Source of the DNA: Rufibacter roseolus
Lineage (GTDB): Bacteria > Bacteroidota > Bacteroidia > Cytophagales > Hymenobacteraceae
Reading direction: 5' to 3'
DNA length: 64,000 nt
Assembly (NCBI RefSeq): GCF_017916365.1
Contig: NZ_JAFMSU010000004.1
Span: 1 to 64,000 of the forward strand
Numbering within the stretch: the first letter of the stretch is position 1; every line of letters begins with the position of its first letter. This document shows, piece by piece, positions 1-64,000 of the stretch. The notes under the pieces are model-generated. The model searched no databases. It was not told where the DNA came from and was given only the letters and a program-made list of their open reading frames with translations. A program made the translations under genes and the position numbers.

Positions 1-1384
1 CATATCGGGCGACAAGACCGAGGCGAGCAAAGGACTGGATGACTACTGGGTCGTCAGGCTGGACAGGGATGGCAATAAACTCTGGGACAGGAGTATCGGG
101 GGGAGTGGCAGTGAGATTCAACAATCCCTAATTCAAACCTCTGATGGAGGCTACCTGCTGGGGGGATACTCCAACACAAGCATCTCAGGAGACAAGACTT
201 CAGGCTCCAGGGGGGGATACGATTACTGGGTCGTGAAGCTGGATTCAGAGGGCAATAAACTTTGGGACAGGACTGTCGGCGGAAGTGGCAATGAGGAATT
301 TCTTTACGCCTTGGCACAGACTCTGGACGGAGGATACGTTCTAGGCGCTAACTCCGGCTCCGGCGTATCGGGCGACAAGACCGAGGCGAGCAAAGGACTG
401 AGTGACTACTGGGTCATCAGGCTGGACGGAGATGGCAATAAACTCTGGGACAGGACTATCGGGGGGAATGGGATTGAAAGACTGCAGAGTCTGATCCTGA
501 CTTCGGATGGGGGCTATCTGTTGGGCGGGTACTCCTATTCCCGTTACAATGGCGACAAATCAGAGGCGAGTAGGGGACTAAGCGACTATTGGGTGGTGAG
601 GCTGGACGAAAACGGCAACAAAGTCTGGGATAAGACGATAGGGGGGGATATGTCTGATGACAACCTCTTTGGCTTGGCACAGGCCTCGGATGGGGGCTTC
701 ATCCTTGGGGGGAACTCTACCTCCAACCTTTCGGGGGACAAAACAGAGACAAATGACGGGGAAAGCGACTACGGTTCTGATTATTGGCTAGTAAAAATAT
801 TTGCCCCAGGGGAGGAACCCCTCCCGGTTACTTGGGTCTCCTTCGAGGGCAGGCCATCCGCGGAAGCAAACAGTTTGGCTTGGGCAACCGCCTCGGAGTC
901 AGGGACCGAGTTATTCGTGGTAGAGCGCTCTGGGGATATAAAGGAATTTATTTCAATCGGGGAGGTGCCCGCTTCCGGCAATAGCAGCCAATTGCAGCAA
1001 TACACTTTCATGGATGCCCACCTCCCAAAAGGAGCTGTAACTCTTTATTACAGGCTGAAGCAGTTGGATTTGGACGGCAGATACGAGTACAGTAAGACAA
1101 TAGCTGTGAAGTCGCACAGCCAAAGAAGAGGGAAAGAATTGACGGTGTACCCCAATCCGTTTGGGAGAAGCCTCAGCTTGCTGTCTGTTACCTCTGTCCT
1201 TGGTAATAAAGGGTTCGTAAGCCTTTACGGGGTGGATGGCCGTAAAGTATTCCAAGGTGATATAACGCCACAGTTAGGGAGGAAAGTGATTTTTATCGAT
1301 AATTTGCCTGAATTGGCTCCGGGGGTGTACTTCCTTAACATTTCTCTGGACGGGGAAACCTCTGTGTACAGGTTGGTGAAATAG
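1..1384 (+). CDS. T9SS-exported repeat surface protein, 5' partial
   Basis: The reading frame is open from base 2, so the gene begins outside the window; about 460 residues are visible. The first ~260 residues are tandem ~60-residue repeats, each with 'SDGGYLLGG', 'SGDKTEAS', 'DYWVVRLD' and 'GNKLWDR' elements, a beta-propeller-like repeat common in Bacteroidota surface proteins. Residues ~270-375 form a beta-sandwich segment typical of T9SS cargo ('LPVTWVSFEG', 'YYRLKQLDLDG'). The last ~85 residues form a T9SS C-terminal sorting domain with 'YPNPF' and 'LAPGVYFLNI'. The protein is therefore inferred to cross the outer membrane by T9SS and be surface-attached or released. The same repeat family ends the protein encoded at 4853-9835, so the two genes share modular sequence. 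The ligand or role is unknown. Confidence 0.88.
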   Translation, partial: ISGDKTEASKGLDDYWVVRLDRDGNKLWDRSIGGSGSEIQQSLIQTSDGGYLLGGYSNTSISGDKTSGSRGGYDYWVVKLDSEGNKLWDRTVGGSGNEEFLYALAQTLDGGYVLGANSGSGVSGDKTEASKGLSDYWVIRLDGDGNKLWDRTIGGNGIERLQSLILTSDGGYLLGGYSYSRYNGDKSEASRGLSDYWVVRLDENGNKVWDKTIGGDMSDDNLFGLAQASDGGFILGGNSTSNLSGDKTETNDGESDYGSDYWLVKIFAPGEEPLPVTWVSFEGRPSAEANSLAWATASESGTELFVVERSGDIKEFISIGEVPASGNSSQLQQYTFMDAHLPKGAVTLYYRLKQLDLDGRYEYSKTIAVKSHSQRRGKELTVYPNPFGRSLSLLSVTSVLGNKGFVSLYGVDGRKVFQGDITPQLGRKVIFIDNLPELAPGVYFLNISLDGETSVYRLVK

Positions 1385-1392
1385 GTATAAAG

Positions 1393-1428
1393 CAAAACCA
1401 ATGATTGCTTAATGGATATTTGGTTTTG
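1393..1428 (+). terminator. possible terminator hairpin after surface protein gene
   Basis: Two perfect 9-bp arms (CAAAACCAA at 1393-1401 and TTGGTTTTG at 1420-1428) flank an 18-nt loop, nine bases after the stop codon at 1384. The loop is long and the stem AT-rich, so this is only a weak terminator candidate. Confidence 0.3.
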
Positions 1429-1978
1429 GATCATTAAATAGAACTAATCTATTTCGATACTGCTGTCAATCAATGTAAATGCGGCACGCGCCTGGGACTC
1501 CAAAGGCCAGACTGGATGTGATGTTATTTAAGCAATGAAACAAACTTATATGTCCCATAAAACGCCCGGTTTTCGGGACCCTGGGTGCTGTTCTCATATA
1601 TGCCTCCATTCCTTAACAGCCATCCCGGCTGCCCATCCCACAAAACAAACCATTATTTGGTTCTCGGGACGGCTTTTGAAGGAAGTATTAAGATGCAGTG
1701 GTCTCCATAAAAAGAAAATGATTTTTCATATTATTGCCTAATAAAATCATATAATAGCTTAAAATTACTCCATATATTGTAGCTTACCTACTCTTCTGGT
1801 ACTCTTTTGCCCAAAGGATAACAAACAAAGCCGGGTAAAGCCCTTGCCGGTGAGGTTTGCGGCCCACCCTGCAGTCATTCAGCTGTACAGGACCAGGGGC
1901 CTCTGCCTCCCTTTGGGTCGGGTAGCCTACGTTATCACTGACAGCTTGCCCTATTACCGAAGAACCAACCTGTACCCG
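1429..1978. other. intergenic, no supported gene
   Basis: Only short frames without recognisable protein character are present. The frame of the next gene stays open upstream to about 1844, but that extension is not hydrophobic or signal-like and precedes a good signal peptide, so it is treated as leader DNA. No RNA gene or repeat was recognised. Confidence 0.5.
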
Positions 1979-3514
1979 ATGAAAAGATCCTTACTCTCCC
2001 TTCTGTTGGCGGTCCTTTGCCTGAGCGCGGGCGCGCGGCAGCAGCGGCAGCAATGCGTGCCGGTCCTCACCACCCAGGAGGAGGTGGACAATTTCCCAAA
2101 ACTGACCTGCGAGGTCATTGGCCTGGTCATCCAGGGCAGCAGGGCCCCGGGGGGCATCCGCAACCTGGACGCCCTCAAATCCCTCACCTCCGTCACAGGG
2201 TCCGTCCACCTGTCCCTCTCCGGCGTCGAGAGCATAGAGGGCTTGGAGAACCTTGCCACCGTCGGGGGCGACTTTTCCATATCGGGCATGGATGAGATCT
2301 CCTCCCTGCTGGTGGACGATTTCTCGGCCCTGAGCAGCGTCGGGGGGCAACTTAACATCAGGGGGAACCCCGGGTTGACCATCCTGCACTCCTTCTGGAA
2401 GCTGCGCTCCGCAAAGACCGTCGACATCGGCGACAACCGGCGCCTGGAGGACGTCCGCGGCTTCCCCCTCTTCAACACCACCACGTTTTTCACCATAAGC
2501 TACTGCCCCTCCTTGGCCGATATCTCGGGGTTCGACAACCTGACCTCGGTGTACCCGGCCAAGGAGGGGGAGGGCTCAATCCTTTACATCGGGAACAACC
2601 CCGCCCTGAGGACCATCACCGGCTTCAAGGGCCTGGGCAAGGTGGATGAGATGATGCTCACCACCAACAGGTCACTGGCCGACATCCCCAGCTTCAACGG
2701 CCTGAAGGAGTTCAACTCCATCGCGATCGGGAGCGACTCCGCCCTGGTGGATATCTCCGGCTTCAACGGCGGCTTCACCGAGGGGGGTAGCCTCACCATC
2801 TCGCGCAACCCCAAGCTAAGGGCCGTCACGGGCTTCAATGGCCTCAAGGCCAAGACCCTGGCTATCAACTCAAACGAGGCCCTGGCGGAGATCGCGGGGT
2901 TCGATGACGTGGATGCCAGCACCATCAATATCGGCTACCATGACAACCTGGTGAAAATCTCCGGGTTCAGGAATATCGGGGCGGCAGAGACCCTGTCCAT
3001 CACCGATAACGGCAAACTGGAGACGGTCTCGGGATTTGACCGGCTGAAAGAGCTCAAATCCCTCTTTATAAGCCGGAATGGGTCCATAGCCACCTTGGCG
3101 GGCTCTTTCCCCTCCCTGGACCAGGCCCTGCTCGAGCAGCTGTCCGTCAACAATAACCCGAGGCTTTCCTTCTGCTCAGCCCCCTGGATGTGCGCCTTTA
3201 TGCGCGACAACATGAGGGGCAACCAGGTCCATTCGAACGCGCCTGGGTGCCAGGGGCCCAACGAGGTGCTCGCAGGCTGCAACCCACTGGCTGCCGCCGA
3301 GGAGGAAAGACCAGCCCCGCCCATGTTCCCCAACCCTACCACGGGACACCTCCGCTTCGGCAGGCACCTGCGGTTCACTATTTACGACGGGCTGGGCAGA
3401 CCTGTGCTCAAAGGCGAGGGCGAGGGGGTCTCCGTCTCTGCCCTTGCCCCGGGGGTGTATGTCCTGAGAACAGGGGAGAACGAGGAAAAGGCCTATAGGT
3501 TCGTCAAGGAGTAG
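1979..3514 (+). CDS. secreted LRR/receptor-L-domain-like protein with T9SS sorting domain
   Basis: The start chosen is ATG 1979, which begins a clear signal peptide (MKRSLLSLLLAVLCLSAGA). The same frame is open from 1844, but that adds 45 residues ahead of the signal. The protein is 511 residues. Residues ~30-420 consist of degenerate ~22-25-residue repeats of the 'L..I.GF..L' type ('ISGFDNLTSV', 'ITGFKGLGKV', 'VTGFNGLKAK'), resembling the irregular leucine-rich repeats of receptor L-domain or ECM33-like proteins. A short Cys-rich cap follows ('FCSAPWMC', 'APGCQG', 'AGC'). A T9SS sorting domain with 'FPNPT', 'IYDGLGRPV' and 'LAPGVYVL' closes it. It is inferred to be surface-exposed and to bind a protein or glycan; no catalytic motif is visible. 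GC content is very high compared with the right half of the window. Confidence 0.87.
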   Translation: MKRSLLSLLLAVLCLSAGARQQRQQCVPVLTTQEEVDNFPKLTCEVIGLVIQGSRAPGGIRNLDALKSLTSVTGSVHLSLSGVESIEGLENLATVGGDFSISGMDEISSLLVDDFSALSSVGGQLNIRGNPGLTILHSFWKLRSAKTVDIGDNRRLEDVRGFPLFNTTTFFTISYCPSLADISGFDNLTSVYPAKEGEGSILYIGNNPALRTITGFKGLGKVDEMMLTTNRSLADIPSFNGLKEFNSIAIGSDSALVDISGFNGGFTEGGSLTISRNPKLRAVTGFNGLKAKTLAINSNEALAEIAGFDDVDASTINIGYHDNLVKISGFRNIGAAETLSITDNGKLETVSGFDRLKELKSLFISRNGSIATLAGSFPSLDQALLEQLSVNNNPRLSFCSAPWMCAFMRDNMRGNQVHSNAPGCQGPNEVLAGCNPLAAAEEERPAPPMFPNPTTGHLRFGRHLRFTIYDGLGRPVLKGEGEGVSVSALAPGVYVLRTGENEEKAYRFVKE

Positions 3515-4305
3515 GTGGCCGCTTATGGCTTGGCCGGAAGGGGAAGGCTGCCTGCGCAAAGTCGGGGAAAGGACCACAGGCAGAAAGACATGTTTGCTTC
3601 AAAATAATCCCTGCTTCAAATAACCTGCTTGCCGCTTGTCTTCGCCATTTTCTACGACTACTTTCGCTTCAGTTCTAGCAAATGCCAGAATGGAATCTGC
3701 TGTGAAAGGAAGTCCTCTTTCGGGTGAGCTTCGTATCCATTGTTAGTGGTCCATAGCACTAGGCGAAGTACCCAGAGCTACAAGGGCTATGGTCGTCTTG
3801 GGGTTAAAGAAGCTGACGCCAGTAGTAGAAGGAGGGGCAGTAACTTCTCCTTCTATGGGCAACTTCGGTGTCCGGGCCAAGTCCTTCCTATTTAACGAAT
3901 GCTTCATCCTATAAACACAAGCTACTAACCATAGGCACCTTCCAATCTTTAGAAGTGCAGCGTTGGAAGAACATAACCACATTTCACGAAAGCGACCTTT
4001 AAACAAAATTAAAATCAGTTTTGTATCTCTCAGTTGCCTTGCAGCCATAGGGGAACCTCATATATTTAAATTTTCTAATAAATAAATTACTTATTTTTAG
4101 GTATATACTTTTACGAGTTTTACTTTTTATCTTTAATAACTTGAAATACGGCCCCCGTAGCTGTCCTTCCATACTGCCTTCCCCCAAAGTGCGGCTTGAT
4201 AACTGATTTACTTCCTGTCCTTTAAAACCACCTTTCCCCTAAAGCCGCTTCGACCACACGGCTTTACTTAGCCCTTTTGTATTGCCCCATAGATGATGAA
4301 TTATG
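3515..4305. other. intergenic, possibly decayed coding DNA
   Basis: No intact gene is supported. On the minus strand one frame reads from about 4048 to 3743 and, beyond a TAA, continues in the same frame to about 3600 with plausible composition. I recognise no family in it, so it could be a relic or chance. Confidence 0.3.
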
Positions 4306-4787
4306 ATGACCTTCCATAGGACACTGACGGTACTTTTTTTTTTGCCTGTAGCCAAAAGACGGTAAGCCTGCAGAATAGGGATTTCGAGGTACTGCAGGCA
4401 ACTTCCCAGAAATGGGTTTCAGGGGTCCGAGGAGGCGGAAGTGGGATCACCTATAAATTGAGTGTCCAGATAATGACGGAAAAGAACCTGAAGTTTGACT
4501 CTTTATGGGTTTTGGATAAATGCCTGAGTATTAGATTGGAAAGGGGAGGGGAGTATGGAGACTTAAAATTATACAAAAAAGATGTAGTTACCTTGATCGC
4601 ATCCGAGTACCGGGGCGGACCGGGTGAAAACGGCAGGAAAGAGGAAGCCAGTGCCTCTTCGAAGGATCCTGCAAAAGCGCCTAATGAGTACGAAGGAGCG
4701 GCCTTGTTGAAATATAGGGTAAATGGTAGGGCAAAATACCTGCCGATCCCCCATATCGTAGCTAAACCCGATATATACGGGCAATAG
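4306..4787 (+). pseudogene. small lipoprotein gene with frameshift in poly-T tract
   Basis: ATG 4306 starts a hydrophobic signal (MTFHRTLTVLFF) that runs into ten consecutive T residues (4334-4343) and then off frame to an early stop. One additional T would join it to the downstream frame as 'FFFACSQK', a lipobox Cys followed by a continuous ~145-residue body ending at 4787. The total length of 482 nt is one short of a multiple of three, which agrees with a single missing base. The body contains 'GGGSGITYKLSV', 'FDSLWV' and 'YEGAALLKYRVNG', a pattern I associate with small Bacteroidota lipoproteins of unknown function. Without the extra T, only an internal start (TTG 4458 or ATG 4473) could express the C-terminal part. 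The shift could be a sequencing error, a mutation or slippage-based phase variation. Confidence 0.6.
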
Positions 4788-4852
4788 GGAAGCACTTGGT
4801 GTAAGAGACAAACCCAGATCACCTGCCATTTTCACCATGATTTTAAGGTCAT

Positions 4853-7800
4853 ATGAAACCAATTCTTACCCATAAAGCCCCCTATATTTTCTTTTTGCTT
4901 CTGTTTTTATCCGTTGATTCCTTTGGGCAGCAACCTTGGATGAATAATATTAATGATAAAAAGAATCCCAACTTCCATGAAGTGAAACGCGCTTTTGATA
5001 CTTACTGGAAAGGAAATGTCCCTGCAGGAGGCGTGGTCCCCAAAGGAAAAGGCTACAAGCAATTCAAGCGCTGGGAGTGGTTCTGGGAACCCAGGGTTGG
5101 GGCGAGTGGGGTGTTCCCTAGCCCTTCGGTGGTAGCGGAAGAATGGGAGAAATACAAAGCTGCTCACCCAGAAGCCAGCCAACCATCGCTTAAGGGGAAA
5201 CAATCGAAGGGCCAGGGGGAAAGCGACGGCCTGTCTCTCAGCGTTTCCCAATCGAGCGCCACGGGGGGGTGGGTGGCCCTGGGCCCCTCCTCCTCCCCAG
5301 GAGGGTATAACGGAGTAGGCCGGATCAATTGCATCGCCTTCCATCCTACTGACCCTAATATATTCTGGGTAGGAAGTGCCTCCGGGGGGATCTGGAAGAC
5401 AACGACCGCAGGTACCTCTTGGACACCTTTAACCGACAACTTGCCGGTGTTGGGGGTTTCGGCGATAGCGGTCAACCCCTCCAACCCCAGTATCATGTAC
5501 ATCGCGACCGGAGATCGGGACCATATTGCCACTTTTTCCGTGGGGGTTTTAAAGTCAACGGACGGGGGAGCGACGTGGGTCACCACAGGTTTAAGTTATA
5601 CCATCTCACAGCAAATGAGGGTAAAGGGGCTTATCATTCACCCCACGAACCCGCTTGTGCTGGTGGCGGCTACTACCAACGGTCTTTACCGAACTGCAAA
5701 CGGCGGCACGAGTTGGGCCCTGGAGCAGTCAGGTGACTTCCAGGAAATTGTATTCAAGCCTGGCGACCCATCTACTATTTATGCCAGCTCCAACGGGGAT
5801 GCCCAGATTTACCGGTCAATAGACACAGGTGACACCTGGACCCAGGTAACCGCCTTCAGTGGAATGAACCGGATAGCCTTGGCGGTCACGAAGGCCAATT
5901 CTTCTATCGTAGGGGCGCTGTGCAGTAACAGCATCAATAGCGGGTTTAACGGCTATTATACGTCTACCAATAGCGGGGCCTCCTTTAGTTTAACATATGG
6001 AACTGGGGGATTGAATCTGCTTGGTTATGCTAAAAATGGAAGTGATGCTGGTGGACAGGGTTGGTATGATCTGTGCTTAGCCATTTCCCCCACCAATGCC
6101 AGTGTGGTGTATACGGGTGGTGTGAACACTTGGAAATCCACCACCGGGGGTAGCAGTTGGACTATCAACTCCATGTGGTCTTTGAACGATGGACCGGGAG
6201 TGCCCATCGTGCATGCGGACAAACATTGGCAGGCATTCCACCCCTTAAACCCGGGCACCCTCTATGAGTGCAATGACGGGGGCCTGTACAAGACCTCAGA
6301 TGGGGGCGTCACCTGGACGGATTTGAGCAACGGTCTTGGCATCACCCAATTCTATCGGATGGGTAATTCTGCCACCAACCCGAACCTTACGATAGCAGGC
6401 GCCCAGGACAATGGCACCAAGATAAGGAACTCCTCAACCTACACCGACAACATAGGCGGAGACGGCATGGAGGCGATTATCGACTATTCCAATCCCAGCA
6501 TCATGTACGGTTGCCTGCAGAATGGGACCATCATGAAATCTACGGATGGAGGGGCCAGCTTCACCAGTATTTCGGCGGGTCTTCCCCAAGGCCGTGATTT
6601 CTCGGCTTGGGTGACGCCCTACGTAATAGACCCCGTCAATCCCCAAACCTTGTATTCAGGGTCAGGAAACGATGTTTACAAAACCATCGACGGAGGGGCA
6701 AACTGGGCGAAGATTTCCTCTTCCTTGAGCCCTAATAGGTTTCTTACAACCCTAGCAGTAGCCCCTAGTAATACCCAAACAATATACGCTGGCAGCGACT
6801 ACTTCCTTTACAAAACTACCACCGGCGGAGGGAGCTGGGGTTCCCTTAACCTGCCCTCGAGCGAAACCCTGACTTCCATTGAAATACATCCTTCTAACCC
6901 ACAGATCGTCTGGATTACTTTTTCCGGCTACACTTCCGGAGCAAAGGTATTCAGGACCGATAACGGGGGGGCAACCTGGGTGAACATATCCGGTACCCTG
7001 CCCAATCTTCCAGCTAATACGATCGAATATGATAAGAATACCGGGGTTTTGTACCTGGGGAATGATGTAGGGGTGTTTGTGCGGCACCCGGGGATGCAGG
7101 ATTGGCAGGTATTCGACTCTGGGTTACCGAACGTGGTGGTCAATGAGTTGGAAATCCACTACAGCACCAGCCGTCTAAGGGCGGCCACCTACGGCAGAGG
7201 ATTGTGGGAGTCTGACTTGCTGGTGAATGACGCTCCTCCCACCGTGAGCCTTACCTCACCGGCGAACGGAGCGGTCTTCAGTGCCCCGGCCACCATCACC
7301 ATCACGGCCAACGCGGCCGATGCTGGGGGCAGTATCAGTAAAGTGGAGTTCTTTAGTGGTGGCACCAGGCTGGGGGAAGACCTGACTGCCCCTTACTCCT
7401 ACAGCTGGGCAGGCGTGCCCCTTGGAGACTACGCGCTTACCGCCAAAGCTACTGACAACATTGGTCTCTCCAATACTTCGCTTCCTGTTTCCATAAAGGT
7501 GGCAGACTACTGTGTTCCCGTCTATACGGACGGATGCGTGAGTTTCGCCACCCTGGTGAATAACTTCAGCTTCCACACGCTGGTGAACAACAATTCCGGC
7601 TGTGGCAGCGGGACTGCCCCAGGGTACATAAATTACCCTCCTTCCGGCACCCTCACCACGACCGTCCTCCGCGGCCAGAGCTATCCCCTCAGCATGCAGG
7701 GAACGGATTACCCTGAATATTTCGGGGTATGGATCGACTACAACAGGGATAGGGATTTCGATGACCCGGGTGAGTTTGTGTACGCCTCGCCTACTACCGG

Positions 7801-9835
7801 GACAAACCAGTTCACGGCCTCCATTCCCATCCCGGCCACGGCAGCCCTGGGCACTACCCGGATGAGGGTGAGAAGCAACTGGGACCCCGTGATTACCGGC
7901 AACCAGTCGTGTTCCCCCATGACCTGGGGCGAGGCCGAGGACTACACCATCACCCTATCGGACGGGAACACCCCGCCCACCGTGAGCCTTACCTCCCCGG
8001 CAAGCGGGGCGGTCTTCACCGCCCCAGCCACCGTCAGCCTCGCGGCCACGGCAGCCGATGCGGGGGGCAGCGTGGCCAAGGTTGAGTTCTACCAGGGAGC
8101 CACCAAGCTGGGGGAAGACCTGACCTCCCCCTATTCCTTTAGCTGGACAGGAGTGGCAGCCGGAAGTTATTCTATTACAGCCAGGGCTATAGATAACTTG
8201 GGCAGTATGACGACCTCAGCTCCGCGGTCAATCACGGTACAGGCGCTCAGCACCTGGAACAGAAGGTTCGGGGGCTCGGCCAGTGATGATTTCACCGCCG
8301 CCGTCAAGACCAGTGACGGGGGCTACCTGTTGGGGGGATTTTCCTCCTCAGGCATCAGCGGGGACAGAACCCAAGCGAGCCAAGGCCTGACGGATTTCTG
8401 GATCGTGAAGACCGGCAGCACGGGCGCCAAAGCATGGGACAAGCGATTCGGCGGCTCGGCCGAGGACAACCTGTATTCCATTGTCCAGACCAGCGATGGG
8501 GGCTACCTGTTGGGAGGGCAATCCAGGTCAGGGATAGGGGGTGACCGGACACAGGGCAGCCAAGGCGGATATGATTACTGGATCGTGAAAGTCAGCAGCA
8601 CCGGGGTGAAGCAGTGGGACAGGCGGTTCGGCGGCTCGGCGGATGATTACCTGAACACGGTTCTGTTGACCAGCGACGGGGCATACCTGCTGGCCGGGAC
8701 CTCCTCCTCAGGGATCAGCGGCGACAGGACGCAGGCGAGCCAGGGAGGACAGGACTTCTGGGTGGTGAAGGTGAGCGGCACGGGCACCAAGTTATGGGAC
8801 AAACGGTTCGGCGGCTCAGCTAGTGATTACCTGGAGAAAGCCGTTACTACCTCAGATGGGGGGTTTCTGTTGGGAGGGCGCTCCTCCTCCGGCATTAGCG
8901 GGGACAGGACACAGGCCAGCCAGGGCCTGACGGACTATTGGGTCGTGAAGATCGGCGGCACGGGCACCAAGCTGTGGGACAAACGGTTCGGGGGATCGGC
9001 GGACGACAACCTGTTTGGCCTGGCAAGGGCGAGTGATGGCAGCTTCCTGCTGGCCGGGAACTCAAAGTCCGGCGCGGGGGGGGACAAGACGGAGGCGGGA
9101 CGGGGATTGAACGATCTCTGGGTCGTGAAAGTCAGCAGCACGGGCACAAAGCTTTGGGACCGGCGGTTCGGCGGTACGGCCGAGGAATTCCTGAACGACG
9201 TGGTTGCCACCAGCGACGGGGGCTACCTGCTGGCCGGGACCTCCTCCTCGGGGATCAGCGGGGATAAGACGCAGGCCAGCCAGGGCGGATATGACTATTG
9301 GGCGGTGAAATTGAGCAGCACCGGCGCCAAGCAGTGGGACAAGCGGTTCGGAGGCTCAGGCACCGACCAAACGAAAGCGGCCCTGCAGACGTCCGATGGA
9401 GGGTATTTACTGGGAGGGCGTTCCGCTTCCGGCATCAGCGGGGACAGGACCGAGGGAAGCCGGGGTGGAAACGACTTCTGGGTGGTCAAGGTCGGAAGTT
9501 CCGGAACGTTGGCCCCCATCGCTCCTTCCGTCTTGGCGGATACCGGTATCCTGGCAGAGGCCCAGGCAAATGGGGACACCTTCCTGAAGGCTGACCCTAA
9601 CCCTTTTACCGAAATGGTGACCCTGCATTTCCTGTTGGCCGACCGGGGTTGGATCAGTCTGAAGGTATATAACGAACAAGGGTTGGTGGTCGCAAGGGTG
9701 TATGAGGGTGAGGAGGAGTCCGGCCCTCGCTCCTATGCTTGGAAGGCGGAGGGTCAGAAACCAGGGGTTTACCTGGTTCGGCTGATCACCGGCGCTGGCA
9801 AAGCCTTCTACCGTAAAGTCGTCCTTATCAGGTAA
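4853..9835 (+). CDS. giant multidomain surface protein: BNR/VPS10-like propeller, Ig, GEVED, repeats, T9SS
   Basis: The 1660-residue protein starts with a signal peptide (ATG 4853; hydrophobic core 'IFFLLLFLSV'). Residues ~135-790 carry many Asp-box/BNR motifs of the S-x-D-x-G-x-x-W type ('STDGGATWV', 'TSDGGVTWT', 'TDNGGATWV'), as in VPS10/sortilin-like propellers of Bacteroidota exoproteins. Two near-identical Ig-like domains (about residues 794-885 and 1040-1130, each starting 'PPTVSLTSPA') flank a GEVED domain ('FGVWIDYNRDRDF', 'WGEAEDYTI'). Seven tandem 60-residue repeats fill residues 1139-1558. A T9SS sorting domain ends the protein ('KADPNPF', 'KPGVYLVRL'). It is inferred to be exported and cell-surface attached, acting as adhesin or glycan-binding protein; no hydrolase active site is obvious. 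It lies just after the broken lipoprotein gene on the same strand. Confidence 0.9.
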   Translation: MKPILTHKAPYIFFLLLFLSVDSFGQQPWMNNINDKKNPNFHEVKRAFDTYWKGNVPAGGVVPKGKGYKQFKRWEWFWEPRVGASGVFPSPSVVAEEWEKYKAAHPEASQPSLKGKQSKGQGESDGLSLSVSQSSATGGWVALGPSSSPGGYNGVGRINCIAFHPTDPNIFWVGSASGGIWKTTTAGTSWTPLTDNLPVLGVSAIAVNPSNPSIMYIATGDRDHIATFSVGVLKSTDGGATWVTTGLSYTISQQMRVKGLIIHPTNPLVLVAATTNGLYRTANGGTSWALEQSGDFQEIVFKPGDPSTIYASSNGDAQIYRSIDTGDTWTQVTAFSGMNRIALAVTKANSSIVGALCSNSINSGFNGYYTSTNSGASFSLTYGTGGLNLLGYAKNGSDAGGQGWYDLCLAISPTNASVVYTGGVNTWKSTTGGSSWTINSMWSLNDGPGVPIVHADKHWQAFHPLNPGTLYECNDGGLYKTSDGGVTWTDLSNGLGITQFYRMGNSATNPNLTIAGAQDNGTKIRNSSTYTDNIGGDGMEAIIDYSNPSIMYGCLQNGTIMKSTDGGASFTSISAGLPQGRDFSAWVTPYVIDPVNPQTLYSGSGNDVYKTIDGGANWAKISSSLSPNRFLTTLAVAPSNTQTIYAGSDYFLYKTTTGGGSWGSLNLPSSETLTSIEIHPSNPQIVWITFSGYTSGAKVFRTDNGGATWVNISGTLPNLPANTIEYDKNTGVLYLGNDVGVFVRHPGMQDWQVFDSGLPNVVVNELEIHYSTSRLRAATYGRGLWESDLLVNDAPPTVSLTSPANGAVFSAPATITITANAADAGGSISKVEFFSGGTRLGEDLTAPYSYSWAGVPLGDYALTAKATDNIGLSNTSLPVSIKVADYCVPVYTDGCVSFATLVNNFSFHTLVNNNSGCGSGTAPGYINYPPSGTLTTTVLRGQSYPLSMQGTDYPEYFGVWIDYNRDRDFDDPGEFVYASPTTGTNQFTASIPIPATAALGTTRMRVRSNWDPVITGNQSCSPMTWGEAEDYTITLSDGNTPPTVSLTSPASGAVFTAPATVSLAATAADAGGSVAKVEFYQGATKLGEDLTSPYSFSWTGVAAGSYSITARAIDNLGSMTTSAPRSITVQALSTWNRRFGGSASDDFTAAVKTSDGGYLLGGFSSSGISGDRTQASQGLTDFWIVKTGSTGAKAWDKRFGGSAEDNLYSIVQTSDGGYLLGGQSRSGIGGDRTQGSQGGYDYWIVKVSSTGVKQWDRRFGGSADDYLNTVLLTSDGAYLLAGTSSSGISGDRTQASQGGQDFWVVKVSGTGTKLWDKRFGGSASDYLEKAVTTSDGGFLLGGRSSSGISGDRTQASQGLTDYWVVKIGGTGTKLWDKRFGGSADDNLFGLARASDGSFLLAGNSKSGAGGDKTEAGRGLNDLWVVKVSSTGTKLWDRRFGGTAEEFLNDVVATSDGGYLLAGTSSSGISGDKTQASQGGYDYWAVKLSSTGAKQWDKRFGGSGTDQTKAALQTSDGGYLLGGRSASGISGDRTEGSRGGNDFWVVKVGSSGTLAPIAPSVLADTGILAEAQANGDTFLKADPNPFTEMVTLHFLLADRGWISLKVYNEQGLVVARVYEGEEESGPRSYAWKAEGQKPGVYLVRLITGAGKAFYRKVVLIR
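8267..9526 (+). repeat. seven tandem 180-bp coding repeats
   Basis: Seven in-register units of 60 codons begin with 'FGGSA' and end with 'K.WDKR', each containing 'TSDGGYLL', 'SGISGDRTQASQG' and 'DYWVVK'. Units are highly similar at DNA level and related to the repeats in the gene at 1-1384, making this a recombination-prone tract and a possible assembly hazard. Confidence 0.85.
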
Positions 9836-9890
9836 TCGGCGGATCTTCAGCTTTTGCAGTGACTTAGGTCAATGGCATACGAAAGGGAAT

Positions 9891-9932
9891 ACAGGCAGGC
9901 AATACTACGGTTGGGTAGTGTTACCTGCCTGT
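9891..9932 (+). terminator. hairpin terminator candidate
   Basis: A 17-bp stem (9891-9907 with 9916-9932, one C-A mismatch and one G-U pair) closes an 8-nt loop about 55 bases after the stop at 9835. No long U-run follows, so it may act as an RNA stabiliser rather than a strict intrinsic terminator. Confidence 0.5.
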
Positions 9933-10507
9933 TTGATGCAAAGATAACCAGCCATTCAACGACTTGAATTACAATCGATCCATTCCCCTTTGGACCTCCC
10001 AGGGGACTTGAAGAGGTTTCCTCCCTTTTAGCAGCAAGGAATAAGCGGCCAGCCCCCGCCTATAAGTATGTAATTCAATTGATAAAGAGGGAGAACCACC
10101 ATTGGAAAAACCTACCTAAAAGCACTCAGAAACTAGATTCGCTGGAGTGCCAGTAGTCTATGACAGGCTGCTTGCTTTGCATTCTGCGATTCAAGGAGGA
10201 GTATATCATTAAAGAAGGCACCTTCACCGATTCCTAGAAGTTCAATTATCGCCAGAAAAAAGAGGAAGCTCCCTCCCCTTGAGCAAAACCAAGCTTTTCA
10301 GAAGCAATGGTCAAGTAGGCCTAACAGAACAACCACATGGGACCTGTTGCAATTGGACATGTTGCAATTGGATCTAAGCCCAAAGTCACCTGGCAAGCAC
10401 CAAGTAAATCCCATTGAGCGTATACAAGAGGGATTCAGTGATCAGCTGCCTGCGTCCACCACTCGGCCTTGATTAAACACCTCTCTGGAACCTTAATTCT
10501 CCTGCCT
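9933..10507. other. intergenic with short direct repeat
   Basis: No gene is supported in this stretch upstream of the TIR-STAND gene. The only structure seen is a 13-bp direct repeat TGTTGCAATTGGA at 10345-10357 and 10360-10372, separated by two bases, about 135 bases before the chosen start. It could be a regulator-binding site. Confidence 0.4.
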
Positions 10508-13500
10508 ATGGATGAAAAACCTTATAACGTGTTCCTCTCGTACTCTAGGACCGATGGGGTGAGCTTCGCGGAGAGGCTCCAGCGCAGGCTCTTGGCAGAC
10601 GAAAAAGGCAGCCAATTGAAGTATTATAGGTTCAGAACTGGGATGGGGTATGAAACGGATTCCAACTGGGCGTTTGACGGATCAAGAGAGGCGGAGTGCA
10701 TGGTGGTCATTATCACCCCAGCATTACTCCAACTTCCTTCCCTGGCCCATATCCTTGAACCCTCTTACTATGTGAACCCCAGAGTCTTCCTAGTGAAAGG
10801 AGTGCCGAATAAAGGGTTGGAGGCTTATATCCTGCCACCTGCACTGGCAAACCTACATGTATATGACCTGGAGCAGGAATGGGAAAGCTTCATGGAGGAC
10901 CTGTATAGCCACTGCACCCTGGATAAGTTTCTGAACCTGGCCCCGAGCCTCCCCGATGGATACGTGCACCGGCCTGCGATTTACGAAAAGGTCAAGCGCA
11001 AACTGCTGCAGTCAGGAGATAGGGACCCATTCTACCTGCGGCTGGAAGGGGAGGAGGGGGATGGCAAGACGACCCTGGCAGCCGCTTTATGCCATGACCG
11101 TGATATACGTGACCATTTCTACGATGGGATCCTATGGCTCAGCTTAAGCAAGAACGGGGATGACCTGCAGGAGGTCAGAAGCCTCTACAGCCAACTGATA
11201 GGGGAAGAAGCGTCCATTGAAGACTTAGGGGAAACCCTGTATAACTTCGCCAGTGAGATTTCCCCTTCTTCAGACCAGGGTCGCCTGCTGGTGGTGGACA
11301 ACGTCCTCCAAGCCCGACAGCTTAGTATATTCATGGGATTCGTGGGTAGAAATGTCAAAGTGTTGAGCACCGGTCCGGGCACGCTGCACTTAACGAGTGC
11401 CAGAAACTATCATGAGGAGAAAGCCACAAGCTTCGAAATAGGCCCCATGGAGGAAAGAGAAGCGTTCCGCATGCTGGGGGTAGAATCGGGCCATGGGGAT
11501 CCCTTCCTATCGAGGAAATTGGCGGAATGGGCGAAGGGTACTCCCTTGCTTCTGCACCTCCTGCACAGAATGGCCCTGGCCCAAGCGCAAAACTTCGGCT
11601 CCGTACGGCAGGCGCAAGGGGAGCTGTTGGAGAGGATTGAGAAAAGCGCAAACACCCTAGGTTCAGATAGGAAAACCCTGAATCGCCCGGAAAGCATCCA
11701 GGTTTGCATGGCTGCCATCCTGGGCCTACTCCCTGAGGAACAAAGGAGGCGGCGCATGGAACTGGCCGCTTTCCCCACGGGGCAGCCCATCCCGGAGGAA
11801 ACCATCTATGCCCTCTGGGGAATTGCCCCAGACAAGGGGAGAAGCCTTCTGGAGGAGTGGACGGGGTATTCCTTGTTGGAGTATGATGGGCATAAAGGTG
11901 AGGTGACCGTCCACCATGCGCTACAGCAATATTTTAGAGGTGCCCTGGGAAAGGACAGGGAGCCCCTGAAAAGACTGCTCCAGAAATTACTGACTGATCC
12001 CCATCACCTGCCCAATGCTTACTCCTGGCGGTTCCTGATCAGGTTTCTGGTGAGGGTAGGGGACATTTCGAAGGCATCGGACCTACTCTCCGACTACCGT
12101 TGGCTGAAGGCAAAGCTCGAGAATACCGACATCCGGAGCCTGTGGCAGGACTTCCTGCTGCTCCAAGTGAGGACGGGTTTGCTAGAGCTCCTGAAGGACT
12201 CCCTTAGCATGACCTACCAGGCCTTGGCCATAGATAAGGGCAACCTCCCCTTGCAGCTTCACCAGCGGCTCCGGCTGCACTGGGAGATCCTGCCCAGGGA
12301 TTTCCGGCAGGCCCTGGAGGAAGACCTCCGCCACAGCCTCTGCGTTCCTCTCAAAACGGACCTGAACCCGATAGGTAATGCCTTTTACACCGTGGAGCTA
12401 GGGTCCGGGATCCAGAAGCTAATCCTTTGGGAAGATAAAAACATCATAGGCTTCTACAGCGGCAAGATACAGGTGATGGAAAGGGATAGCGGCAAGCTCC
12501 TTTTCTCCCTTGCCGGTCACACGCAGTACCTGGAGGACCTGGTGGTGGCAGGCAGCATCCTGGCAAGCAGCAGTTGGGACGGCACCATCAGGATCTGGGA
12601 CTTGGCCAAAAGGAAGGCCGTTGAAACCATAACCGACCAATCGGGCATACACCGGTACTTGGAGGTGGTGGGGGATGTGCTGGTCAGCGGCTCCGGAGGC
12701 TACGATAGAAACAGGGGCAAAATGGTAGGTACCCTCAAAAGCAGGGATATACGGACCGGCAAGGTGCTGCATTCCTTTGGAGAGCTAGATAATTACATCA
12801 CCAGTATGGCGGTGTCGGGGAACGTAGTGGTGGCAGGTATCAATGATGGCCCCATCAAGAGCTGGATTCTGGCCTCCGGTGAGGAATTGGTTTCTTTTAC
12901 CGGATACACTGGGACAATCAACCACCTTCAAATCGTAGGTGACATTTTGCTGGCCAACAACGAGCATTATCAAGACTATAGCATTTGGGGGTGGGAAATG
13001 AGGACGGGTAGGCACCTTTTCACCCTTAAGGGACACACCGATAAAATCACATGCCTAGCCGTTTATGGAGATATCCTGCTCAGCGGCAGTGAGGACGGTA
13101 CGCTCCGGAGTTGGGATATTAAGCAGGGCAAACCCCTCCAGGTGTTCAAGGGCCATTCAGGTAAAGTATTAGGGATTGCCTTGTACAGAGACACTGTCGT
13201 GAGTTGCAGCGAGGACGGCACGCTGAGGAACTGGAACATCCTGACCGGGGAGCAGCTGCGTATCTTCTTGGGCCACAGCTCCGGAGTGGCCGCCCATACG
13301 GTCTCCGGCAGGCTGCTGGTGAGCGGGGACTGGGCGGGTGCGGTAAAATGCTGGGACCTGGAGAGCGGTGGGGATAAAAACGTCCCTACGGGTCATGTTG
13401 ATTCCATCAGGAGGTTGGAAATTATCGGAGGGATAGTTGTCACCGCAAGCAAAGATGCCACAGTGAGGAGCTGGGACTTGGCGACGGGCAAACCCCTGAA

Positions 13501-14407
13501 GGTGTTCAAAGGGCACATGGCCCCTATCAAAACGCTCTCTGTTTACGGTGGTTTGGTAGTCAGCGGCAGCGAGGACGGCACTCTCAGGAGCTGGAACCTT
13601 GCTACAGGGAAGCAGTTGCAACAATTTGAAGGGCATGAGGGCGGGGTGACTGCCGCCGCCATCGCAGATGGGGTACTCTACAGCGCTGACTATGATTCAC
13701 CTATCCGGGGCTGGGACCTGGCCACCGGGAAAGAACTGCGGGTTCTCCCCGAAGACTCCAGGTTCACTCGCCTCGCCTCCGCCCCGGGGATGCTCGTCAG
13801 CAGTAATCACGATTCAATAAAGGTCTTGGATCCGGAAACCGGGAAAGAGCTAAAGGTAATCGAAGCTAAGGATTATAGCCCCTTTCAGATGGCTATCATC
13901 GGTGACACCTTAGTGACCGCCTCCTCTTCTCCCAAACATGATACCCTAAGGAGCTGGGACTTATCGAAAGGCCTGCTCCGGCACAAATATATGGGCTTCG
14001 GGATGGATGGGCATGTCCGCGGAAGCACGTGTTTCAACATCTCAGGTGGGCTGCTGGTAAGTGCCGGAAGGGGTTTCGCGAAAAGGTTCAAGGCAGACGC
14101 TGGCTATAGCAATAGCATCATCAGCTGGGACTTGGAGTCAGGCAAGGCCTTGCAGAGTTTCTGGGGGCATACCAAGACCATTACGGGGCTGCAGGTTGCC
14201 GGGGGAATCCTGATCAGCGGCAGCCATGACGGCACGATCCGGCTTTGGGAGCTGGACAGCGGACGCTTGATCTTGAGTCTCTTCCATGATGAAGGAATCA
14301 ACCGGCTGAATTACGAACCCGAGAGCAGGACCATAGTAGCTGGTGGCAAGAGGGGAGGAATGTTTTTTTACAAGCTCAATAGTGATTTCTCTACTCTAGA
14401 CAAGTAA
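10508..14407 (+). CDS. TIR - STAND NTPase - WD40 protein (NLR-like, candidate defence/cell-death protein)
   Basis: ATG 10508 is preferred over the in-frame TTG 10469 because it directly precedes the TIR beta-strand A ('YNVFLSYSRTDG'). Residues ~5-140 form a TIR domain; the Glu in 'HILEPSYY' sits where the NADase Glu is expected, but this alignment is by eye. Residues ~175-480 form a STAND/NB-ARC-like NTPase with P-loop 'GEEGDGKTTL' and Walker B 'RLLVVDN'. A helical linker follows. From ~630 to the end there are about 14-15 WD40 blades ('GSEDGTLRSWD', 'ASKDATVRSWD'), enough for two seven-blade propellers. In known bacterial and plant NLR-like proteins, the repeats sense a ligand, the NTPase oligomerises and TIR degrades NAD+ or makes a signal. 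That role is inference here. It is a single gene with no obvious partner, though the defence-rich context supports it. Confidence 0.88.
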   Translation: MDEKPYNVFLSYSRTDGVSFAERLQRRLLADEKGSQLKYYRFRTGMGYETDSNWAFDGSREAECMVVIITPALLQLPSLAHILEPSYYVNPRVFLVKGVPNKGLEAYILPPALANLHVYDLEQEWESFMEDLYSHCTLDKFLNLAPSLPDGYVHRPAIYEKVKRKLLQSGDRDPFYLRLEGEEGDGKTTLAAALCHDRDIRDHFYDGILWLSLSKNGDDLQEVRSLYSQLIGEEASIEDLGETLYNFASEISPSSDQGRLLVVDNVLQARQLSIFMGFVGRNVKVLSTGPGTLHLTSARNYHEEKATSFEIGPMEEREAFRMLGVESGHGDPFLSRKLAEWAKGTPLLLHLLHRMALAQAQNFGSVRQAQGELLERIEKSANTLGSDRKTLNRPESIQVCMAAILGLLPEEQRRRRMELAAFPTGQPIPEETIYALWGIAPDKGRSLLEEWTGYSLLEYDGHKGEVTVHHALQQYFRGALGKDREPLKRLLQKLLTDPHHLPNAYSWRFLIRFLVRVGDISKASDLLSDYRWLKAKLENTDIRSLWQDFLLLQVRTGLLELLKDSLSMTYQALAIDKGNLPLQLHQRLRLHWEILPRDFRQALEEDLRHSLCVPLKTDLNPIGNAFYTVELGSGIQKLILWEDKNIIGFYSGKIQVMERDSGKLLFSLAGHTQYLEDLVVAGSILASSSWDGTIRIWDLAKRKAVETITDQSGIHRYLEVVGDVLVSGSGGYDRNRGKMVGTLKSRDIRTGKVLHSFGELDNYITSMAVSGNVVVAGINDGPIKSWILASGEELVSFTGYTGTINHLQIVGDILLANNEHYQDYSIWGWEMRTGRHLFTLKGHTDKITCLAVYGDILLSGSEDGTLRSWDIKQGKPLQVFKGHSGKVLGIALYRDTVVSCSEDGTLRNWNILTGEQLRIFLGHSSGVAAHTVSGRLLVSGDWAGAVKCWDLESGGDKNVPTGHVDSIRRLEIIGGIVVTASKDATVRSWDLATGKPLKVFKGHMAPIKTLSVYGGLVVSGSEDGTLRSWNLATGKQLQQFEGHEGGVTAAAIADGVLYSADYDSPIRGWDLATGKELRVLPEDSRFTRLASAPGMLVSSNHDSIKVLDPETGKELKVIEAKDYSPFQMAIIGDTLVTASSSPKHDTLRSWDLSKGLLRHKYMGFGMDGHVRGSTCFNISGGLLVSAGRGFAKRFKADAGYSNSIISWDLESGKALQSFWGHTKTITGLQVAGGILISGSHDGTIRLWELDSGRLILSLFHDEGINRLNYEPESRTIVAGGKRGGMFFYKLNSDFSTLDK

Positions 14408-14516
14408 ATAGGTCCTTTTCCTGTACTCAAGCTTTCCTGTAAAAATGGATATTGTACCTTGAAGCCTACTTCTCCTACTTATTGGCACCTTGGGGTTCCT
14501 ATACTTATACGTTTGC

Positions 14517-14855
14517 ATGGGTGATATCATCATAGCAGTTTGTCCCTGTGGGTTAACCTCCAAGCAGATCTTTCGCGGGATCGGGTTCATTTATTTCGAA
14601 ACAGGTCACTTCTGCGAACCGGCATACTGCGACACATGCGGCATCGTGGAAGGAAAAGAAGCAAGCAGGAGCTATTCTAAATGCCCAAGCTGCCGCAGGA
14701 AGATGAAGTTCTATAATCCACAGCTCAACGAGCAGGAAGAAGAAGTGTCTGGTGAACCCGCTTTCTCACATTACCTGGAGGGTGAAACGCAGTGGCATTG
14801 CCCCAAATGCAAGCAAGAGACCTTGAAGTTTGAGAACATTGGGTGCTGGGACTAA
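14517..14855 (+). CDS. small zinc-ribbon protein of unknown function
   Basis: The protein is 112 residues from ATG 14517; an in-frame TTG at 14490 would add nine residues. It contains several Cys pairs: 'CPCG', 'CDTCG', 'CPSCRRK' and a C-terminal 'CPKCKQE'. These could form two zinc ribbons with an acidic linker ('NEQEEEV') between them. There is no signal peptide or membrane segment, so it is probably cytosolic. Two zinc ribbons suggest nucleic-acid or protein contacts, but no named family is recognised. It lies 109 bases after the TIR-STAND gene and 48 bases before another small unknown gene on the same strand, so co-transcription is possible. Confidence 0.6.
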   Translation: MGDIIIAVCPCGLTSKQIFRGIGFIYFETGHFCEPAYCDTCGIVEGKEASRSYSKCPSCRRKMKFYNPQLNEQEEEVSGEPAFSHYLEGETQWHCPKCKQETLKFENIGCWD

Positions 14856-14903
14856 CTGGTAGTACATGACACCATACAACTTCCGGAAAACAGACCAACA
14901 GCT

Positions 14904-15266
14904 ATGATCTTCGAATTCAGCATGGGTGGGTACTACGCCACCAACTATTGGGTACGCTACAACAAAAGGGTGCTGCTGTGTCACACTTCGGAGTATCCCA
15001 TGCCACCCACCCCGGAGGACATGCTGACCGTGCAACTGAAAGGCGAAAGCTGGAACCCGCTGCTGTCGTTTCTCTCAGGATGCGCTTGGGAGAAGGAGTA
15101 CCTGACCGATGTCTGCGACGGCATTCAGTGGGAACTCAGGACGAAGGGAACCGGTGTCAACCTCAAAGCGTACGGATCAAACGCTTACCCGCATGACTTC
15201 CCCGTGTTCATCGGGCTGCTGAACACCGTGCTCTCTGAAGCTGGGTTCAGCATATCCCTTCCTTAA
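14904..15266 (+). CDS. hypothetical protein
   Basis: A 120-residue soluble protein starting at ATG 14904 ('MIFEFSMGGYYATNYWVRY'). It is rich in aromatic residues, has no signal peptide or transmembrane segment and no motif I can assign to a family. Codon composition resembles the neighbouring genes and it sits 48 bases after the zinc-ribbon gene in the same orientation, supporting a real gene, possibly in one transcript. Function unknown. Confidence 0.55.
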   Translation: MIFEFSMGGYYATNYWVRYNKRVLLCHTSEYPMPPTPEDMLTVQLKGESWNPLLSFLSGCAWEKEYLTDVCDGIQWELRTKGTGVNLKAYGSNAYPHDFPVFIGLLNTVLSEAGFSISLP

Positions 15267-15369
15267 CCGCTGCTCCTTCTACCAGAATAGTTACTAACAT
15301 ATTTGGGGTTATCAACACAATTTACCAACATTATTAGAAAAGTAGGCACAAACATTCACCTATTGTATA

Positions 15370-15400
15370 TAGTTTTGCGTAATTACTAACTTTTTTAGTA
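15370..15400 (+). promoter_or_regulatory. umuDC promoter -7 element with overlapping palindrome
   Basis: TAGTTTTG at 15370-15377 matches the Bacteroidota -7 consensus TAnnTTTG. Seven bases on, TACTAA (15384-15389) and TTAGTA (15395-15400) form an inverted repeat around the expected transcription start. That is a plausible operator position for a DNA-damage-responsive repressor. No clear -33 element is seen. Confidence 0.4.
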
Positions 15401-15425
15401 TTAGTGATTCTACGAAGGTGTTGAT

Positions 15426-15890
15426 ATGAGCTGCGCAAAGATAATACCCATCGATTCCTCTGTCCTGGAACTCTGTCCAGTTGAGATACTGGAAGGACTA
15501 GAAGTGCCCCTGTACGCTTCCTACATCAGCGCAGGGTTCCCCTCCCCAGCCGACGATTACCTGGAAGACCGGATAGACCTAAGTACCTATCTGGTCCAGA
15601 ACCCTACCTCCACCTTCCTGATGAGGGTAAAGGGCAACTCCATGCAGGACGCCAACATTCACGAGGGGAACCTGCTGGTAATCGACAAGTCCCTCAAACC
15701 GCGTGACGGTTTCCCGGTGGTGTGCTTCCTAGAGGGGGAGTTCACCGTGAAGACGTTCCGTCAGATAAAAGGGAAGGTGTACCTGGAACCCGCCAACCCG
15801 GTGTACCCCCGCATCGAGGTCACCGAGGAGATGGAGATGCGGGTCTGGGGCGTGATCGTCTGGGTCCTGCAAAAACCGGAGAAGCGATGA
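15426..15890 (+). CDS. umuD: UmuD-like S24 family autoprotease
   Basis: A 154-residue LexA/UmuD-type protein. Self-cleavage in this family uses a Ser-Lys dyad: Ser72 lies in 'GNSMQD' and Lys109 in 'TVKTF'. The scissile bond is probably Ala36-Gly37 ('SAGFPSP'). After RecA-stimulated cleavage, UmuD' would join UmuC to form translesion polymerase V. Its stop codon overlaps the start of umuC by four bases (ATGA), so the two are translationally coupled. The upstream region holds a -7 element and a palindrome that may give damage-inducible control. In Bacteroidota such umuDC pairs are often on accessory DNA, which fits the surrounding defence and mobile genes. Confidence 0.93.
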   Translation: MSCAKIIPIDSSVLELCPVEILEGLEVPLYASYISAGFPSPADDYLEDRIDLSTYLVQNPTSTFLMRVKGNSMQDANIHEGNLLVIDKSLKPRDGFPVVCFLEGEFTVKTFRQIKGKVYLEPANPVYPRIEVTEEMEMRVWGVIVWVLQKPEKR

Positions 15891-17164
15891 CCACGCTCTT
15901 CGGACTCTGCGACTGCAACAACTTCTACGCCTCTTGCGAGCGGGTCTTCCAACCGGGGCTGAACGGCAAACCCGTGGTGGTGCTCTCCAACAACGATGGG
16001 TGCGTGATCGCCCGCAGCAACGAGGCGAAGGCGCTGGGCATCCAGATGGGTACCCCGTACTTTCAGATCAGGGATCTGGTGGAGATAGACGAGGTGCACG
16101 CGTTCTCCTCCAACTACGTGCTCTATGGCGACATGTCCAGTAGGGTGATGGCTACACTAGCAATGTTCACGCCGAATATTGAGGTGTACTCCATAGACGA
16201 GTCATTCCTAGATTTAGGGAACTTCTACAAGAAAGACCTGCACCAGTACTGCTGGGAGATAAAGAACATTGTTTATCAGTGGACCGGCATTCCCGTCAGT
16301 TTGGGTGTTGCCCCGACAAAAGCACTCGCCAAGGTAGCAAACAGACTCGCTAAGAAGTCCGCCAAAGCGAAGGGAGTATCAGTACTCACCGATCCCTACC
16401 ACCTCTCAGAAGCACTAAAAGCGACCAGCATTGAGGACGTGTGGGGAGTGGGACGGCAATACACGAAGCTGCTCCGCCGGCACGGGGTGAACAACGGGTA
16501 TGATTTTACCCAGAAGAATGACTCTTGGGTGAAGAAGCATATGGCGGTCGTTGGGCTGAGACTCGTGAAGGAACTCCGAGGGGAAAGCTGCCTGGAGCTG
16601 GACGAACTCGCACCTCCGAAGAAAGGAATCTGCACCTCACGTGGCTTCGGTGAACGGCTGACGGAGTATTCTCAGATACAAGAAGCTACCGCAAACTACG
16701 CGGCCAAGTGCGCCAAAAAACTAAGGCAGCAGGGGAGTTGCGCCAGAGTGATGACCGTGTTCATCCAGACGAACTACTTCTCGGAAAGGGACCTTCAGTA
16801 CAACAATAGCCGGACCATTACCCTACCGGTCGCCACCAACTCGGATATGGAGCTGATCCACTACGCGTCACTCGCCCTGAAGTCTATCTACCGCCCAGGC
16901 TATAGGTACAAGAAGACTGGGGTAATCCTGACGGAGATCGTGCCGGAAGACCGGATACAGCTAGATCTGCTGGACAAGGTAAACAGGGAGAAACACGGGA
17001 GCATTATGGAAACCTTGGATAGGCTCAATGCCCGGTACGGGAGAAATGCAGTAAAAGTCGCGACGCAGGGGTTTGACCCATCCTGGCAGCTGAAATGCGA
17101 GCGAAGATCCCCTTGCTATACCACCAGGCTCTCTGAGATACCCACCGTCTACAACACCCTGTAA
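15887..17164 (+). CDS. umuC: UmuC, Y-family DNA polymerase V catalytic subunit
   Basis: The start is ATG 15887, overlapping the umuD stop; the same frame is open further upstream inside umuD, but those residues are GC-rich antisense-like sequence. The protein is 425 residues, normal for UmuC. The N-terminal palm motif 'CDCNNFYASCERVF' supplies the first metal-binding Asp and 'YSIDESFLDL' the Asp-Glu pair. A helix-hairpin-helix region follows ('SIEDVWGVGRQY'), then the little-finger region and a UmuC-type C-terminal tail. It performs error-prone replication across DNA lesions with UmuD'. The operon appears complete and intact. Confidence 0.95.
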   Translation: MTTLFGLCDCNNFYASCERVFQPGLNGKPVVVLSNNDGCVIARSNEAKALGIQMGTPYFQIRDLVEIDEVHAFSSNYVLYGDMSSRVMATLAMFTPNIEVYSIDESFLDLGNFYKKDLHQYCWEIKNIVYQWTGIPVSLGVAPTKALAKVANRLAKKSAKAKGVSVLTDPYHLSEALKATSIEDVWGVGRQYTKLLRRHGVNNGYDFTQKNDSWVKKHMAVVGLRLVKELRGESCLELDELAPPKKGICTSRGFGERLTEYSQIQEATANYAAKCAKKLRQQGSCARVMTVFIQTNYFSERDLQYNNSRTITLPVATNSDMELIHYASLALKSIYRPGYRYKKTGVILTEIVPEDRIQLDLLDKVNREKHGSIMETLDRLNARYGRNAVKVATQGFDPSWQLKCERRSPCYTTRLSEIPTVYNTL

Positions 17165-17211
17165 CGAACACGGCTCAGGTGCCGTTTGGAGATTGAATCA
17201 GACACACCTCC

Positions 17212-17607
17212 ATGATCATCTATAACAGCGGATTCCTAATCCTTGATTTCGATCCCAGCACGGACATCCTGTCTGTCACCATGCCCCCGGTGAGCGACAT
17301 CCTCCTACCTGAGATCAGCCGCTCGTTCGACGTGATCGTGGAGCACTCCCGGAACTATGACATCAAGCGGCTCCTTTTCGACGCAAGGGAGACGCAGGTG
17401 GATGTGCGGGAGGAAGTATTCGCGCCAATCATTTCCCAGTTCGTACAGGACCTGGCGACCACGCGGGTGCAGAAGGTCGCCCGCGTCATCTCCTCCAGCG
17501 TTTTCCGGGAACACGTAGTCCGGAAGGTGTTCAACAACAACGTGCTCCCCATTCAATTTGAAAGCTTCTCCGAGATGGAGCCCGCGGTCGAATGGTTGAA
17601 ACACTAG
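17212..17607 (+). CDS. small hypothetical protein, possibly SpoIIAA/STAS-like
   Basis: A 131-residue soluble protein from ATG 17212. Alternating hydrophobic strands and helices ('FLILDFDPSTDILSV', 'IKRLLFDARE', 'VQKVARVISS', 'VEWLKH' at the end) resemble the SpoIIAA-like/STAS alpha-beta fold seen in many small Bacteroidota proteins, but no motif makes this certain. It follows umuC by 47 bases in the same direction and converges with the nuclease-inhibitor gene, with 22 bases between their ends. Confidence 0.55.
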   Translation: MIIYNSGFLILDFDPSTDILSVTMPPVSDILLPEISRSFDVIVEHSRNYDIKRLLFDARETQVDVREEVFAPIISQFVQDLATTRVQKVARVISSSVFREHVVRKVFNNNVLPIQFESFSEMEPAVEWLKH

Positions 17608-17629
17608 CCCGTTTGCGGTTGCACTTTGA

Positions 17630-18025
17630 TCAGGTCTCTACCTGTCGGGTCTTCAACCCCGCCAGATGTTGCTCTGGTGTCCAACCCAGCACATACGCTT
17701 CGATCTGCGTCCGGCCGATGCGGTATACCTTCACCCCTGTAAGTTTGAGCAACTCGTTCTGAAGCTGCTGAAATCGCTCAATCTCCTCTTGCTTCTCAGC
17801 GTTGGCTCCTTCGCGCACCTTGGTCATGTTGCGCAAGAAGTAGGTTAGCTCCTGCTCCTCCACCGGAGAGTCCATAGGTTTACCTAAATGCGAAAGCAGC
17901 CGTTCACGGTTAAACTCTTCGCTTGATTGCTGCCCAAGATCTACGGGTTCAAAAGGAGCGTCCGTCTCACTTAGCATGTAAAGGCCTTGTGCTGCTTGCT
18001 GTATCTTCTCTAATGTCTGTATCAT
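17630..18025 (-). CDS. nuiA: NuiA-type nuclease A inhibitor
   Basis: A 131-residue soluble protein closely matching the NuiA inhibitor family from memory. The N-terminus has 'AAQGLYMLSETDAPFE', as in the cyanobacterial protein, and the C-terminal part contains 'VYRIGRTQIEAYVLG', 'HLAGLKT' and a terminal 'VET'. In the Anabaena NucA-NuiA complex, the inhibitor's C-terminal Thr and a Glu near the N-terminus reach the nuclease metal site; the 'VET' end is kept here. It lies 15 bases downstream of a NucA-like nuclease gene on the same strand, so the two form an enzyme/inhibitor operon. It would protect the cytoplasm from nuclease made before export. Confidence 0.85.
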   Translation of the reverse strand: MIQTLEKIQQAAQGLYMLSETDAPFEPVDLGQQSSEEFNRERLLSHLGKPMDSPVEEQELTYFLRNMTKVREGANAEKQEEIERFQQLQNELLKLTGVKVYRIGRTQIEAYVLGWTPEQHLAGLKTRQVET

Positions 18026-18040
18026 AAGAATGATTCGGGA

Positions 18041-18938
18041 TTACTGCGTGGGACCGGTATCCGTCTTTGCCTCAAGAGCGGATTCTATGCTGTCCGGCAG
18101 ATTTGCGAGTAGGTCATACCCCGTAGCTGCTTCGATTGCATCCACAGTAGTCCTGTAAGTAGACCAGGAGGAGTTGACGGAGTTGATGTTCGGGGTATTC
18201 ACCGCAATCACCCTCGTGCTCGCGGTGACTCTATTCACGTCATCTGTGCCTTCCGGCAATACCACGACTACCTTCCAAATTCTGGCTGGGAACGGTGACC
18301 CTTCCGTTGTCTAGGGTGGTCACCCTGCCATTACTGCCTGTGCCGCCAGCACCGTAGCTCCCCATGATCACGTACACTTCGTTGCCCGCTTGCACCAGGG
18401 AACGTGTATAGTCCTCCAACCTCGCCCAGGTTTGTTGGTTATTGTTAGGTGCCTGAGGGATCATGTTTGTCATCAGGAAAGTGGCAGAGTTGTCTTCAAC
18501 GGTCTTAGTTCTGTCAGCGGAGGGAGTGTTGTGTCCTCTATCAAACCCACTGCCACGATAGCTGTCCTCATCCACTTGGTACCATCCGGATGGCAGGGAA
18601 GTGTCTGCCCTGAAGTCATCCTGCCGGGGTGCATTCCCCAGCCAATCCGCAGTGATATGCCAGCTCACCCAGTTCGGCGTGCCCCTGTCTCTGCTGTAGG
18701 ACAGGGCATACTGGGGTTTCTCCATTAGGTAATTGTTGGTGTTGTCTACTTCTGTAGTAGCATGGCTGGGGTTTCCTAGGGTGAGATGCTCACTGAAGAC
18801 CAAGTCCAGTGACTTCTTAGGGATTACCTCTGACTCTTTACAACCGATCAGCACTAAGCAGAAGAGGGTGAAATAGGTAAACTGTTTCCTGATGGCGGGG
18901 ATGACATAGATCATAGTCGCTTTTACCCTGAGAATCAT
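18041..18938 (-). pseudogene. NucA-family DNA/RNA non-specific endonuclease lipoprotein, frameshifted
   Basis: The N-terminus is a lipoprotein signal ending in 'LVLIGC' (Cys33 if translation starts at 18938; ATG 18914 is an alternative start). The beta-beta-alpha-metal nuclease core is present: catalytic 'DRGHNTPSADR' (residues 133-143) and the metal-binding helix 'NMIPQAPNNNQQTWARLE'. At about 18279-18281 the frame breaks. Reading one A fewer on the minus strand turns 'PSQNLEG' into 'PSQIWKVVVV' and joins the remaining ~80 residues ('LPEGTDDVNR', 'YDLLANLPDSI') ending at 18041. Total length minus one is a multiple of three (298 residues). The catalytic centre precedes the break, but the C-terminal third is normally part of the fold, so the product is probably inactive unless this is a sequencing error. 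The inhibitor gene follows directly. Confidence 0.82.
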
Positions 18939-18968
18939 GATATGGTTCTTCTCTCAGCGCCTAACTTC

Positions 18969-19124
18969 TCACAACTCAGGCCTCATCAAACCCTGAAGGT
19001 GGATTTCCTCGACACTACGTAGGTATATCACGATGGTATTCAGGTTAGAGTGACCGAGCAGCTGCTGCATAAGCTTTAGATTCTGCGTCTCTGTGAAGAC
19101 ATTTACCTATGTTGCATGATGAGA
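18969..19124 (-). pseudogene. relic of tyrosine recombinase C-terminus
   Basis: Reading the minus strand from about 19124 to a stop at 18969-18971 gives 'HHAT', an in-frame TAG (19107-19109), then 'NLKLMQQLLGHSNLNTIVIY' followed by 'LRSVEE'. This matches the end of phage-integrase-type recombinases: the box-II His in 'LLGHSN' and the nucleophilic Tyr in 'IVIYL'. The N-terminal parts are gone. It marks a former integrative element beside the nuclease pair. Confidence 0.7.
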
Positions 19125-19525
19125 ACTATTAAGTTTCTTATCACCCAATCAGACTTCGTCTAGACTACTCCTAAAGTAATGGTAATCCCTAGTTAAAGGA
19201 GAGATTCATTGGCATCCAGTTTCATGATTCGGTTAAGAAAACTTCTTTGCTATCTGCATAAAGCAAACCGTTGAAAGCTCAGGAAAAGGCATTTTGGGTA
19301 GTTCTTTGATATTGAAAGTGAGGTTTGGCAAGGAAAAAAGGTAGTTAAGTAAGTCTTCCAATTCCAATCCTACTCAGATACTACCAATAATAGTCAATGA
19401 GTCAAAAGCAATTGGCAACTATCACTTCCAGCATATTAACGATTAGAGTTTCATTAAAGTCAAAAAGCAAAACATAGCAAAACAACTATTGCGCATGATT
19501 CTTCTTTCTTTATAATTTATCAACT
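19125..19525. other. intergenic, no supported gene
   Basis: An AT-rich region between the recombinase relic and the next gene. Only fragmentary frames occur; more integrase sequence was looked for and not recognised. No RNA gene or repeat was seen. Confidence 0.45.
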
Positions 19526-20140
19526 ATGGAAAAGGATAGTCTATCTACTAAAGAGATGCTACTGAATATCGCCTCCATGCGGAAAAAAGCCCTTGCCCTA
19601 TCGGAAAGCGGAAAGCGGTACTCTCATTTGCTTAAGCTCATTTTAGAAAAGGATTTCTTCTATGATGAGAACCAGCCGATGCCTTCCCTGAAGGAGCTTT
19701 GTCAAACTTCAGGGCTTAAATCCGGCAAGGTAAGGAAGTTCCTTGAGGAGGTGTACAATGACCTAGTACTAGACTATGAGACAAAGCCGGTATTCACCCT
19801 CTCCAAGGTGCGTTATGAGTTTTACCTGCGGGGATGGGACAAGAAGGTCTTAGACATGGAAGTAGATTGTTTGCCTGTCATCCCTAGAGCAGGAGAGGAG
19901 ATCGAGATTCCCTTTTTCTCGGCTTATCTCAAAGTGAAACATTTTTTTGTAGAGAAAATTAGGTATAGGTTTGAGGAAGACACTCAATACGTTACCATAT
20001 GGTTACAAAAAGGATTTTACAACCCCTATTGGGAATTCAGGAAAGCTCAAGCTGTTGAAGAGGATGAAATATCAACCTTTGAAGCACTTGAACTGGAAGA
20101 CTTTGAGTTGAAGCGTAGATTACGAGTTGGAAGAAACTAG
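19526..20140 (+). CDS. hypothetical protein, HTH-like, mobile-element type
   Basis: A 204-residue soluble protein from ATG 19526. The N-terminal ~90 residues are helical and charged. The segment 'PSLKELCQTSGLKSGKVRKF' has helix-turn-helix spacing and is followed by 'LEEVYNDLV', as in small DNA-binding or replication-associated proteins. The rest is mixed alpha-beta with a strongly acidic tail. I do not recognise a named family. Its position between an integrase relic and a primase-like gene suggests it came in with an integrated element. Confidence 0.6.
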   Translation: MEKDSLSTKEMLLNIASMRKKALALSESGKRYSHLLKLILEKDFFYDENQPMPSLKELCQTSGLKSGKVRKFLEEVYNDLVLDYETKPVFTLSKVRYEFYLRGWDKKVLDMEVDCLPVIPRAGEEIEIPFFSAYLKVKHFFVEKIRYRFEEDTQYVTIWLQKGFYNPYWEFRKAQAVEEDEISTFEALELEDFELKRRLRVGRN

Positions 20141-20251
20141 CTAAACCAGCCTTAATCTTTGCACAATCTCACCTTTACTCAATTCTTTAATCGGTTCCAC
20201 AATGAATTTGGGGTGGAATAATTTGGGGGCATCTCTTTGAACTAAGCTGCT

Positions 20252-21247
20252 TCACCTTACAGGAGGAAGTCTCAACAGGAAGTCTGCAATATCCAGCCCC
20301 TCTTCCTTCTGGTCCCTGCTGGAAATCCGTTCCAGCAGATCAGAGACGGTGAATAAGCCAATAGACTCCAAAGCAGCTGCTTTTTTCGTCCATTTCTCGA
20401 AGCCCCCTAGATCCGGGAAGAGGGTTACGTTTCTATCTTTAAGGACCTTGCAGCGTTCCTTCGTCAACGAAGATAGGCCTCCTACCGCGAGCCAGATATA
20501 TCTAGGGAGGTAGACCGAGCAGATGATGGCGCTTTTTTCACTTTCCACAATTGCCACAGGTTTGTTTGGAAAACGTTTCAACAGGTGCTCCCCAAAGAGG
20601 CATTGTTTTAGCGTGAAATCGTCGCCTTCTAAGGCCTTGTGTACCCAATAAATCCGGTTATAGGGCTTTTTCACCCTCTTTCCCGTTTCTCTGTCATAAA
20701 GCATAATTTTACCGGTCCTGATTCTTCCTTCTGCGTCCACTTGCCAGAAGACCGTGGCGCCAGGCCACTTTTTAGAGGTACCCAGTTGGTACTGGGAAAT
20801 CAATCTATTAGCTACTTTCAAGCCGAATTTTTCCCTTAAGAAAAGGGCAAAATTGTTCTTTCCATAAAGCCGGCAAGTTGCCTTAAGCTTTTCCTTTGGG
20901 ATAGATGAAATGAGATCCTTTCTTTGTTCTTCGGCAGTATATCTCCATTTAACCTTCTGCAGAGTAAATTTGGATGGAGCAGGGGCTGTTTCCGTATTGC
21001 TGTTGCTTCTGCCATATTGGGCTGAAGATTTATTCCGATCAGGGTTGTCAAGGAAATATGCCCTCGGTGTATAATGGTACCCGCACTTGTTTTCCCTGTT
21101 GCAGCTACCAACCGTGCGATGCAGGTATTCCCCGGTTTCGGTATCAATATAGCGCGTGAACTGACGTTTCACTAGGCAATTAGGGCAGGTGAACCTTGTT
21201 CCTTTGCCAGTACCATAAGGTTGTAGAGTAAATTTATAGTGGTTCAT
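20252..21247 (-). CDS. DUF6371-like protein: zinc-ribbon plus TOPRIM-like (primase-type)
   Basis: A 331-residue protein. Residues 1-65 contain Cys pairs consistent with a zinc ribbon ('FTCPNCLVKRQF', 'GSCNRENKCGYHY'). The C-terminal half has features of a TOPRIM-like domain: 'PVAIVESEKSAIICS', with a Glu followed by hydrophobics, 'WLAVGGLSSL', and an Asp-rich 'VTLFPDLGG'. Bacteroidota mobile elements often encode such proteins, annotated DUF6371, presumed to act in element replication or transfer. The family name is given from memory and the function is inference. It ends divergent from the HTH-like gene and is followed downstream by unrelated DNA, so it is probably a remnant module of a larger element. 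Confidence 0.68.
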   Translation of the reverse strand: MNHYKFTLQPYGTGKGTRFTCPNCLVKRQFTRYIDTETGEYLHRTVGSCNRENKCGYHYTPRAYFLDNPDRNKSSAQYGRSNSNTETAPAPSKFTLQKVKWRYTAEEQRKDLISSIPKEKLKATCRLYGKNNFALFLREKFGLKVANRLISQYQLGTSKKWPGATVFWQVDAEGRIRTGKIMLYDRETGKRVKKPYNRIYWVHKALEGDDFTLKQCLFGEHLLKRFPNKPVAIVESEKSAIICSVYLPRYIWLAVGGLSSLTKERCKVLKDRNVTLFPDLGGFEKWTKKAAALESIGLFTVSDLLERISSRDQKEEGLDIADFLLRLPPVR

Positions 21248-21380
21248 CTACATTAAAGGCAATAAGACCATCATATTCTTTCTTTAGCTCCTGATACCCT
21301 ATGCATTCGCTGCCGTTCAACTGCATGCAGGACAGATCCAGCAGGCGGCGATGTTGCCTGAGTAGCTTCTACCCTTTACT

Positions 21381-22649
21381 TTATAGAACTAGCCATTCCA
21401 TCAACTCTCTGCTTAGAGCAACCTGCCATTCTTTGATCGAACTGCCAATGCTCAAGGTAATGACAGAACATTCATTATCTGTTACCTTGTCTTCTTTCGG
21501 ATGAAGGTATCGGCCACACAAAATGGTCGATTTTTCTCCCGGATATACTAGCGCCACCTTCTCAGTATGGTAATATTGATGGTACACATATAGCTGCCGC
21601 AGATCATCGGGCGAGGGGTTATAGCCGTTCAGGTTTTTCCATTTGGTATCTAATACTGCATAGTTCTCTCCGTCTCGCTTTATCAAAATATCTGGCCTAA
21701 TGGAGGACCGGTTGCCGCTCTGGGGCTTCCAGAAATATTTGGTGGTTTGGGCAGTGGCGGTAAATTCTGGGTGTTGCTTCAGGAAATACTTTTTGAGGGT
21801 CATAAAAATGAAGGTCTCCCAAAGCAGGTTCATGTCAAAGAGGAGTGCCAGCACATGATTAGTGCCTCTGGCTACATCTGGGTGATAGTTCAGTAAAAGA
21901 AGACGGGCGATCTCAATGGCTTTCCGGTAAGGCTCGGTTTTGCGGTTATAGACTAGCTTGTTAAAAGTAGTCTCTGTGACAATGAGTTCTGGCATCTCAG
22001 GGAAGGTTAATAGCAGCGCACCAATTTTGCTGTGCAGGCTGGCATTGGTGTTAATCTGCTGGAGCAGCCCTAGGGTCTTGTAAAGGATAGCATGCCATTG
22101 GTGCACTACATCATAGGTGTTGTACTGGACATAAAACCTTTCCTGGTGGGTAAGATTCTGCTGGAGGTGTTTGCTGAATTGAAGGCTACCTTTTAAGGCA
22201 GTGCTATTGCCTTCTACTTTTCTGTATTTCTTAATAAGACCCCGGTGCAGGAGGTACTCTACTTCCTTCAGGAAAAGCTCAAAGTACAAGTCAAGAATAG
22301 AGTTGCTTTTTAAGGCAAGCGAAGAACTAGTAGGAGCCGTGACATCAAAGATGCCTACTGCTTTTAACATGTCTAATAGCATGTTCCGCCAATGCTCTTC
22401 TGTCTTGGTGCCTTCACTTGGCATTTTGTCTGCTTTGGGTAAGATTTCTATGGTGGTGCCTCCTACCTGAATCACACCTACATATCCATTGAATTTCACC
22501 CCCTGATGAATAAGGGAATAATAAGGCAAGCCCTGCTCCCCGTAAAACGCCTGCAGTGCCTTTAACTGAGATTCCGTTAAAGACTTGGGTCCCTTGCCAA
22601 GGCGCAGGCTTTCGTGCTCATAGACAATGATAGAGGATGCGGCAGGCAT
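21381..22649 (-). CDS. mcrC: McrC, nuclease subunit of McrBC restriction system
   Basis: A 422-residue protein of the McrC family. The C-terminal PD-(D/E)XK nuclease is visible as 'IRPDILIKRDGENYAVLDTK', with Asp, Asp and Lys at the catalytic spacing. The N-terminal beta-rich region ('YVGVIQVGGTTIEILPK') is the McrB-contacting domain of the family. The gene begins three bases after the mcrB stop, so the two are co-transcribed. McrBC cuts DNA with modified cytosines, using McrB NTP hydrolysis to bring two recognition sites together. The gene appears intact. Confidence 0.92.
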   Translation of the reverse strand: MPAASSIIVYEHESLRLGKGPKSLTESQLKALQAFYGEQGLPYYSLIHQGVKFNGYVGVIQVGGTTIEILPKADKMPSEGTKTEEHWRNMLLDMLKAVGIFDVTAPTSSSLALKSNSILDLYFELFLKEVEYLLHRGLIKKYRKVEGNSTALKGSLQFSKHLQQNLTHQERFYVQYNTYDVVHQWHAILYKTLGLLQQINTNASLHSKIGALLLTFPEMPELIVTETTFNKLVYNRKTEPYRKAIEIARLLLLNYHPDVARGTNHVLALLFDMNLLWETFIFMTLKKYFLKQHPEFTATAQTTKYFWKPQSGNRSSIRPDILIKRDGENYAVLDTKWKNLNGYNPSPDDLRQLYVYHQYYHTEKVALVYPGEKSTILCGRYLHPKEDKVTDNECSVITLSIGSSIKEWQVALSRELMEWLVL

Positions 22650-22652
22650 GGG

Positions 22653-25295
22653 CTATTTCCGGAGTAAAGCATTTACTGCAGAGATGAATTCAGCATCAGA
22701 AAGGTGAAGCAAATTGGTAAGCCGGTACACGGGCCTGCTGCTTAAGTCGCTGCTTCCATAGTCTTCAAATTCAGCGAACAAGTTGTCTGTTACCTGGTAC
22801 TGTAACGCTTCTTTCTCAAAGAAGGCTTTGCCAAGTACCAAGCCAATTTTACCGAAATCACCGAAGAAATACTCTTGTAGTAAGGGGTTGATTTTATTCT
22901 GGAAAACTGCCTTAAGGCCAGCCAAGTTGTGAACGCCCATAAAGAAGCTGTGCCCAATCAGGTGGTCTTTGTCCAGGAGTTTCTCAATGCGCTTATTGAT
23001 GGTGTGCAGCAGGTCTGCCAAGTGAATACCGGCTACTTCGCCCCCTTCTGCTGAAAGCTTTCCTTCTGTTGTGATGAGTTCTGGTCTGGGCGGCATTTCC
23101 TCAAAGCTGAACCGTCTGCGCAAAGCGGTGTCTAAGGCTTCTACGCTCCGGTCTGCGGTATTCATGGTACCAATGATGAAGAGATTGGCGGGCACTCCAA
23201 ACTTCTCTTTGCTGTAGGGAAGGGTTATTTGCAAGGCTTCATCCTTGCCTAGTCTTTTATCTTCTTCAACGAGCGTAATTAGTTCTCCAAAGATCTGTGA
23301 TACATTTCCTCTATTGATTTCATCGATAATGATTATCACGGGTTCTGCTTCAAAGGAGTGGCTTTTAATCGCTTCTGTATAAACCCCTGAGTTGAACTTC
23401 TTCTCTATCTCTTCATCATTAAAATTTACAATCGCTTTTTCTTCAGCTAATGCAGCATCCGGTTGAAAATTGGTCTCAAACTCTTTTATGCCCTTAAATA
23501 CAGCATAAAATTCTGTTAATCTGATAGAGATTTGAACAGTATCCATAATTTGTTGAAGGTCATTTATCTCGCTGGCACTATTAAACTTGTCATACAACTT
23601 CTGTAAATGTTCTTTCCTTAGCGGAGCAGAGCTTGTAGCTATAGATTCCTTATGCCTGGCAATGATTGAGTTATTGCTATTTATTTCTTTGATTTCTATA
23701 TCGCTACCTCTGATTGATTTAAAAATGGGCTTTATTCCTTGGCTAATCTTACTTTGCACATCTGAAATAAAAGCATCATATAAATCATCAAAAGTATATT
23801 CATCAATACTATGATCTTGGTTCGCAAATACTTGATAGCAGTTTTGAGCTGCTAATGCGCACGCCTTTTTGAAAATACCTCCTATTACTTCGTAATTGAT
23901 AGAGTCTCCTTCCTTCTTTGGAGTAACAGGCTTTATCCCCTCAATAAAATCTTCATAGCTCATGCTCTGGTGAAAGGTGGTAAAGACTATCTGCCCAGCA
24001 GCCACCTTCTTATCAAACTCATTTTTAAGTTCAATCCGGGTTTTGCCCTCTACCGGAAAGCCGCAAATGGCCAAAGCCTTATTGACCGTGTGGTAGGTTT
24101 TGCCGGTTCCCGGCGGGCCAAACAGAATCTGGTTTAGAGGTTGATTATGCTGGGGCAAAATTGCTTCCTTCTTATCTGGTGCTGGGATCATTTCTTCTGT
24201 CGTAAAATCATAGAAGTTTGCTCTGTACGCTTTATCAAAGGCTGCTTTCCTAAAAACAGGGTTGTCATATTCTTTAGGCTTCGCACTTTTTTTGTCGTGT
24301 TGTTCATTGGAAACCGCTTCTTTGAGGGCGGGGTAATGTTGAAGAACCGTTGCCGCAGAAGTGTCTTTAATCCAAACGGGATTTTTACCACCCGAAAAAT
24401 AGGAACTATCTGCGCCGGGCACCTCATAGCCTTCAGGGGCGATGAAAGAAAACTGACCATTGCCAAGGACTAAGCAATACCTGCGCCCTATATGAAAGCT
24501 TAGTTGTCCGGACTTTGTACTAAATACCAGGTTAGGTGTATCTGTAATGCCTAAGTCCTCAGTGAGCTGGTCCAGCGTCTCGAAATAAAAGGTGAGGTCA
24601 GATGGAGAAAACTTCTTCAGGTAGTTCCTGAACTCCCTTTCAGCTTCTTCAATGCTTTTGTCCAGCATTCGGTAGAGGATGTCCTGTGCCAATATTTTAT
24701 GTTGGGGGTCTGGGTACCCGTCTGCGGGCAGCAGGTGGTTTACTAGTGCAATCAGCTCTGCATCTATATTCTCCTTGATTAACTTGTTTACCAACTCAAG
24801 GTAATGGGGATATTTTTCGCCAGGAGGTTTAGGCTTTATGCCCAGTAATTTACAGTACTTCTGATAGAAGGTGTCCTTATAAAATGGGTACTTATCTGGA
24901 TTATGAAAAGCCAGAAGAGTAGCCATGGTTCTCTCATCCTGGTGGTGCGAGTGCTTTTCATTTGGCTGTAGTTCCCGGTAGATTTTTAAGGTTTCTGTAC
25001 TATACCTACTTAAGCGTTCTTCTAAGGGTAATTCCTCATTGAATAATACTTTTAAGCAACTTCTAGTTTGTTCTGGCCTGTCTTTCGCAAGGTGACGAAT
25101 GACACCTATACCATTATGGAAAATGAGATTCCCATAATTGATGCTTTTTATCTCTTCATAAATATCTGGAGCATCCAGGTTGGGTCGGCCTTTGAATTGG
25201 TTTACTAAACTCCATTTGTAGCTTTCTTCTGCCAGCGTGTTCTCTTGAAGGTGGCTTTTGTATTTTTCTATAAGTGTGGTGATAGAATCTACCAT
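22653..25295 (-). CDS. mcrB: McrB, AAA+ NTPase of McrBC restriction system
   Basis: An 880-residue protein. The AAA+ core begins near residue 388 with Walker A 'LFGPPGTGKTYHT', has Walker B 'IIIIDEINRGNVSQIFGEL' near 655, and the McrB hallmark 'GTMNTADRSVEALDTALRRR' near 710. A ~170-residue insert separates Walker A and B, longer than in the E. coli protein. Its local DNA is AT-rich and has many Asn and Ile codons. The N-terminal ~370 residues hold 'LLAFHNPDKYPFYKDTFY', a motif typical of McrB-like proteins, and probably form the specificity module that recognises modified DNA. Restriction of methylated foreign DNA together with McrC is the expected role. Confidence 0.92.
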   Translation of the reverse strand: MVDSITTLIEKYKSHLQENTLAEESYKWSLVNQFKGRPNLDAPDIYEEIKSINYGNLIFHNGIGVIRHLAKDRPEQTRSCLKVLFNEELPLEERLSRYSTETLKIYRELQPNEKHSHHQDERTMATLLAFHNPDKYPFYKDTFYQKYCKLLGIKPKPPGEKYPHYLELVNKLIKENIDAELIALVNHLLPADGYPDPQHKILAQDILYRMLDKSIEEAEREFRNYLKKFSPSDLTFYFETLDQLTEDLGITDTPNLVFSTKSGQLSFHIGRRYCLVLGNGQFSFIAPEGYEVPGADSSYFSGGKNPVWIKDTSAATVLQHYPALKEAVSNEQHDKKSAKPKEYDNPVFRKAAFDKAYRANFYDFTTEEMIPAPDKKEAILPQHNQPLNQILFGPPGTGKTYHTVNKALAICGFPVEGKTRIELKNEFDKKVAAGQIVFTTFHQSMSYEDFIEGIKPVTPKKEGDSINYEVIGGIFKKACALAAQNCYQVFANQDHSIDEYTFDDLYDAFISDVQSKISQGIKPIFKSIRGSDIEIKEINSNNSIIARHKESIATSSAPLRKEHLQKLYDKFNSASEINDLQQIMDTVQISIRLTEFYAVFKGIKEFETNFQPDAALAEEKAIVNFNDEEIEKKFNSGVYTEAIKSHSFEAEPVIIIIDEINRGNVSQIFGELITLVEEDKRLGKDEALQITLPYSKEKFGVPANLFIIGTMNTADRSVEALDTALRRRFSFEEMPPRPELITTEGKLSAEGGEVAGIHLADLLHTINKRIEKLLDKDHLIGHSFFMGVHNLAGLKAVFQNKINPLLQEYFFGDFGKIGLVLGKAFFEKEALQYQVTDNLFAEFEDYGSSDLSSRPVYRLTNLLHLSDAEFISAVNALLRK

Positions 25296-25725
25296 GAAGT
25301 GGGCATCTTACTTTTAAATTTTATATTTAATATTTGTCTGTATGGTGGACCGTAAATCCCTGTTAAGGAGCTGTTTTTGGGAAAGCAGCCCTTAAACAGG
25401 AATTTGATGGTTCTAAACTTAAACAATAAAATTGATTTCGCCTGATTGCCCCTCTTACTAAACTTCCATTAGGCGTGCCTCCTGTTTCAGGTCTGTTTTT
25501 TAGAAAATGGGCCTAAAATACGACTGTTACCAAACTGGCCTAATGACTATAAAAACTTATCTCAAGCACGGGGGAGCTATCCTCCTGAGGATAAGCCTAA
25601 AGAGGAAAAAACAAGCATTGTTCTTAAGCGAAAAAAGGAGGCAGGGCTACCGCATTTCACTTACTTATTATATCTTGTAAGATTTATACTTACCACACAG
25701 ATTACCTTTTCAATACCCAGCAGCA
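25296..25725. other. divergent promoter region between mcrB and hsdM
   Basis: A 430-bp spacer between two outward-facing restriction operons; no gene is seen. A short palindrome ATCTTGTAAGAT (25672-25683) lies 43 bases before hsdM. It could be an operator, but nothing confirms it. Confidence 0.45.
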
Positions 25726-27303
25726 ATGTCTGAAAACAACAAGAAACAATTAGAACAACAACTCTGGAACATTGCCAACACGCTGAGAGGCAAAATGGAC
25801 GCTGATGAGTTCCGGGATTATATCTTAGGCTTTATCTTCTACAAGTACCTGTCTGAGAAGATGGAGCTGTACGCAAACAAAATCCTGACCGAGGACGGCC
25901 TTACCTACCATGACATAGACGAGGCCACCGAGGAAGGGCAGGAGTACCTGGAGGCCATCAAGGAAGAGGCGGTACATAGTCTGGGTTACTTCCTGAAGCC
26001 TTCTGAGCTGTTCAGTGAGATGGCGAAGAAGGGCAACTCAGACAACAAAGAAGAAGGCACCAGCAACTTTATTCTGGACGAGCTCACGCAGGTGCTCAAG
26101 CACATTGAGCAGAGCACCATGGGCACCGAGAGTGAGGACGACTTCAACAAGCTGTTCGAGGATTTGGACCTGACCTCTACCAAGCTGGGCCGTACCGAGG
26201 CAGCCAAGAACGACCTTATTGCCAAAGTGCTGGGCCACTTGAACAAGATTGACTTTAAGCTGCAAGACACCGAGGCCGATGTGCTGGGCGATGCCTATGA
26301 GTACCTGATTGGGCAGTTCGCAAGTGGGGCGGGCAAGAAGGCCGGGGAGTTCTACACGCCGCAGGAAGTGTCTAAGGTGCTGGCCAAGCTGGTGACCACG
26401 GGCAAGACCAAGCTGAAATCTGTCTATGACCCTACCTGCGGCTCGGGCTCGCTCTTGCTGCGCGTGGCCAAAGAAGTGCAGGAGGTTTCCAAATTCTACG
26501 GACAGGAGCTGAACCGCACCACCTACAACCTGGCCCGCATGAACATGATTCTGCATGATGTGCACTTCCAAAAGTTTGACATCCGGCAGGACGATACATT
26601 GGAGCACCCGCAGCACCTGGGGCAGGAGTTTGAGGCCATTGTGGCCAATCCGCCGTTCTCCGCGCAGTGGAGTGCCAACCCCTTGCACATGTCCGACGAC
26701 CGCTTCAGCCAGTATGGCAAGTTGGCTCCAGGGTCCAAAGCAGATTTTGCCTTTGTGCAGCACATGGTGCACCACCTGGCCGAGAACGGAACCATGGCGG
26801 TGGTATTGCCTCACGGGGTGCTGTTCAGGGGCGGGGCCGAAGCGCACATCCGCCAGTACCTCATTGAAGACCGCAACTACTTAGATGCCGTGATTGGCTT
26901 GCCTGCCAACATCTTCTATGGCACGGGTATTCCTACTTGTATTCTGGTGTTAAAGAAATGTCGAGAGCAGGCCGATAACATTCTTTTCATTGATGCCAGC
27001 CAACATTGTGGCAAGGAGAAGACACAGAACTACTTACGACCAGAGGATATTGAGAAAATTATTTCTACATACCGTAAGCGCCACCCCGAAAACAAGTACA
27101 GCCATGTTGCTCCTTTGAGCGAGGTGAAGGAAAACGACTTTAACCTGAACATACCGCGGTACGTGGACACCTTTGCCGAAGAAGAAGCTATTGACCTACA
27201 GGAAGTAGCCACAGCCCTGGCTGCAATAGAAATAGAAATGCAGGAAACAGACAGCACTATTGCCTCTTTTTGTGAAGAATTAGGAATTGCTAAACCTTTT
27301 TAA
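25726..27303 (+). CDS. hsdM: type I restriction-modification methyltransferase subunit
   Basis: A 525-residue N6-adenine methyltransferase. The N-terminal helical domain starts 'QLWNIANTLRGKMDADEFRD'. The SAM-binding motif 'DPTCGSGSLLL' lies near residue 235, the catalytic NPPF motif ('IVANPPFSAQW') near residue 307, and 'KAGEFYTPQEVSKVL' is the conserved segment before the catalytic domain. Two HsdM subunits with one HsdS methylate the host target, and adding HsdR allows restriction. Its TAA shares one base with the hsdS ATG, indicating translational coupling. Confidence 0.95.
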   Translation: MSENNKKQLEQQLWNIANTLRGKMDADEFRDYILGFIFYKYLSEKMELYANKILTEDGLTYHDIDEATEEGQEYLEAIKEEAVHSLGYFLKPSELFSEMAKKGNSDNKEEGTSNFILDELTQVLKHIEQSTMGTESEDDFNKLFEDLDLTSTKLGRTEAAKNDLIAKVLGHLNKIDFKLQDTEADVLGDAYEYLIGQFASGAGKKAGEFYTPQEVSKVLAKLVTTGKTKLKSVYDPTCGSGSLLLRVAKEVQEVSKFYGQELNRTTYNLARMNMILHDVHFQKFDIRQDDTLEHPQHLGQEFEAIVANPPFSAQWSANPLHMSDDRFSQYGKLAPGSKADFAFVQHMVHHLAENGTMAVVLPHGVLFRGGAEAHIRQYLIEDRNYLDAVIGLPANIFYGTGIPTCILVLKKCREQADNILFIDASQHCGKEKTQNYLRPEDIEKIISTYRKRHPENKYSHVAPLSEVKENDFNLNIPRYVDTFAEEEAIDLQEVATALAAIEIEMQETDSTIASFCEELGIAKPF

Positions 27304-28514
27304 TGATGGAAGCAGAAGTAGAAGAAATAGTAAGGGTTGAGAAGAATGTACCTATTTTGCGGTTCCCCGAGTTTGAGGAGGAGTGGGAGACACGAAGATT
27401 AGGGGAGCTTATAACTATAAAAAGTGGTGTTAGTCCAGCTAATTATAAGTTCGGTGAGGAGGCATTATATCCTTTCATAAAAGTTGAAGATTTAAATAAT
27501 TGTATTAAATATCAGGTTAGTAGTAGATTTTTTACTGATTCTAGTAAAAATTTAGTTGCCGCTAATTCAATAATTTTTCCAAAAAGAGGTGCAGCTATAT
27601 TGAATAACAAAATAAGAATAAATTCAAGCCCTTTATTAATGGATAGTAATTTAATGGCTTTAACTCCTGTTGAAAAAGCCATTCATTATGAATTTTTATT
27701 TTATAGGATTCTCAAAGAAGAACTGTATAAAATTGCAGACACTTCTACAATTCCGCAAATAAACAATAAACATATAGAGCCTTATAAAATAAGAATACCC
27801 AATTATAATGAACAAGCTAAAGTTGCATCATTCATTTCTGTAATTGATGACAAAATACAGCAGCTTACTAAGAAGAAAGGCCTATTAGAGGAGTACAAAA
27901 AAGGGGTGATGCAGCAAATCTTCTCTCAAAAGATTCAGTTCAAGGATGAAAATGGACAGGACTTTCCAGAGTGGGAAGAGAAGAATGGCAATGTTTTATT
28001 TGAGAATATTTCCGACAAGAATCATAATTCTGATTTACCCATATTAGCAATAACTCAAGAACACGGAGCTATACCTAGAGAGATGATAGATTATAACATT
28101 TCAGTCACAGATAAAAGTGTTGAAAGTTATAAAGTGGTTCAGGCTGGTGATTTTATTATAAGTTTGAGGTCATTTCAGGGTGGTATAGAATATTCTAGCT
28201 ACAAAGGCCTATGCAGCCCAGCTTATATCATCCTTCGACCTAAGCAAGACATTAATAGAGATTTCTTTAAGTTTTATTTCAAGACAGAAAATTATATAAG
28301 CTTGTTAAATACAAAGTTAGAAGGCATTCGTGATGGAAAAATGATTAGCTATAAGTACTTTTCAGATATAAAGTTGCCTTTGCCTTCATTGCCTGAACAA
28401 AATAAAATAGCTCACTTTTTTACTTCTATCAACAGTAAAGTTGACCTTGTAACGAATCAACTGGAACAAGCAAAGAAATTTAAAAAAGGCTTGCTTGAGC
28501 AGATGTTTGTTTAA
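27303..28514 (+). CDS. hsdS: type I restriction-modification specificity subunit
   Basis: A 403-residue protein with two target-recognition domains, residues ~20-170 and ~215-365. Each is followed by a conserved coiled-coil spacer: 'KIQQLTKKKGLLEEYKKGVM' with 'QQIFSQ' for the first, and 'KVDLVTNQLEQAKKFKKGLL' with 'EQMF' for the second. The TRD-coding DNA is much more AT-rich than the flanking hsdM and hsdR, the usual sign of TRD exchange. It sets the bipartite DNA sequence recognised by the complex. The start overlaps the hsdM stop by one base. The target sequence cannot be read from the protein. Confidence 0.93.
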   Translation: MMEAEVEEIVRVEKNVPILRFPEFEEEWETRRLGELITIKSGVSPANYKFGEEALYPFIKVEDLNNCIKYQVSSRFFTDSSKNLVAANSIIFPKRGAAILNNKIRINSSPLLMDSNLMALTPVEKAIHYEFLFYRILKEELYKIADTSTIPQINNKHIEPYKIRIPNYNEQAKVASFISVIDDKIQQLTKKKGLLEEYKKGVMQQIFSQKIQFKDENGQDFPEWEEKNGNVLFENISDKNHNSDLPILAITQEHGAIPREMIDYNISVTDKSVESYKVVQAGDFIISLRSFQGGIEYSSYKGLCSPAYIILRPKQDINRDFFKFYFKTENYISLLNTKLEGIRDGKMISYKYFSDIKLPLPSLPEQNKIAHFFTSINSKVDLVTNQLEQAKKFKKGLLEQMFV

Positions 28515-28531
28515 TACGCCACCTCGATATT

Positions 28532-31399
28532 ATGGGAACACAACCGGAGCAGGTACTGGAAGATAATTTGGTAAAGCAGTTACAGGAACTGGGCTATGCC
28601 TTTGTAGCTATCAAAGACGAGACTGCTTTACTGAAGAACCTGAAAAGCCAGCTGGAGAAGCACAACCAAATTACCCTCACCGAGAAGGAGTTTGGGCGCG
28701 TGCTCAACCACCTGAACAAGGGCGGTGTGTTTGACCGGGCCAAAATCCTGCGCGACAAGATGCAGCTTACCAAAGACAACGGCGAGAGCATCTATCTGGA
28801 GTTTATCCAGCAGGAGCACTGGTGCCAGAACCAGTTCCAGGTAACACAGCAGGTGAGCATGGCGGGCGCATACAAAAACCGCTATGACGTCACGCTGCTG
28901 GTGAACGGCCTGCCCTTAGTGCAAATAGAGCTCAAGCGCCGCGGTCTGGAACTAAAGGAGGCGTTCAACCAGATAAACCGCTACCAGCGGCACTCCTTTG
29001 GCTCTAGCAATGCCCTTTTTCAGTACGTACAACTGTTTGTCATTAGCAACGGGGTAAACACCAAGTACTACGCCAACAACAAGCACCAGACCTTTAAGCA
29101 GACCTTCTACTGGGCAGACAAAGAAAACAAGCTCATCACCCAGCTGGAGGCCTTTACCAAAGCTTTCCTGGAGCCTTGCCACCTGTCTAAGATGGTGACC
29201 AAGTACATTGTGCTCAACGAGACGCACAAGGTGCTCATGGTGCTCAGGCCGTACCAGTACTACGCCACCGAGGCCATCATTGACCGCGTGAAGAACACCG
29301 ACAAGAACGGCTACATCTGGCATACCACCGGCTCGGGCAAAACCCTTACCTCGTTCAAGGCCAGCCAGATTCTCATGCAGCTGCCCAAGGTGCACAAGGT
29401 AGTGTTTGTGGTAGACCGCAAAGACCTGGATTTTCAGACCAGCAAGGAGTTTAACAGCTTCTCAGCGGGCAGCGTAGACGGAACAGATGACACCAAGGCG
29501 CTGGTGAACCAGCTCTCGGGCAACACCAAGCTCATCGTCACCACCATCCAGAAGCTCAACACGGCCATCAGCAGGCTGCGTTTTTTGCCTAAAATGGAAA
29601 AACTACAGGAAGAACGCATTGTCTTTATCTTTGACGAGTGCCACCGCAGTCAGTTCGGGGAGACCCACAACCGCATCAAGAAGTTCTTCCCCAAAGCGCA
29701 GCTGTTCGGCTTTACCGGTACGCCCATCTTTGCGGAGAACGCCGTCAAGAACGAGCTGGGCAAGCGCACTACCAAAGAACTCTTTGACGAGTGCCTGCAC
29801 AAGTACCTCATCACCGATGCCATCAAAGACGAGAACGTACTCAAGTTCAGCGTGGAGTACATTGGCCGCTACAAAGAGAAGGAAGGCAGCAAAACCGACA
29901 TTGACATTGAGGTAGAGGACATAGACACCAAAGAGCTGCTGGAGAGTGAGCAGCGCCTGGAGAAAATTGCAGACTACATTCTGGAGAACCACGCCCGCAA
30001 AACCCACAGCCGAAGCCTGACCGGTATGTTCTGCGTGAGCAGCGTAGACGTGCTCATCAGGTACTATGAACTCTTCAAAAAACGCAAAGACGAAGGCAGA
30101 CACAACCTCAAAATAGCCACCATCTTCAGCTTCACAGACAATGAGGAAGACAAAGGTGCCAACGGCATCTTGCCTACCTATGAAGACGATGAAGTACTGG
30201 TAGCCGCCGAACCCACTGTAGCTTATACTATCAACAGCCACACCCGCGAGAAGCTGGACGCGTTCATAGCTGATTACAACGCCCTGTTCAACACCAAGTT
30301 CTCCACCAAAGACAGTCAGAGTTTCTACAACTACTACAATGACATCTCCAAGCGGGTAAAGAAAAAGGAGATTGACTTGCTGCTGGTGGTGAACATGTAC
30401 CTGACCGGTTTTGATAGTCCGCCGCTCAACACGCTCTATGTAGACAAGAACCTGAAATACCATGGCCTCATCCAGGCCTACAGCCGCACCAACCGCCTGT
30501 ACACTGAGCAGAAATCGCACGGCAACATCATCGTGTTCCGCAACCTCAAGCAAGCCACCGATGATGCCATTGCCCTTTTCTCTAATAAAGACGCTAAGGA
30601 AGTCATCATTATAGAACCCTATGAAGACTACGTGGCCAAGTTCAACCAAGCTTGTATTGAGTTACAGAAAATAGCACCCACCGTCAAAAGCGTAGATTCC
30701 CTGCCCAGCGAGGAAGAGGAACTGGAGTTTGTAAAAGCCTTCCGGGAGCTCATGCGCCTCAAGAACGTGCTCACCACCTTCGCAGACTTCAGCTTTGAAG
30801 ACCTGTCCATGGCCGAGCAGCGTTTCGAAGACTACAAGAGCAAGTACCTGGACCTGTACGACAAAGTAAAGACCGGCACCGGCAAAGAAAAGGAATCCAT
30901 CCTGAACGACGTAGACTTTGAACTGGAACTCATTCACCGTGATGAAATCAACGTCGCCTACATCTTGAAGCTTTTGGCCAAACTGAACGGCGCCACCCCA
31001 GAAGAGCAGCAGAAGCAGAAGAAAGCTATTCTGGACATCCTTACTGGCGAGGCGACGCTCCGCAGCAAACGTGAACTCATCCAGAAGTTCATAGAAGAGA
31101 ACTTGCCCTACATAGAAGACGCAGACGAAGTGCCTGAAGCCTTCGAGAACTTCTGGGCCCAGGAACAGCAGAAAGCCTTAGAAGCCATTAGCAACGAAGA
31201 GAAGTTAGATCCAATGAAGCTTCAGGCTTTATTAGGGAACTACCTGTTTACGGAACGGAAGCCGCTGCGGGATGAGGTAATTGATATGGTAGAAGTAAAG
31301 CCTAAAATATTGGAGAGGAAAGCTGTCTATGAGAGGGTTGTAGATAAAGTAGTAGGGTTTGTAGATACTTTTATCAATGGGATGGGGGCAAGGGTATAA
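28532..31399 (+). CDS. hsdR: type I restriction endonuclease subunit
   Basis: A 955-residue protein. The N-terminal PD-(D/E)XK nuclease is marked by 'YDVTLLVNGLPLVQIELKRR' near residues 115-135. The SF2 translocase follows with Walker A 'TTGSGKTLTSFKAS' (~266), DECH box 'FIFDECHRSQFG' (~365), motif III 'FGFTGTP' and motif VI 'LIQAYSRTNRL' (~648). The helical C-terminal region contacts the methylase core. It translocates DNA with ATP and cuts unmethylated DNA at a distance. It begins 17 bases after hsdS and completes an apparently intact hsdMSR operon. Confidence 0.95.
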   Translation: MGTQPEQVLEDNLVKQLQELGYAFVAIKDETALLKNLKSQLEKHNQITLTEKEFGRVLNHLNKGGVFDRAKILRDKMQLTKDNGESIYLEFIQQEHWCQNQFQVTQQVSMAGAYKNRYDVTLLVNGLPLVQIELKRRGLELKEAFNQINRYQRHSFGSSNALFQYVQLFVISNGVNTKYYANNKHQTFKQTFYWADKENKLITQLEAFTKAFLEPCHLSKMVTKYIVLNETHKVLMVLRPYQYYATEAIIDRVKNTDKNGYIWHTTGSGKTLTSFKASQILMQLPKVHKVVFVVDRKDLDFQTSKEFNSFSAGSVDGTDDTKALVNQLSGNTKLIVTTIQKLNTAISRLRFLPKMEKLQEERIVFIFDECHRSQFGETHNRIKKFFPKAQLFGFTGTPIFAENAVKNELGKRTTKELFDECLHKYLITDAIKDENVLKFSVEYIGRYKEKEGSKTDIDIEVEDIDTKELLESEQRLEKIADYILENHARKTHSRSLTGMFCVSSVDVLIRYYELFKKRKDEGRHNLKIATIFSFTDNEEDKGANGILPTYEDDEVLVAAEPTVAYTINSHTREKLDAFIADYNALFNTKFSTKDSQSFYNYYNDISKRVKKKEIDLLLVVNMYLTGFDSPPLNTLYVDKNLKYHGLIQAYSRTNRLYTEQKSHGNIIVFRNLKQATDDAIALFSNKDAKEVIIIEPYEDYVAKFNQACIELQKIAPTVKSVDSLPSEEEELEFVKAFRELMRLKNVLTTFADFSFEDLSMAEQRFEDYKSKYLDLYDKVKTGTGKEKESILNDVDFELELIHRDEINVAYILKLLAKLNGATPEEQQKQKKAILDILTGEATLRSKRELIQKFIEENLPYIEDADEVPEAFENFWAQEQQKALEAISNEEKLDPMKLQALLGNYLFTERKPLRDEVIDMVEVKPKILERKAVYERVVDKVVGFVDTFINGMGARV

Positions 31400-31709
31400 C
31401 TTATTTTAAACCAATTGTGAGCTAGAAAGATTGACTTTAAATTAGAAAAACAACCCAAGTCATTGAGCCAGTAAAGCTCCGCGAAAAAATACTCCATTGA
31501 CACAGGCTTTATTGAGAGTATGGGCATGACTAACCTTGTATAAACCAATAATATTTAAAATACAAATGCGCATATCATTACGTCCAGCAAAAAAAGCCAT
31601 TACCTTTTAAGGTTATAAATCTATAATATTATTATTAATTTTTTTTATCTTCGCCTGCCTCTATTTTAAAATTTAAATATAATATTCTATAACCTTGGTT
31701 ACTTATAAA
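31400..31709. other. AT-rich intergenic region
   Basis: It separates hsdR from the repeat lipoprotein gene. No gene is supported. The sequence becomes very AT-rich just before the lipoprotein start, as expected for a promoter. TATCTTCG at about 31648 is one mismatch from the Bacteroidota -7 consensus, which is weak evidence. Confidence 0.4.
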
Positions 31710-33593
31710 ATGGAAAGAACTTCTTCTTTCATCTCTCATTTTTTGCTCCTATTTGTCTTTTTACTAGTGCTAAGCTCTTGTCAGGAAAAAGAGGAACCTG
31801 GAACAGCAAGAATTTCGACAAAAGAGGCAATTAGCATTACACCAAATAGCGCTGAGATTTCTTATGAGGTTTCAGTAATGGGAGAATATGAAATAGTTCA
31901 AAAGGGAGTTTGTTGGTCATTAAATGCCAATCCAACTTCTAGTGACTCTAAATCTTCAGACGGCCCAGGAGCAGGGCAATCAAACAGCAAAATACAGGGC
32001 TTAAAAGATAACACACAGTATTTTGCAAGATCCTATTTTACAAATTCTGAAGGCTTGACGGTGTATGGAAATGAAATTTCTTTTACTACTCTTAAAAACA
32101 TTTCTGTCGAGTTGACTACGATAGCAGTATCTAACATAACAATAAACTCCGCCAACTCAGGCGGTAACGTTAGTACTACTGGATATGGAAGTATAATTAC
32201 CAAGGGCGTCTGTTGGGGAACAAACCCACAGCCTACAATAAATGATAGTAAAACCAATGAGGGAACATCCATCAGTAGCTATACAAGTGCAATTACTGGA
32301 TTGAAGCCAAACACTTTGTATTATGTGAGGGCTTATGTTACAACGAATACAGGTGAAACTGCTTATGGAAATCAGCATTCCTTTACAACCCTCTCCCCTT
32401 TAATTCCGACTCTCACCACGACTAATGTTTCTTCTATTACCCAGACATCAGCCGCATCTGGTGGTACTATCATTGCTACAGGCTCCGGAAGCATAACTGC
32501 CAAAGGCTTATGCTGGAGTACGAACCCTACACCAACAATAAATAGCCCCAAAACTTCTGTTGGGTCTGGGCTTGGGGCCTTTACTAGTAACCTAACTGGA
32601 TTGATGGCAAACACTCTTTATTATCTAAGGGCATATGCCACCACAAATACGGGAGATACTTTTTATGGAAATGAAATCACATTCACTACTTTGCCCTCCT
32701 TTGTTTTCTCGGTTTCAACAGCTTATCCCACAAACATAACTACCTCCTCTGCTACATTGAGTGGCACTACCTCGGTCTCTTCTGGCAGTGGTTCAATAAC
32801 AAGTAAAGGCATTTGCTGGGGCACGAGCCCAAATCCAAGTGTCTCTGACTATAAAACCAATGCAGGCATCGGCACTGGCTCTTTTACAAGTAACCTGACT
32901 GGACTAGAACAAGGTACCTTTTATTATGCCAGGGCATATGCAACCTCTAGTACTGGTCAAACAGTTTATGGAAATGAAGTTTCATTTAGTACTGCTTTGC
33001 CCTTTTCAGTAGTTGTTTCAACTACAACTGCAACGAGTATAACAGGAACAACAGCCTCTTCCGGCGGGACAATAAGTACTTCCGGTTATGGCACTATAAC
33101 AGCCAAAGGCGTTTGTTGGAGCACTTTTCAGAACCCAACTATATCAAATATTAGGACGTCGAATGGGACTGGCACGGGAAGTTTTACCAGTTCATTAACA
33201 GGCCTTACAGAAAATACGACTTATTTCATCAGAGCTTATGCGACCACCAATGGAGGAACAACATTCTATGGCCCACAAGTTAGCTTTACCTCTGTTAAAT
33301 GTCTAAGCTTAACGACCAGTACTGTCACCAACGTTGGAACTACTTCTGCAGTAAGTGGAGGGAGCATCACTTCTACCTGCGGACAAACTATAACAGCGCG
33401 AGGAGTATGTTGGAGCTTCTATCCAAACCCAACTATTGCAAACAGTAGGTCTTCTAACGGGACTGGTACGGGGAGTTTTACCAGCTCAATAACCGGTCTT
33501 TATTCTAGGTATACTTATTACGTTAGATCGTACGCTACGACTGGCAGTGGCCTAACATATTATGGGACCCAAACCTCCTTTACCACCCGGTAG
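31710..33593 (+). CDS. lipoprotein with six FN3-like 'KGVCW' repeats
   Basis: ATG 31710 is preferred over the in-frame TTG 31695. The signal 'FLLLFVFLLVLSSCQEKEEP' carries a lipobox Cys. About 600 residues of six tandem ~95-residue repeats follow, each with 'TSAxSGG', 'ITxKGVCWxTxPNPT', 'GTGSFTSxLTGL', 'YYVRAYATT' and 'YGNEVSFTT' elements. This FN3-like repeat is widespread in Bacteroidota surface lipoproteins. There is no catalytic domain and no T9SS sorting domain, so the protein is probably anchored by its lipid in the outer membrane and acts in binding or as a spacer. GC content is much lower than that of the T9SS proteins at the left end. Confidence 0.88.
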   Translation: MERTSSFISHFLLLFVFLLVLSSCQEKEEPGTARISTKEAISITPNSAEISYEVSVMGEYEIVQKGVCWSLNANPTSSDSKSSDGPGAGQSNSKIQGLKDNTQYFARSYFTNSEGLTVYGNEISFTTLKNISVELTTIAVSNITINSANSGGNVSTTGYGSIITKGVCWGTNPQPTINDSKTNEGTSISSYTSAITGLKPNTLYYVRAYVTTNTGETAYGNQHSFTTLSPLIPTLTTTNVSSITQTSAASGGTIIATGSGSITAKGLCWSTNPTPTINSPKTSVGSGLGAFTSNLTGLMANTLYYLRAYATTNTGDTFYGNEITFTTLPSFVFSVSTAYPTNITTSSATLSGTTSVSSGSGSITSKGICWGTSPNPSVSDYKTNAGIGTGSFTSNLTGLEQGTFYYARAYATSSTGQTVYGNEVSFSTALPFSVVVSTTTATSITGTTASSGGTISTSGYGTITAKGVCWSTFQNPTISNIRTSNGTGTGSFTSSLTGLTENTTYFIRAYATTNGGTTFYGPQVSFTSVKCLSLTTSTVTNVGTTSAVSGGSITSTCGQTITARGVCWSFYPNPTIANSRSSNGTGTGSFTSSITGLYSRYTYYVRSYATTGSGLTYYGTQTSFTTR

Positions 33594-33634
33594 TCACGAA
33601 TGGAAAAGGATTGAAAATAACTTTTTCTAAAGAC

Positions 33635-34369
33635 CTAAATTTTAAAGTATAGGTAATTACAAATCATATTATTAAAATCTCGGTTAGGGCTTTCCTGGTT
33701 TGGAAAGAACATAGCGCAGCCGGCACTCTCTAAACAGAGGGCAACATTGCACTTAAATTTCTGACTGAAGAAAAGAGTGAAATCATAGAAGGAGACGGGT
33801 TCATTAGAAATAGCGAACACAATGAACTTCTCGTTTTTAGTGTTGGTGAAGATGCCGGTACCACATCTCACCTGCTTGTTGGTTGAGTTTGGGTTGAATT
33901 GGGGGTTTACCACCCCATTTACCAGAAGCATTGGCCCAGATTGTATCCCAAGCTCCACATTGGGGACGGTTGAGATTTGGGATGACTCACATATTATAGC
34001 ATCTGAGGCCGTAATCAGCAACGCGCCATTTGGCTTTAGATAGAAATTCCCTACTCCATCCTTGAAATTAGGCCCTTGCAGCGTTAATCCATTTTTGACA
34101 AAAAGACCTAAAGGCTTACAATTAGGATCGCTAATGCTCGCATTGATTAAAAAACATGTCGTATCACTCAAGCCACTTATAAAGTCTTGATGGCTAACAC
34201 CAGTGTCATTGATTAAAACGTCAAATTTCTTCAAGGTCTCTGGTTCAACCTTAACGACAAAGGCATTGAAAGTATTTCCGTTAAAAGAAATATTAGACAA
34301 TGATTCAACCTGACCGAATGAAGGGGTATAAACGGAAAGTAAAAGTAGAAAGAGGAAGAGATGCTTCAT
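33635..34369 (-). CDS. secreted phosphodiester-glycosidase-fold (NAGPA/DUF2233-like) protein, short paralogue
   Basis: A 244-residue protein with a signal peptide (MKHLFLFLLLLSVYTPSFG). Family landmarks are present: 'FLINASISDPNCKPLGLFVK' (the N-[AG] region), 'SGPMLLVNG', 'VRCGTGIF' and 'VSFYDFTLFF'. Where the upstream paralogue has 'FLDGAISQMY', this one has 'CLESAGCAMF', so the usual Asp-Gly of the active-site loop is replaced and catalysis is doubtful. It is the last gene of a six-gene minus-strand operon and overlaps the previous gene by four bases. The substrate of this fold varies (sugar-phosphodiesters in known members); the role here is unknown. Confidence 0.75.
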   Translation of the reverse strand: MKHLFLFLLLLSVYTPSFGQVESLSNISFNGNTFNAFVVKVEPETLKKFDVLINDTGVSHQDFISGLSDTTCFLINASISDPNCKPLGLFVKNGLTLQGPNFKDGVGNFYLKPNGALLITASDAIICESSQISTVPNVELGIQSGPMLLVNGVVNPQFNPNSTNKQVRCGTGIFTNTKNEKFIVFAISNEPVSFYDFTLFFSQKFKCNVALCLESAGCAMFFPNQESPNRDFNNMICNYLYFKI

Positions 34370-35652
34370 TTTTTCATAGAGTTAGATGATTCATTTGCCT
34401 TTGGAACCGTGGCTTTTGGAGGTCTATTAATTACTTCTTCTTTTTTAAAAGGCTCTTTCTGTACTGGCCCCTGAGGGTTTGCCTTCTTTCTGGCAACAGA
34501 CAGCATAGGCCCGAAATGCCCCCCTATTGCCTGCTCGCCGACTCCGGCTACATACATCTGGGAAATGGCCCCGTCCAGGAACAAGGCATTTTGGCTGGCA
34601 AAAATGTCTTTGAAGAACATCGCGAAATCGTAGAAGTTAACCTCTCCCTGAGTGGCGGCGAACACCACCTTTCTTTCGTCGATAATCCCAACGCCATTCC
34701 TGATGTTTAAATTCTTAGACCCTTCCTTGAAGGAAGCGTGGGGCACTCCCTCAACGAGCAGCATTGGTCCCGACTGAGTCGCAATTATAGGCGATATCTT
34801 TTGGGCCTTATTTAATTCCCTGTATTCCTTTGTAGTTTTTATAAAGGCTTTCCCTTGGGCATCAACATAGAAAACCCCATTGGGTTGCAGGTAGAAGTTC
34901 GCGTTCGGCTTGTTTGCAAGGGTATCCAACTCAAATTTTTCTTCAGAGTCTTCCACATACAATCCCTCCGGCTCATATTTCGGGGTGAACATCCCCGCGT
35001 TGGTTATCATAAGAGGATCAATATGGTTGGCCTGAAGATAAGATTTAACGGTCCCTAGACTGAAAAAATTCTTATTGTCTTTGTCCTTAAGGTGTAGCCG
35101 AATCATATCCACATTTAAGTCAGCAATGTAAATGGTATAAGGTACACCTTTGATCATCAGCCTTTTACCTCCGACCAAGGCCTTTGTCGAACTTTGAATA
35201 TCCTTTATACATATTCTTAAATTACTATCATTGATAGCTTGCCCATTTATCAAATCATCAACCCGCTTTACCCTTTTGACAATTCCGTCCTTTAGAGGAG
35301 CTATTTCACTTTCTAACCTTTTAAATTCTTTCCTTTTAAGAGAGTCTTCTAAATTTTTTAATTCACTGCCAAGCTTCAACTTATTGGATTCTTTCAGCTT
35401 TAACTCCTCTTTGTCTTTTAAAACTTTTTCACTTTCTTCTTGCCTATCCAAGGTAAGCTTCTCATTTAATTCTTTTAGCTTGCTATACTTATCTACCAAA
35501 CTTTGAAAAGGGTCCTGTTTAGGTTTTTCCTGAACTAAATTGTGCCCTTTTCTTTCGTCGCCCTGGCCAAGAGGACATTGCATGGCAACGAATGAGATAA
35601 AGAAGAAGGCGAGAAACGGGAAAAAAGTTAGTCTTGTGGTTTTGGAATTCAT
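34366..35652 (-). CDS. secreted phosphodiester-glycosidase-fold protein with coiled-coil N-terminus
   Basis: A 428-residue protein starting at ATG 35652 with a hydrophobic segment ending in a Cys ('FISFVAMQC'), so it is an anchored or lipoprotein candidate. Residues ~40-125 are Lys/Glu/Leu-rich coiled coil. Residues ~150-395 form a NAGPA/DUF2233-like domain: 'MITNAGMFTPKYEPEGLYVE', 'SGPMLLVEG', 'RNGVGI', 'VNFYDFAMFF' and 'ALFLDGAISQMYV', with the Asp-Gly motif kept. A basic, Pro-rich tail closes it. It lies three bases after the LamG/HYR gene and overlaps the next gene, so they are co-transcribed. This is probably the active member of the paralogue set; substrate unknown. Confidence 0.78.
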   Translation of the reverse strand: MNSKTTRLTFFPFLAFFFISFVAMQCPLGQGDERKGHNLVQEKPKQDPFQSLVDKYSKLKELNEKLTLDRQEESEKVLKDKEELKLKESNKLKLGSELKNLEDSLKRKEFKRLESEIAPLKDGIVKRVKRVDDLINGQAINDSNLRICIKDIQSSTKALVGGKRLMIKGVPYTIYIADLNVDMIRLHLKDKDNKNFFSLGTVKSYLQANHIDPLMITNAGMFTPKYEPEGLYVEDSEEKFELDTLANKPNANFYLQPNGVFYVDAQGKAFIKTTKEYRELNKAQKISPIIATQSGPMLLVEGVPHASFKEGSKNLNIRNGVGIIDERKVVFAATQGEVNFYDFAMFFKDIFASQNALFLDGAISQMYVAGVGEQAIGGHFGPMLSVARKKANPQGPVQKEPFKKEEVINRPPKATVPKANESSNSMKK

Positions 35653-35655
35653 AAA

Positions 35656-37833
35656 CTATTGGCTAGAACAAGTTAAGGAAATAGCGCTTGCATATCCTGG
35701 TTTGGAATGCAGCGTTTTGGTATAGATTGGCTTCTCCTTTTTCAGTTTTTGGGTTTTATCTAAATAATATCCCTGATAAAATTCTATTCTTAATGTATTC
35801 GGACCTTTTTCCCCTGTATTCCAAGCCCTCACGACAAAGTCGTTTTTTTCCCCTGGGTTAAGAATGACAGCTTTAACCAACGACATCTTGTCCTTGGTTT
35901 TCAGGAGTTCTTTTTTTACAATTTCCTTACCATTGTAATAGATGGAGACTGTATCATTATCCTGTTCACTATCGTCATACAACACCATGGTAACGGTACA
36001 GTCATCAAAACTTAAATTCTGCAAAAATTTAACCGCATCCGGCAGATAGTCTTTTTTAACAAAATCCTTAGGAGCGGTAACAGGCAAGGACTTAATTACT
36101 GGTGCATTGACAGTGACGGTGAACGACTCGGTAACTGAATTACCTTTCAGGTCAGTTGCCCTAAAAGATATACTGGTTTTCCCGATAGGGAACGCCTCGC
36201 CACTCTTGATCCCCTTTACCATCACCAGTGAATCCACCCCGCAGTTGTCACTTGCCTTTGGGGTAGGATAAGTAAAAGAAACTCTGTCTTCCCCTGCGGC
36301 ACACTCAATCACTGTATCCGGAGGAAGCAAAATGCTGGGCCTTTCCTCGTCGACGATGGTAACTTTGATGGAACAACCCTGCTTACTTCCATCCGCGTGC
36401 GCTATAGAATACTGATTGATAGTAGTCCCCACTGGAAAGAACCGACCGCTTTCTATTCCCGACACCAGTTTCATACTTGCACCTGGCAAAGTGGTTAAAT
36501 TCGGTAGGGATAAGTTGATCGTTGCCCCACACTTTCCCTTATCATTCGGCTTATTGACATTATTTGGACATTTTAAGGTTGGGCTAGCAGCCAAAGCTGG
36601 TGTCGCTTTCTTTACATGAACCAGATAACTGCATTTGGCTTGGTTTCCGGCCTGGTCAGTTGCCACAAATTCAAGGCGCGTCTGACCCATTGGAAATTTG
36701 GCGCCACTAGCCAGGCCACTGGACAATTTGACATCCACATTAGAACAATTATCTGCTGCCGATGGAAGCTTATAGGAAAACTTTAACCCATCCACTTTCT
36801 CACCCGTAACCCAAAGTACAGTATCCTTTTTGCAATGGATGGAAGGAGGGGAGGAATCTTTGACCGTTACCTTTGAATAGCAGGTTCGTTTGACCCCAGA
36901 TTGACCTACTGCCTCAAAAGCAATGGTATGACTCCCAACAGGAAATTGAGAGCCACTGACTAAGCCAGCAATCTGCCTTAACATGGCAGTACCACAGTTG
37001 TTTTGCAGATCAGGAGGGCCATAGGAAACAATAGCGTAGCATTTCCCCTTATCAGCGTTTACAGTAATATTAGCCGGGGGCGTTAAGGTAAACTCATCAT
37101 TTGAGGTAACACCTTTCTTATCAAGAAACAGCTGCGAAATTTGAAGGTCTGTTAGAGCACTGGCATAAATCCTGATGTCGTCCAGCGCACCGTGATAGTA
37201 CTCCAAAGAGCCGGGGATGTCTTTCCCTATGTGGAGAGGTGCCTTATTTGGCGTTAACGGCTTATTGTAGGGATACTCCCAGATTTTATCATTGTTCAAA
37301 TAAGCCTTAACGGAGACTCCATCATATACTAAAGCATAAAAATTCCATTTCCCTGGCTGGAAAGGATGGCTGGCAAAACCTTGATCAAATTCGGTAAAAT
37401 CAGTATTGATAGAGATAGTACTTTGGATGGGTGATTGGAGCGTCTGCATCCTGTACTGTGGGTTCGCGTCATGCTCAAAAGACTCATCACCCTTACATAT
37501 TAAAGTGACCCATTTTAACCCACCCGTAGAAGTTAAATTATCAATACGGAACCAGCCAACGGCTGAAAAAGATGTACTAGGAGATTCCAAAGACCTTGAG
37601 GAAGGCACCTCAATGTACCCATCTACTCCGTTAAAAGCGAGAGCCCCACAGGGATTCCCAAATCTGTCTGAGGTAGGGGAGACCCCACCAAGGAGTCTCC
37701 CATTGTTTTTATTTCCACTTAGATCAGAGGCGTCCTTATTCAATGGATAATGAGCCACCAAACTCTGCCCATCCGCAAGGGAACAGGAAAACTGGAGAAG
37801 AACCAATATTATCCCAATAATCAAGGATCTCAT
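35656..37833 (-). CDS. secreted LamG + HYR-repeat protein
   Basis: A 725-residue protein with a signal peptide (start ATG 37833). Residues ~25-230 form a LamG/concanavalin-like domain ('LVAHYPLNKDASDLSGNKNN', 'YHGALDDIRIYASALTD'). Four HYR domains follow to ~590, each with paired Cys, 'DNC' and 'FPVG' elements ('ASDNCGVDSLVMVKGIKSG'). The last ~130 residues are a beta-rich domain ('DCTVTMVLYDDSEQDNDTVS', 'FVVRAWNTGEKGPNTLRIEF') of a kind found in other Bacteroidota exoproteins. No sorting domain or enzyme motif is seen. Likely a glycan-binding or structural partner of the glycosidase-fold proteins in the same operon. Confidence 0.83.
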   Translation of the reverse strand: MRSLIIGIILVLLQFSCSLADGQSLVAHYPLNKDASDLSGNKNNGRLLGGVSPTSDRFGNPCGALAFNGVDGYIEVPSSRSLESPSTSFSAVGWFRIDNLTSTGGLKWVTLICKGDESFEHDANPQYRMQTLQSPIQSTISINTDFTEFDQGFASHPFQPGKWNFYALVYDGVSVKAYLNNDKIWEYPYNKPLTPNKAPLHIGKDIPGSLEYYHGALDDIRIYASALTDLQISQLFLDKKGVTSNDEFTLTPPANITVNADKGKCYAIVSYGPPDLQNNCGTAMLRQIAGLVSGSQFPVGSHTIAFEAVGQSGVKRTCYSKVTVKDSSPPSIHCKKDTVLWVTGEKVDGLKFSYKLPSAADNCSNVDVKLSSGLASGAKFPMGQTRLEFVATDQAGNQAKCSYLVHVKKATPALAASPTLKCPNNVNKPNDKGKCGATINLSLPNLTTLPGASMKLVSGIESGRFFPVGTTINQYSIAHADGSKQGCSIKVTIVDEERPSILLPPDTVIECAAGEDRVSFTYPTPKASDNCGVDSLVMVKGIKSGEAFPIGKTSISFRATDLKGNSVTESFTVTVNAPVIKSLPVTAPKDFVKKDYLPDAVKFLQNLSFDDCTVTMVLYDDSEQDNDTVSIYYNGKEIVKKELLKTKDKMSLVKAVILNPGEKNDFVVRAWNTGEKGPNTLRIEFYQGYYLDKTQKLKKEKPIYTKTLHSKPGYASAISLTCSSQ

Positions 37834-37845
37834 TAAGTATCCCTT

Positions 37846-38730
37846 TTATTGATAATAATATGCCAACAAATTGACAGCATACTCCAGCTCTAACCTTCCT
37901 TTAATGGTATTGTTGACTGATCCATTCTTGTTATAAACTTTGAAAACATCTTGGTCACCAGTGTCTAGGTTTATTAAGAAAGTAACCTCCATGTCTTTAA
38001 AGTTATTTAAAAAATCAAGGGTCTTTTTCGTGCCTTCGTACAGGGTGGCATGAGCAGGGCAGTGAACAATTACATGGACAACCTTCCCATCCTCATCCTT
38101 GCCCACTGCCAAGAACCTCCTTTCAGCACTTTTAGTTGAAGAATTGCCATAAATAGCCAGCTTATTTTTATAAACCAGAAGATGGGTTTGGAATACAGTC
38201 GCCTCTTGACTTTTGGCCCAGTTTATGAATGTTTGCATATCCCAAGCGCTATTACGTAAGTCAAACTTTTTACTAGCATCTATGCCTCCACCGCTTAGTG
38301 TTAAATCAGCATTTTTTAAATTGGAAACAGCGATTCCACCTGTCGCATACACAACTACTAGTCCATCAAAATCATTTGTTAAGGCCTTATTAACTAATAC
38401 CCCGTTATCTATCGTTAATCCTACAGGGGTACGGTTATTATCCATGTAGGTGCCACTAGAAACTAAAACGGTATTCTTTCCCGTGGACCAATTCTTATAT
38501 CTATTGTATACATTGTTTCCGTTGAAATCGGAAGCAGCAAAATATTTAGCTTTTATACGGTTGCCATCTCGCTTCATATAAATGACATTGTATTGTTCAT
38601 TTTTATAATGAACAGTTGATATCTCCACAAGTTGAGGATCATAACCCAACTTAAGAAGGTTCCCCTTGTAAATAGTGAATGAGGTTGATAGTGCAAGAAC
38701 GATTACGATTCCTAGTAGTAGTCTCTTCAT
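37846..38730 (-). CDS. secreted phosphodiester-glycosidase-like protein, divergent
   Basis: A 294-residue protein with a signal or anchor (MKRLLLGIVIVLALSTSFTI). The middle region has the family's layout: 'VLVSSGTYMDNNRTPVGLTI' (in place of the usual N-x-G-x-F), 'NGVLVNK', then 'GLVVVYATGGIAV' and a C-terminal 'VTFLINLDTGDQDVF' where the catalytic Asp-Gly loop would fall. It is more divergent than its two neighbours, so the family call is tentative. It lies 12 bases upstream of the LamG/HYR gene and three bases after the gene before it, so it is in the operon. A third member of the same fold in one operon suggests duplication and specialisation. Confidence 0.6.
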   Translation of the reverse strand: MKRLLLGIVIVLALSTSFTIYKGNLLKLGYDPQLVEISTVHYKNEQYNVIYMKRDGNRIKAKYFAASDFNGNNVYNRYKNWSTGKNTVLVSSGTYMDNNRTPVGLTIDNGVLVNKALTNDFDGLVVVYATGGIAVSNLKNADLTLSGGGIDASKKFDLRNSAWDMQTFINWAKSQEATVFQTHLLVYKNKLAIYGNSSTKSAERRFLAVGKDEDGKVVHVIVHCPAHATLYEGTKKTLDFLNNFKDMEVTFLINLDTGDQDVFKVYNKNGSVNNTIKGRLELEYAVNLLAYYYQ

Positions 38731-38733
38731 AAA

Positions 38734-39513
38734 TTACTTTCTATTTGATTGTCTTAAACTTAGCATATAAGGAAAGAGGATGAAGGCAAGGCAACTAAAG
38801 GCCGCCAACTTGCCAGCGAACCCTGTATCATGCCAAAATTTACTGAAAAGATAGGCCCATTTGCTTTCGACCAGATTATTAACTACTTTTTCAGTATTTG
38901 TAAAGGTAATTGGCGTCCCGAATTGTTTTTCTTTACAACGGCTATTGATGTACTTGAATTTGTAATCATAGGCTATAGAAGGATCTTCTTTGTAAGCTTG
39001 CCTCAAAGTATTGGATATAAAATTCATCCAATGCCCGTATATCACCTGATAAAACATTGCTTTAGATTGATCTATCTCTGCGTAAGCATTAAACTTTTCC
39101 GCCCATTGCAAAACTTGAATCAAAGAATCTGGATTGAACCCCTTAAATGATGGTTTGATTCGCTCCTCTAATTTATGTGTGAGTGCTATGGAAAGGATCT
39201 GCTGGTTCAACAATGGATCACCTGGAAAGACAGAGTCCATGGCACTTATATTTCTGCTTATTGCGTTTACATCGCAAATATTACCCCCTTTTAAATAAGC
39301 TTCATAGGGGAACGATTTTATTAATTTTTGTTTGTCCACCTTTAACAAAGCCGCTTCCAAGTTAAATATCGTCTTTGGTGGACATGGCTTTTCTATAGGG
39401 ATATCAGAAGCATTATCTGCGCCAACAATAGGAAAAATGGCTGCGGAAAGCACAAAAATTGAAAGGAAAGCAGTCAAAGCAATAAACCAAATTGCTCTTC
39501 TTTTTAAAAACAT
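38734..39513 (-). CDS. bitopic membrane protein of unknown function
   Basis: A 259-residue protein. It has an N-terminal hydrophobic helix (residues ~9-30, 'WFIALTAFLSIFVLSAAIF') and a second near the C-terminus (~233-252, 'LAAFSCLAFILFPYMLSL'). The mostly helical ~200-residue loop between them has a few Cys. With two membrane spans the loop is probably periplasmic. No family is recognised. It sits in the secreted-protein operon, three bases before the next gene, so it may be the membrane tether or export helper of that set. Confidence 0.6.
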   Translation of the reverse strand: MFLKRRAIWFIALTAFLSIFVLSAAIFPIVGADNASDIPIEKPCPPKTIFNLEAALLKVDKQKLIKSFPYEAYLKGGNICDVNAISRNISAMDSVFPGDPLLNQQILSIALTHKLEERIKPSFKGFNPDSLIQVLQWAEKFNAYAEIDQSKAMFYQVIYGHWMNFISNTLRQAYKEDPSIAYDYKFKYINSRCKEKQFGTPITFTNTEKVVNNLVESKWAYLFSKFWHDTGFAGKLAAFSCLAFILFPYMLSLRQSNRK

Positions 39514-39554
39514 ATTTTGCAGATTATATTTTACAAAATTAAATAATATAATTT

Positions 39555-41816
39555 TTAATAAAACCGGTTTCGGTTAAATATAAGAGATAATTGCCAACAT
39601 GCATTTTTATAGGAATTCGAGGAAGGGTTATCGGGACTTTCGGAAGGGTTCAGCATCGCTTCCATCTGTAGCTTTATGGCACTATGTATCCACCAACTTA
39701 AAGCACCACCGCTCTTCCAAGCACCTGATTTGCCACCTGCATCCCTTGTAAGGTTATATGTGAGGTCCAAGTTATTGCCGCGACCAGATCCGCCTTTTCC
39801 TGCATAGCTTCCTAATCTTAAACCAAATCCGATGGTTTCTTGACTAACACTCCTCCTAAATAAATATTTTGGAGAGGACATTCCATTTGTGGTGAATTGT
39901 ATCTTATAATCATTGCCCTGGAAGCTGCGGGCTGCCTTCATAAGAAATTTAACCGGCTTAATTCCTATAGCCAATTCACCCCCAACATTCAATTTAGTAT
40001 AAAAGTATTCTTCTTTGAAGGCACCACCACTGCTCCGCTCGCCTTCACCGTTTGAAAACACTAAAGGCGTAGTGCCCAATGAAAAGGAACTTATCAGCCC
40101 AAGGGAGAAAAATTCCTTCATAATGGGATGGAATACGAATTCCCCTTTCAGACCAAGTCCTTGGATAGATACATTGGAAGGATTGTAGTTTATACCTGCA
40201 CTTGTATTCCCCTCAGTTGAGAACTTGGAGTATTCCGCATATTGAATCATCTCAACGCCAAATCCATATCCCAAATGGAGGAATTTATTCGGCCTCTTTG
40301 AATATATTTTATCAAAGTAATGTGATTTAACTGGGTCTATCAATACAGAGGCGTTTTCGGTTTCCCCACAGGGGCTAACTGCCTTTACATAATAATTGGT
40401 CACCTTCCTTGGATTGACAACAATGGATGCCCCCGAACCAAGTAAACTCCCTGAACCACTAGTTCCCTTAAACCATTTCCATTCGGCACCTTCCCCCAAT
40501 TTACCGCCTGCCACTGTTAGCTCAATTTTATTTCCTTTATAAACAGTTGTTGGTGCCAGGATGCGATCAGGTTTTTCGGATCGCTCATTCACAACAACTG
40601 TTAAGCTAACACAGCTTGTGCTGTTGCAGTAACCTTCGCCTTGAACATGATAAGTGGTAGTGGTCATTGGTGAAAAAACCATTACAGGACCAGTGCCAAC
40701 GGCAGTTCCACCGCAGGAGCCACTATACCAAACCCATTTTCCATCGCTTGACAAATTGCCCCCGGTTACCTTGAGCTTTATCTGCTGGCCTTTACATATT
40801 TCAGGACCGCCTTCTGATACTATGGCGGAAGGCGCTATTGATTTATCGTAAGTGTTAATGGTTAATTGGACGCATTCCGTTGTATTCAGCTCTCCTTCTG
40901 CTCGCACGTAATATGTAGTAGGCCCCTTGGGCTTGACACTGATGGATTTTCCTTGGCCTACTCTTTTAACACCACAACTACCTTCGTACCAAATCCAATC
41001 AGCTCCTGCGCCTAAGCTACCTCCGCCTACTGTCAGCAAGGCGTTGTCTCCCAAACAGATATTCGAATGGGCCATGATACTGGTAGGTGGCTTACTTCGC
41101 TTATCTACATTAACAGTCGCTTGAGCGCAATTCGTAATATTATTTTTACCTTCGGCCCGGACATAAAATTTCGATGTCCCCCCAGGCGTAACTGTGATGG
41201 ACTTGCCTGTCCCTATCTTATTCCCGCCACAATCCCCTTCATACCACACCCACTCACCCCCAATACCCAATAGCCCACCCTTGACCGTAAGCTGTGTAGC
41301 CTCTCCCAAGTAAAGATCCTTCACCCCATCTATGCCTATCGCCTCTTTGGAAACTGTCGTAACTTTGATGCCTGATCCATAGACTCTCTTTGATGATAAA
41401 CTAACGTCATAAAATGGATTTTCCATTGAAGTGGCCGTGAACATATAATCCATGGACTCGATCACCATTTGATCCACTATTCCTCCTTCTTTTTTCCAAA
41501 TTTCTATGGAGTTTTTTTGAAAATACACATTGCCATTACAATCAATGTAATCCATTGTCCAATTAAGAAAAGTAGGAGCAGATGGTTGATCACCCGAAAC
41601 CCTTAGTTTATATTTAAACTGTTTACCATTTTGGCAGCTATTCTTTGAGTAGTAATAATCAATCTCCACAGTGAGGCGGCTGTCCTTGTATAACTCCTTC
41701 ATACCCTGCCAACCTGTTTCATTTTGCGCCGAGCATTCTAAGCAGAAAGCCCAAAGCAGAAAGACAAAGGTGAAGCACTTTAACATGAATGGTTTTGGTA
41801 ATCGCTTAGTATTCAT
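39555..41816 (-). CDS. Ig-like repeat protein with beta-barrel-like C-terminus
   Basis: A 753-residue protein with a signal peptide (start ATG 41816; hydrophobic 'FTFVFLLWAFCLECSAQ'). Residues ~165-500 hold four ~85-residue Ig-like domains with 'LGDNALLTVGGGSLG', 'WIWYEGSCG', 'TTYYVRAEG' and paired Cys. The C-terminal ~230 residues are strand-rich ('KGEFVFHPIMKEFFSLGLIS', 'FGLRLGSYAG') and end in aromatic '..FNRNRFY', as outer-membrane barrels do. So the Ig repeats may be displayed from or near an outer-membrane barrel. It is the first gene of a six-gene operon of exported proteins and is preceded by ~840 bases without a gene. Confidence 0.78.
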   Translation of the reverse strand: MNTKRLPKPFMLKCFTFVFLLWAFCLECSAQNETGWQGMKELYKDSRLTVEIDYYYSKNSCQNGKQFKYKLRVSGDQPSAPTFLNWTMDYIDCNGNVYFQKNSIEIWKKEGGIVDQMVIESMDYMFTATSMENPFYDVSLSSKRVYGSGIKVTTVSKEAIGIDGVKDLYLGEATQLTVKGGLLGIGGEWVWYEGDCGGNKIGTGKSITVTPGGTSKFYVRAEGKNNITNCAQATVNVDKRSKPPTSIMAHSNICLGDNALLTVGGGSLGAGADWIWYEGSCGVKRVGQGKSISVKPKGPTTYYVRAEGELNTTECVQLTINTYDKSIAPSAIVSEGGPEICKGQQIKLKVTGGNLSSDGKWVWYSGSCGGTAVGTGPVMVFSPMTTTTYHVQGEGYCNSTSCVSLTVVVNERSEKPDRILAPTTVYKGNKIELTVAGGKLGEGAEWKWFKGTSGSGSLLGSGASIVVNPRKVTNYYVKAVSPCGETENASVLIDPVKSHYFDKIYSKRPNKFLHLGYGFGVEMIQYAEYSKFSTEGNTSAGINYNPSNVSIQGLGLKGEFVFHPIMKEFFSLGLISSFSLGTTPLVFSNGEGERSSGGAFKEEYFYTKLNVGGELAIGIKPVKFLMKAARSFQGNDYKIQFTTNGMSSPKYLFRRSVSQETIGFGLRLGSYAGKGGSGRGNNLDLTYNLTRDAGGKSGAWKSGGALSWWIHSAIKLQMEAMLNPSESPDNPSSNSYKNACWQLSLIFNRNRFY

Positions 41817-42652
41817 AGTGAAATGAGGTGGTTGACAACATCGGTCAAATTAGACTTTATGTTGTTGCACTGGAGGAGGACCTTCCCGAGTTAAATATTA
41901 GTTAAAATAAAATAAAGACTTTATGTATTTATGAAATTTCTTATTATTAATTATAACACTTTGGAATCGACAATGGTGATTAAATGCATACACAGGACCT
42001 AATTAGCGGCCTTTGTTATTATTAGCGTAAGTAAATAAATAGTATTAAGTATAAGATACAGTTGATTCCCAAATAAATTCTTCCTAGAGCTACCTAAGCA
42101 AGAACAAACAATTATATCAAGATAAAAACGAAGTCTTATTGCCAATAATAAGATTATCGGATAAAAGGAAGTGGGGGATGGCCTTCAGCAAACAAGTTTT
42201 CTCCCAAATTTATTAAAAATATTAAACAAATCGCTGGTTTCTGTTAATGAATGGGCTGGATATTCATAAAAAACCTAGTTGATTTTAGGGAATGAAGATT
42301 AAACATCAATAGGAAAATACAACTCCTTAAAACATCCGACAACCTTTAGCTGCTTTCATCTATGTTATGGGTAGGTGAACTAAATGATTACCACACTAAT
42401 TAACAACTCTCGTTAAGTAGCACCGTAACTTCCTGCCTAATAGGCAAAAAGATTAACCACGTCTTTTGCTCCATGGATAGTAATGGAAGCCATGCTTTAC
42501 CTGGTCTGCTTAATATTAAATCGAAGCAAGGTTAATGTCCTCTATACAATTGTCGGTTTTGTAGCTGATTCTCACACTGAGTAGGTCTAATTTGAGTAGA
42601 CAAAAATTATTTGCCAGTAGGCTATCTGCTACTCCAACCGATTGGAAGATGA
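41817..42652. other. gene-poor region
   Basis: About 840 bases of AT-rich DNA upstream of the secreted-protein operon. It should contain that operon's promoter. No reading frame has recognisable protein character. Decay from the adjoining metalloprotease relic may extend here, but I cannot see it. Confidence 0.45.
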
Positions 42653-43109
42653 AAGGATATTGAAAAGTTTTATGTAGTAAAAGCTGAAAGCATTGAAAGA
42701 AGAAAGCTCCCAACAAACGCGTATGGCTCACTAAGGAAAAGGTATGTTGCCAAAAAAATCTTGCACTATTTATCTTCCACTGAGATAGAGGGTGCTTAAA
42801 GAAAGAACTATAAGGGTATCGTGCTTACTGATAAAGAGATAAAGACTGAAGATGAAAAACATTGGGGCATGATGGGACTGGCCTTTTGGGAGGGGATGAA
42901 TGTGTGGTTTCCCCTTCTCGCAAGAATGGAAAGAAAAGTAGGTTAAAAAAGTTGTACTACATGAGGTTGGACATATTTTGAATATCGATCACTGCCCCTC
43001 AAAAGACGAAAGGTGTTTTATGTATGGCACTAAAGGAAAAGGAGCTAACATGGATAAGCCTTAAATATTTCTATGCAGAGACTGCAAGAAGGATCTAACA
43101 TTTATATAG
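42653..43109 (+). pseudogene. decayed archaemetzincin-like metalloprotease
   Basis: Joining three frames gives a recognisable archaemetzincin. Frame 1 (42653 onward) reads 'ERRKLPTNAYGSLRKRYVAK', then 'GIVLTDKEI' and 'HWGMMGLAFWEG'. A shift near 42900 reads 'CVVSPSRKNGKK'. A second shift near 42953 reads 'VLHEVGHILNIDHC', then 'CFM', 17 codons and 'CRDC'. This fits the family signature HExxH..., C, CxM, x17, CxxC. Stops at 42797-42799 and 43062-43064 and two frameshifts show it is dead. The intact family is a small zinc aminopeptidase/protease of about 170-190 residues. No neighbouring gene appears tied to it. Confidence 0.75.
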
Positions 43110-43482
43110 GGGAAATAGATTTGAAGTACTTAAACCAAAGGCATACTTAGAAGAATCGCTATTCAAATCCATATTTAAACTTTAAACTAAAGTATCTAAA
43201 GAAACTGAAAGGAGTATCCAAACCGATTTGCTTGCCCAATAAATTTGCAAATATTCACTTTAATTTACTTTAAATAGTTTGATTTTATATTCATCAGCAG
43301 TGGTCAATCTTACTTAAGGCACTTACATCATGACATCATTTCTTTTTATATTTTTATTTACAAACTAAAGATTGTCAAATGATAAGACCTTAAGATTTAC
43401 AATTGGTTGAATGGCCCATAAAATCCCCCTCTTTTATGACCAACAGAAACAGGAAAAGAATAACCTTTTTAAAGAATAGCCT
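43110..43482. other. intergenic, no feature seen
   Basis: AT-rich DNA between the metalloprotease relic and the end of the recombinase gene. No coding frame, hairpin or repeat was recognised. Confidence 0.45.
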
Positions 43483-44154
43483 CTAAACCATTTTATCTTG
43501 GAAGCTTTCAAAAAGATGGTGCACAGTTCCCTTTAAAAAAAGTTTTCCTGTCCTAGTTACATACCCATCGGCGTTCAACTCCTCCGCTATTCTCTGAAAA
43601 GAATATCCTTTCTCCCTATAAATTTTAATTAAGGTGAGCGCCTGCCTGTTTTGCTTGTTCAGCATGGCATTACTTTTTCTTACTTCCAATCCTTTCCGTA
43701 TTGCCTCTAGGGTCAAATTACCAGGAGTGCCCAATTGGAATCCCAATTCCTTTTTTACTTTTAGGGCTGCCTTGGTCCGGGAGGAAATAAGCTCTCGCTC
43801 GTGCTGAGCGAGCACCGCAAAAATTCCAATGGTTAAGGTATTGGCCTCTGGCATATCCGCACATACGAAATCCACCCCACTATCCCTTAAAGTGAAGATA
43901 AAGCCAGCGTTCCGGCTGAGTCGGTCCAGCTTAGCGATGATAAGCGTCGCCTGGTGCCGCTTTGCTTGATCAATTGCACCTGCCAATTCAGATCGGTTAT
44001 TCTTCTTTCCGCTCTCCACTTCCGTGAATTCCTCTAGAATCAAATCACCCTGCTTCACAAACTGGCGAACGGCCGACCGTTGCGCCTCCAGACCTAGCCC
44101 TGACTGACCCTGAATTTTTGTGGACACTCGGTAGTAAGCAACATATTTCCGCAT
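43483..44154 (-). CDS. serine recombinase / resolvase family protein
   Basis: A 223-residue small serine recombinase. The catalytic Ser11 lies in 'AYYRVST'; 'KLDRLSRNAGF' and 'HERELISSRTKAAL' contain the conserved Arg residues of the active site and the E-helix. The C-terminal ~50 residues form a resolvase-type helix-turn-helix ('GYSFQRIAEELNADGYVTRT'). It is complete and looks functional. Small recombinases of this class resolve or invert DNA between short sites. A 14-bp perfect inverted repeat lies 47 bases upstream of the start and is a candidate binding site. No invertible promoter or alternative gene pair was recognised, and its target is unknown. Confidence 0.85.
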   Translation of the reverse strand: MRKYVAYYRVSTKIQGQSGLGLEAQRSAVRQFVKQGDLILEEFTEVESGKKNNRSELAGAIDQAKRHQATLIIAKLDRLSRNAGFIFTLRDSGVDFVCADMPEANTLTIGIFAVLAQHERELISSRTKAALKVKKELGFQLGTPGNLTLEAIRKGLEVRKSNAMLNKQNRQALTLIKIYREKGYSFQRIAEELNADGYVTRTGKLFLKGTVHHLFESFQDKMV

Positions 44155-44201
44155 CTTTCTCTTCCTTCATTCAGAACCTGACAAAACTACCGATAAAAAT
44201 G

Positions 44202-44247
44202 GCTCCGTCAAACTTTACAAACGGTCGTTTAAGAAGTTTGACGGAGC
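44202..44247. repeat. 14-bp perfect inverted repeat upstream of recombinase
   Basis: GCTCCGTCAAACTT (44202-44215) and AAGTTTGACGGAGC (44234-44247) flank 18 bases that themselves contain AAACG-GT-CGTTT. It could be a recombination site, an operator for the recombinase, or a terminator-like hairpin. The remaining bases between 44155 and 44586 hold no gene that I can see. Confidence 0.6.
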
Positions 44248-44586
44248 TAAAATAGGATCAACTTGTGGCTTTTATAGTCAAGTTGGGCAAAAGGAAAAGG
44301 CGAGGATTGACAGTATAATACCCGAACCAAGGATCACTATTATTTTATAGCAGGGGAGGGCCTATAAAATGAGTAATGGCTATTCCAATGGTGGACTCAT
44401 CACAGGAATAGCCATCAGGCTTTAGAAATCAACCTTAAAGTTCATTAGGGAATCTTGAAGAGGTTAAGCTAGAGTATTCGGTCGGCACCACATGGCCAAT
44501 ACGAACATTATAGATATGTATTTAGCATATCTCTATAAATAACGCCTCTAACTATGTTTGATCCATGCATCTCACTTCGGTTACAG

Positions 44587-45552
44587 TTAATCAAATTGTA
44601 AATTTCTGACATAGTCCTCTGCGTAAAACACTATCATTCCATTTGCATCAATTTCTACCTCACATTTTATCCGGCAAGACTGCTTCTTTTGCAAAGATTT
44701 TCGGAAACACCCGTAATCAGCCCAATATTGGTAATGGGTTGTACCGTCATAGGATTGAATAGGGACTAAGGTATTATTGTCTATTACATAGACACCGTTC
44801 GCAAATTCAGAGAGGTAGTCTCTCTGAAGGTTATTAATCTGGCCGGGGGTCATCCCGGTTGATTTGATATACCTTTTCACATTAGGGGCAAAAAAGTCAT
44901 GAGCCTCAAAATTATAGCTATTTACCGCACTATAATATGATTTGATTTTTTCTACAACTTCCTCTTTCGTGAAAGTAACAGCTGGTCCGTTGTCATCAAC
45001 CTCCACCTTTTCTGGTTCGGCAACAGGAGCAGAAGAAGCCACAGCAGAATCTTCAAGCGTTACTTCGCTCGGCACATCCTCACTAACCGTTTGACTATCA
45101 ACGGCGATGGAATTATCAACGTAACTTTCTACGCTGGATCTTTCTTGAGGTGTCACATTTTCCTCTGAGGTCGCCTCTTCAGTAGCTTCATTATCCGGTA
45201 TTGGAGAAGCAGGTATGGAGGTTGTCGCTTGATTCCCCACAAAAGCAAAGCTACACAATACTAAAATTGTAATTATGGAAACCGCAGTGATCATCTTGTT
45301 TAGGCGGAACCGTCTTTGGGCGGCGATGGCTCCGGCTGCGGCACCCAATACTAGCCCCAAAAACCCATATCCTACCCAAGGCTCCTCTGAGAGCTGGCCA
45401 TATACCGATTGGTCTAACCCTATGAAAAGATTTGTTGCTAGGTAGCTTAAAATATAATAGATAAACTTCAAGGCTATCCAAGCAAGATATAACCCTAATG
45501 CACCTAAAGCCAGGTACCAGATTTCAGAATTCTTGCCCTTGTTCGTACTCAT
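44587..45552 (-). CDS. membrane protein with C-terminal NTF2-like domain (Hsp70/tubulin cluster)
   Basis: A 321-residue protein, last gene of the eight-gene cluster, overlapping the previous gene by four bases (ATGA). Three hydrophobic segments (residues ~12-40, 62-82, 88-107) are followed by an ~85-residue Ser/Glu/Pro-rich linker and a C-terminal ~125-residue domain. The domain's layout ('VVEKIKSYYSAVNSYNFEAH', 'YWADYGCFRKSL', 'VFYAEDYV') resembles NTF2/SnoaL-like folds. The C-terminal domain is probably on the outer face of the inner membrane, although its orientation is inferred. No catalytic residues are evident. Function unknown. Confidence 0.62.
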   Translation of the reverse strand: MSTNKGKNSEIWYLALGALGLYLAWIALKFIYYILSYLATNLFIGLDQSVYGQLSEEPWVGYGFLGLVLGAAAGAIAAQRRFRLNKMITAVSIITILVLCSFAFVGNQATTSIPASPIPDNEATEEATSEENVTPQERSSVESYVDNSIAVDSQTVSEDVPSEVTLEDSAVASSAPVAEPEKVEVDDNGPAVTFTKEEVVEKIKSYYSAVNSYNFEAHDFFAPNVKRYIKSTGMTPGQINNLQRDYLSEFANGVYVIDNNTLVPIQSYDGTTHYQYWADYGCFRKSLQKKQSCRIKCEVEIDANGMIVFYAEDYVRNLQFD

Positions 45553-47624
45553 GATATTTTTGGTTTAGAAATTTTTATAAGCACCCTAACAAAACCATAA
45601 GAAAGCCCAACCAAGAGCAGCATGAAACAAAGCCCCCAATATGCTTCTCCAGCGCCACCTTCTGTAGCTGAATCTATAGGAAATAGAGCTCCCTGTTGAA
45701 GTAAGCCTCTGTATCCAGCTCCAGATATTTCTTCCAATAGTAATCGTGTAATACCAATTATCAGGCCTAGGGAAATAGCGGAAAGGGAAACGAATTTAAT
45801 AAACTCCTTTGATGGGAATACCGCTTCGGCTACCACTGACACTTCTTCTCTTTGGTAAGCTGATGAGATTAAGAGCGTTCCTGTATGTTGCCCATCTCTA
45901 GGCATCAGAATTGGGTTGCCATGAACTGTTATCTCAAACTTTTGCCCTGGCATTCTCTGATCGAAGAATATCTCATCAGAAGAAATACGCACCCCATCTA
46001 ACGGCGTCAGCATGGAAATTTTCACCCTGACGTAACCACCAGTGGTATTTGAAAGAGTAATTACCCTAGCTGCCTCTACCTCTCCGCTTAGTCCGGTTAA
46101 CTCCACCAAGCTAAAATCCACCTCAATCTTAGGTGTAGTTGTACCTGACACTAAAGCTTCTAAAAGTGCTTGGACGGAAAGTTTACGAGCCTTTTCGGAG
46201 TTCTTCTCTAGCCCCACTCCTATAAGAACACGAGCCAGCTCAGCCTGTTTTTCCAGGATGTCATTTTGCCCAATTGCGTTTAGCCAAGGACTCAAATAAC
46301 CTGAGGAAAGAGAACCATATACCACTTTCCAGCTTTCTTCCTCATGTGTTATGAAATTGGCCAGCTGAGCAGGGGTCGCAAAGGAAATCTCGCTTATCCA
46401 TAAGGGAAATTGAGGATTAGCCTTATGAAGGAATTCCCGAAAATTCAAGGAATTTTTCCCTACTGGAAGAGCGGCTTTTACCTCAGCCGTTGCTGAGGCA
46501 TTTATCCATATCTGCAGATTGCCGGCTTTGAATGCTTCCTCTGCTAATGAAAAATCATGAGCCGATACAGAGGCCCGTTCTAAAAGTTGTGCAGGACTGG
46601 TAAATGCTTCTGTGTGTTCATCAACATAGAAAGGCATACCTGGTCCTAACAAATACAGAATACTAAGCCTTTTCTGAATAACCTTTAACTTCCTATTCCC
46701 TAGAATATCGCGGATATCCAATAAAGCATCATTCTCTTTTAGGTCATGTGCTATGTTTGTTAGATAGTCCTCAGTATCTAGATTACGGGCAGCTTTTTCA
46801 TCTCCTGCCACCAAGGCATTATAAAGTACTAGGCCAGCCTCTTCTAAACTGTAGACATCATGGCCCATGACCTTGGTATGGGGGCGACCAGTAAGGGGTT
46901 CCCCCCCAGGGGTCCAAGAGGAGAGAAGAAGGTTTGGATTTTGATTGATTGTTTTAACTGGAGCAAAACCTGCTGTCCTTAAACTAGACAGCAAATACTC
47001 TTCCGCCTCTGCGGGCTCAAATCCCTTTGCTTGGCCTTCAGCAAGGGCGAGTTTTATTGCGTCTGGACGCATAAGCTGATTAGCCAGCTGGTGACGCATA
47101 TATTCGCCCATTTCTGCGCTTGCCTTCTGACGACGCCGGTTATTTAGCTCATTGAAGCACCTTTCTCGGTTATCCGCGCCTGACAACGCCACCACTGCCG
47201 CATCAAGCCTTTCCTCTGCCTTGGCGATGGTTCCTGGCTTATAAATTTCATCCAGTGACTTATTACCCGTAATGAGCAATATTCTTTTCCGTTCCCAGAA
47301 AGCTTTCAAGACAGTGGCATTCGCCTGAACTTGGGCATCTGTAATGTGCTCAAAAAGACTTGCTGCCAGGTAAAGCCTTGCGAATACATCCTCTCCTAAA
47401 ATTGTCTCCCAATCTTGCCCATCTTCGTAAGCGGCTGGCACGGCCACCATGGCACCATCTTTGGTTGCCTCAATAAGCCGCTGTGCCAAAGTAGTAGAGG
47501 AGTCATGAGACTGGGGAACAGGTGGGACATCCGAAATGTCCGTTTGGGTTGGTGCCGCACTATTGCCTATCCGTCTACCTTTTAGGGTAGGAGTGGGGTT
47601 AAGAGAAGAGCCTAACTTGGCCAT
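45549..47624 (-). CDS. large helical/beta-sandwich membrane-anchored protein (Hsp70/tubulin cluster)
   Basis: A 691-residue protein with no signal peptide. Residues ~40-320 are helix-rich and charged, ~330-480 mixed, and ~490-600 a beta-sandwich-like segment ('ITLSNTTGGYVRVKISML', 'ISSDEIFFDQRMPGQKFEI'). Two hydrophobic helices at ~604-626 and 660-682 end the protein, so it is anchored by its C-terminus with a large cytoplasmic part. No family is recognised. Position directly after the short Hsp70 gene suggests a client or co-chaperone-like partner, which is inference. It overlaps the next gene by four bases. Confidence 0.6.
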   Translation of the reverse strand: MAKLGSSLNPTPTLKGRRIGNSAAPTQTDISDVPPVPQSHDSSTTLAQRLIEATKDGAMVAVPAAYEDGQDWETILGEDVFARLYLAASLFEHITDAQVQANATVLKAFWERKRILLITGNKSLDEIYKPGTIAKAEERLDAAVVALSGADNRERCFNELNNRRRQKASAEMGEYMRHQLANQLMRPDAIKLALAEGQAKGFEPAEAEEYLLSSLRTAGFAPVKTINQNPNLLLSSWTPGGEPLTGRPHTKVMGHDVYSLEEAGLVLYNALVAGDEKAARNLDTEDYLTNIAHDLKENDALLDIRDILGNRKLKVIQKRLSILYLLGPGMPFYVDEHTEAFTSPAQLLERASVSAHDFSLAEEAFKAGNLQIWINASATAEVKAALPVGKNSLNFREFLHKANPQFPLWISEISFATPAQLANFITHEEESWKVVYGSLSSGYLSPWLNAIGQNDILEKQAELARVLIGVGLEKNSEKARKLSVQALLEALVSGTTTPKIEVDFSLVELTGLSGEVEAARVITLSNTTGGYVRVKISMLTPLDGVRISSDEIFFDQRMPGQKFEITVHGNPILMPRDGQHTGTLLISSAYQREEVSVVAEAVFPSKEFIKFVSLSAISLGLIIGITRLLLEEISGAGYRGLLQQGALFPIDSATEGGAGEAYWGLCFMLLLVGLSYGFVRVLIKISKPKIS

Positions 47625-47663
47625 AAAAAATATTATATAAGATAATAGAATCGAACCACTATG

Positions 47664-49205
47664 TTAGTTTAGTTCTAATTGCACTGATTGAACACGGGAA
47701 GTCAATTCATCTAAATTGATATTTGTCCCGTATGGCTGTATCACTTTTTGGATGGTATGGCCGTCATAGCTAACACTGGCTTCTATCATCCCACCTGCGT
47801 CAATCGCCAGACGAACTTTAACATTTCCCTCCGGGTTGCCCAACTGTAGCTCACCCAAGGGGCCACGTGCATAATCTCTTATTTTGTCTGACTCTCCCTC
47901 AAAGACCTTCAAAGTGGCGTTCGCATCAGCCTCAAAGGTATCCTCAAAGACAGCCTGTGGAATAGGAGTGTTTTTCTTGAGCAGAAGCTCAACGAAAGGC
48001 TGACCAGTGTCACTTATTAACTCAATTCCTATACTGTGGGCCACGACGTCAGTTACAGAATCTTGCTGGCGCGCATAAAGAGCTGCTCCAATACTGATAG
48101 CTGTGTCGTAGTTAAAGCCAGGCCGGTTTAAAGTTATTTGTCGGTTTGCTTCCTGCGCCAGCATCTTGTGAATCATGGGCATTCTGCTTGACCCACCAGC
48201 CAGAACAATGTCATCAATGTCATTCCAGCCTAGTCTTGCTTCATTGAGAACCAGCTGCATGATTGTTCTACACCTGGTAATCAAATCCTGACTGCGGTTT
48301 TCAAATAAGAATTTCCTAGCTGCGCCTGGGCTGCGCATGAAAACCGGCTGGGAAGCACCCTCCCTATCCAAATCCAACTCCATTACCTCTGCAGGTAAAT
48401 CCAACCGAAGCTTTATCTGAGAGGCATCAGAAAGAGCTATTTTCGCCTTTACAGCTTGTTCCTGTACCAGCCAAAGAAGTTCGTCTGGTACCGGCTTGCC
48501 ATAGCGCTCAAGGTGCTCATGGCTTACGTGCTGCTCAATAAGTTCATCCCAGTCTTTCCCTCCCAGCTCATCAGCACCATTAGAGGCGATAACCTCTGCC
48601 TTGCCGCGGCCTGTTCGAATGATGGTCACATCAAATGTTCCACCGCCTAAATCAAAAACCAGCACCTTACGATCCTGCTCAAGACTCATTCCAAAGGTTA
48701 GAGCCGCGGCCGTTGGCTCATTGATAATTCCGATAACTTTAAGGCCTGCAGCCAGCGCCGCCATTCTGGTCTCGCGGCGCTGGTTTTCTTTAAAATAGGC
48801 TGGTACTGTAATTACGGCTTCAAGTGCAGCATTCTCTGCCCCATTACCCTCTATTATGCCTTTCTTTATGAAGTGGCTTATGGCGCCAGCCCGCAGATAT
48901 TTTAAAAGTAAGGCTTGCATGCCTGCAGGCTGGTAATCGTATCCTCCAATTTTATACTTCCCGCCGAGGCTCTCAGCTGATTTACCCATATCACGTTTGA
49001 AAAACTGATATACTGGGTTAACCAGGTTTACTCTACGGGCAGCAGCTTTGTGACCAAAGCTGGCAACTTTCCCTGTAAAGAATATAATTGATGGAGTTGT
49101 TTGATTGCCCTCTAAATCAGGTATCACAACAGGCACCCCATCCTCACCAATATAACTTACACAACAAAAGGTAGTACCTAAATCAATACCAATAATAGGC
49201 ATCAT
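47664..49205 (-). CDS. short Hsp70 (DnaK-like) chaperone
   Basis: A 513-residue Hsp70. The ATPase domain is complete: 'IIGIDLGTTFCCVSY' (phosphate 1), 'IINEPTAAAL', 'VLVFDLGGGTFDVTII' (phosphate 2) and 'IVLAGGSSRMP' (adenosine loop). The substrate-binding domain keeps the beta part ('SIGIELISDTGQPFVELLLK', 'FEGES') but lacks the helical lid of ~640-residue DnaK. It is therefore a specialised Hsp70, not the housekeeping one. Its ATG-ATG start overlaps the stop of the giant Hsp70-like gene, so both are translationally coupled. Probably works with the other cluster proteins. Confidence 0.9.
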   Translation of the reverse strand: MMPIIGIDLGTTFCCVSYIGEDGVPVVIPDLEGNQTTPSIIFFTGKVASFGHKAAARRVNLVNPVYQFFKRDMGKSAESLGGKYKIGGYDYQPAGMQALLLKYLRAGAISHFIKKGIIEGNGAENAALEAVITVPAYFKENQRRETRMAALAAGLKVIGIINEPTAAALTFGMSLEQDRKVLVFDLGGGTFDVTIIRTGRGKAEVIASNGADELGGKDWDELIEQHVSHEHLERYGKPVPDELLWLVQEQAVKAKIALSDASQIKLRLDLPAEVMELDLDREGASQPVFMRSPGAARKFLFENRSQDLITRCRTIMQLVLNEARLGWNDIDDIVLAGGSSRMPMIHKMLAQEANRQITLNRPGFNYDTAISIGAALYARQQDSVTDVVAHSIGIELISDTGQPFVELLLKKNTPIPQAVFEDTFEADANATLKVFEGESDKIRDYARGPLGELQLGNPEGNVKVRLAIDAGGMIEASVSYDGHTIQKVIQPYGTNINLDELTSRVQSVQLELN

Positions 49206-52200
49206 AACATCTTCTCAAGCATAATATTTAACAGATAGCGAACCTCCATAATGAATACTGGTTCAATCACTCGTTGGCTTGGCTCCTGAGTTGCAAGGCG
49301 GGCAAAATCATTTCGTACGTTATTGCGAATCGCCATTCTTTCCTGATTGTTAAGGGTAAGTTGCTCCCCAGGAGGGATGAACCCGGTATCCTGACCCACC
49401 GCGTTAAGTACCTCCAGAAAGTAATCCAGTTGACTTTGGTTAGAATCTTGAAAATGAGTAGTATAACTTTTAAAAAGGTCATCTGATAGCAAAGGTAAAT
49501 AAGGAGGGTTATGACCTAAACCCAAATTCACAGACTCACCCATTACTGTTCCCTCCAAGGTAGTTTTTACTTTTGGTGCACCAAAGACAAAGCCTCCAGA
49601 TTTAGCGGCTTGTACTCCACCGGCCCTTTCTATATTATCAATCACGACAATGCCACCAGCTGCCTCATTTTTCTGGCCGTCCTTCTGCTTCTTTTGCGCT
49701 AAATATTCATAAGGAATATTCATGCGCTCAGCTTCTGGAGCCACCTCACCCATTACCACGCAGGCAAAAAGGTTATTCAAGAAACTGGCAGCTAATCCAT
49801 CTGGCTTAAATTTCCCGTGGTCTATCCAATCCAGCATCTTACTTGCGTTTCCACCCCAGTGCAACATCAAACCTGAAGTAGATACTGACCGTCCAAAACC
49901 GCCTTCTAAAAACTTGTCCAGCGCAAGCGCAAGGTGACCCGCATAGAAAGCAAGAGCCCCAAACTCAACAACCAGTGCCCTCCGCAACTGCACCACATCT
50001 TTGATATTAGAATATTTGGCAAGCTTGTCCGATATCTCTTTATGCTCTGTGCGTAGGATGTAATTCATCCTAGAAGCAAATTTACTTCCTTTGGATTCGC
50101 GTAAGGCAACATTCGCCTCAGGGCTTAACAAATGATCACCAATACGACCATTACGCGCCATGACTTCAGCAATTTGTCGACCAGCTAAAAGAACTGAAGC
50201 ATCATACTTTATTTCATTACCGAACCAAATACTGAAATCAGTAGTCCCTCCACCAACATCAATACAAATTGATCCGCCAGTTTTATTTGCTCTATCTTCT
50301 GCAGCCCTTATGGTTTTATCATTTGAGAAAAATTCTCCAGCTGCAATTCCCTCAGTTACAAACTTTGGGGCTGATGCAATACCTAATTTGCCAGCCTTGG
50401 TTTGGAGTGAAATTATCCCTCCAGGTTCTAGGGTCCATTCACCAGCGGGCGCATAAAGTAACTTTTGACCATCAACCAAGTTTTCAGCTTGACCATCTTG
50501 GGCAAACAACCCATTAAGGGTACTTTCCCATTTGCTGCGGTAATCTGTTTCCCGCGAGGTATTGAATGATTTTGGGTATGTGCAACGGAACTCAATTCGT
50601 CCTACCCTCTGTCTAACCAAATCCACTAAAATCAGGAAAACAAGCGCCTCTAGGTAATTATTAAGGTTCTCAGTGTTTTCATCTTCCCACTTTAAGTCTA
50701 CCAACACATTCTCTGGGTATCTCGGCTGGTCTGGGAAATACAGGAAATAGTCTAACAACAAATCTTTCCGAACCCCAGGATTATATTCACGCAATGCCGT
50801 TGGAGTAGGCATATTCACATCCTTGACAGGAACAAAGAAAGCTTGTGCCAGAGATGCGCGTTTATCTGGTTGGGCCGCTAGAAGCGACCGTAGATACTCA
50901 CTTTTAAAGCGCAATGCCAAAGGCTCTGCTTGTTCGTCTTGGAGAGTAAATACATTGGTGTTTGAAGTACCAAAGTCCACACCAACAATTGCTTTCTTAG
51001 AAAAAGACTTCATCTCTAAGTTGCGATCCCTGCCCACTAAAATTAACCCGACAGGGTTCAGATTGCCTCTTTCGGCAATTTCAATACCCTCTGGAAAGCA
51101 GTCTACTCCGCTAATTCGGGTTAACTCTGCTTTCAGACGATCATTTGATGTATCTAGCCTCTGCTGACGATTCTTTAAATAAAAGTGATCTGAACCAAAA
51201 TGCACTGGTGTAGCGGCTAAACGCTCTGTATCAGAGAAGAGTAAATAGTATCGTGCCCAAAATTCTCCCATGTAATTCGGGAATAGCTCCAGGACAGGAA
51301 CTTCTCTTTCTATTAAAACACCTTCCCCTTCAGCTTGGATTGCCCCCTTTGAAAGATAGCGCTTCTTGATCAGAAGACTCTGCCCATTACGGAGCGGGAG
51401 ACGCATGCTGAAAATAACTTGGTCATTTTCTTCGGCATATGAGGGTTTTAACTTATCTGTGATATCCTCTACAGAAAAGAATTGAAGTATTTCTTTCCGG
51501 AGGGGTAGCAAATAACGACTAGACAACCCATTGGCGCTGGCCTCGGCCTGTGGAATGAAGTTATCATTGCCTGATGCTTTGGTTAAGGTCGAAGTAAGAA
51601 AATAAAGTTCTGGGCGAATCCATAGTCCTTTATCTTTGCCAATATCTGTGTTATTTATTTTTGTTCCAGAAGGCTCTTTAAACAATCGCCTTATTGGGTC
51701 TGGCCCCAGTTCAGCAGGTTTGACACCAGGCCAAAGCTTTAGGTTCTGGCCGAGTAGCCCAGCGTCAATAAGAATCACATGCTCTAAATGCTTTGGCATT
51801 CTTTGGGGGTTCACCTCCAGTGCATAATCGGAAGATGGCCCTACTTTCGCATTTTTGTCTGGTTTTAATGGTCTTAATAGTAACTGGTATATACCACGTG
51901 GACCTAGGAAACTTGCCTCCGGTATCCGCTCTGCCTCCTCGGCAGGTTGAAAATCAGCGGCATCAATTGGAGCATGTTCTGAAATTCCTAAAGCTAATTT
52001 GATATCAAGAAGCCAGGCACGCAACTCTCTGTTGATAGTTTCAACAACGACATGATCCTGGCTACCCGCCACCTGCTCAGTATTCGCAATGGCAGAAAAT
52101 TCTGACGCAAACCATTGCACCCATTCCCCTACACTTTCTAAGTCCTCAAGATTATCAGGCGGGGATAGATACCCCTCCGAATCCTTGAAAGGAAAAGATT

Positions 52201-52723
52201 TTGCTTGCAGCTTTAAGTTGTAATCCGCGGAGGTAAAAGCTAGAGTAACGGGTGAAAACGCCCCTAAGGTAACTCCCTCGTACTGCACAAGAAGGAAATC
52301 TGTCCAGTTGTAAAGATCTGCTCCCGACTGTAAACGAATTGACCGGGGCGCAAGGTTACTTAAAGCCTTGGCCAAACGGCGATCATCTCCTGGATTGATG
52401 CTTACCGGCTTGAATTTGATTTCCTGTTTTAAATCAGGTTTTATCTCCCTTAGAGCCAATAAACTTAATAGGCCACGCCATTCCTGAACCACCCGGCTAC
52501 GCATAGGATGGTCCTTTTTATCAAGAGCGCTTTGAAAAGTTAATGGTCTTGCAAAAGCGTCGGGAACTGAAGATACCCCAGACTGTGACTCTGGGGCAAC
52601 CTCTATTCCTTTTGCAATGGATAGGATGATACTTTTATCTTGGGCTTCCCAATGGCCATTTTGCTTAGGTTCAGATACATTAGCATCGGAAAGCTTGGGC
52701 AGATATAGGTGCTTTTTGGACAT
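49202..52723 (-). CDS. giant Hsp70/actin-fold ATPase
   Basis: An 1173-residue protein. The actin/Hsp70 nucleotide fold begins only near residue 575: 'AIVGVDFGTSNTNVFTLQD' (phosphate 1), 'GSICIDVGGGTTDFSIWFG' near 815 (phosphate 2) and 'LMLHWGGNASKMLDWID' near 950 (adenosine loop). About 570 N-terminal residues have no motif I recognise; they contain several beta-rich stretches. The C-terminal 150 residues are also unassigned. Size and layout recall SrfB-type virulence proteins, but that is a comparison from memory. There is no signal peptide, so it is cytoplasmic. It starts 17 bases after the tubulin-like gene stop and overlaps the Hsp70 gene start. Confidence 0.82.
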   Translation of the reverse strand: MSKKHLYLPKLSDANVSEPKQNGHWEAQDKSIILSIAKGIEVAPESQSGVSSVPDAFARPLTFQSALDKKDHPMRSRVVQEWRGLLSLLALREIKPDLKQEIKFKPVSINPGDDRRLAKALSNLAPRSIRLQSGADLYNWTDFLLVQYEGVTLGAFSPVTLAFTSADYNLKLQAKSFPFKDSEGYLSPPDNLEDLESVGEWVQWFASEFSAIANTEQVAGSQDHVVVETINRELRAWLLDIKLALGISEHAPIDAADFQPAEEAERIPEASFLGPRGIYQLLLRPLKPDKNAKVGPSSDYALEVNPQRMPKHLEHVILIDAGLLGQNLKLWPGVKPAELGPDPIRRLFKEPSGTKINNTDIGKDKGLWIRPELYFLTSTLTKASGNDNFIPQAEASANGLSSRYLLPLRKEILQFFSVEDITDKLKPSYAEENDQVIFSMRLPLRNGQSLLIKKRYLSKGAIQAEGEGVLIEREVPVLELFPNYMGEFWARYYLLFSDTERLAATPVHFGSDHFYLKNRQQRLDTSNDRLKAELTRISGVDCFPEGIEIAERGNLNPVGLILVGRDRNLEMKSFSKKAIVGVDFGTSNTNVFTLQDEQAEPLALRFKSEYLRSLLAAQPDKRASLAQAFFVPVKDVNMPTPTALREYNPGVRKDLLLDYFLYFPDQPRYPENVLVDLKWEDENTENLNNYLEALVFLILVDLVRQRVGRIEFRCTYPKSFNTSRETDYRSKWESTLNGLFAQDGQAENLVDGQKLLYAPAGEWTLEPGGIISLQTKAGKLGIASAPKFVTEGIAAGEFFSNDKTIRAAEDRANKTGGSICIDVGGGTTDFSIWFGNEIKYDASVLLAGRQIAEVMARNGRIGDHLLSPEANVALRESKGSKFASRMNYILRTEHKEISDKLAKYSNIKDVVQLRRALVVEFGALAFYAGHLALALDKFLEGGFGRSVSTSGLMLHWGGNASKMLDWIDHGKFKPDGLAASFLNNLFACVVMGEVAPEAERMNIPYEYLAQKKQKDGQKNEAAGGIVVIDNIERAGGVQAAKSGGFVFGAPKVKTTLEGTVMGESVNLGLGHNPPYLPLLSDDLFKSYTTHFQDSNQSQLDYFLEVLNAVGQDTGFIPPGEQLTLNNQERMAIRNNVRNDFARLATQEPSQRVIEPVFIMEVRYLLNIMLEKML

Positions 52724-52740
52724 TACTTTGAGAAAACAGA

Positions 52741-54312
52741 TTAGCGATGGGCAGTGTTATCCTTGTTAAATTCAACAGCCGCCCTAAAAAAGATATTGAG
52801 GTATTTGTCTGCCGCATCTTGTGTGGCATCTTCAATTACACTTCTATTATTGTCGTTTAAAATTGCATAATAGTCATAGAAGTTCTTTCCTGCCTGTTTA
52901 TCACGCAGAAGCCTGCCCAAGTTTTCATGGTGCATCTCTGGATTCCGTAACGCTAAAGCATTTCCCCTTGATTGTGTATCAGAGGAGTTTAGTATCATGT
53001 CCTTATTTATTAGACGCACATTTTCTCCCTCGTCCAAATCAGTTATCCACTTTAAGAATAGAGAGGCAAAATCCGCTGCTTTATCATGTAAGTCTTTATT
53101 CTTTCCATGAGCAGGGTTGTGTCTAGCACTGTCTTCCTGGTAATTTTTAAAACTGTCACTATACCATGGCAACTTCTTTACCTCTTTATATGGTTCGTTA
53201 AGGTATTTTCTTCCAAGCGTCAGGTAAGTAAAAGAGAAAAGGGTAAATTCACTTATACAAGTTTTAAATTTGTCACGCATTTCAGGAAGTTTCAACCCAT
53301 TCCTAGTGAGCGGCAAATCACCCCAGCTCACATCTTTTGTGTCACGGCTTGCAATAAAATAGCTTTTATCCGCACCATCCCCTGGAGTCTCTTGGGCAAA
53401 GAAATCAAATGCGGCCAAAGCCGATGCCAATTCAACATAATGAGGGCGATTTTCCTGCGTTGAAGTGCCAGTTGAAAACGGACCTACATCCTGGCCCAGG
53501 GAATCTCCTATAAAATAATACTGATCGAACGCCAGCTGTTTATCATTATAATAATGAAGGGCAGCTTTAGTCGCGGCTGGAAAATCCTGCGGCGTAACAA
53601 ACATTTTCTCACCCTTAGTATTATCTACTTTAAAGTTAAAATATGGAAGCACCAATGCGCCCCCTAAAAGCACTTTGCTCCGGCCTACTCCTAGAGCGGT
53701 TTGCAAATCCTTATTATACTTCAAAACTGCATCTGCTCCCAATGTTGGGAACCCAGCAGCGCCAGTACCACCAAAGATAGAACCGACCAAAAACACGCGA
53801 GCGGAGCTGGCCTCAGAAGGCATATTGTCCTTCAGCATCTTAAAAGGATATTTGTCCATAGGGGGATTCGCCATTACGACAGCGCCTATGGAGGGATGAC
53901 CTCGGAAGCCTTCATTAAGCGCTGTATCCAATTCAAGTTGGGTGAATAGCAAGTCCGCGACGGAAGCAAGGGATTGATCCTGAGACTTCAGGTTTTCATA
54001 TCCAATAAATTTTGCCAAGGTTTGATCTGCCTCGTCAAAAATTGACCAGATAAAAGGTGCATCGCCTTCTGGGATAATAATGTCCGTTTGAAAGGCAGGG
54101 TTGTTTTCTTCTCGCTTGAAGGAGCTTCTTAAGGAGCGGTACTTTTGTATTAAAGTTTTTGTACGAGTTAAATTACCGTTCCCGTTATCAGGGTCAATGA
54201 GCATAAGGTGCACCTTTCCCTTCGGCCCATATCCTGCTGCGCAACAATGCACAAAGGCCTCTAGCACCCGTGATCCTGTGCCACCGATACCAATCAAAAA
54301 ATTTTCTTGCAT
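52741..54312 (-). CDS. tubulin/FtsZ-like GTPase family protein
   Basis: A 523-residue protein. The N-terminus has a Rossmann-type glycine loop 'FLIGIGGTGSRVLEAF' and 'LMLIDPDNGNG'. Near residue 170 stands the tubulin signature-like loop 'GSIFGGTGAAGFP' (family form GGTGxG). The order and spacing suit bacterial tubulin-like proteins (Pfam Tubulin_2 type), which differ from FtsZ. It would bind GTP and perhaps polymerise. There is no membrane segment or signal peptide. It lies 17 bases before the giant Hsp70-like gene and 23 bases after a small membrane-protein gene, within one operon. GTPase activity and filament formation are inferred. Confidence 0.78.
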   Translation of the reverse strand: MQENFLIGIGGTGSRVLEAFVHCCAAGYGPKGKVHLMLIDPDNGNGNLTRTKTLIQKYRSLRSSFKREENNPAFQTDIIIPEGDAPFIWSIFDEADQTLAKFIGYENLKSQDQSLASVADLLFTQLELDTALNEGFRGHPSIGAVVMANPPMDKYPFKMLKDNMPSEASSARVFLVGSIFGGTGAAGFPTLGADAVLKYNKDLQTALGVGRSKVLLGGALVLPYFNFKVDNTKGEKMFVTPQDFPAATKAALHYYNDKQLAFDQYYFIGDSLGQDVGPFSTGTSTQENRPHYVELASALAAFDFFAQETPGDGADKSYFIASRDTKDVSWGDLPLTRNGLKLPEMRDKFKTCISEFTLFSFTYLTLGRKYLNEPYKEVKKLPWYSDSFKNYQEDSARHNPAHGKNKDLHDKAADFASLFLKWITDLDEGENVRLINKDMILNSSDTQSRGNALALRNPEMHHENLGRLLRDKQAGKNFYDYYAILNDNNRSVIEDATQDAADKYLNIFFRAAVEFNKDNTAHR

Positions 54313-54335
54313 AATTGTGAAAAGAGGAGCTGGGA

Positions 54336-54794
54336 TTATTTACCGTAAGGCAGGTTCTCAACGGCCCTTGGTGAGAAAAGAAAGGTAACAAACCAGTAAA
54401 GCAGGGCCGTAAGTGCTAAATTGACGAAGAAGTAGATAGCGAACCACTTGGATTCTATACCCTCTTCTCTGTTTAAATACCAAAGAATCGCAGTTAAAAT
54501 TATTGAGATTGTAAAGAGCAGCAGAAAAAATTGCGTGTATTTGCTTTTAGCTTCTTTTAGTCGGGTTGCAGTTGCAGGTTGGGTTCCATAAAAGTACCAA
54601 TAGCAAGCCAATCCGATTCCAAACACTGCTGCTATTCCAAAGATGGTACGTAGAAAATCGGCCAACTCCTCTGGAGATTGTATAGCTAAGCTAGGTCCTT
54701 CTGTAAAGGTCTCAGCTAGAAAGATGCCAAATACAGCCCAAAGCACGCCACCGATTACAACAGTAGCCAAATAGTTAATAGGTGAAGTTTTCAT
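54336..54794 (-). CDS. small four-helix membrane protein (Hsp70/tubulin cluster)
   Basis: A 152-residue protein with four hydrophobic segments (about residues 8-28, 47-68, 88-108 and 120-142), separated by short polar loops; the last lies in 'AIYFFVNLALTALLYWFVTF'. No conserved polar residues in the membrane spans suggest transport. It is placed between the vWA-like lipoprotein and the tubulin-like gene, 23 bases before the latter. It may be a membrane platform for the system, but there is no family evidence. Confidence 0.6.
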   Translation of the reverse strand: MKTSPINYLATVVIGGVLWAVFGIFLAETFTEGPSLAIQSPEELADFLRTIFGIAAVFGIGLACYWYFYGTQPATATRLKEAKSKYTQFFLLLFTISIILTAILWYLNREEGIESKWFAIYFFVNLALTALLYWFVTFLFSPRAVENLPYGK

Positions 54795-54842
54795 AAAAAA
54801 GTGATCCGAGGTGAATGTGATTTAAGAATTAAAAAAAATAGT

Positions 54843-56144
54843 TTATTTGCGACCGAAAACAAGATACATCTTGCCGTATTTAGGCTCGAATTGGGTAGCT
54901 GAATTGACAACAAGGGACCTAACAAGGGTCTCCAATTCAAGTGTCTTATTTTCATTGCTTCCTTGGCGAAAATCCTGTGTTGAATTATCTGTAACCCAAT
55001 TAGGGAGCTGAATCTTTCCTAAATTGTCGTATTCCCATACAATCTGATAGGCAGAAAAATCACCTTCCTTTAAATCTAGGTTGACAGTAGCCTTTCCAGT
55101 GAACTTAGCCGGATCAGCTTTTAATACTTCTAAGTTCAGGCTTTGCTCATCCACTAAAGAATCCTTTGCTGCATTGTCTTTCCTGTAAATCCGAGCCTTC
55201 ACATTCTGCGGATTTACAGGCAATGCATATGGCTCAAGCTTGAAATTGACAGTATATTCAATGGTTGCTTTTGAGCCTTTATCTGGGTTCCAATTAAAAG
55301 CATAAATGTTTCCAATATCAGCAAACTGTTTCCTAATAGAGGAAACATTGATGGATTTGCTTTCTTTTGCCTTCTTAGCTTCAGCAGTGAAGCTTTTAAT
55401 TGGATACCGGGTAAGCAATAAAGCTTGATCAGCCTTGACGTAAGGTTGATTCCTGAATGCGGAAAAGATTAAACCTATATTAGCTTTAGACCCAAAGACA
55501 AGAAGGTAAAGCGGACGCTCTCCATTTACTTTTACAGGTGGCTGAACATCGGCAACATACCCGTTAAATTCACTCTTCAAGCCTAAGAGTCCCACTTCCA
55601 CGCCATTCTTGAAGCACTTATCTTGTATAGCAGCCACAACTTTATTCGCATCTGCATTGCTATAGAAAAGATCTGTGATAAAAATAGAAACACGACTAGG
55701 GTCTACACTGTCAACAGCCTGCGCAAAGTTGGTCTCTGATCTAAAGCCTTTGTCATCCCACAAGGAAGGGCTATTACGGGCAGCCACAAAGGCATCTCTT
55801 TCCAGCGGAGCCACTGATCGCCCATATTTATAAAATTTAATCTCAGAACTTTTAGCAGCATTCTGCACAACGGCTTCAATGCCCCCCAACAACCTGGAGA
55901 AAGTTGTTGCCTGCGGTTGAGCAAAACCCTGCATTGAGTAAGTAGCATCCAAATAAATGTCTACTGGCAATCGAGACCCTGCCTTACTTCCAGAGGAAGA
56001 AGATCCAACTACATCGGAGAAGTAATAATGAAAATCTGGATAGCTTTGATTTTTTTTAGATGAGACCTCCTTATCGCTACTACAGGATAAAACATACAAA
56101 AAACAAAAGAGCAAGAAAAAAGGAGCAAGTAATCGTTTAATCAT
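54843..56144 (-). CDS. vWA-like domain lipoprotein (Hsp70/tubulin cluster)
   Basis: ATG 56144 is chosen: it begins a lipoprotein signal 'MIKRLLAPFFLLFCFLYVLS' directly followed by the lipobox Cys, while the in-frame GTG 56177 adds 11 residues before it. The 433-residue protein has a von Willebrand A-like core: 'LPVDIYLDATYSMQGF', where the usual DxSxS MIDAS loop is changed to DATYS, then 'VSIFITDLFYSNAD' and 'GVEVGLLGLKSEF'. The second half is a beta-rich region. It is anchored to the periplasmic side or to the outer membrane. As a vWA-type domain it probably mediates protein assembly. It precedes the membrane protein by 48 bases. Confidence 0.75.
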   Translation of the reverse strand: MIKRLLAPFFLLFCFLYVLSCSSDKEVSSKKNQSYPDFHYYFSDVVGSSSSGSKAGSRLPVDIYLDATYSMQGFAQPQATTFSRLLGGIEAVVQNAAKSSEIKFYKYGRSVAPLERDAFVAARNSPSLWDDKGFRSETNFAQAVDSVDPSRVSIFITDLFYSNADANKVVAAIQDKCFKNGVEVGLLGLKSEFNGYVADVQPPVKVNGERPLYLLVFGSKANIGLIFSAFRNQPYVKADQALLLTRYPIKSFTAEAKKAKESKSINVSSIRKQFADIGNIYAFNWNPDKGSKATIEYTVNFKLEPYALPVNPQNVKARIYRKDNAAKDSLVDEQSLNLEVLKADPAKFTGKATVNLDLKEGDFSAYQIVWEYDNLGKIQLPNWVTDNSTQDFRQGSNENKTLELETLVRSLVVNSATQFEPKYGKMYLVFGRK

Positions 56145-56256
56145 GATAATTATATAGTTATAGAAATTATATAGCACAGTAAAACTATGTTAATTTCTTG
56201 AATATCCCAGGATCCAAAAATGTCTTTTTCAATGATTACCATTAAGCATTCCGGCT

Positions 56257-56628
56257 TTATTCCTCTTTTGAAAGCTCATTTATAAAAGACCTAGTTTGGC
56301 CAGCTAAGTCATGAAAATCTTCTTTGATGTTTCTTAGATCATGCTTAACCTTTATGGCATTATATTTACCTATTAGCCTATTGATTTTTTCTCTTTCGCC
56401 CGAATTTAATTTATTTTCATAGAGGGCTATCCTTTCTGCACATAATGTAAGATATCGCTCTTCAACCTCACTCCATTCTTCTTCAGAGTACGACTTTTGA
56501 TTGGTTTCTACCTCCTGGACTAAACTCTCCAAATCTTCAATAGAGCCATTCTTTGTGTGAAGATTACAAGATGATAAGTATGGTAAAAAAAATAGCGGAA
56601 CTATAAGCAATTGGCTTCTAAATTTCAA
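56257..56628 (-). CDS. small helical lipoprotein
   Basis: A 123-residue protein with a TTG start at 56628. An in-frame TAA directly precedes it and no ATG precedes the signal, so the TTG is the only start that keeps the lipobox ('FFLPYLSSCNL'). The mature part is Glu/Lys-rich, almost wholly helical and probably coiled coil ('EEERYLTLCAERIA'-like register). No family is recognised. It lies 112 bases before the vWA-like gene on the same strand and may be the first gene of the cluster; the longer spacing leaves this uncertain. Confidence 0.55.
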   Translation of the reverse strand: MKFRSQLLIVPLFFLPYLSSCNLHTKNGSIEDLESLVQEVETNQKSYSEEEWSEVEERYLTLCAERIALYENKLNSGEREKINRLIGKYNAIKVKHDLRNIKEDFHDLAGQTRSFINELSKEE

Positions 56629-56975
56629 TTAATTGGCAATAAAGGGGTTGTGTAAAATTTATTAAAGTATAAGAAGCCAATGGGGGATAGAGCTCCTAGA
56701 ATATATCAAGAATTTATATGCAGTTTAGATATTTTAGTAGAGAAAAACAATTGCTGGTGTCTAATTAGAAAATAAAATGATTAAAATAATGAAGTGAACG
56801 GAACCAAACCCAAACCTCATGAAACACAATTGTTTGATTTTCTTTTGATTAGACTTATTACGGCAGTCGCCTTCAAAGATCTCTGCTTCGGAGCATCGTC
56901 GCACACAACCTTCCTGGCACTCCTTGATGTGAAAGCTTTTATTTAAAATATATGATAGCAGCCATTAAGACAATT
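56629..56975. other. intergenic, probable promoter of Hsp70/tubulin cluster
   Basis: AT-rich DNA between the cluster's first gene and the interrupted amidohydrolase gene, both read leftwards. No gene or clear consensus promoter was identified. Confidence 0.4.
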
Positions 56976-57719
56976 TCACAAACCTTTCTTGAGCATTTGA
57001 ATGTACTCTACCACTATATCCTTAATTCTACCATATCTACTGGCCTTTTCATTAGTGGGCTCGTTTAGATAGAGTCTTCTATTTATTTCAAGCATAATGG
57101 ATTGCACCCTTTTATCCTTCTGATAATAGCCCATCGGCACGATTGTACCACAATAAGGCCAATTTACCCCAAGGGAATACCCTTTGCCTTGGAAGAACTC
57201 CACAGAGGAGTCAATAAGCCTCTGTGGAGTATGGAAGTTATCGGTACCTATATTAAAATCAGGCCTTTCGGGATTTTGATTTAGATCCCTCAACAGCGGT
57301 ATGCTAGGAAAGGAGTGGCAGTCATGTATCAAAGCCTGTCCGTATTTCTCAAGTTAGATTCCAACGGCTTTATTTAACTGAGCATGATGCTTCCAATAGA
57401 AATGGGTTAATATCTTTTCTCTTAGTTGTTCATTTACTTCCCTAATGATATTACCCTCGTCACTTCTTTCATATAAGACCCCCATCCCTACTTCTGCCAT
57501 TACTTCCAGTTCATCTTCAGAGAATCTTTCTGGATCGCAGAAAACCCTTGAAAAATTAGCAACAAAAGAAATACCACCCTCAGATTGGAATAATTCTTCT
57601 GTGAACCAATCAGTTAACTTAAGCATTTCCGCTTGCAGAAACGACTCATTGACAATAAAGCCTTCTTTTAAAGGAATATGATTGGATGCATCGGGGATAT
57701 GCAGGATTAACTGTTTCAC
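56976..57719 (-). pseudogene. N-formylglutamate amidohydrolase-like gene with in-frame stop
   Basis: One frame runs from GTG 57719 to a stop at 56976 and is broken by a single TAA at 57354-57356. Reading through gives 247 codons of continuous family-like sequence. Before the stop it reads 'LILHIPDASNHIPLKEGF' and 'FVANFSRVFCDPERF'. After it come 'LEKYGQALIHDCHSFPS', 'DFNIGTDNFHTP' and 'GYSLGVNWPYCGTIVP'. The His/Asp/Glu pattern is that of metal-dependent N-formylglutamate amidohydrolases, which free glutamate from formylglutamate. A single base change could create TAA from a sense codon. The lower half could restart only from an alternative codon and would lack the N-terminal metal ligand, so the gene is probably inactive. 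Confidence 0.75.
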
Positions 57720-58209
57720 AAAATAAATTAAAAATTATATTCTACAGAATGGGCAAAGTCAGAGTAAAGAAAAAAATAAAATTCTTACATAAAAGGAGGT
57801 AGGTAAAATGAATCCTTTTGAAGTAATCTAATATTCTCTATTCTATTAAGTGTTAAGGTTGCGCCCTACAACTATGACTCCCCATGTAGCCACTTTAATA
57901 TACCATATATCTTTTTGTACATTTATAGCCCTTGAATCTATCATTACAAAATACGTCCATCATCTTTCAGATATGTTGCCACAATAGGCTATACCCCAGA
58001 AAATGATTTACACTAACAGTTTGGTTTCTCCTTTGAAGTCAAATCAGATTTTACACTTCTAAATTGACAGCTAGATTAATCTAAGCAAGATAAGGTCATA
58101 GATTCTAGCACAGTACACGCAGAGCAACAAGTTTACAAGCTTGCAATTTAAGCAAAGGAGGGACAATTACAGACTATCTTTGGGCGACAAAAAATAATCT
58201 TTTCTTCCT
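57720..58209. other. intergenic divergent region
   Basis: About 490 AT-rich bases between the interrupted amidohydrolase and the HDAC-fold gene, which point away from each other. It should hold both promoters. No gene, repeat or hairpin was recognised. Confidence 0.45.
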
Positions 58210-59745
58210 ATGACGCCCCGCCAAGAACCGCTCCCGACCGCCCTATTTAATGCTTTAGGAAACGGGAATAAAGTTTTTGTCTCTTCAAATAGGCTTATCA
58301 GCAGGGGAGACATCTCTTACAAGACTAACACCGATCTGGCCATGCAAGTTATGATGGAGATGGTCAAGGGGACCCGGCCAGAGCCAAGGGGGTTTATTCC
58401 ACTTGTGGCTGGTGATATGTTAAATTCAATAAGCTTTGATCGCCGAGATGATTGTTTATACATCGAGTCTCATCCCGCTTATGATGTACTGATCCCGATT
58501 CTAGCCCAAGTGTTTGATGAGGACCATCCCTTAATTGGCTCAGAGGTTACCTACCAGTGGCCTAACGGCAAAACCACCAGCATCACAACTACCCAGTCCG
58601 CACTCTATTCCGGCGCATACTGGATAATGTATGTAAGACACGAGGAGAGAACCACACCTGTCCCCACGCACTACATAATCCAATTCTCCTCTAAGAAAGA
58701 AATAATAGCAAAAAACTACAAAGTTGATCAAATGAAACACGGCAAAATTATTACTTTTTACATGGAAGAGCAGGTAGATGTTACCAATGAAGAAGGGTTA
58801 TACACCAAAAGCGCAGCAAAACCCCTTCTACTCCTCAATAAGCTGGAGGAGGAAGGATTACACCGATATTTAGATATCCATGCCTTTGAGCCTTTTAGTA
58901 TCAAGGTGTTTTACCTTGCCCATACGAAAGAATACGTAGACAGCTTCTTTGGGGGGAAAGAGCCTTTGGCTATGACAAACGGATTGACATGGAGCGAGAG
59001 ACTGGCAAATTCTGTCAGGTACACTAATGCCAGCTTATATAACGCGATCCTGCACGCAGTTAAAGATCCAAGTGCCCTCACATTTAGTCCAACTAGCGGA
59101 TTCCATCATGCAAAGCCGGAGCGGGGGGCAGGCTTCTGCACCTTCAGCGGACAGGTGATTGCCTCCTTAAAAATTTATAAGGAGCTTGGCCTGTCAGGGG
59201 CTTATTTAGATCTAGACCAGCACTACGGAAATTCCATAGAGGATAGCCGCCAATTTGTGGATGGCTTGGATAAAGCTATCCCAAAGTATGCCAATGTCAA
59301 TGTTAAAGGCACGAACGAAGACTACCTTTCATGCCTTCGTTATAATCTGGCAAAATTGAAGGATGCTATCCATAAAAATGAGATCCATTATGTGGTTTGG
59401 TGTCATGGAGCCGACTCGCATGTTTTCGATGATTTAGGGGGCAGTGTCAATACTGAATACTGGCTACTGGCAGCTCAGACTTTTTATAGGTGGGTCCTGG
59501 AAGTGGAGCGGGAAATAGGCAAAAACCTCCCAGTGATTATGTCACTCTTTGGAGGATATAGACCCGACGATTATAACTCAGTCTTAGAGCTACACACCGC
59601 TGACCTAATGCTAGCCAATAGAATACTATTAGGCCACCAGGTTGATTTCACGCCAAAAGTATCGGTAAATAAAAACAAGACTTTTGACCTTCCTTTGGAA
59701 GCTATAGTAAATGGCGAGACATTATTGGGCCACTACGTTTACTAA
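58210..59745 (+). CDS. HDAC-superfamily (acetylpolyamine amidohydrolase-like) protein with unknown N-terminal half
   Basis: A 511-residue protein without signal peptide. From about residue 290 it carries histone-deacetylase-type motifs: 'SGFHHAKPERGAGFCTFSG' (active-site His pair), 'GAYLDLDQHYGNS' (Asp-x-His zinc ligands), 'CHGADSHVFDDLGG' (third zinc ligand) and 'LFGGYRPDDY' (catalytic Tyr). All expected catalytic residues are present, so it is probably an active amide hydrolase on an acetylated protein, polyamine or similar small molecule. The first ~240 residues match no family I know and are mixed alpha/beta; usual bacterial HDAC-like enzymes are ~310-380 residues in all. It stands alone, divergent from the interrupted amidohydrolase gene. 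Confidence 0.82.
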   Translation: MTPRQEPLPTALFNALGNGNKVFVSSNRLISRGDISYKTNTDLAMQVMMEMVKGTRPEPRGFIPLVAGDMLNSISFDRRDDCLYIESHPAYDVLIPILAQVFDEDHPLIGSEVTYQWPNGKTTSITTTQSALYSGAYWIMYVRHEERTTPVPTHYIIQFSSKKEIIAKNYKVDQMKHGKIITFYMEEQVDVTNEEGLYTKSAAKPLLLLNKLEEEGLHRYLDIHAFEPFSIKVFYLAHTKEYVDSFFGGKEPLAMTNGLTWSERLANSVRYTNASLYNAILHAVKDPSALTFSPTSGFHHAKPERGAGFCTFSGQVIASLKIYKELGLSGAYLDLDQHYGNSIEDSRQFVDGLDKAIPKYANVNVKGTNEDYLSCLRYNLAKLKDAIHKNEIHYVVWCHGADSHVFDDLGGSVNTEYWLLAAQTFYRWVLEVEREIGKNLPVIMSLFGGYRPDDYNSVLELHTADLMLANRILLGHQVDFTPKVSVNKNKTFDLPLEAIVNGETLLGHYVY

Positions 59746-59899
59746 AGGAAATTGCTTCCCCCTTTCAAAAGACGCCTACAAACTTAAAGTTATCTCTATA
59801 AATTCCTTTCCTACTTATCTTTAAGGGGGTCTTCTTTAACTAAACAATATCTTATAATAAGTCCACGAAGGCAATCTAAATAACCTAATCAACTTATAT

Positions 59900-60435
59900 A
59901 TGTCAAGAGTCTTGGTGTGCAAGCAAATAGAGGAGGTGCGTTTTTACAATAAGCCAATGGTTCTCAATGAGTCCTATTTGGACTCAAATGGATTAAACCT
60001 AACAGGTTTAATCTTAGCAGATTCTTCTTTCAGTAAAGTAAATTTGACAGGGGCGAATTTTAGCGACTCTAACCTTAGGGGGGCCTCGTTCATAGGAGTT
60101 GAACTGGTTGGGGCTAATTTGGAAGGAGCATGCCTGGTAAACACTATTATAGCTGATTCTGACCTTTCAAAAACGAATTTGCGTCAAGTTGAGTTAAGAG
60201 GCTCTAATTTGTATGGGTTCTTATTCAATCATGCGAATTTAACCAGAGCAGAGCAGACCTTTCCGGGTGCAATTTAGCTGACACAGATTTCTCTCATGCC
60301 CTTTTGGATGAGGCAAATCTCATGGATGCAGATCTCAGCCTAGCCCATTCCTTCTCATTTGCCTCCCTCTACGGGTCCTTTATCAATACTCCAGGAGCGC
60401 ATGCATTTCTAAGGGCTGAGAATGCAGAAATTTAG
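59900..60435 (+). pseudogene. pentapeptide-repeat protein broken by 5-bp duplication
   Basis: From ATG 59900 the sequence shows pentapeptide repeats of the A(D/N)LxX kind ('LTGANFSDSNLRGASF', 'LVGANLEGACL', 'NLRQVELRGSNL'). At 60246-60255 the pentanucleotide GAGCA occurs twice in tandem, shifting the frame to a stop at 60275-60277. Removing one copy restores a repeat-rich frame ('RADLSGCNLADTDFSHALLD', 'EANLMDADLS') to a stop at 60433-60435. The restored length is 531 nt, 176 residues. The family forms a right-handed quadrilateral beta-helix; some members mimic DNA and bind gyrase, but nothing here says which role it had. Confidence 0.8.
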
Positions 60436-60591
60436 CACTTAATACATCGTCACTAACACCTCCTGCCTTCAAAACTTTAAGCATTTTGCACCTCCCTTTG
60501 AAGATATACTGAGCATACAAATGCATTAGCTCAGTTAAACAGGCTAATTTTTCATTTCACCTTCAACCTTTACAATAAAAAATAATCAAGT

Positions 60592-61686
60592 ATGAAAATA
60601 GACATCGGGGAATCAATAATATACTCTTGGCTGAGACACGAAAAAAATAGTCAGGTTGTCCAACTAAATTGGAAATCATCTTCTACTTGGGAAGTAGGAA
60701 ACCAAATGAAAGCAGATGAGATCTTCCAAAAGCTCAAGCTCATTGAGGATTCTACTGGGAAAGGCCTCATAGGAAAATCGGTCAACCTCAGCCAATTCCT
60801 ACGACAAGCAGAAATTGATGCATTGGGTATCTCTATTTCAAAGGCAGACAATTCTTCTGAGTCCAAATATACCATCTCTGCGGTGGATATAGCCTTTCAT
60901 GAAGGGGGACTAGGCTATAAGGACTCTCATCTGGTGGTGGCAAAAAAACTTGCTAGAGCTGCCTTGACCATATACAGTTACTTTAATACGGACGATGCAG
61001 AAATCATATTTGCCTCTCCAAAGGTAAGGGACAGCACTATAGATAGCATTGATGTAATCTTGAAAGAAGTCATGGATTGTTTCGAAGATTTGAATTTTAA
61101 ATTCAGTCTTATTTTTAACACTGATTTCAACTCACAGATTATAGAGCCCGTGCTTCGCAAAACCGCTTCTGTCGCAGACACCTCAGAATTGTTTTCTCGA
61201 TCTGCAAAACTGCTTGACGTATTTTCATACCTGAAATTTGAAAGCCTTCCCTTGGTGAACATAGATAACCAGCAAGATATAGAAGTAGACAATGATGATA
61301 TAGACTTCGTACCACCTAAAGAAGATAAAACCTCTCTTTCACACCTGCGATATTCCATTTTAGCTGAAAGATCTTACTGTAAGACCCTCAAAATAGGAGA
61401 ATTCGCCAAAGCCCTTTTTAACAAACTAGACCAAGATCCTGCACTATTCCAAAAGGCACTGGAATATACCAACTCTGGAAAAATACCCAGCGGGAAAGGG
61501 TTAGAGATCCTGAGGCTTATTGATGACTCAGCTAACATTAATAAGCTAAGAAAAGACGAGCAGGGCAAGTATAGGTATTATAGCAAACCATTGACAAACC
61601 ATCCGTATCTATTATACCACGATTGGACAAGTTTGAGGCATCAAGGTCCTTTAATGAAGTTGGCGGAAGATTTAGGATTAGAATAG
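60592..61686 (+). CDS. hypothetical protein, putative PD-(D/E)XK nuclease-like fold
   Basis: A 364-residue soluble protein from ATG 60592. Near residues 70-120, 'FLRQAEIDALGISIS' is followed by 'YTISAVDIAFHEGGLGYKDS' and 'VAKKLARAALTIYSYF'. This order of Glu-x-Asp, strand, Asp...His-Glu, helix, and then 'EIIFASPKV' resembles PD-(D/E)XK-type restriction-nuclease folds, but the match is judged by eye. The C-terminal half ('FAKALFNKLDQDPALFQKAL') is helical and unassigned. It is flanked by unrelated genes; a defence or DNA-repair role is possible but unproven. Confidence 0.6.
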   Translation: MKIDIGESIIYSWLRHEKNSQVVQLNWKSSSTWEVGNQMKADEIFQKLKLIEDSTGKGLIGKSVNLSQFLRQAEIDALGISISKADNSSESKYTISAVDIAFHEGGLGYKDSHLVVAKKLARAALTIYSYFNTDDAEIIFASPKVRDSTIDSIDVILKEVMDCFEDLNFKFSLIFNTDFNSQIIEPVLRKTASVADTSELFSRSAKLLDVFSYLKFESLPLVNIDNQQDIEVDNDDIDFVPPKEDKTSLSHLRYSILAERSYCKTLKIGEFAKALFNKLDQDPALFQKALEYTNSGKIPSGKGLEILRLIDDSANINKLRKDEQGKYRYYSKPLTNHPYLLYHDWTSLRHQGPLMKLAEDLGLE

Positions 61687-61991
61687 CTGATACCAAGGCA
61701 AATCAAGAATGAACTTGTTTGCCAATAAACTATTCCTATAACCCAATTGCCAGGCAGGCTGTTTCCAAATATGCTTATTAGCAACAATCAACCCTTGCCA
61801 TACTTACGATGAAGCAAACTAACACCTTTTCTTATATCACAGGAGATATGTATTTGTTTTTGAGCAATCTATATAAAAAGAAACCCAGATGATGTCTTGA
61901 GTTAACATTCTATACAAAGTTCCAATGAAGGTGGGAACGTTTATAATTTATAAAAAAGGGGTATACTATACCTTTTTTTATAACCTTTGTG
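61687..61991. other. intergenic with A/T-flanked palindrome
   Basis: About 305 AT-rich bases without a gene. Near the right end the 13-bp palindrome GGTATACTATACC (61960-61972) is flanked by an A-run (61952-61957) and a T-run (61973-61979). The whole can fold as a hairpin some 12 bases before the next start: a bidirectional terminator or an operator. Confidence 0.45.
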
Positions 61992-62357
61992 ATGCAAAAA
62001 AACATTACTTACTGTAAACTATCTACAAATAAAAGACTAATGGAATTGATTGGTTCAACAACACTAGAGCCATCTGGCTACGATGACAATATGAATAGAA
62101 TAACGCTCTTCAATACTTATAATGAATTCATCCGTAGTTATTATATTAATACTAACTATAAATTAGCTTGCTACAATAGAAGCTTTGTCGTTCTTAGTAG
62201 TGATTTAGATATTAAATGTTTTGATACAGAAGGCTATTATTATGAATTCACCAAATCATATTCATCCGTAATTACTGGGATCTCAGACGATGACATCATT
62301 TTCATTGAAGACAGAACATCAAGGCCCTATAAAACAGAAAAAATTCACTTGTCGTAG
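61992..62357 (+). CDS. small orphan protein
   Basis: A 121-residue protein starting at ATG 61992 (an in-frame GTG lies directly before). It is rich in Tyr, Asn, Ser and Thr, with beta-strand character ('YKLACYNRSFVVLSSDLDIK'), no signal peptide and no recognised domain. AT content is higher than in its neighbours, as seen for recently acquired genes. It is flanked by a palindrome upstream and a strong hairpin downstream, so it is probably a single-gene transcription unit. Confidence 0.55.
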   Translation: MQKNITYCKLSTNKRLMELIGSTTLEPSGYDDNMNRITLFNTYNEFIRSYYINTNYKLACYNRSFVVLSSDLDIKCFDTEGYYYEFTKSYSSVITGISDDDIIFIEDRTSRPYKTEKIHLS

Positions 62358-62366
62358 AGGTATGCT

Positions 62367-62412
62367 CATAACTAAATCTGCTTTTATATACAATAAAGCA
62401 GATTTAGTTATG
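62367..62412 (+). terminator. strong terminator hairpin
   Basis: A perfect 18-bp stem (62367-62384 with 62395-62412) with a 10-nt loop begins nine bases after the stop of the small orphan gene. It is perfectly symmetrical and could also stop transcription from the minus strand, although the minus-strand gene ends further right (62510). Confidence 0.75.
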
Positions 62413-62509
62413 TATTAAAGAATTTCTAATACCCAATACCGATTCCTAAAGCAAAATTTTTATTTAACTGCTTCAAATACTCATATCCCGCTTCTACCAT
62501 CTTAAACTT

Positions 62510-64000
62510 CTATTTGGATCCCGATGCTTTTATAAATTTTTCCATTTGCTCTGCCAATATATTTTCTGGCACCCGGTGTTCCATATCATCAATTACTGTT
62601 AGCGTTAGGCTCTTGAATTCCAGCTCTTTCGTTATATAAGTAAGATTTTCTTGAAAAGGGATTACAGTATCGGTTTTCCCCAATACTATTTGGGTATAAC
62701 CACTTTTAAGGTTGGGAATAATAACCTCTCTAAGGTCGGGCTGTGGAATGCTTTTCACAAAGGCCGGGTTAAATAATAAGGCAGGCTTGTTGAATAAGGA
62801 GGACAACAAATGTCCGGTATGTCCCCCAAAACTTGATCCGATGATGATATCAGCTTTCTCTGCTAACTCTAATAAATCAGGGAAATAATTTTTATCCTGA
62901 TACTCAATGGAAGGAGCGACTACTTCCCCATACTGCTCTAATATTTGTCTTTTAGGGATAGTGAGGGGGCTGCCATAACCATGCAGAAAAAGGATTTTGG
63001 TTCTCTTGGTAGAAGAAAAGTTTGAAACAGGTTCTACCATCTTATCATTAGTTTCTTTTGATACCCTTATACCATCATGAGGATTTACCCCTGCTTGCAT
63101 GTAAAGCTGCTGAAAATCATTTTTATGCAAGTGGTAAAAGAACAGCTCCTTAGGATATGGGTACATCTCCTCATTTTCCTTGAGGAATTTTATAAAGGTA
63201 TTATATTGACCATTTCGCCATGGGGATAGCCCGAGTTTAACAACCTTATTCGCATTGCAAAACTCAAGAATATGTTTTGCAGTATGATCCCTTGAAAGGG
63301 GCACAGCTTTATAAGTGTTTTTAAGTAAGTTTTGAACCTCCTTTGGAGGACAGCGGACTAAGATCCTATCAAGTAAACTATAGTCATCCCAAATATTCTT
63401 GCGTTGAACAATAATTTTTCTAGTACCTGCCATGAAGGACGCTGCGGTACCTACCTGTTTTGAGACACGCCATACGCAAAACTCTTTCCCATACCTGTAG
63501 TAGTCAGAAAAGATTGTAGGATCAATATACCCTTCCTCCTTTTCGCTTAGCAAAATAGCCTTTTGGGGAAGGTTGAAAATTTTCTTCCATTTCCTCTTAC
63601 CATAGTATTCTGGACAGGCGATGTGCAGGTATTCCTCCTTCAACACAGGTAGTATGGTGCTCATACTCCAATTCCCCTGGATAGGATAAGATCCTCCTCC
63701 TTCCCACAGACCTTCATTGATGCACACAAAAGCATCAAATCTAACTCCTGCCTCCTTAAACACGGCGGTCGCCTCCAGCGCGGTAAGCCCAATAGTAATT
63801 ACTTTTCCTTTGACCGAAAAAACATCGCTAAAGGCGTAATCCACTAAAACGATATTATCGAATGGAAGAAGGAAATACGCCTCCTTGACGGCTCTGCCAG
63901 AGGCGTAATACACTAGATTACGACTATTTTCCAATCGCTCTTCGAGGAAGGTGACTAATGAATTTAAATCGGGTTCCAGCTTTAGGGCTCTTAGAGTATG
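62510..64000 (-). CDS. alpha/beta hydrolase with unknown N-terminal domain, 5' partial
   Basis: The minus-strand frame is open to the window edge with no stop, so the gene begins beyond 64000; a TTG at 63934 is only an internal codon ('RLENSRNLVYYASG'). The C-terminal ~185 residues are an alpha/beta hydrolase of YqiA-like esterase type: 'KILFLHGYGSPLT' (oxyanion strand), nucleophile elbow 'GSSFGGHTGHLL', Asp in 'VLGKTDTVIPF' and His in 'DDMEHRVPE', giving a Ser-Asp-His triad. The ~300 visible N-terminal residues ('LPFDNIVLVDYAFSDVFSVK', 'KEEYLHIACPEYYGKRKWKK') have no family that I recognise. It is probably a cytosolic esterase or thioesterase-like enzyme; substrate unknown. Confidence 0.75.
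   Translation of the reverse strand, partial: HTLRALKLEPDLNSLVTFLEERLENSRNLVYYASGRAVKEAYFLLPFDNIVLVDYAFSDVFSVKGKVITIGLTALEATAVFKEAGVRFDAFVCINEGLWEGGGSYPIQGNWSMSTILPVLKEEYLHIACPEYYGKRKWKKIFNLPQKAILLSEKEEGYIDPTIFSDYYRYGKEFCVWRVSKQVGTAASFMAGTRKIIVQRKNIWDDYSLLDRILVRCPPKEVQNLLKNTYKAVPLSRDHTAKHILEFCNANKVVKLGLSPWRNGQYNTFIKFLKENEEMYPYPKELFFYHLHKNDFQQLYMQAGVNPHDGIRVSKETNDKMVEPVSNFSSTKRTKILFLHGYGSPLTIPKRQILEQYGEVVAPSIEYQDKNYFPDLLELAEKADIIIGSSFGGHTGHLLSSLFNKPALLFNPAFVKSIPQPDLREVIIPNLKSGYTQIVLGKTDTVIPFQENLTYITKELEFKSLTLTVIDDMEHRVPENILAEQMEKFIKASGSK

What the first reader, a model, noticed from the sequence alone, without database searches (positions are those of the whole stretch)
44587..56628. Eight-gene operon with two Hsp70s, a tubulin-like GTPase and a vWA-like lipoprotein
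Read directly: eight minus-strand genes, mostly tightly spaced with two stop/start overlaps, encode two lipoproteins (one vWA-like), a four-helix membrane protein, a tubulin-like GTPase, an 1173-residue Hsp70/actin-fold ATPase, a lid-less 513-residue Hsp70, a C-terminally anchored 691-residue protein and an NTF2-like membrane protein. Actin-fold and tubulin-fold NTPases in one operon with envelope parts are rare. I infer an assembled membrane-spanning machine (conflict, contractile or surface-assembly system), which I cannot match to a named system.
Basis: partly seen in the sequence, partly recalled or inferred. Interest (0 to 1): 0.82.

Follow-up and report, generated by a model that had tools for sequence, protein, structure and literature searches.

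The report
Plasmid-borne tubulin-actin envelope machine
A bacterial plasmid carries a set of genes that looks like a membrane machine built from a tubulin-like protein, a giant actin-like protein, a heat-shock-type chaperone and an envelope sensor; relatives of its core occur in other bacteria, sometimes joined to a flagellar-type motor, and what it does is unknown.

The parts
54843..56177 (-). vWA-like lipoprotein (444 aa from the GTG; an in-frame ATG at residue 12 is the likelier start). MIDAS-like D-A-T-Y-S, T, D; lipobox Cys
   Evidence: Cys32 and Asp169 invariant in the 20 rows aligned; profile match to canonical VWA weak
54336..54794 (-). small four-TM membrane protein (152 aa)
   Evidence: four hydrophobic segments; same position in relatives
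52741..54312 (-). tubulin/FtsZ-fold GTPase (523 aa), T4-like loop FGGTGAAG
49202..52723 (-). giant actin-superfamily ATPase (1173 aa): unassigned region about 55-570, actin/MreB/FtsA-like core 575-1039, C-terminal helices
   Evidence: (DFGTSNTN, DVGGGTTD and GGN motifs mostly invariant or nearly so)
47664..49205 (-). DnaK-like Hsp70 without lid (513 aa), branch-A module
   Evidence: ~510-aa orthologue in 5 of 5 other branch-A loci that extend this far
45549..47624 (-). ~690-aa protein with two C-terminal TM segments, branch-A module, no known family
44587..45552 (-).
56257..56628 (-). 123-aa lipoprotein, DUF6565-like; co-directional but not part of the conserved unit
   Evidence: DUF6565 E 2.2e-7; no homologue in 6 other branch-A loci
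43483..44154 (-). serine recombinase (resolvase/invertase type) beside the 3' end; possible mobility gene, not part of the machine
   Evidence: Resolvase E 1.4e-26; PHROG DNA invertase E 2.4e-32

Best explanation
This is branch A of a family of envelope machines with a fixed four-gene core. SHOWN by computation: gene order, the tubulin fold, the actin-superfamily fold, the Hsp70, membrane segments and a lipoprotein cysteine. INFERRED: the tubulin-fold GTPase and the giant actin-fold ATPase co-assemble beneath the inner membrane, as FtsZ and FtsA do. Their nucleotide cycles are passed through the small multi-TM protein to the vWA-like lipoprotein, which binds a ligand in the envelope through its metal site. 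In branch A the assembly is controlled by a dedicated lid-less Hsp70 and anchored or read out by the ~690-residue tail-anchored protein and the 3-TM protein. In branch B the output is a MotAB/ZorAB-like proton-driven stator tied to peptidoglycan. The likeliest use is a switchable envelope response to stress or an invader (a conflict system), because branch A is sporadic and it and several relatives are carried on plasmids or an integrative element.
For: Core order vWA, small TM, tubulin, giant on one strand in 20 of 23 loci examined (L038, L039, L040, L045 and L046 supplied their own reference proteins, and L007 and L048 are one strain); also read by eye in two further mobile loci, where only tubulin and giant match by BLAST. 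Folds. 35 of 120 listed giant homologues share an identical longest-contig length with one of 120 listed tubulin homologues, against 0.3 expected by jitter. Tubulin and giant trees both recover the groups A, B (with L039) and C. Stator pair in branch B: ZorB1 E 8.7e-11, MotA_ExbB in 4 of 12, ZorB1 in 10 of 11, invariant MotB-type Asp. The organism has a separate ordinary FtsZ. Plasmid setting; cyanobacterial plasmids; relaxase and integrase beside L092.
Against: No interaction, polymerisation or phenotype data. The vWA assignment is weak by profile, and in 10 of the 14 non-branch-A rows the first MIDAS Asp is Glu. Deeper joins of the two trees disagree: the tubulin tree joins A with B (91/87), the giant tree A with C (98/95), with long branches. 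PADLOC gives only weak hits to the eight proteins, the best E 0.001. Branch B is nearly fixed in the family (34 of 37 family genomes), which looks more like housekeeping than defence. The restriction genes seen on this plasmid lie 13 kb or more from the operon. The N-terminal half of the giant was not tested as a separate domain.
Confidence: 0.45

Rival explanations
1. A constitutive envelope-remodelling or envelope-biogenesis machine (as Makarova and Koonin proposed for FtsZl1 operons): the polymers shape or organise membrane and cell wall, and the accessory modules are alternative couplings. No conflict role.
For: Branch B is near-core in the family, 34 of 37 genomes, and carries an OmpA/MotB peptidoglycan-type protein. 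Abstract and Findings section of PMC2875224.
Against: Branch A is rare: 1 of 16 genomes of the genus, 3 of 390 in the order, 1 of 395 in the class, 1 of 395 in the phylum sample with a full-length match; and it is plasmid-borne here. The samples overlap, and at most two candidates a genome were scored.
Confidence: 0.33
2. A derivative of the GTPase-centred tubulin/HSP70/vWA conflict systems (GAP1-N2 type, Kaur et al. 2020) that replaced the P-loop GTPase switch by the giant actin-fold ATPase.
For: Same theme of tubulin, HSP70, vWA and TM proteins ending in SH3 or NTF2 domains near the membrane (section 29 of PMC7159879; SH3_3 in L006).
Against: No GTPase or GAP1-type Pfam model among hits at E up to 1 for the eight proteins; those tubulin and HSP70 themes are described as non-overlapping and mainly in firmicutes and actinobacteria.
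Confidence: 0.13
3. A plasmid segregation system using a ParM-like and a TubZ-like filament.
For: The locus is on a probable plasmid; ParM is among the top folds of the giant; weak PHROG 'partition protein' hit E 6.6e-4.
Against: The same core lies on million-base contigs in Dyadobacter (L007, L048) and in the genome of L047, and in branch B; it encodes a lipoprotein and several membrane proteins; no iteron array in the two flanks examined.
Confidence: 0.04

Closest known systems
FtsZl1 / Tubulin_2 (PF13809) operons, Makarova and Koonin 2010 (PMC2875224; abstract and Findings section read)
   Same: Diverged N-terminal FtsZ/tubulin domain, operon with vWA protein and membrane proteins, OmpA-type proteins in some (here in branch B); present besides ordinary FtsZ
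   Different: No extended coiled-coil tail (523 aa; their type protein has 1051), no P-loop GTPase or kinase gene found; an actin-superfamily giant and, in branch A, an Hsp70 instead. A search for 'hsp70' in that main text found 0 occurrences
GTPase-centred GAP1-N2 systems with tubulin, HSP70 and vWA, Kaur et al. 2020 (PMC7159879; sections 28 and 29 read, other passages seen)
   Same: Tubulin, HSP70, vWA and TM proteins with SH3/NTF2 domains near the membrane
   Different: No DO-GTPase, GAP1, GrpE or FNIII component among the Pfam hits here; Bacteroidota and cyanobacteria rather than mainly firmicutes and actinobacteria; giant actin-fold protein
FtsZ-FtsA division pair
   Same: Tubulin-fold GTPase plus actin-fold ATPase at the inner membrane (location inferred here)
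   Different: Both far diverged (FtsZ rows 12-17% identity, FtsA rows 9-15%), the giant is about three times larger, and the genome keeps its ordinary FtsZ
Zorya ZorAB / MotAB stators (compare branch B only)
   Same: MotA/ExbB-like protein with long C-terminal tail next to a MotB/OmpA-like protein with the conserved Asp
   Different: Embedded in the vWA-TM-tubulin-giant operon; no ZorC, ZorD or ZorE hit among the five of seven L038 proteins scanned; no such pair in the window's operon

Membership tests
FtsZl1 / Tubulin_2 operons | N-terminal FtsZ/tubulin-type domain | tested here: met
FtsZl1 / Tubulin_2 operons | GGGTG(S/T)G GTP-binding loop | tested here: inconclusive
   Loop is FGGTGAAG, invariant in 76 sequences; near but not identical
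FtsZl1 / Tubulin_2 operons | Extended coiled coil after the FtsZ domain | tested here: not met
   523 aa; longest helix in the model is 34 residues; no coiled-coil predictor was run
FtsZl1 / Tubulin_2 operons | Operon with a vWA protein | tested here: inconclusive
   vWA-like by MIDAS residues; profile comparison weak, P 0.001 with 20 rows and 0.057 with 6
FtsZl1 / Tubulin_2 operons | P-loop GTPase partner (frequent, not universal) | tested here: not met
   No P-loop GTPase family among Pfam hits of the eight proteins; Walker-A-like words in only 3 of 57 core proteins scanned, all three in giants and not conserved
GAP1-N2 GTPase conflict systems | DO-GTPase and GAP1 genes | tested here: inconclusive
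   No such Pfam hit at E up to 1; that Pfam holds models of these is recalled, so absence is not proved
Hsp70 (513-aa protein) | Nucleotide-binding domain and substrate-binding beta domain | tested here: met
   HSP70 profile 1-494 of 599, E 2.2e-77; DnaK structures, best E 7.5e-58
Hsp70 (513-aa protein) | C-terminal lid | tested here: not met
   Match ends at 494 of 599 profile positions, residue 489 of 513
Hsp70 (1173-aa protein) | Hsp70-specific sequence family | tested here: inconclusive
   No PF00012 hit at E up to 1; NCBIfam PRK11678 'molecular chaperone' E 1.6e-4 over 46 residues, beside ftsA E 8.3e-5, both far below cut-off
Actin superfamily (1173-aa protein) | Actin-type ATPase fold with phosphate and adenosine motifs | tested here: met
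Zorya (branch B relative, not the window) | ZorA/ZorB plus ZorC-D or ZorE | tested here: inconclusive
   ZorB1 8.7e-11 and ZorA3 3.5e-4, no ZorC/D/E, but only five of the seven L038 proteins were scanned
ParM or TubZ plasmid partition | DNA-binding adaptor and centromere repeats | tested here: inconclusive
   No iteron array in 43400-44700 or 56600-58300; adaptor not sought

The most novel reading that the evidence does not exclude
A categorically new kind of bacterial machine: a tubulin-fold GTPase and an actin-fold giant ATPase form a joint cytomotive base that drives or gates envelope modules, in one branch a proton-powered MotAB-like stator and in the other an Hsp70-controlled anchor, used as an exchangeable, mobile envelope-response system. 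It would join tubulin, actin and rotary-stator families in one operon.
Probability: 0.3. Interest if true: 0.9.

Novelty: new variant of a known kind. Interest (0 to 1): 0.72.

Why it matters
Tubulin-fold and actin-fold proteins meet in known bacterial biology mainly at the division ring (FtsZ-FtsA; established knowledge). A second, separately inherited pair, fixed in gene order with a lipoprotein and in one branch with a flagellar-type stator pair, would offer a new setting in which to ask how cytomotive polymers talk to the envelope and how stators are repurposed. Branches A and B coexist in this one organism, so each could be deleted and compared in the same strain.

Tried and rejected
SrfB (PF07520) as identity of the giant: no hit; the genome search rang nowhere, even in controls, so a distant link is not excluded. 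PF13809 over 15 relatives rang in none, not even in the own genome, though in 3 of 14 controls: that model misses these tubulins at its threshold.

Phage origin: no match in annotated phages for the giant or the tubulin; no relative of the giant confirmed in viral contigs; two tubulin relatives at 27% there, one of them (L092) beside a relaxase and integrase, so perhaps an integrative element rather than a virus.

PADLOC: only weak hits to the eight proteins at E up to 1, best 0.001. PHROGs, 7 of the 8 operon proteins (Hsp70 left out) plus the recombinase: one weak partition-protein hit to the giant.

TerD-like reading of two small genes after L092's core: by eye only, no Pfam hit, dropped.

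PDB profile searches for the tubulin and the vWA family: nothing usable. The Bacteroidota promoter pattern (recalled) had 2 matches in the window against 2.16 expected: uninformative.

In the phylum search 379 of 395 genomes 'match' the giant profile at E 1e-3. The listed ones apart from the own genome are mostly short stretches around positions 790-840 in frames of about 270-500 aa, read by me as MreB/FtsA cross-matches and not counted; not all were listed. The three with frames over 1100 aa were followed up (L038, L039, L040).

Rows left out: the vWA and small-TM alignments hold 20 rows (L048, L061, L065 and L071 not included); the trees hold 19 (L004, L048, L061, L065 and L072 not included). 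L073 was fetched and not analysed.

Literature: searches listed no paper that I recognised as describing this gene set; most listed papers were not opened, the library lacks most subscription papers and no bioRxiv collection is held. PMC9871819 and PMC12505986: passages seen. PMC12839542: term search only, nothing found. PMC11890865: search listing only.
Full report
OBSERVATION. Pfam gives HSP70 for the 513-aa protein (E 2.2e-77), Tubulin_2 for the N terminus of the 523-aa protein (E 6e-5, below cut-off), only weak FtsA/MreB (E about 0.03) for the 1173-aa protein, DUF6565 for the first, 123-aa gene, and nothing above cut-off for the others. NCBIfam gives DnaK-type models for the 513-aa protein and weak ftsA (8.3e-5) and 'molecular chaperone' PRK11678 (1.6e-4) stretches for the giant. 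PADLOC has only weak hits, best 0.001.

MEMBRANE AND ENVELOPE PARTS. The 152-aa protein has four predicted TM segments, the 691-aa protein two near its C end, and the last gene three near its N end (the same hydropathy scan also marks giant residues 917-935, a helix inside the actin-like core). The vWA-like protein has a lipobox Cys and an Asp invariant in 20 aligned rows, and reads D-A-T-Y-S at the MIDAS position; that first Asp is kept in 6 of 6 branch-A rows but is Glu in 10 of the other 14. hhalign to eight canonical VWA domains gave only P 0.001, probability 21%, with 20 relatives and P 0.057 with the six branch-A rows; an unrelated control gave P 0.49. I keep 'vWA-like'.

CONSERVATION. 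Capped searches returned 158 giants and 1442 tubulin relatives (the best 120 of each listed), in Bacteroidota and, by source names, Thermoanaerobaculia, Rhodothermaceae, Calditrichaceae and Longimicrobium. In 23 fetched loci the core order vWA, small TM, tubulin, giant is complete on one strand in 20. The exceptions are L004 (contig ends after the tubulin), L046 (vWA gene inverted) and L065 (only giant and MotA detected). Two further loci, L091 and L092, show tubulin and giant by BLAST with a lipoprotein-like and a TM gene before them by eye. Independently, 35 of the 120 listed giants share an exact longest-contig length with one of the 120 listed tubulins, chance 0.3, and 6 of 20 homologues of the 691-aa protein, the window's own included, share one with a listed giant. 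In Hymenobacter psoromatis the 691-type, giant and tubulin genes bear the tags 15260, 15270 and 15275. In 19-row trees, tubulin and giant each recover groups A, B (with L039) and C. Against simple co-inheritance throughout, the deeper joins disagree: tubulin joins A with B (91/87), giant joins A with C (98/95); long branches make both unsure.

TWO BRANCHES. Branch A (window, a Hymenobacter MAG, Foetidibacter, a Chitinophagaceae MAG, Dyadobacter) has the ~510-aa Hsp70 in 5 of 5 other loci that reach that far, and the ~690-aa protein in 4 of 4. The 123-aa first gene recurs in none of 6. The gene after the ~690-aa protein is a 3-TM protein in the window, L006 and L007, whose C-terminal domain varies; in L006 it is SH3_3. 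Branch B lies on a 1.7-Mb contig of this organism (G000:C2, L038): vWA, small TM, tubulin, giant, coiled-coil-type TM protein, MotA/ExbB-like, MotB/OmpA-like. MotA was found in 11 and MotB in 10 of the 13 branch-B loci, plus both in L040; L066 and L068 show neither, L068 being cut by a contig end. Evidence for the motor pair: ZorB1 8.7e-11 and ZorA3 3.5e-4, PF01618 in 4 of 12 members, ZorB1 in 10 of 11, with several other MotB/OmpA models also matching members, invariant Asp15 in the MotB-type helix. The window's operon has no such pair.

DISTRIBUTION. Branch A: only the own genome among 39 relatives has a full-length match (two further E 4e-4 hits are short), 3 of 390 in the order, 1 of 395 in the class, and 1 of 395 in the phylum sample with a full-length match (whose own tally at E 1e-3 is 379, mostly short MreB/FtsA-type matches). 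These samples overlap and at most two candidates a genome were scored. Branch B: 36 of 59 relatives, i.e. 34 of 37 in the family and 2 of 22 outside it. The organism also has an ordinary FtsZ.

SETTING. The window is part of contig C4 (101,922 bases). Its ends overlap by 89 exact bases, a 974-codon open frame reads across the join, and it carries a Rep_3 initiator (E 9.6e-32). A plasmid of about 101.8 kb is the simplest reading, although the end overlap lies in a repeat-protein gene and could be a repeat break. The plasmid also carries McrBC-type genes and a type I restriction system, 13 kb or more from the operon. Distant core relatives are on plasmids in five cyanobacterial records (three read), a tubulin relative lies in a 1.77-Mb Prevotella record of the plasmid collection (not followed), and L092 lies beside a relaxase and integrase. 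No match in annotated phages.

MECHANISM. Shown: folds, order, membrane segments. Inferred: FtsZ-FtsA-like co-assembly of GTPase and giant beneath the inner membrane; signal passage through the small TM protein; ligand binding by the vWA-like lipoprotein; Hsp70-controlled assembly in branch A, stator output in branch B. Conflict or stress response is favoured by patchy, mobile carriage of branch A; near-fixation of branch B argues for a housekeeping envelope role. I give the machine model with that use 0.45, with envelope remodelling as the main rival.

COMPARISON. Makarova and Koonin 2010 (PMC2875224, abstract and Findings read) described FtsZl1 operons with vWA, kinase, P-loop GTPase and OmpA genes; Kaur et al. 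2020 (PMC7159879, sections 28-29 read, other passages) described GTPase-centred systems with tubulin, HSP70 and vWA parts. The present system shares themes with both; the P-loop GTPase, GAP1 and the long coiled coil were not found, and there is an actin-superfamily giant. I found no description of this gene set in the searches named under Tried and rejected; hence 'new variant of a known kind'.

Noticed in passing
G000:C2:836675-840127 (L038:4746-15404): Second version of the same core in this organism, on a 1.7-Mb contig, followed by a coiled-coil-type TM protein and a MotA/ExbB-like plus MotB/ZorB-like pair; near-core in the family.
   Followed up: yes
window 1-64000 as part of G000:C4 (101,922 bases): Contig looks like a circular plasmid: 89-base end overlap, ORF across the join, Rep_3 initiator at L042:4658-5701.
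   Followed up: yes
window 21381-25295 and 25726-31399: McrBC-type pair and a type I restriction-modification system (M, S and R genes) on the same plasmid.
   Followed up: partly
window 10469-14407: 1312-aa protein with a TIR-looking N terminus (by eye) and a HEAT-ARM PADLOC match (E 5e-17).
   Followed up: partly
window 56976-57719: Two adjacent ORFs that look like pieces of one N-formylglutamate amidohydrolase-type gene (by eye, not profiled), upstream of the operon.
   Followed up: no
window 44202-44247: 22-nt inverted repeat between the serine recombinase gene and the end of the operon.
   Followed up: no
window 58210-59745: 511-aa protein with a histone-deacetylase-type domain (E 4e-18).
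   Followed up: no
L092:6220-16872: Core relative beside a relaxase and a tyrosine integrase, followed by a TPR protein and two similar ~192-aa proteins without a Pfam family.
   Followed up: partly
NC_022111.1:623718-624644: Unannotated tubulin relative (33% identity) in a 1.77-Mb Prevotella record of the plasmid collection.
   Followed up: no
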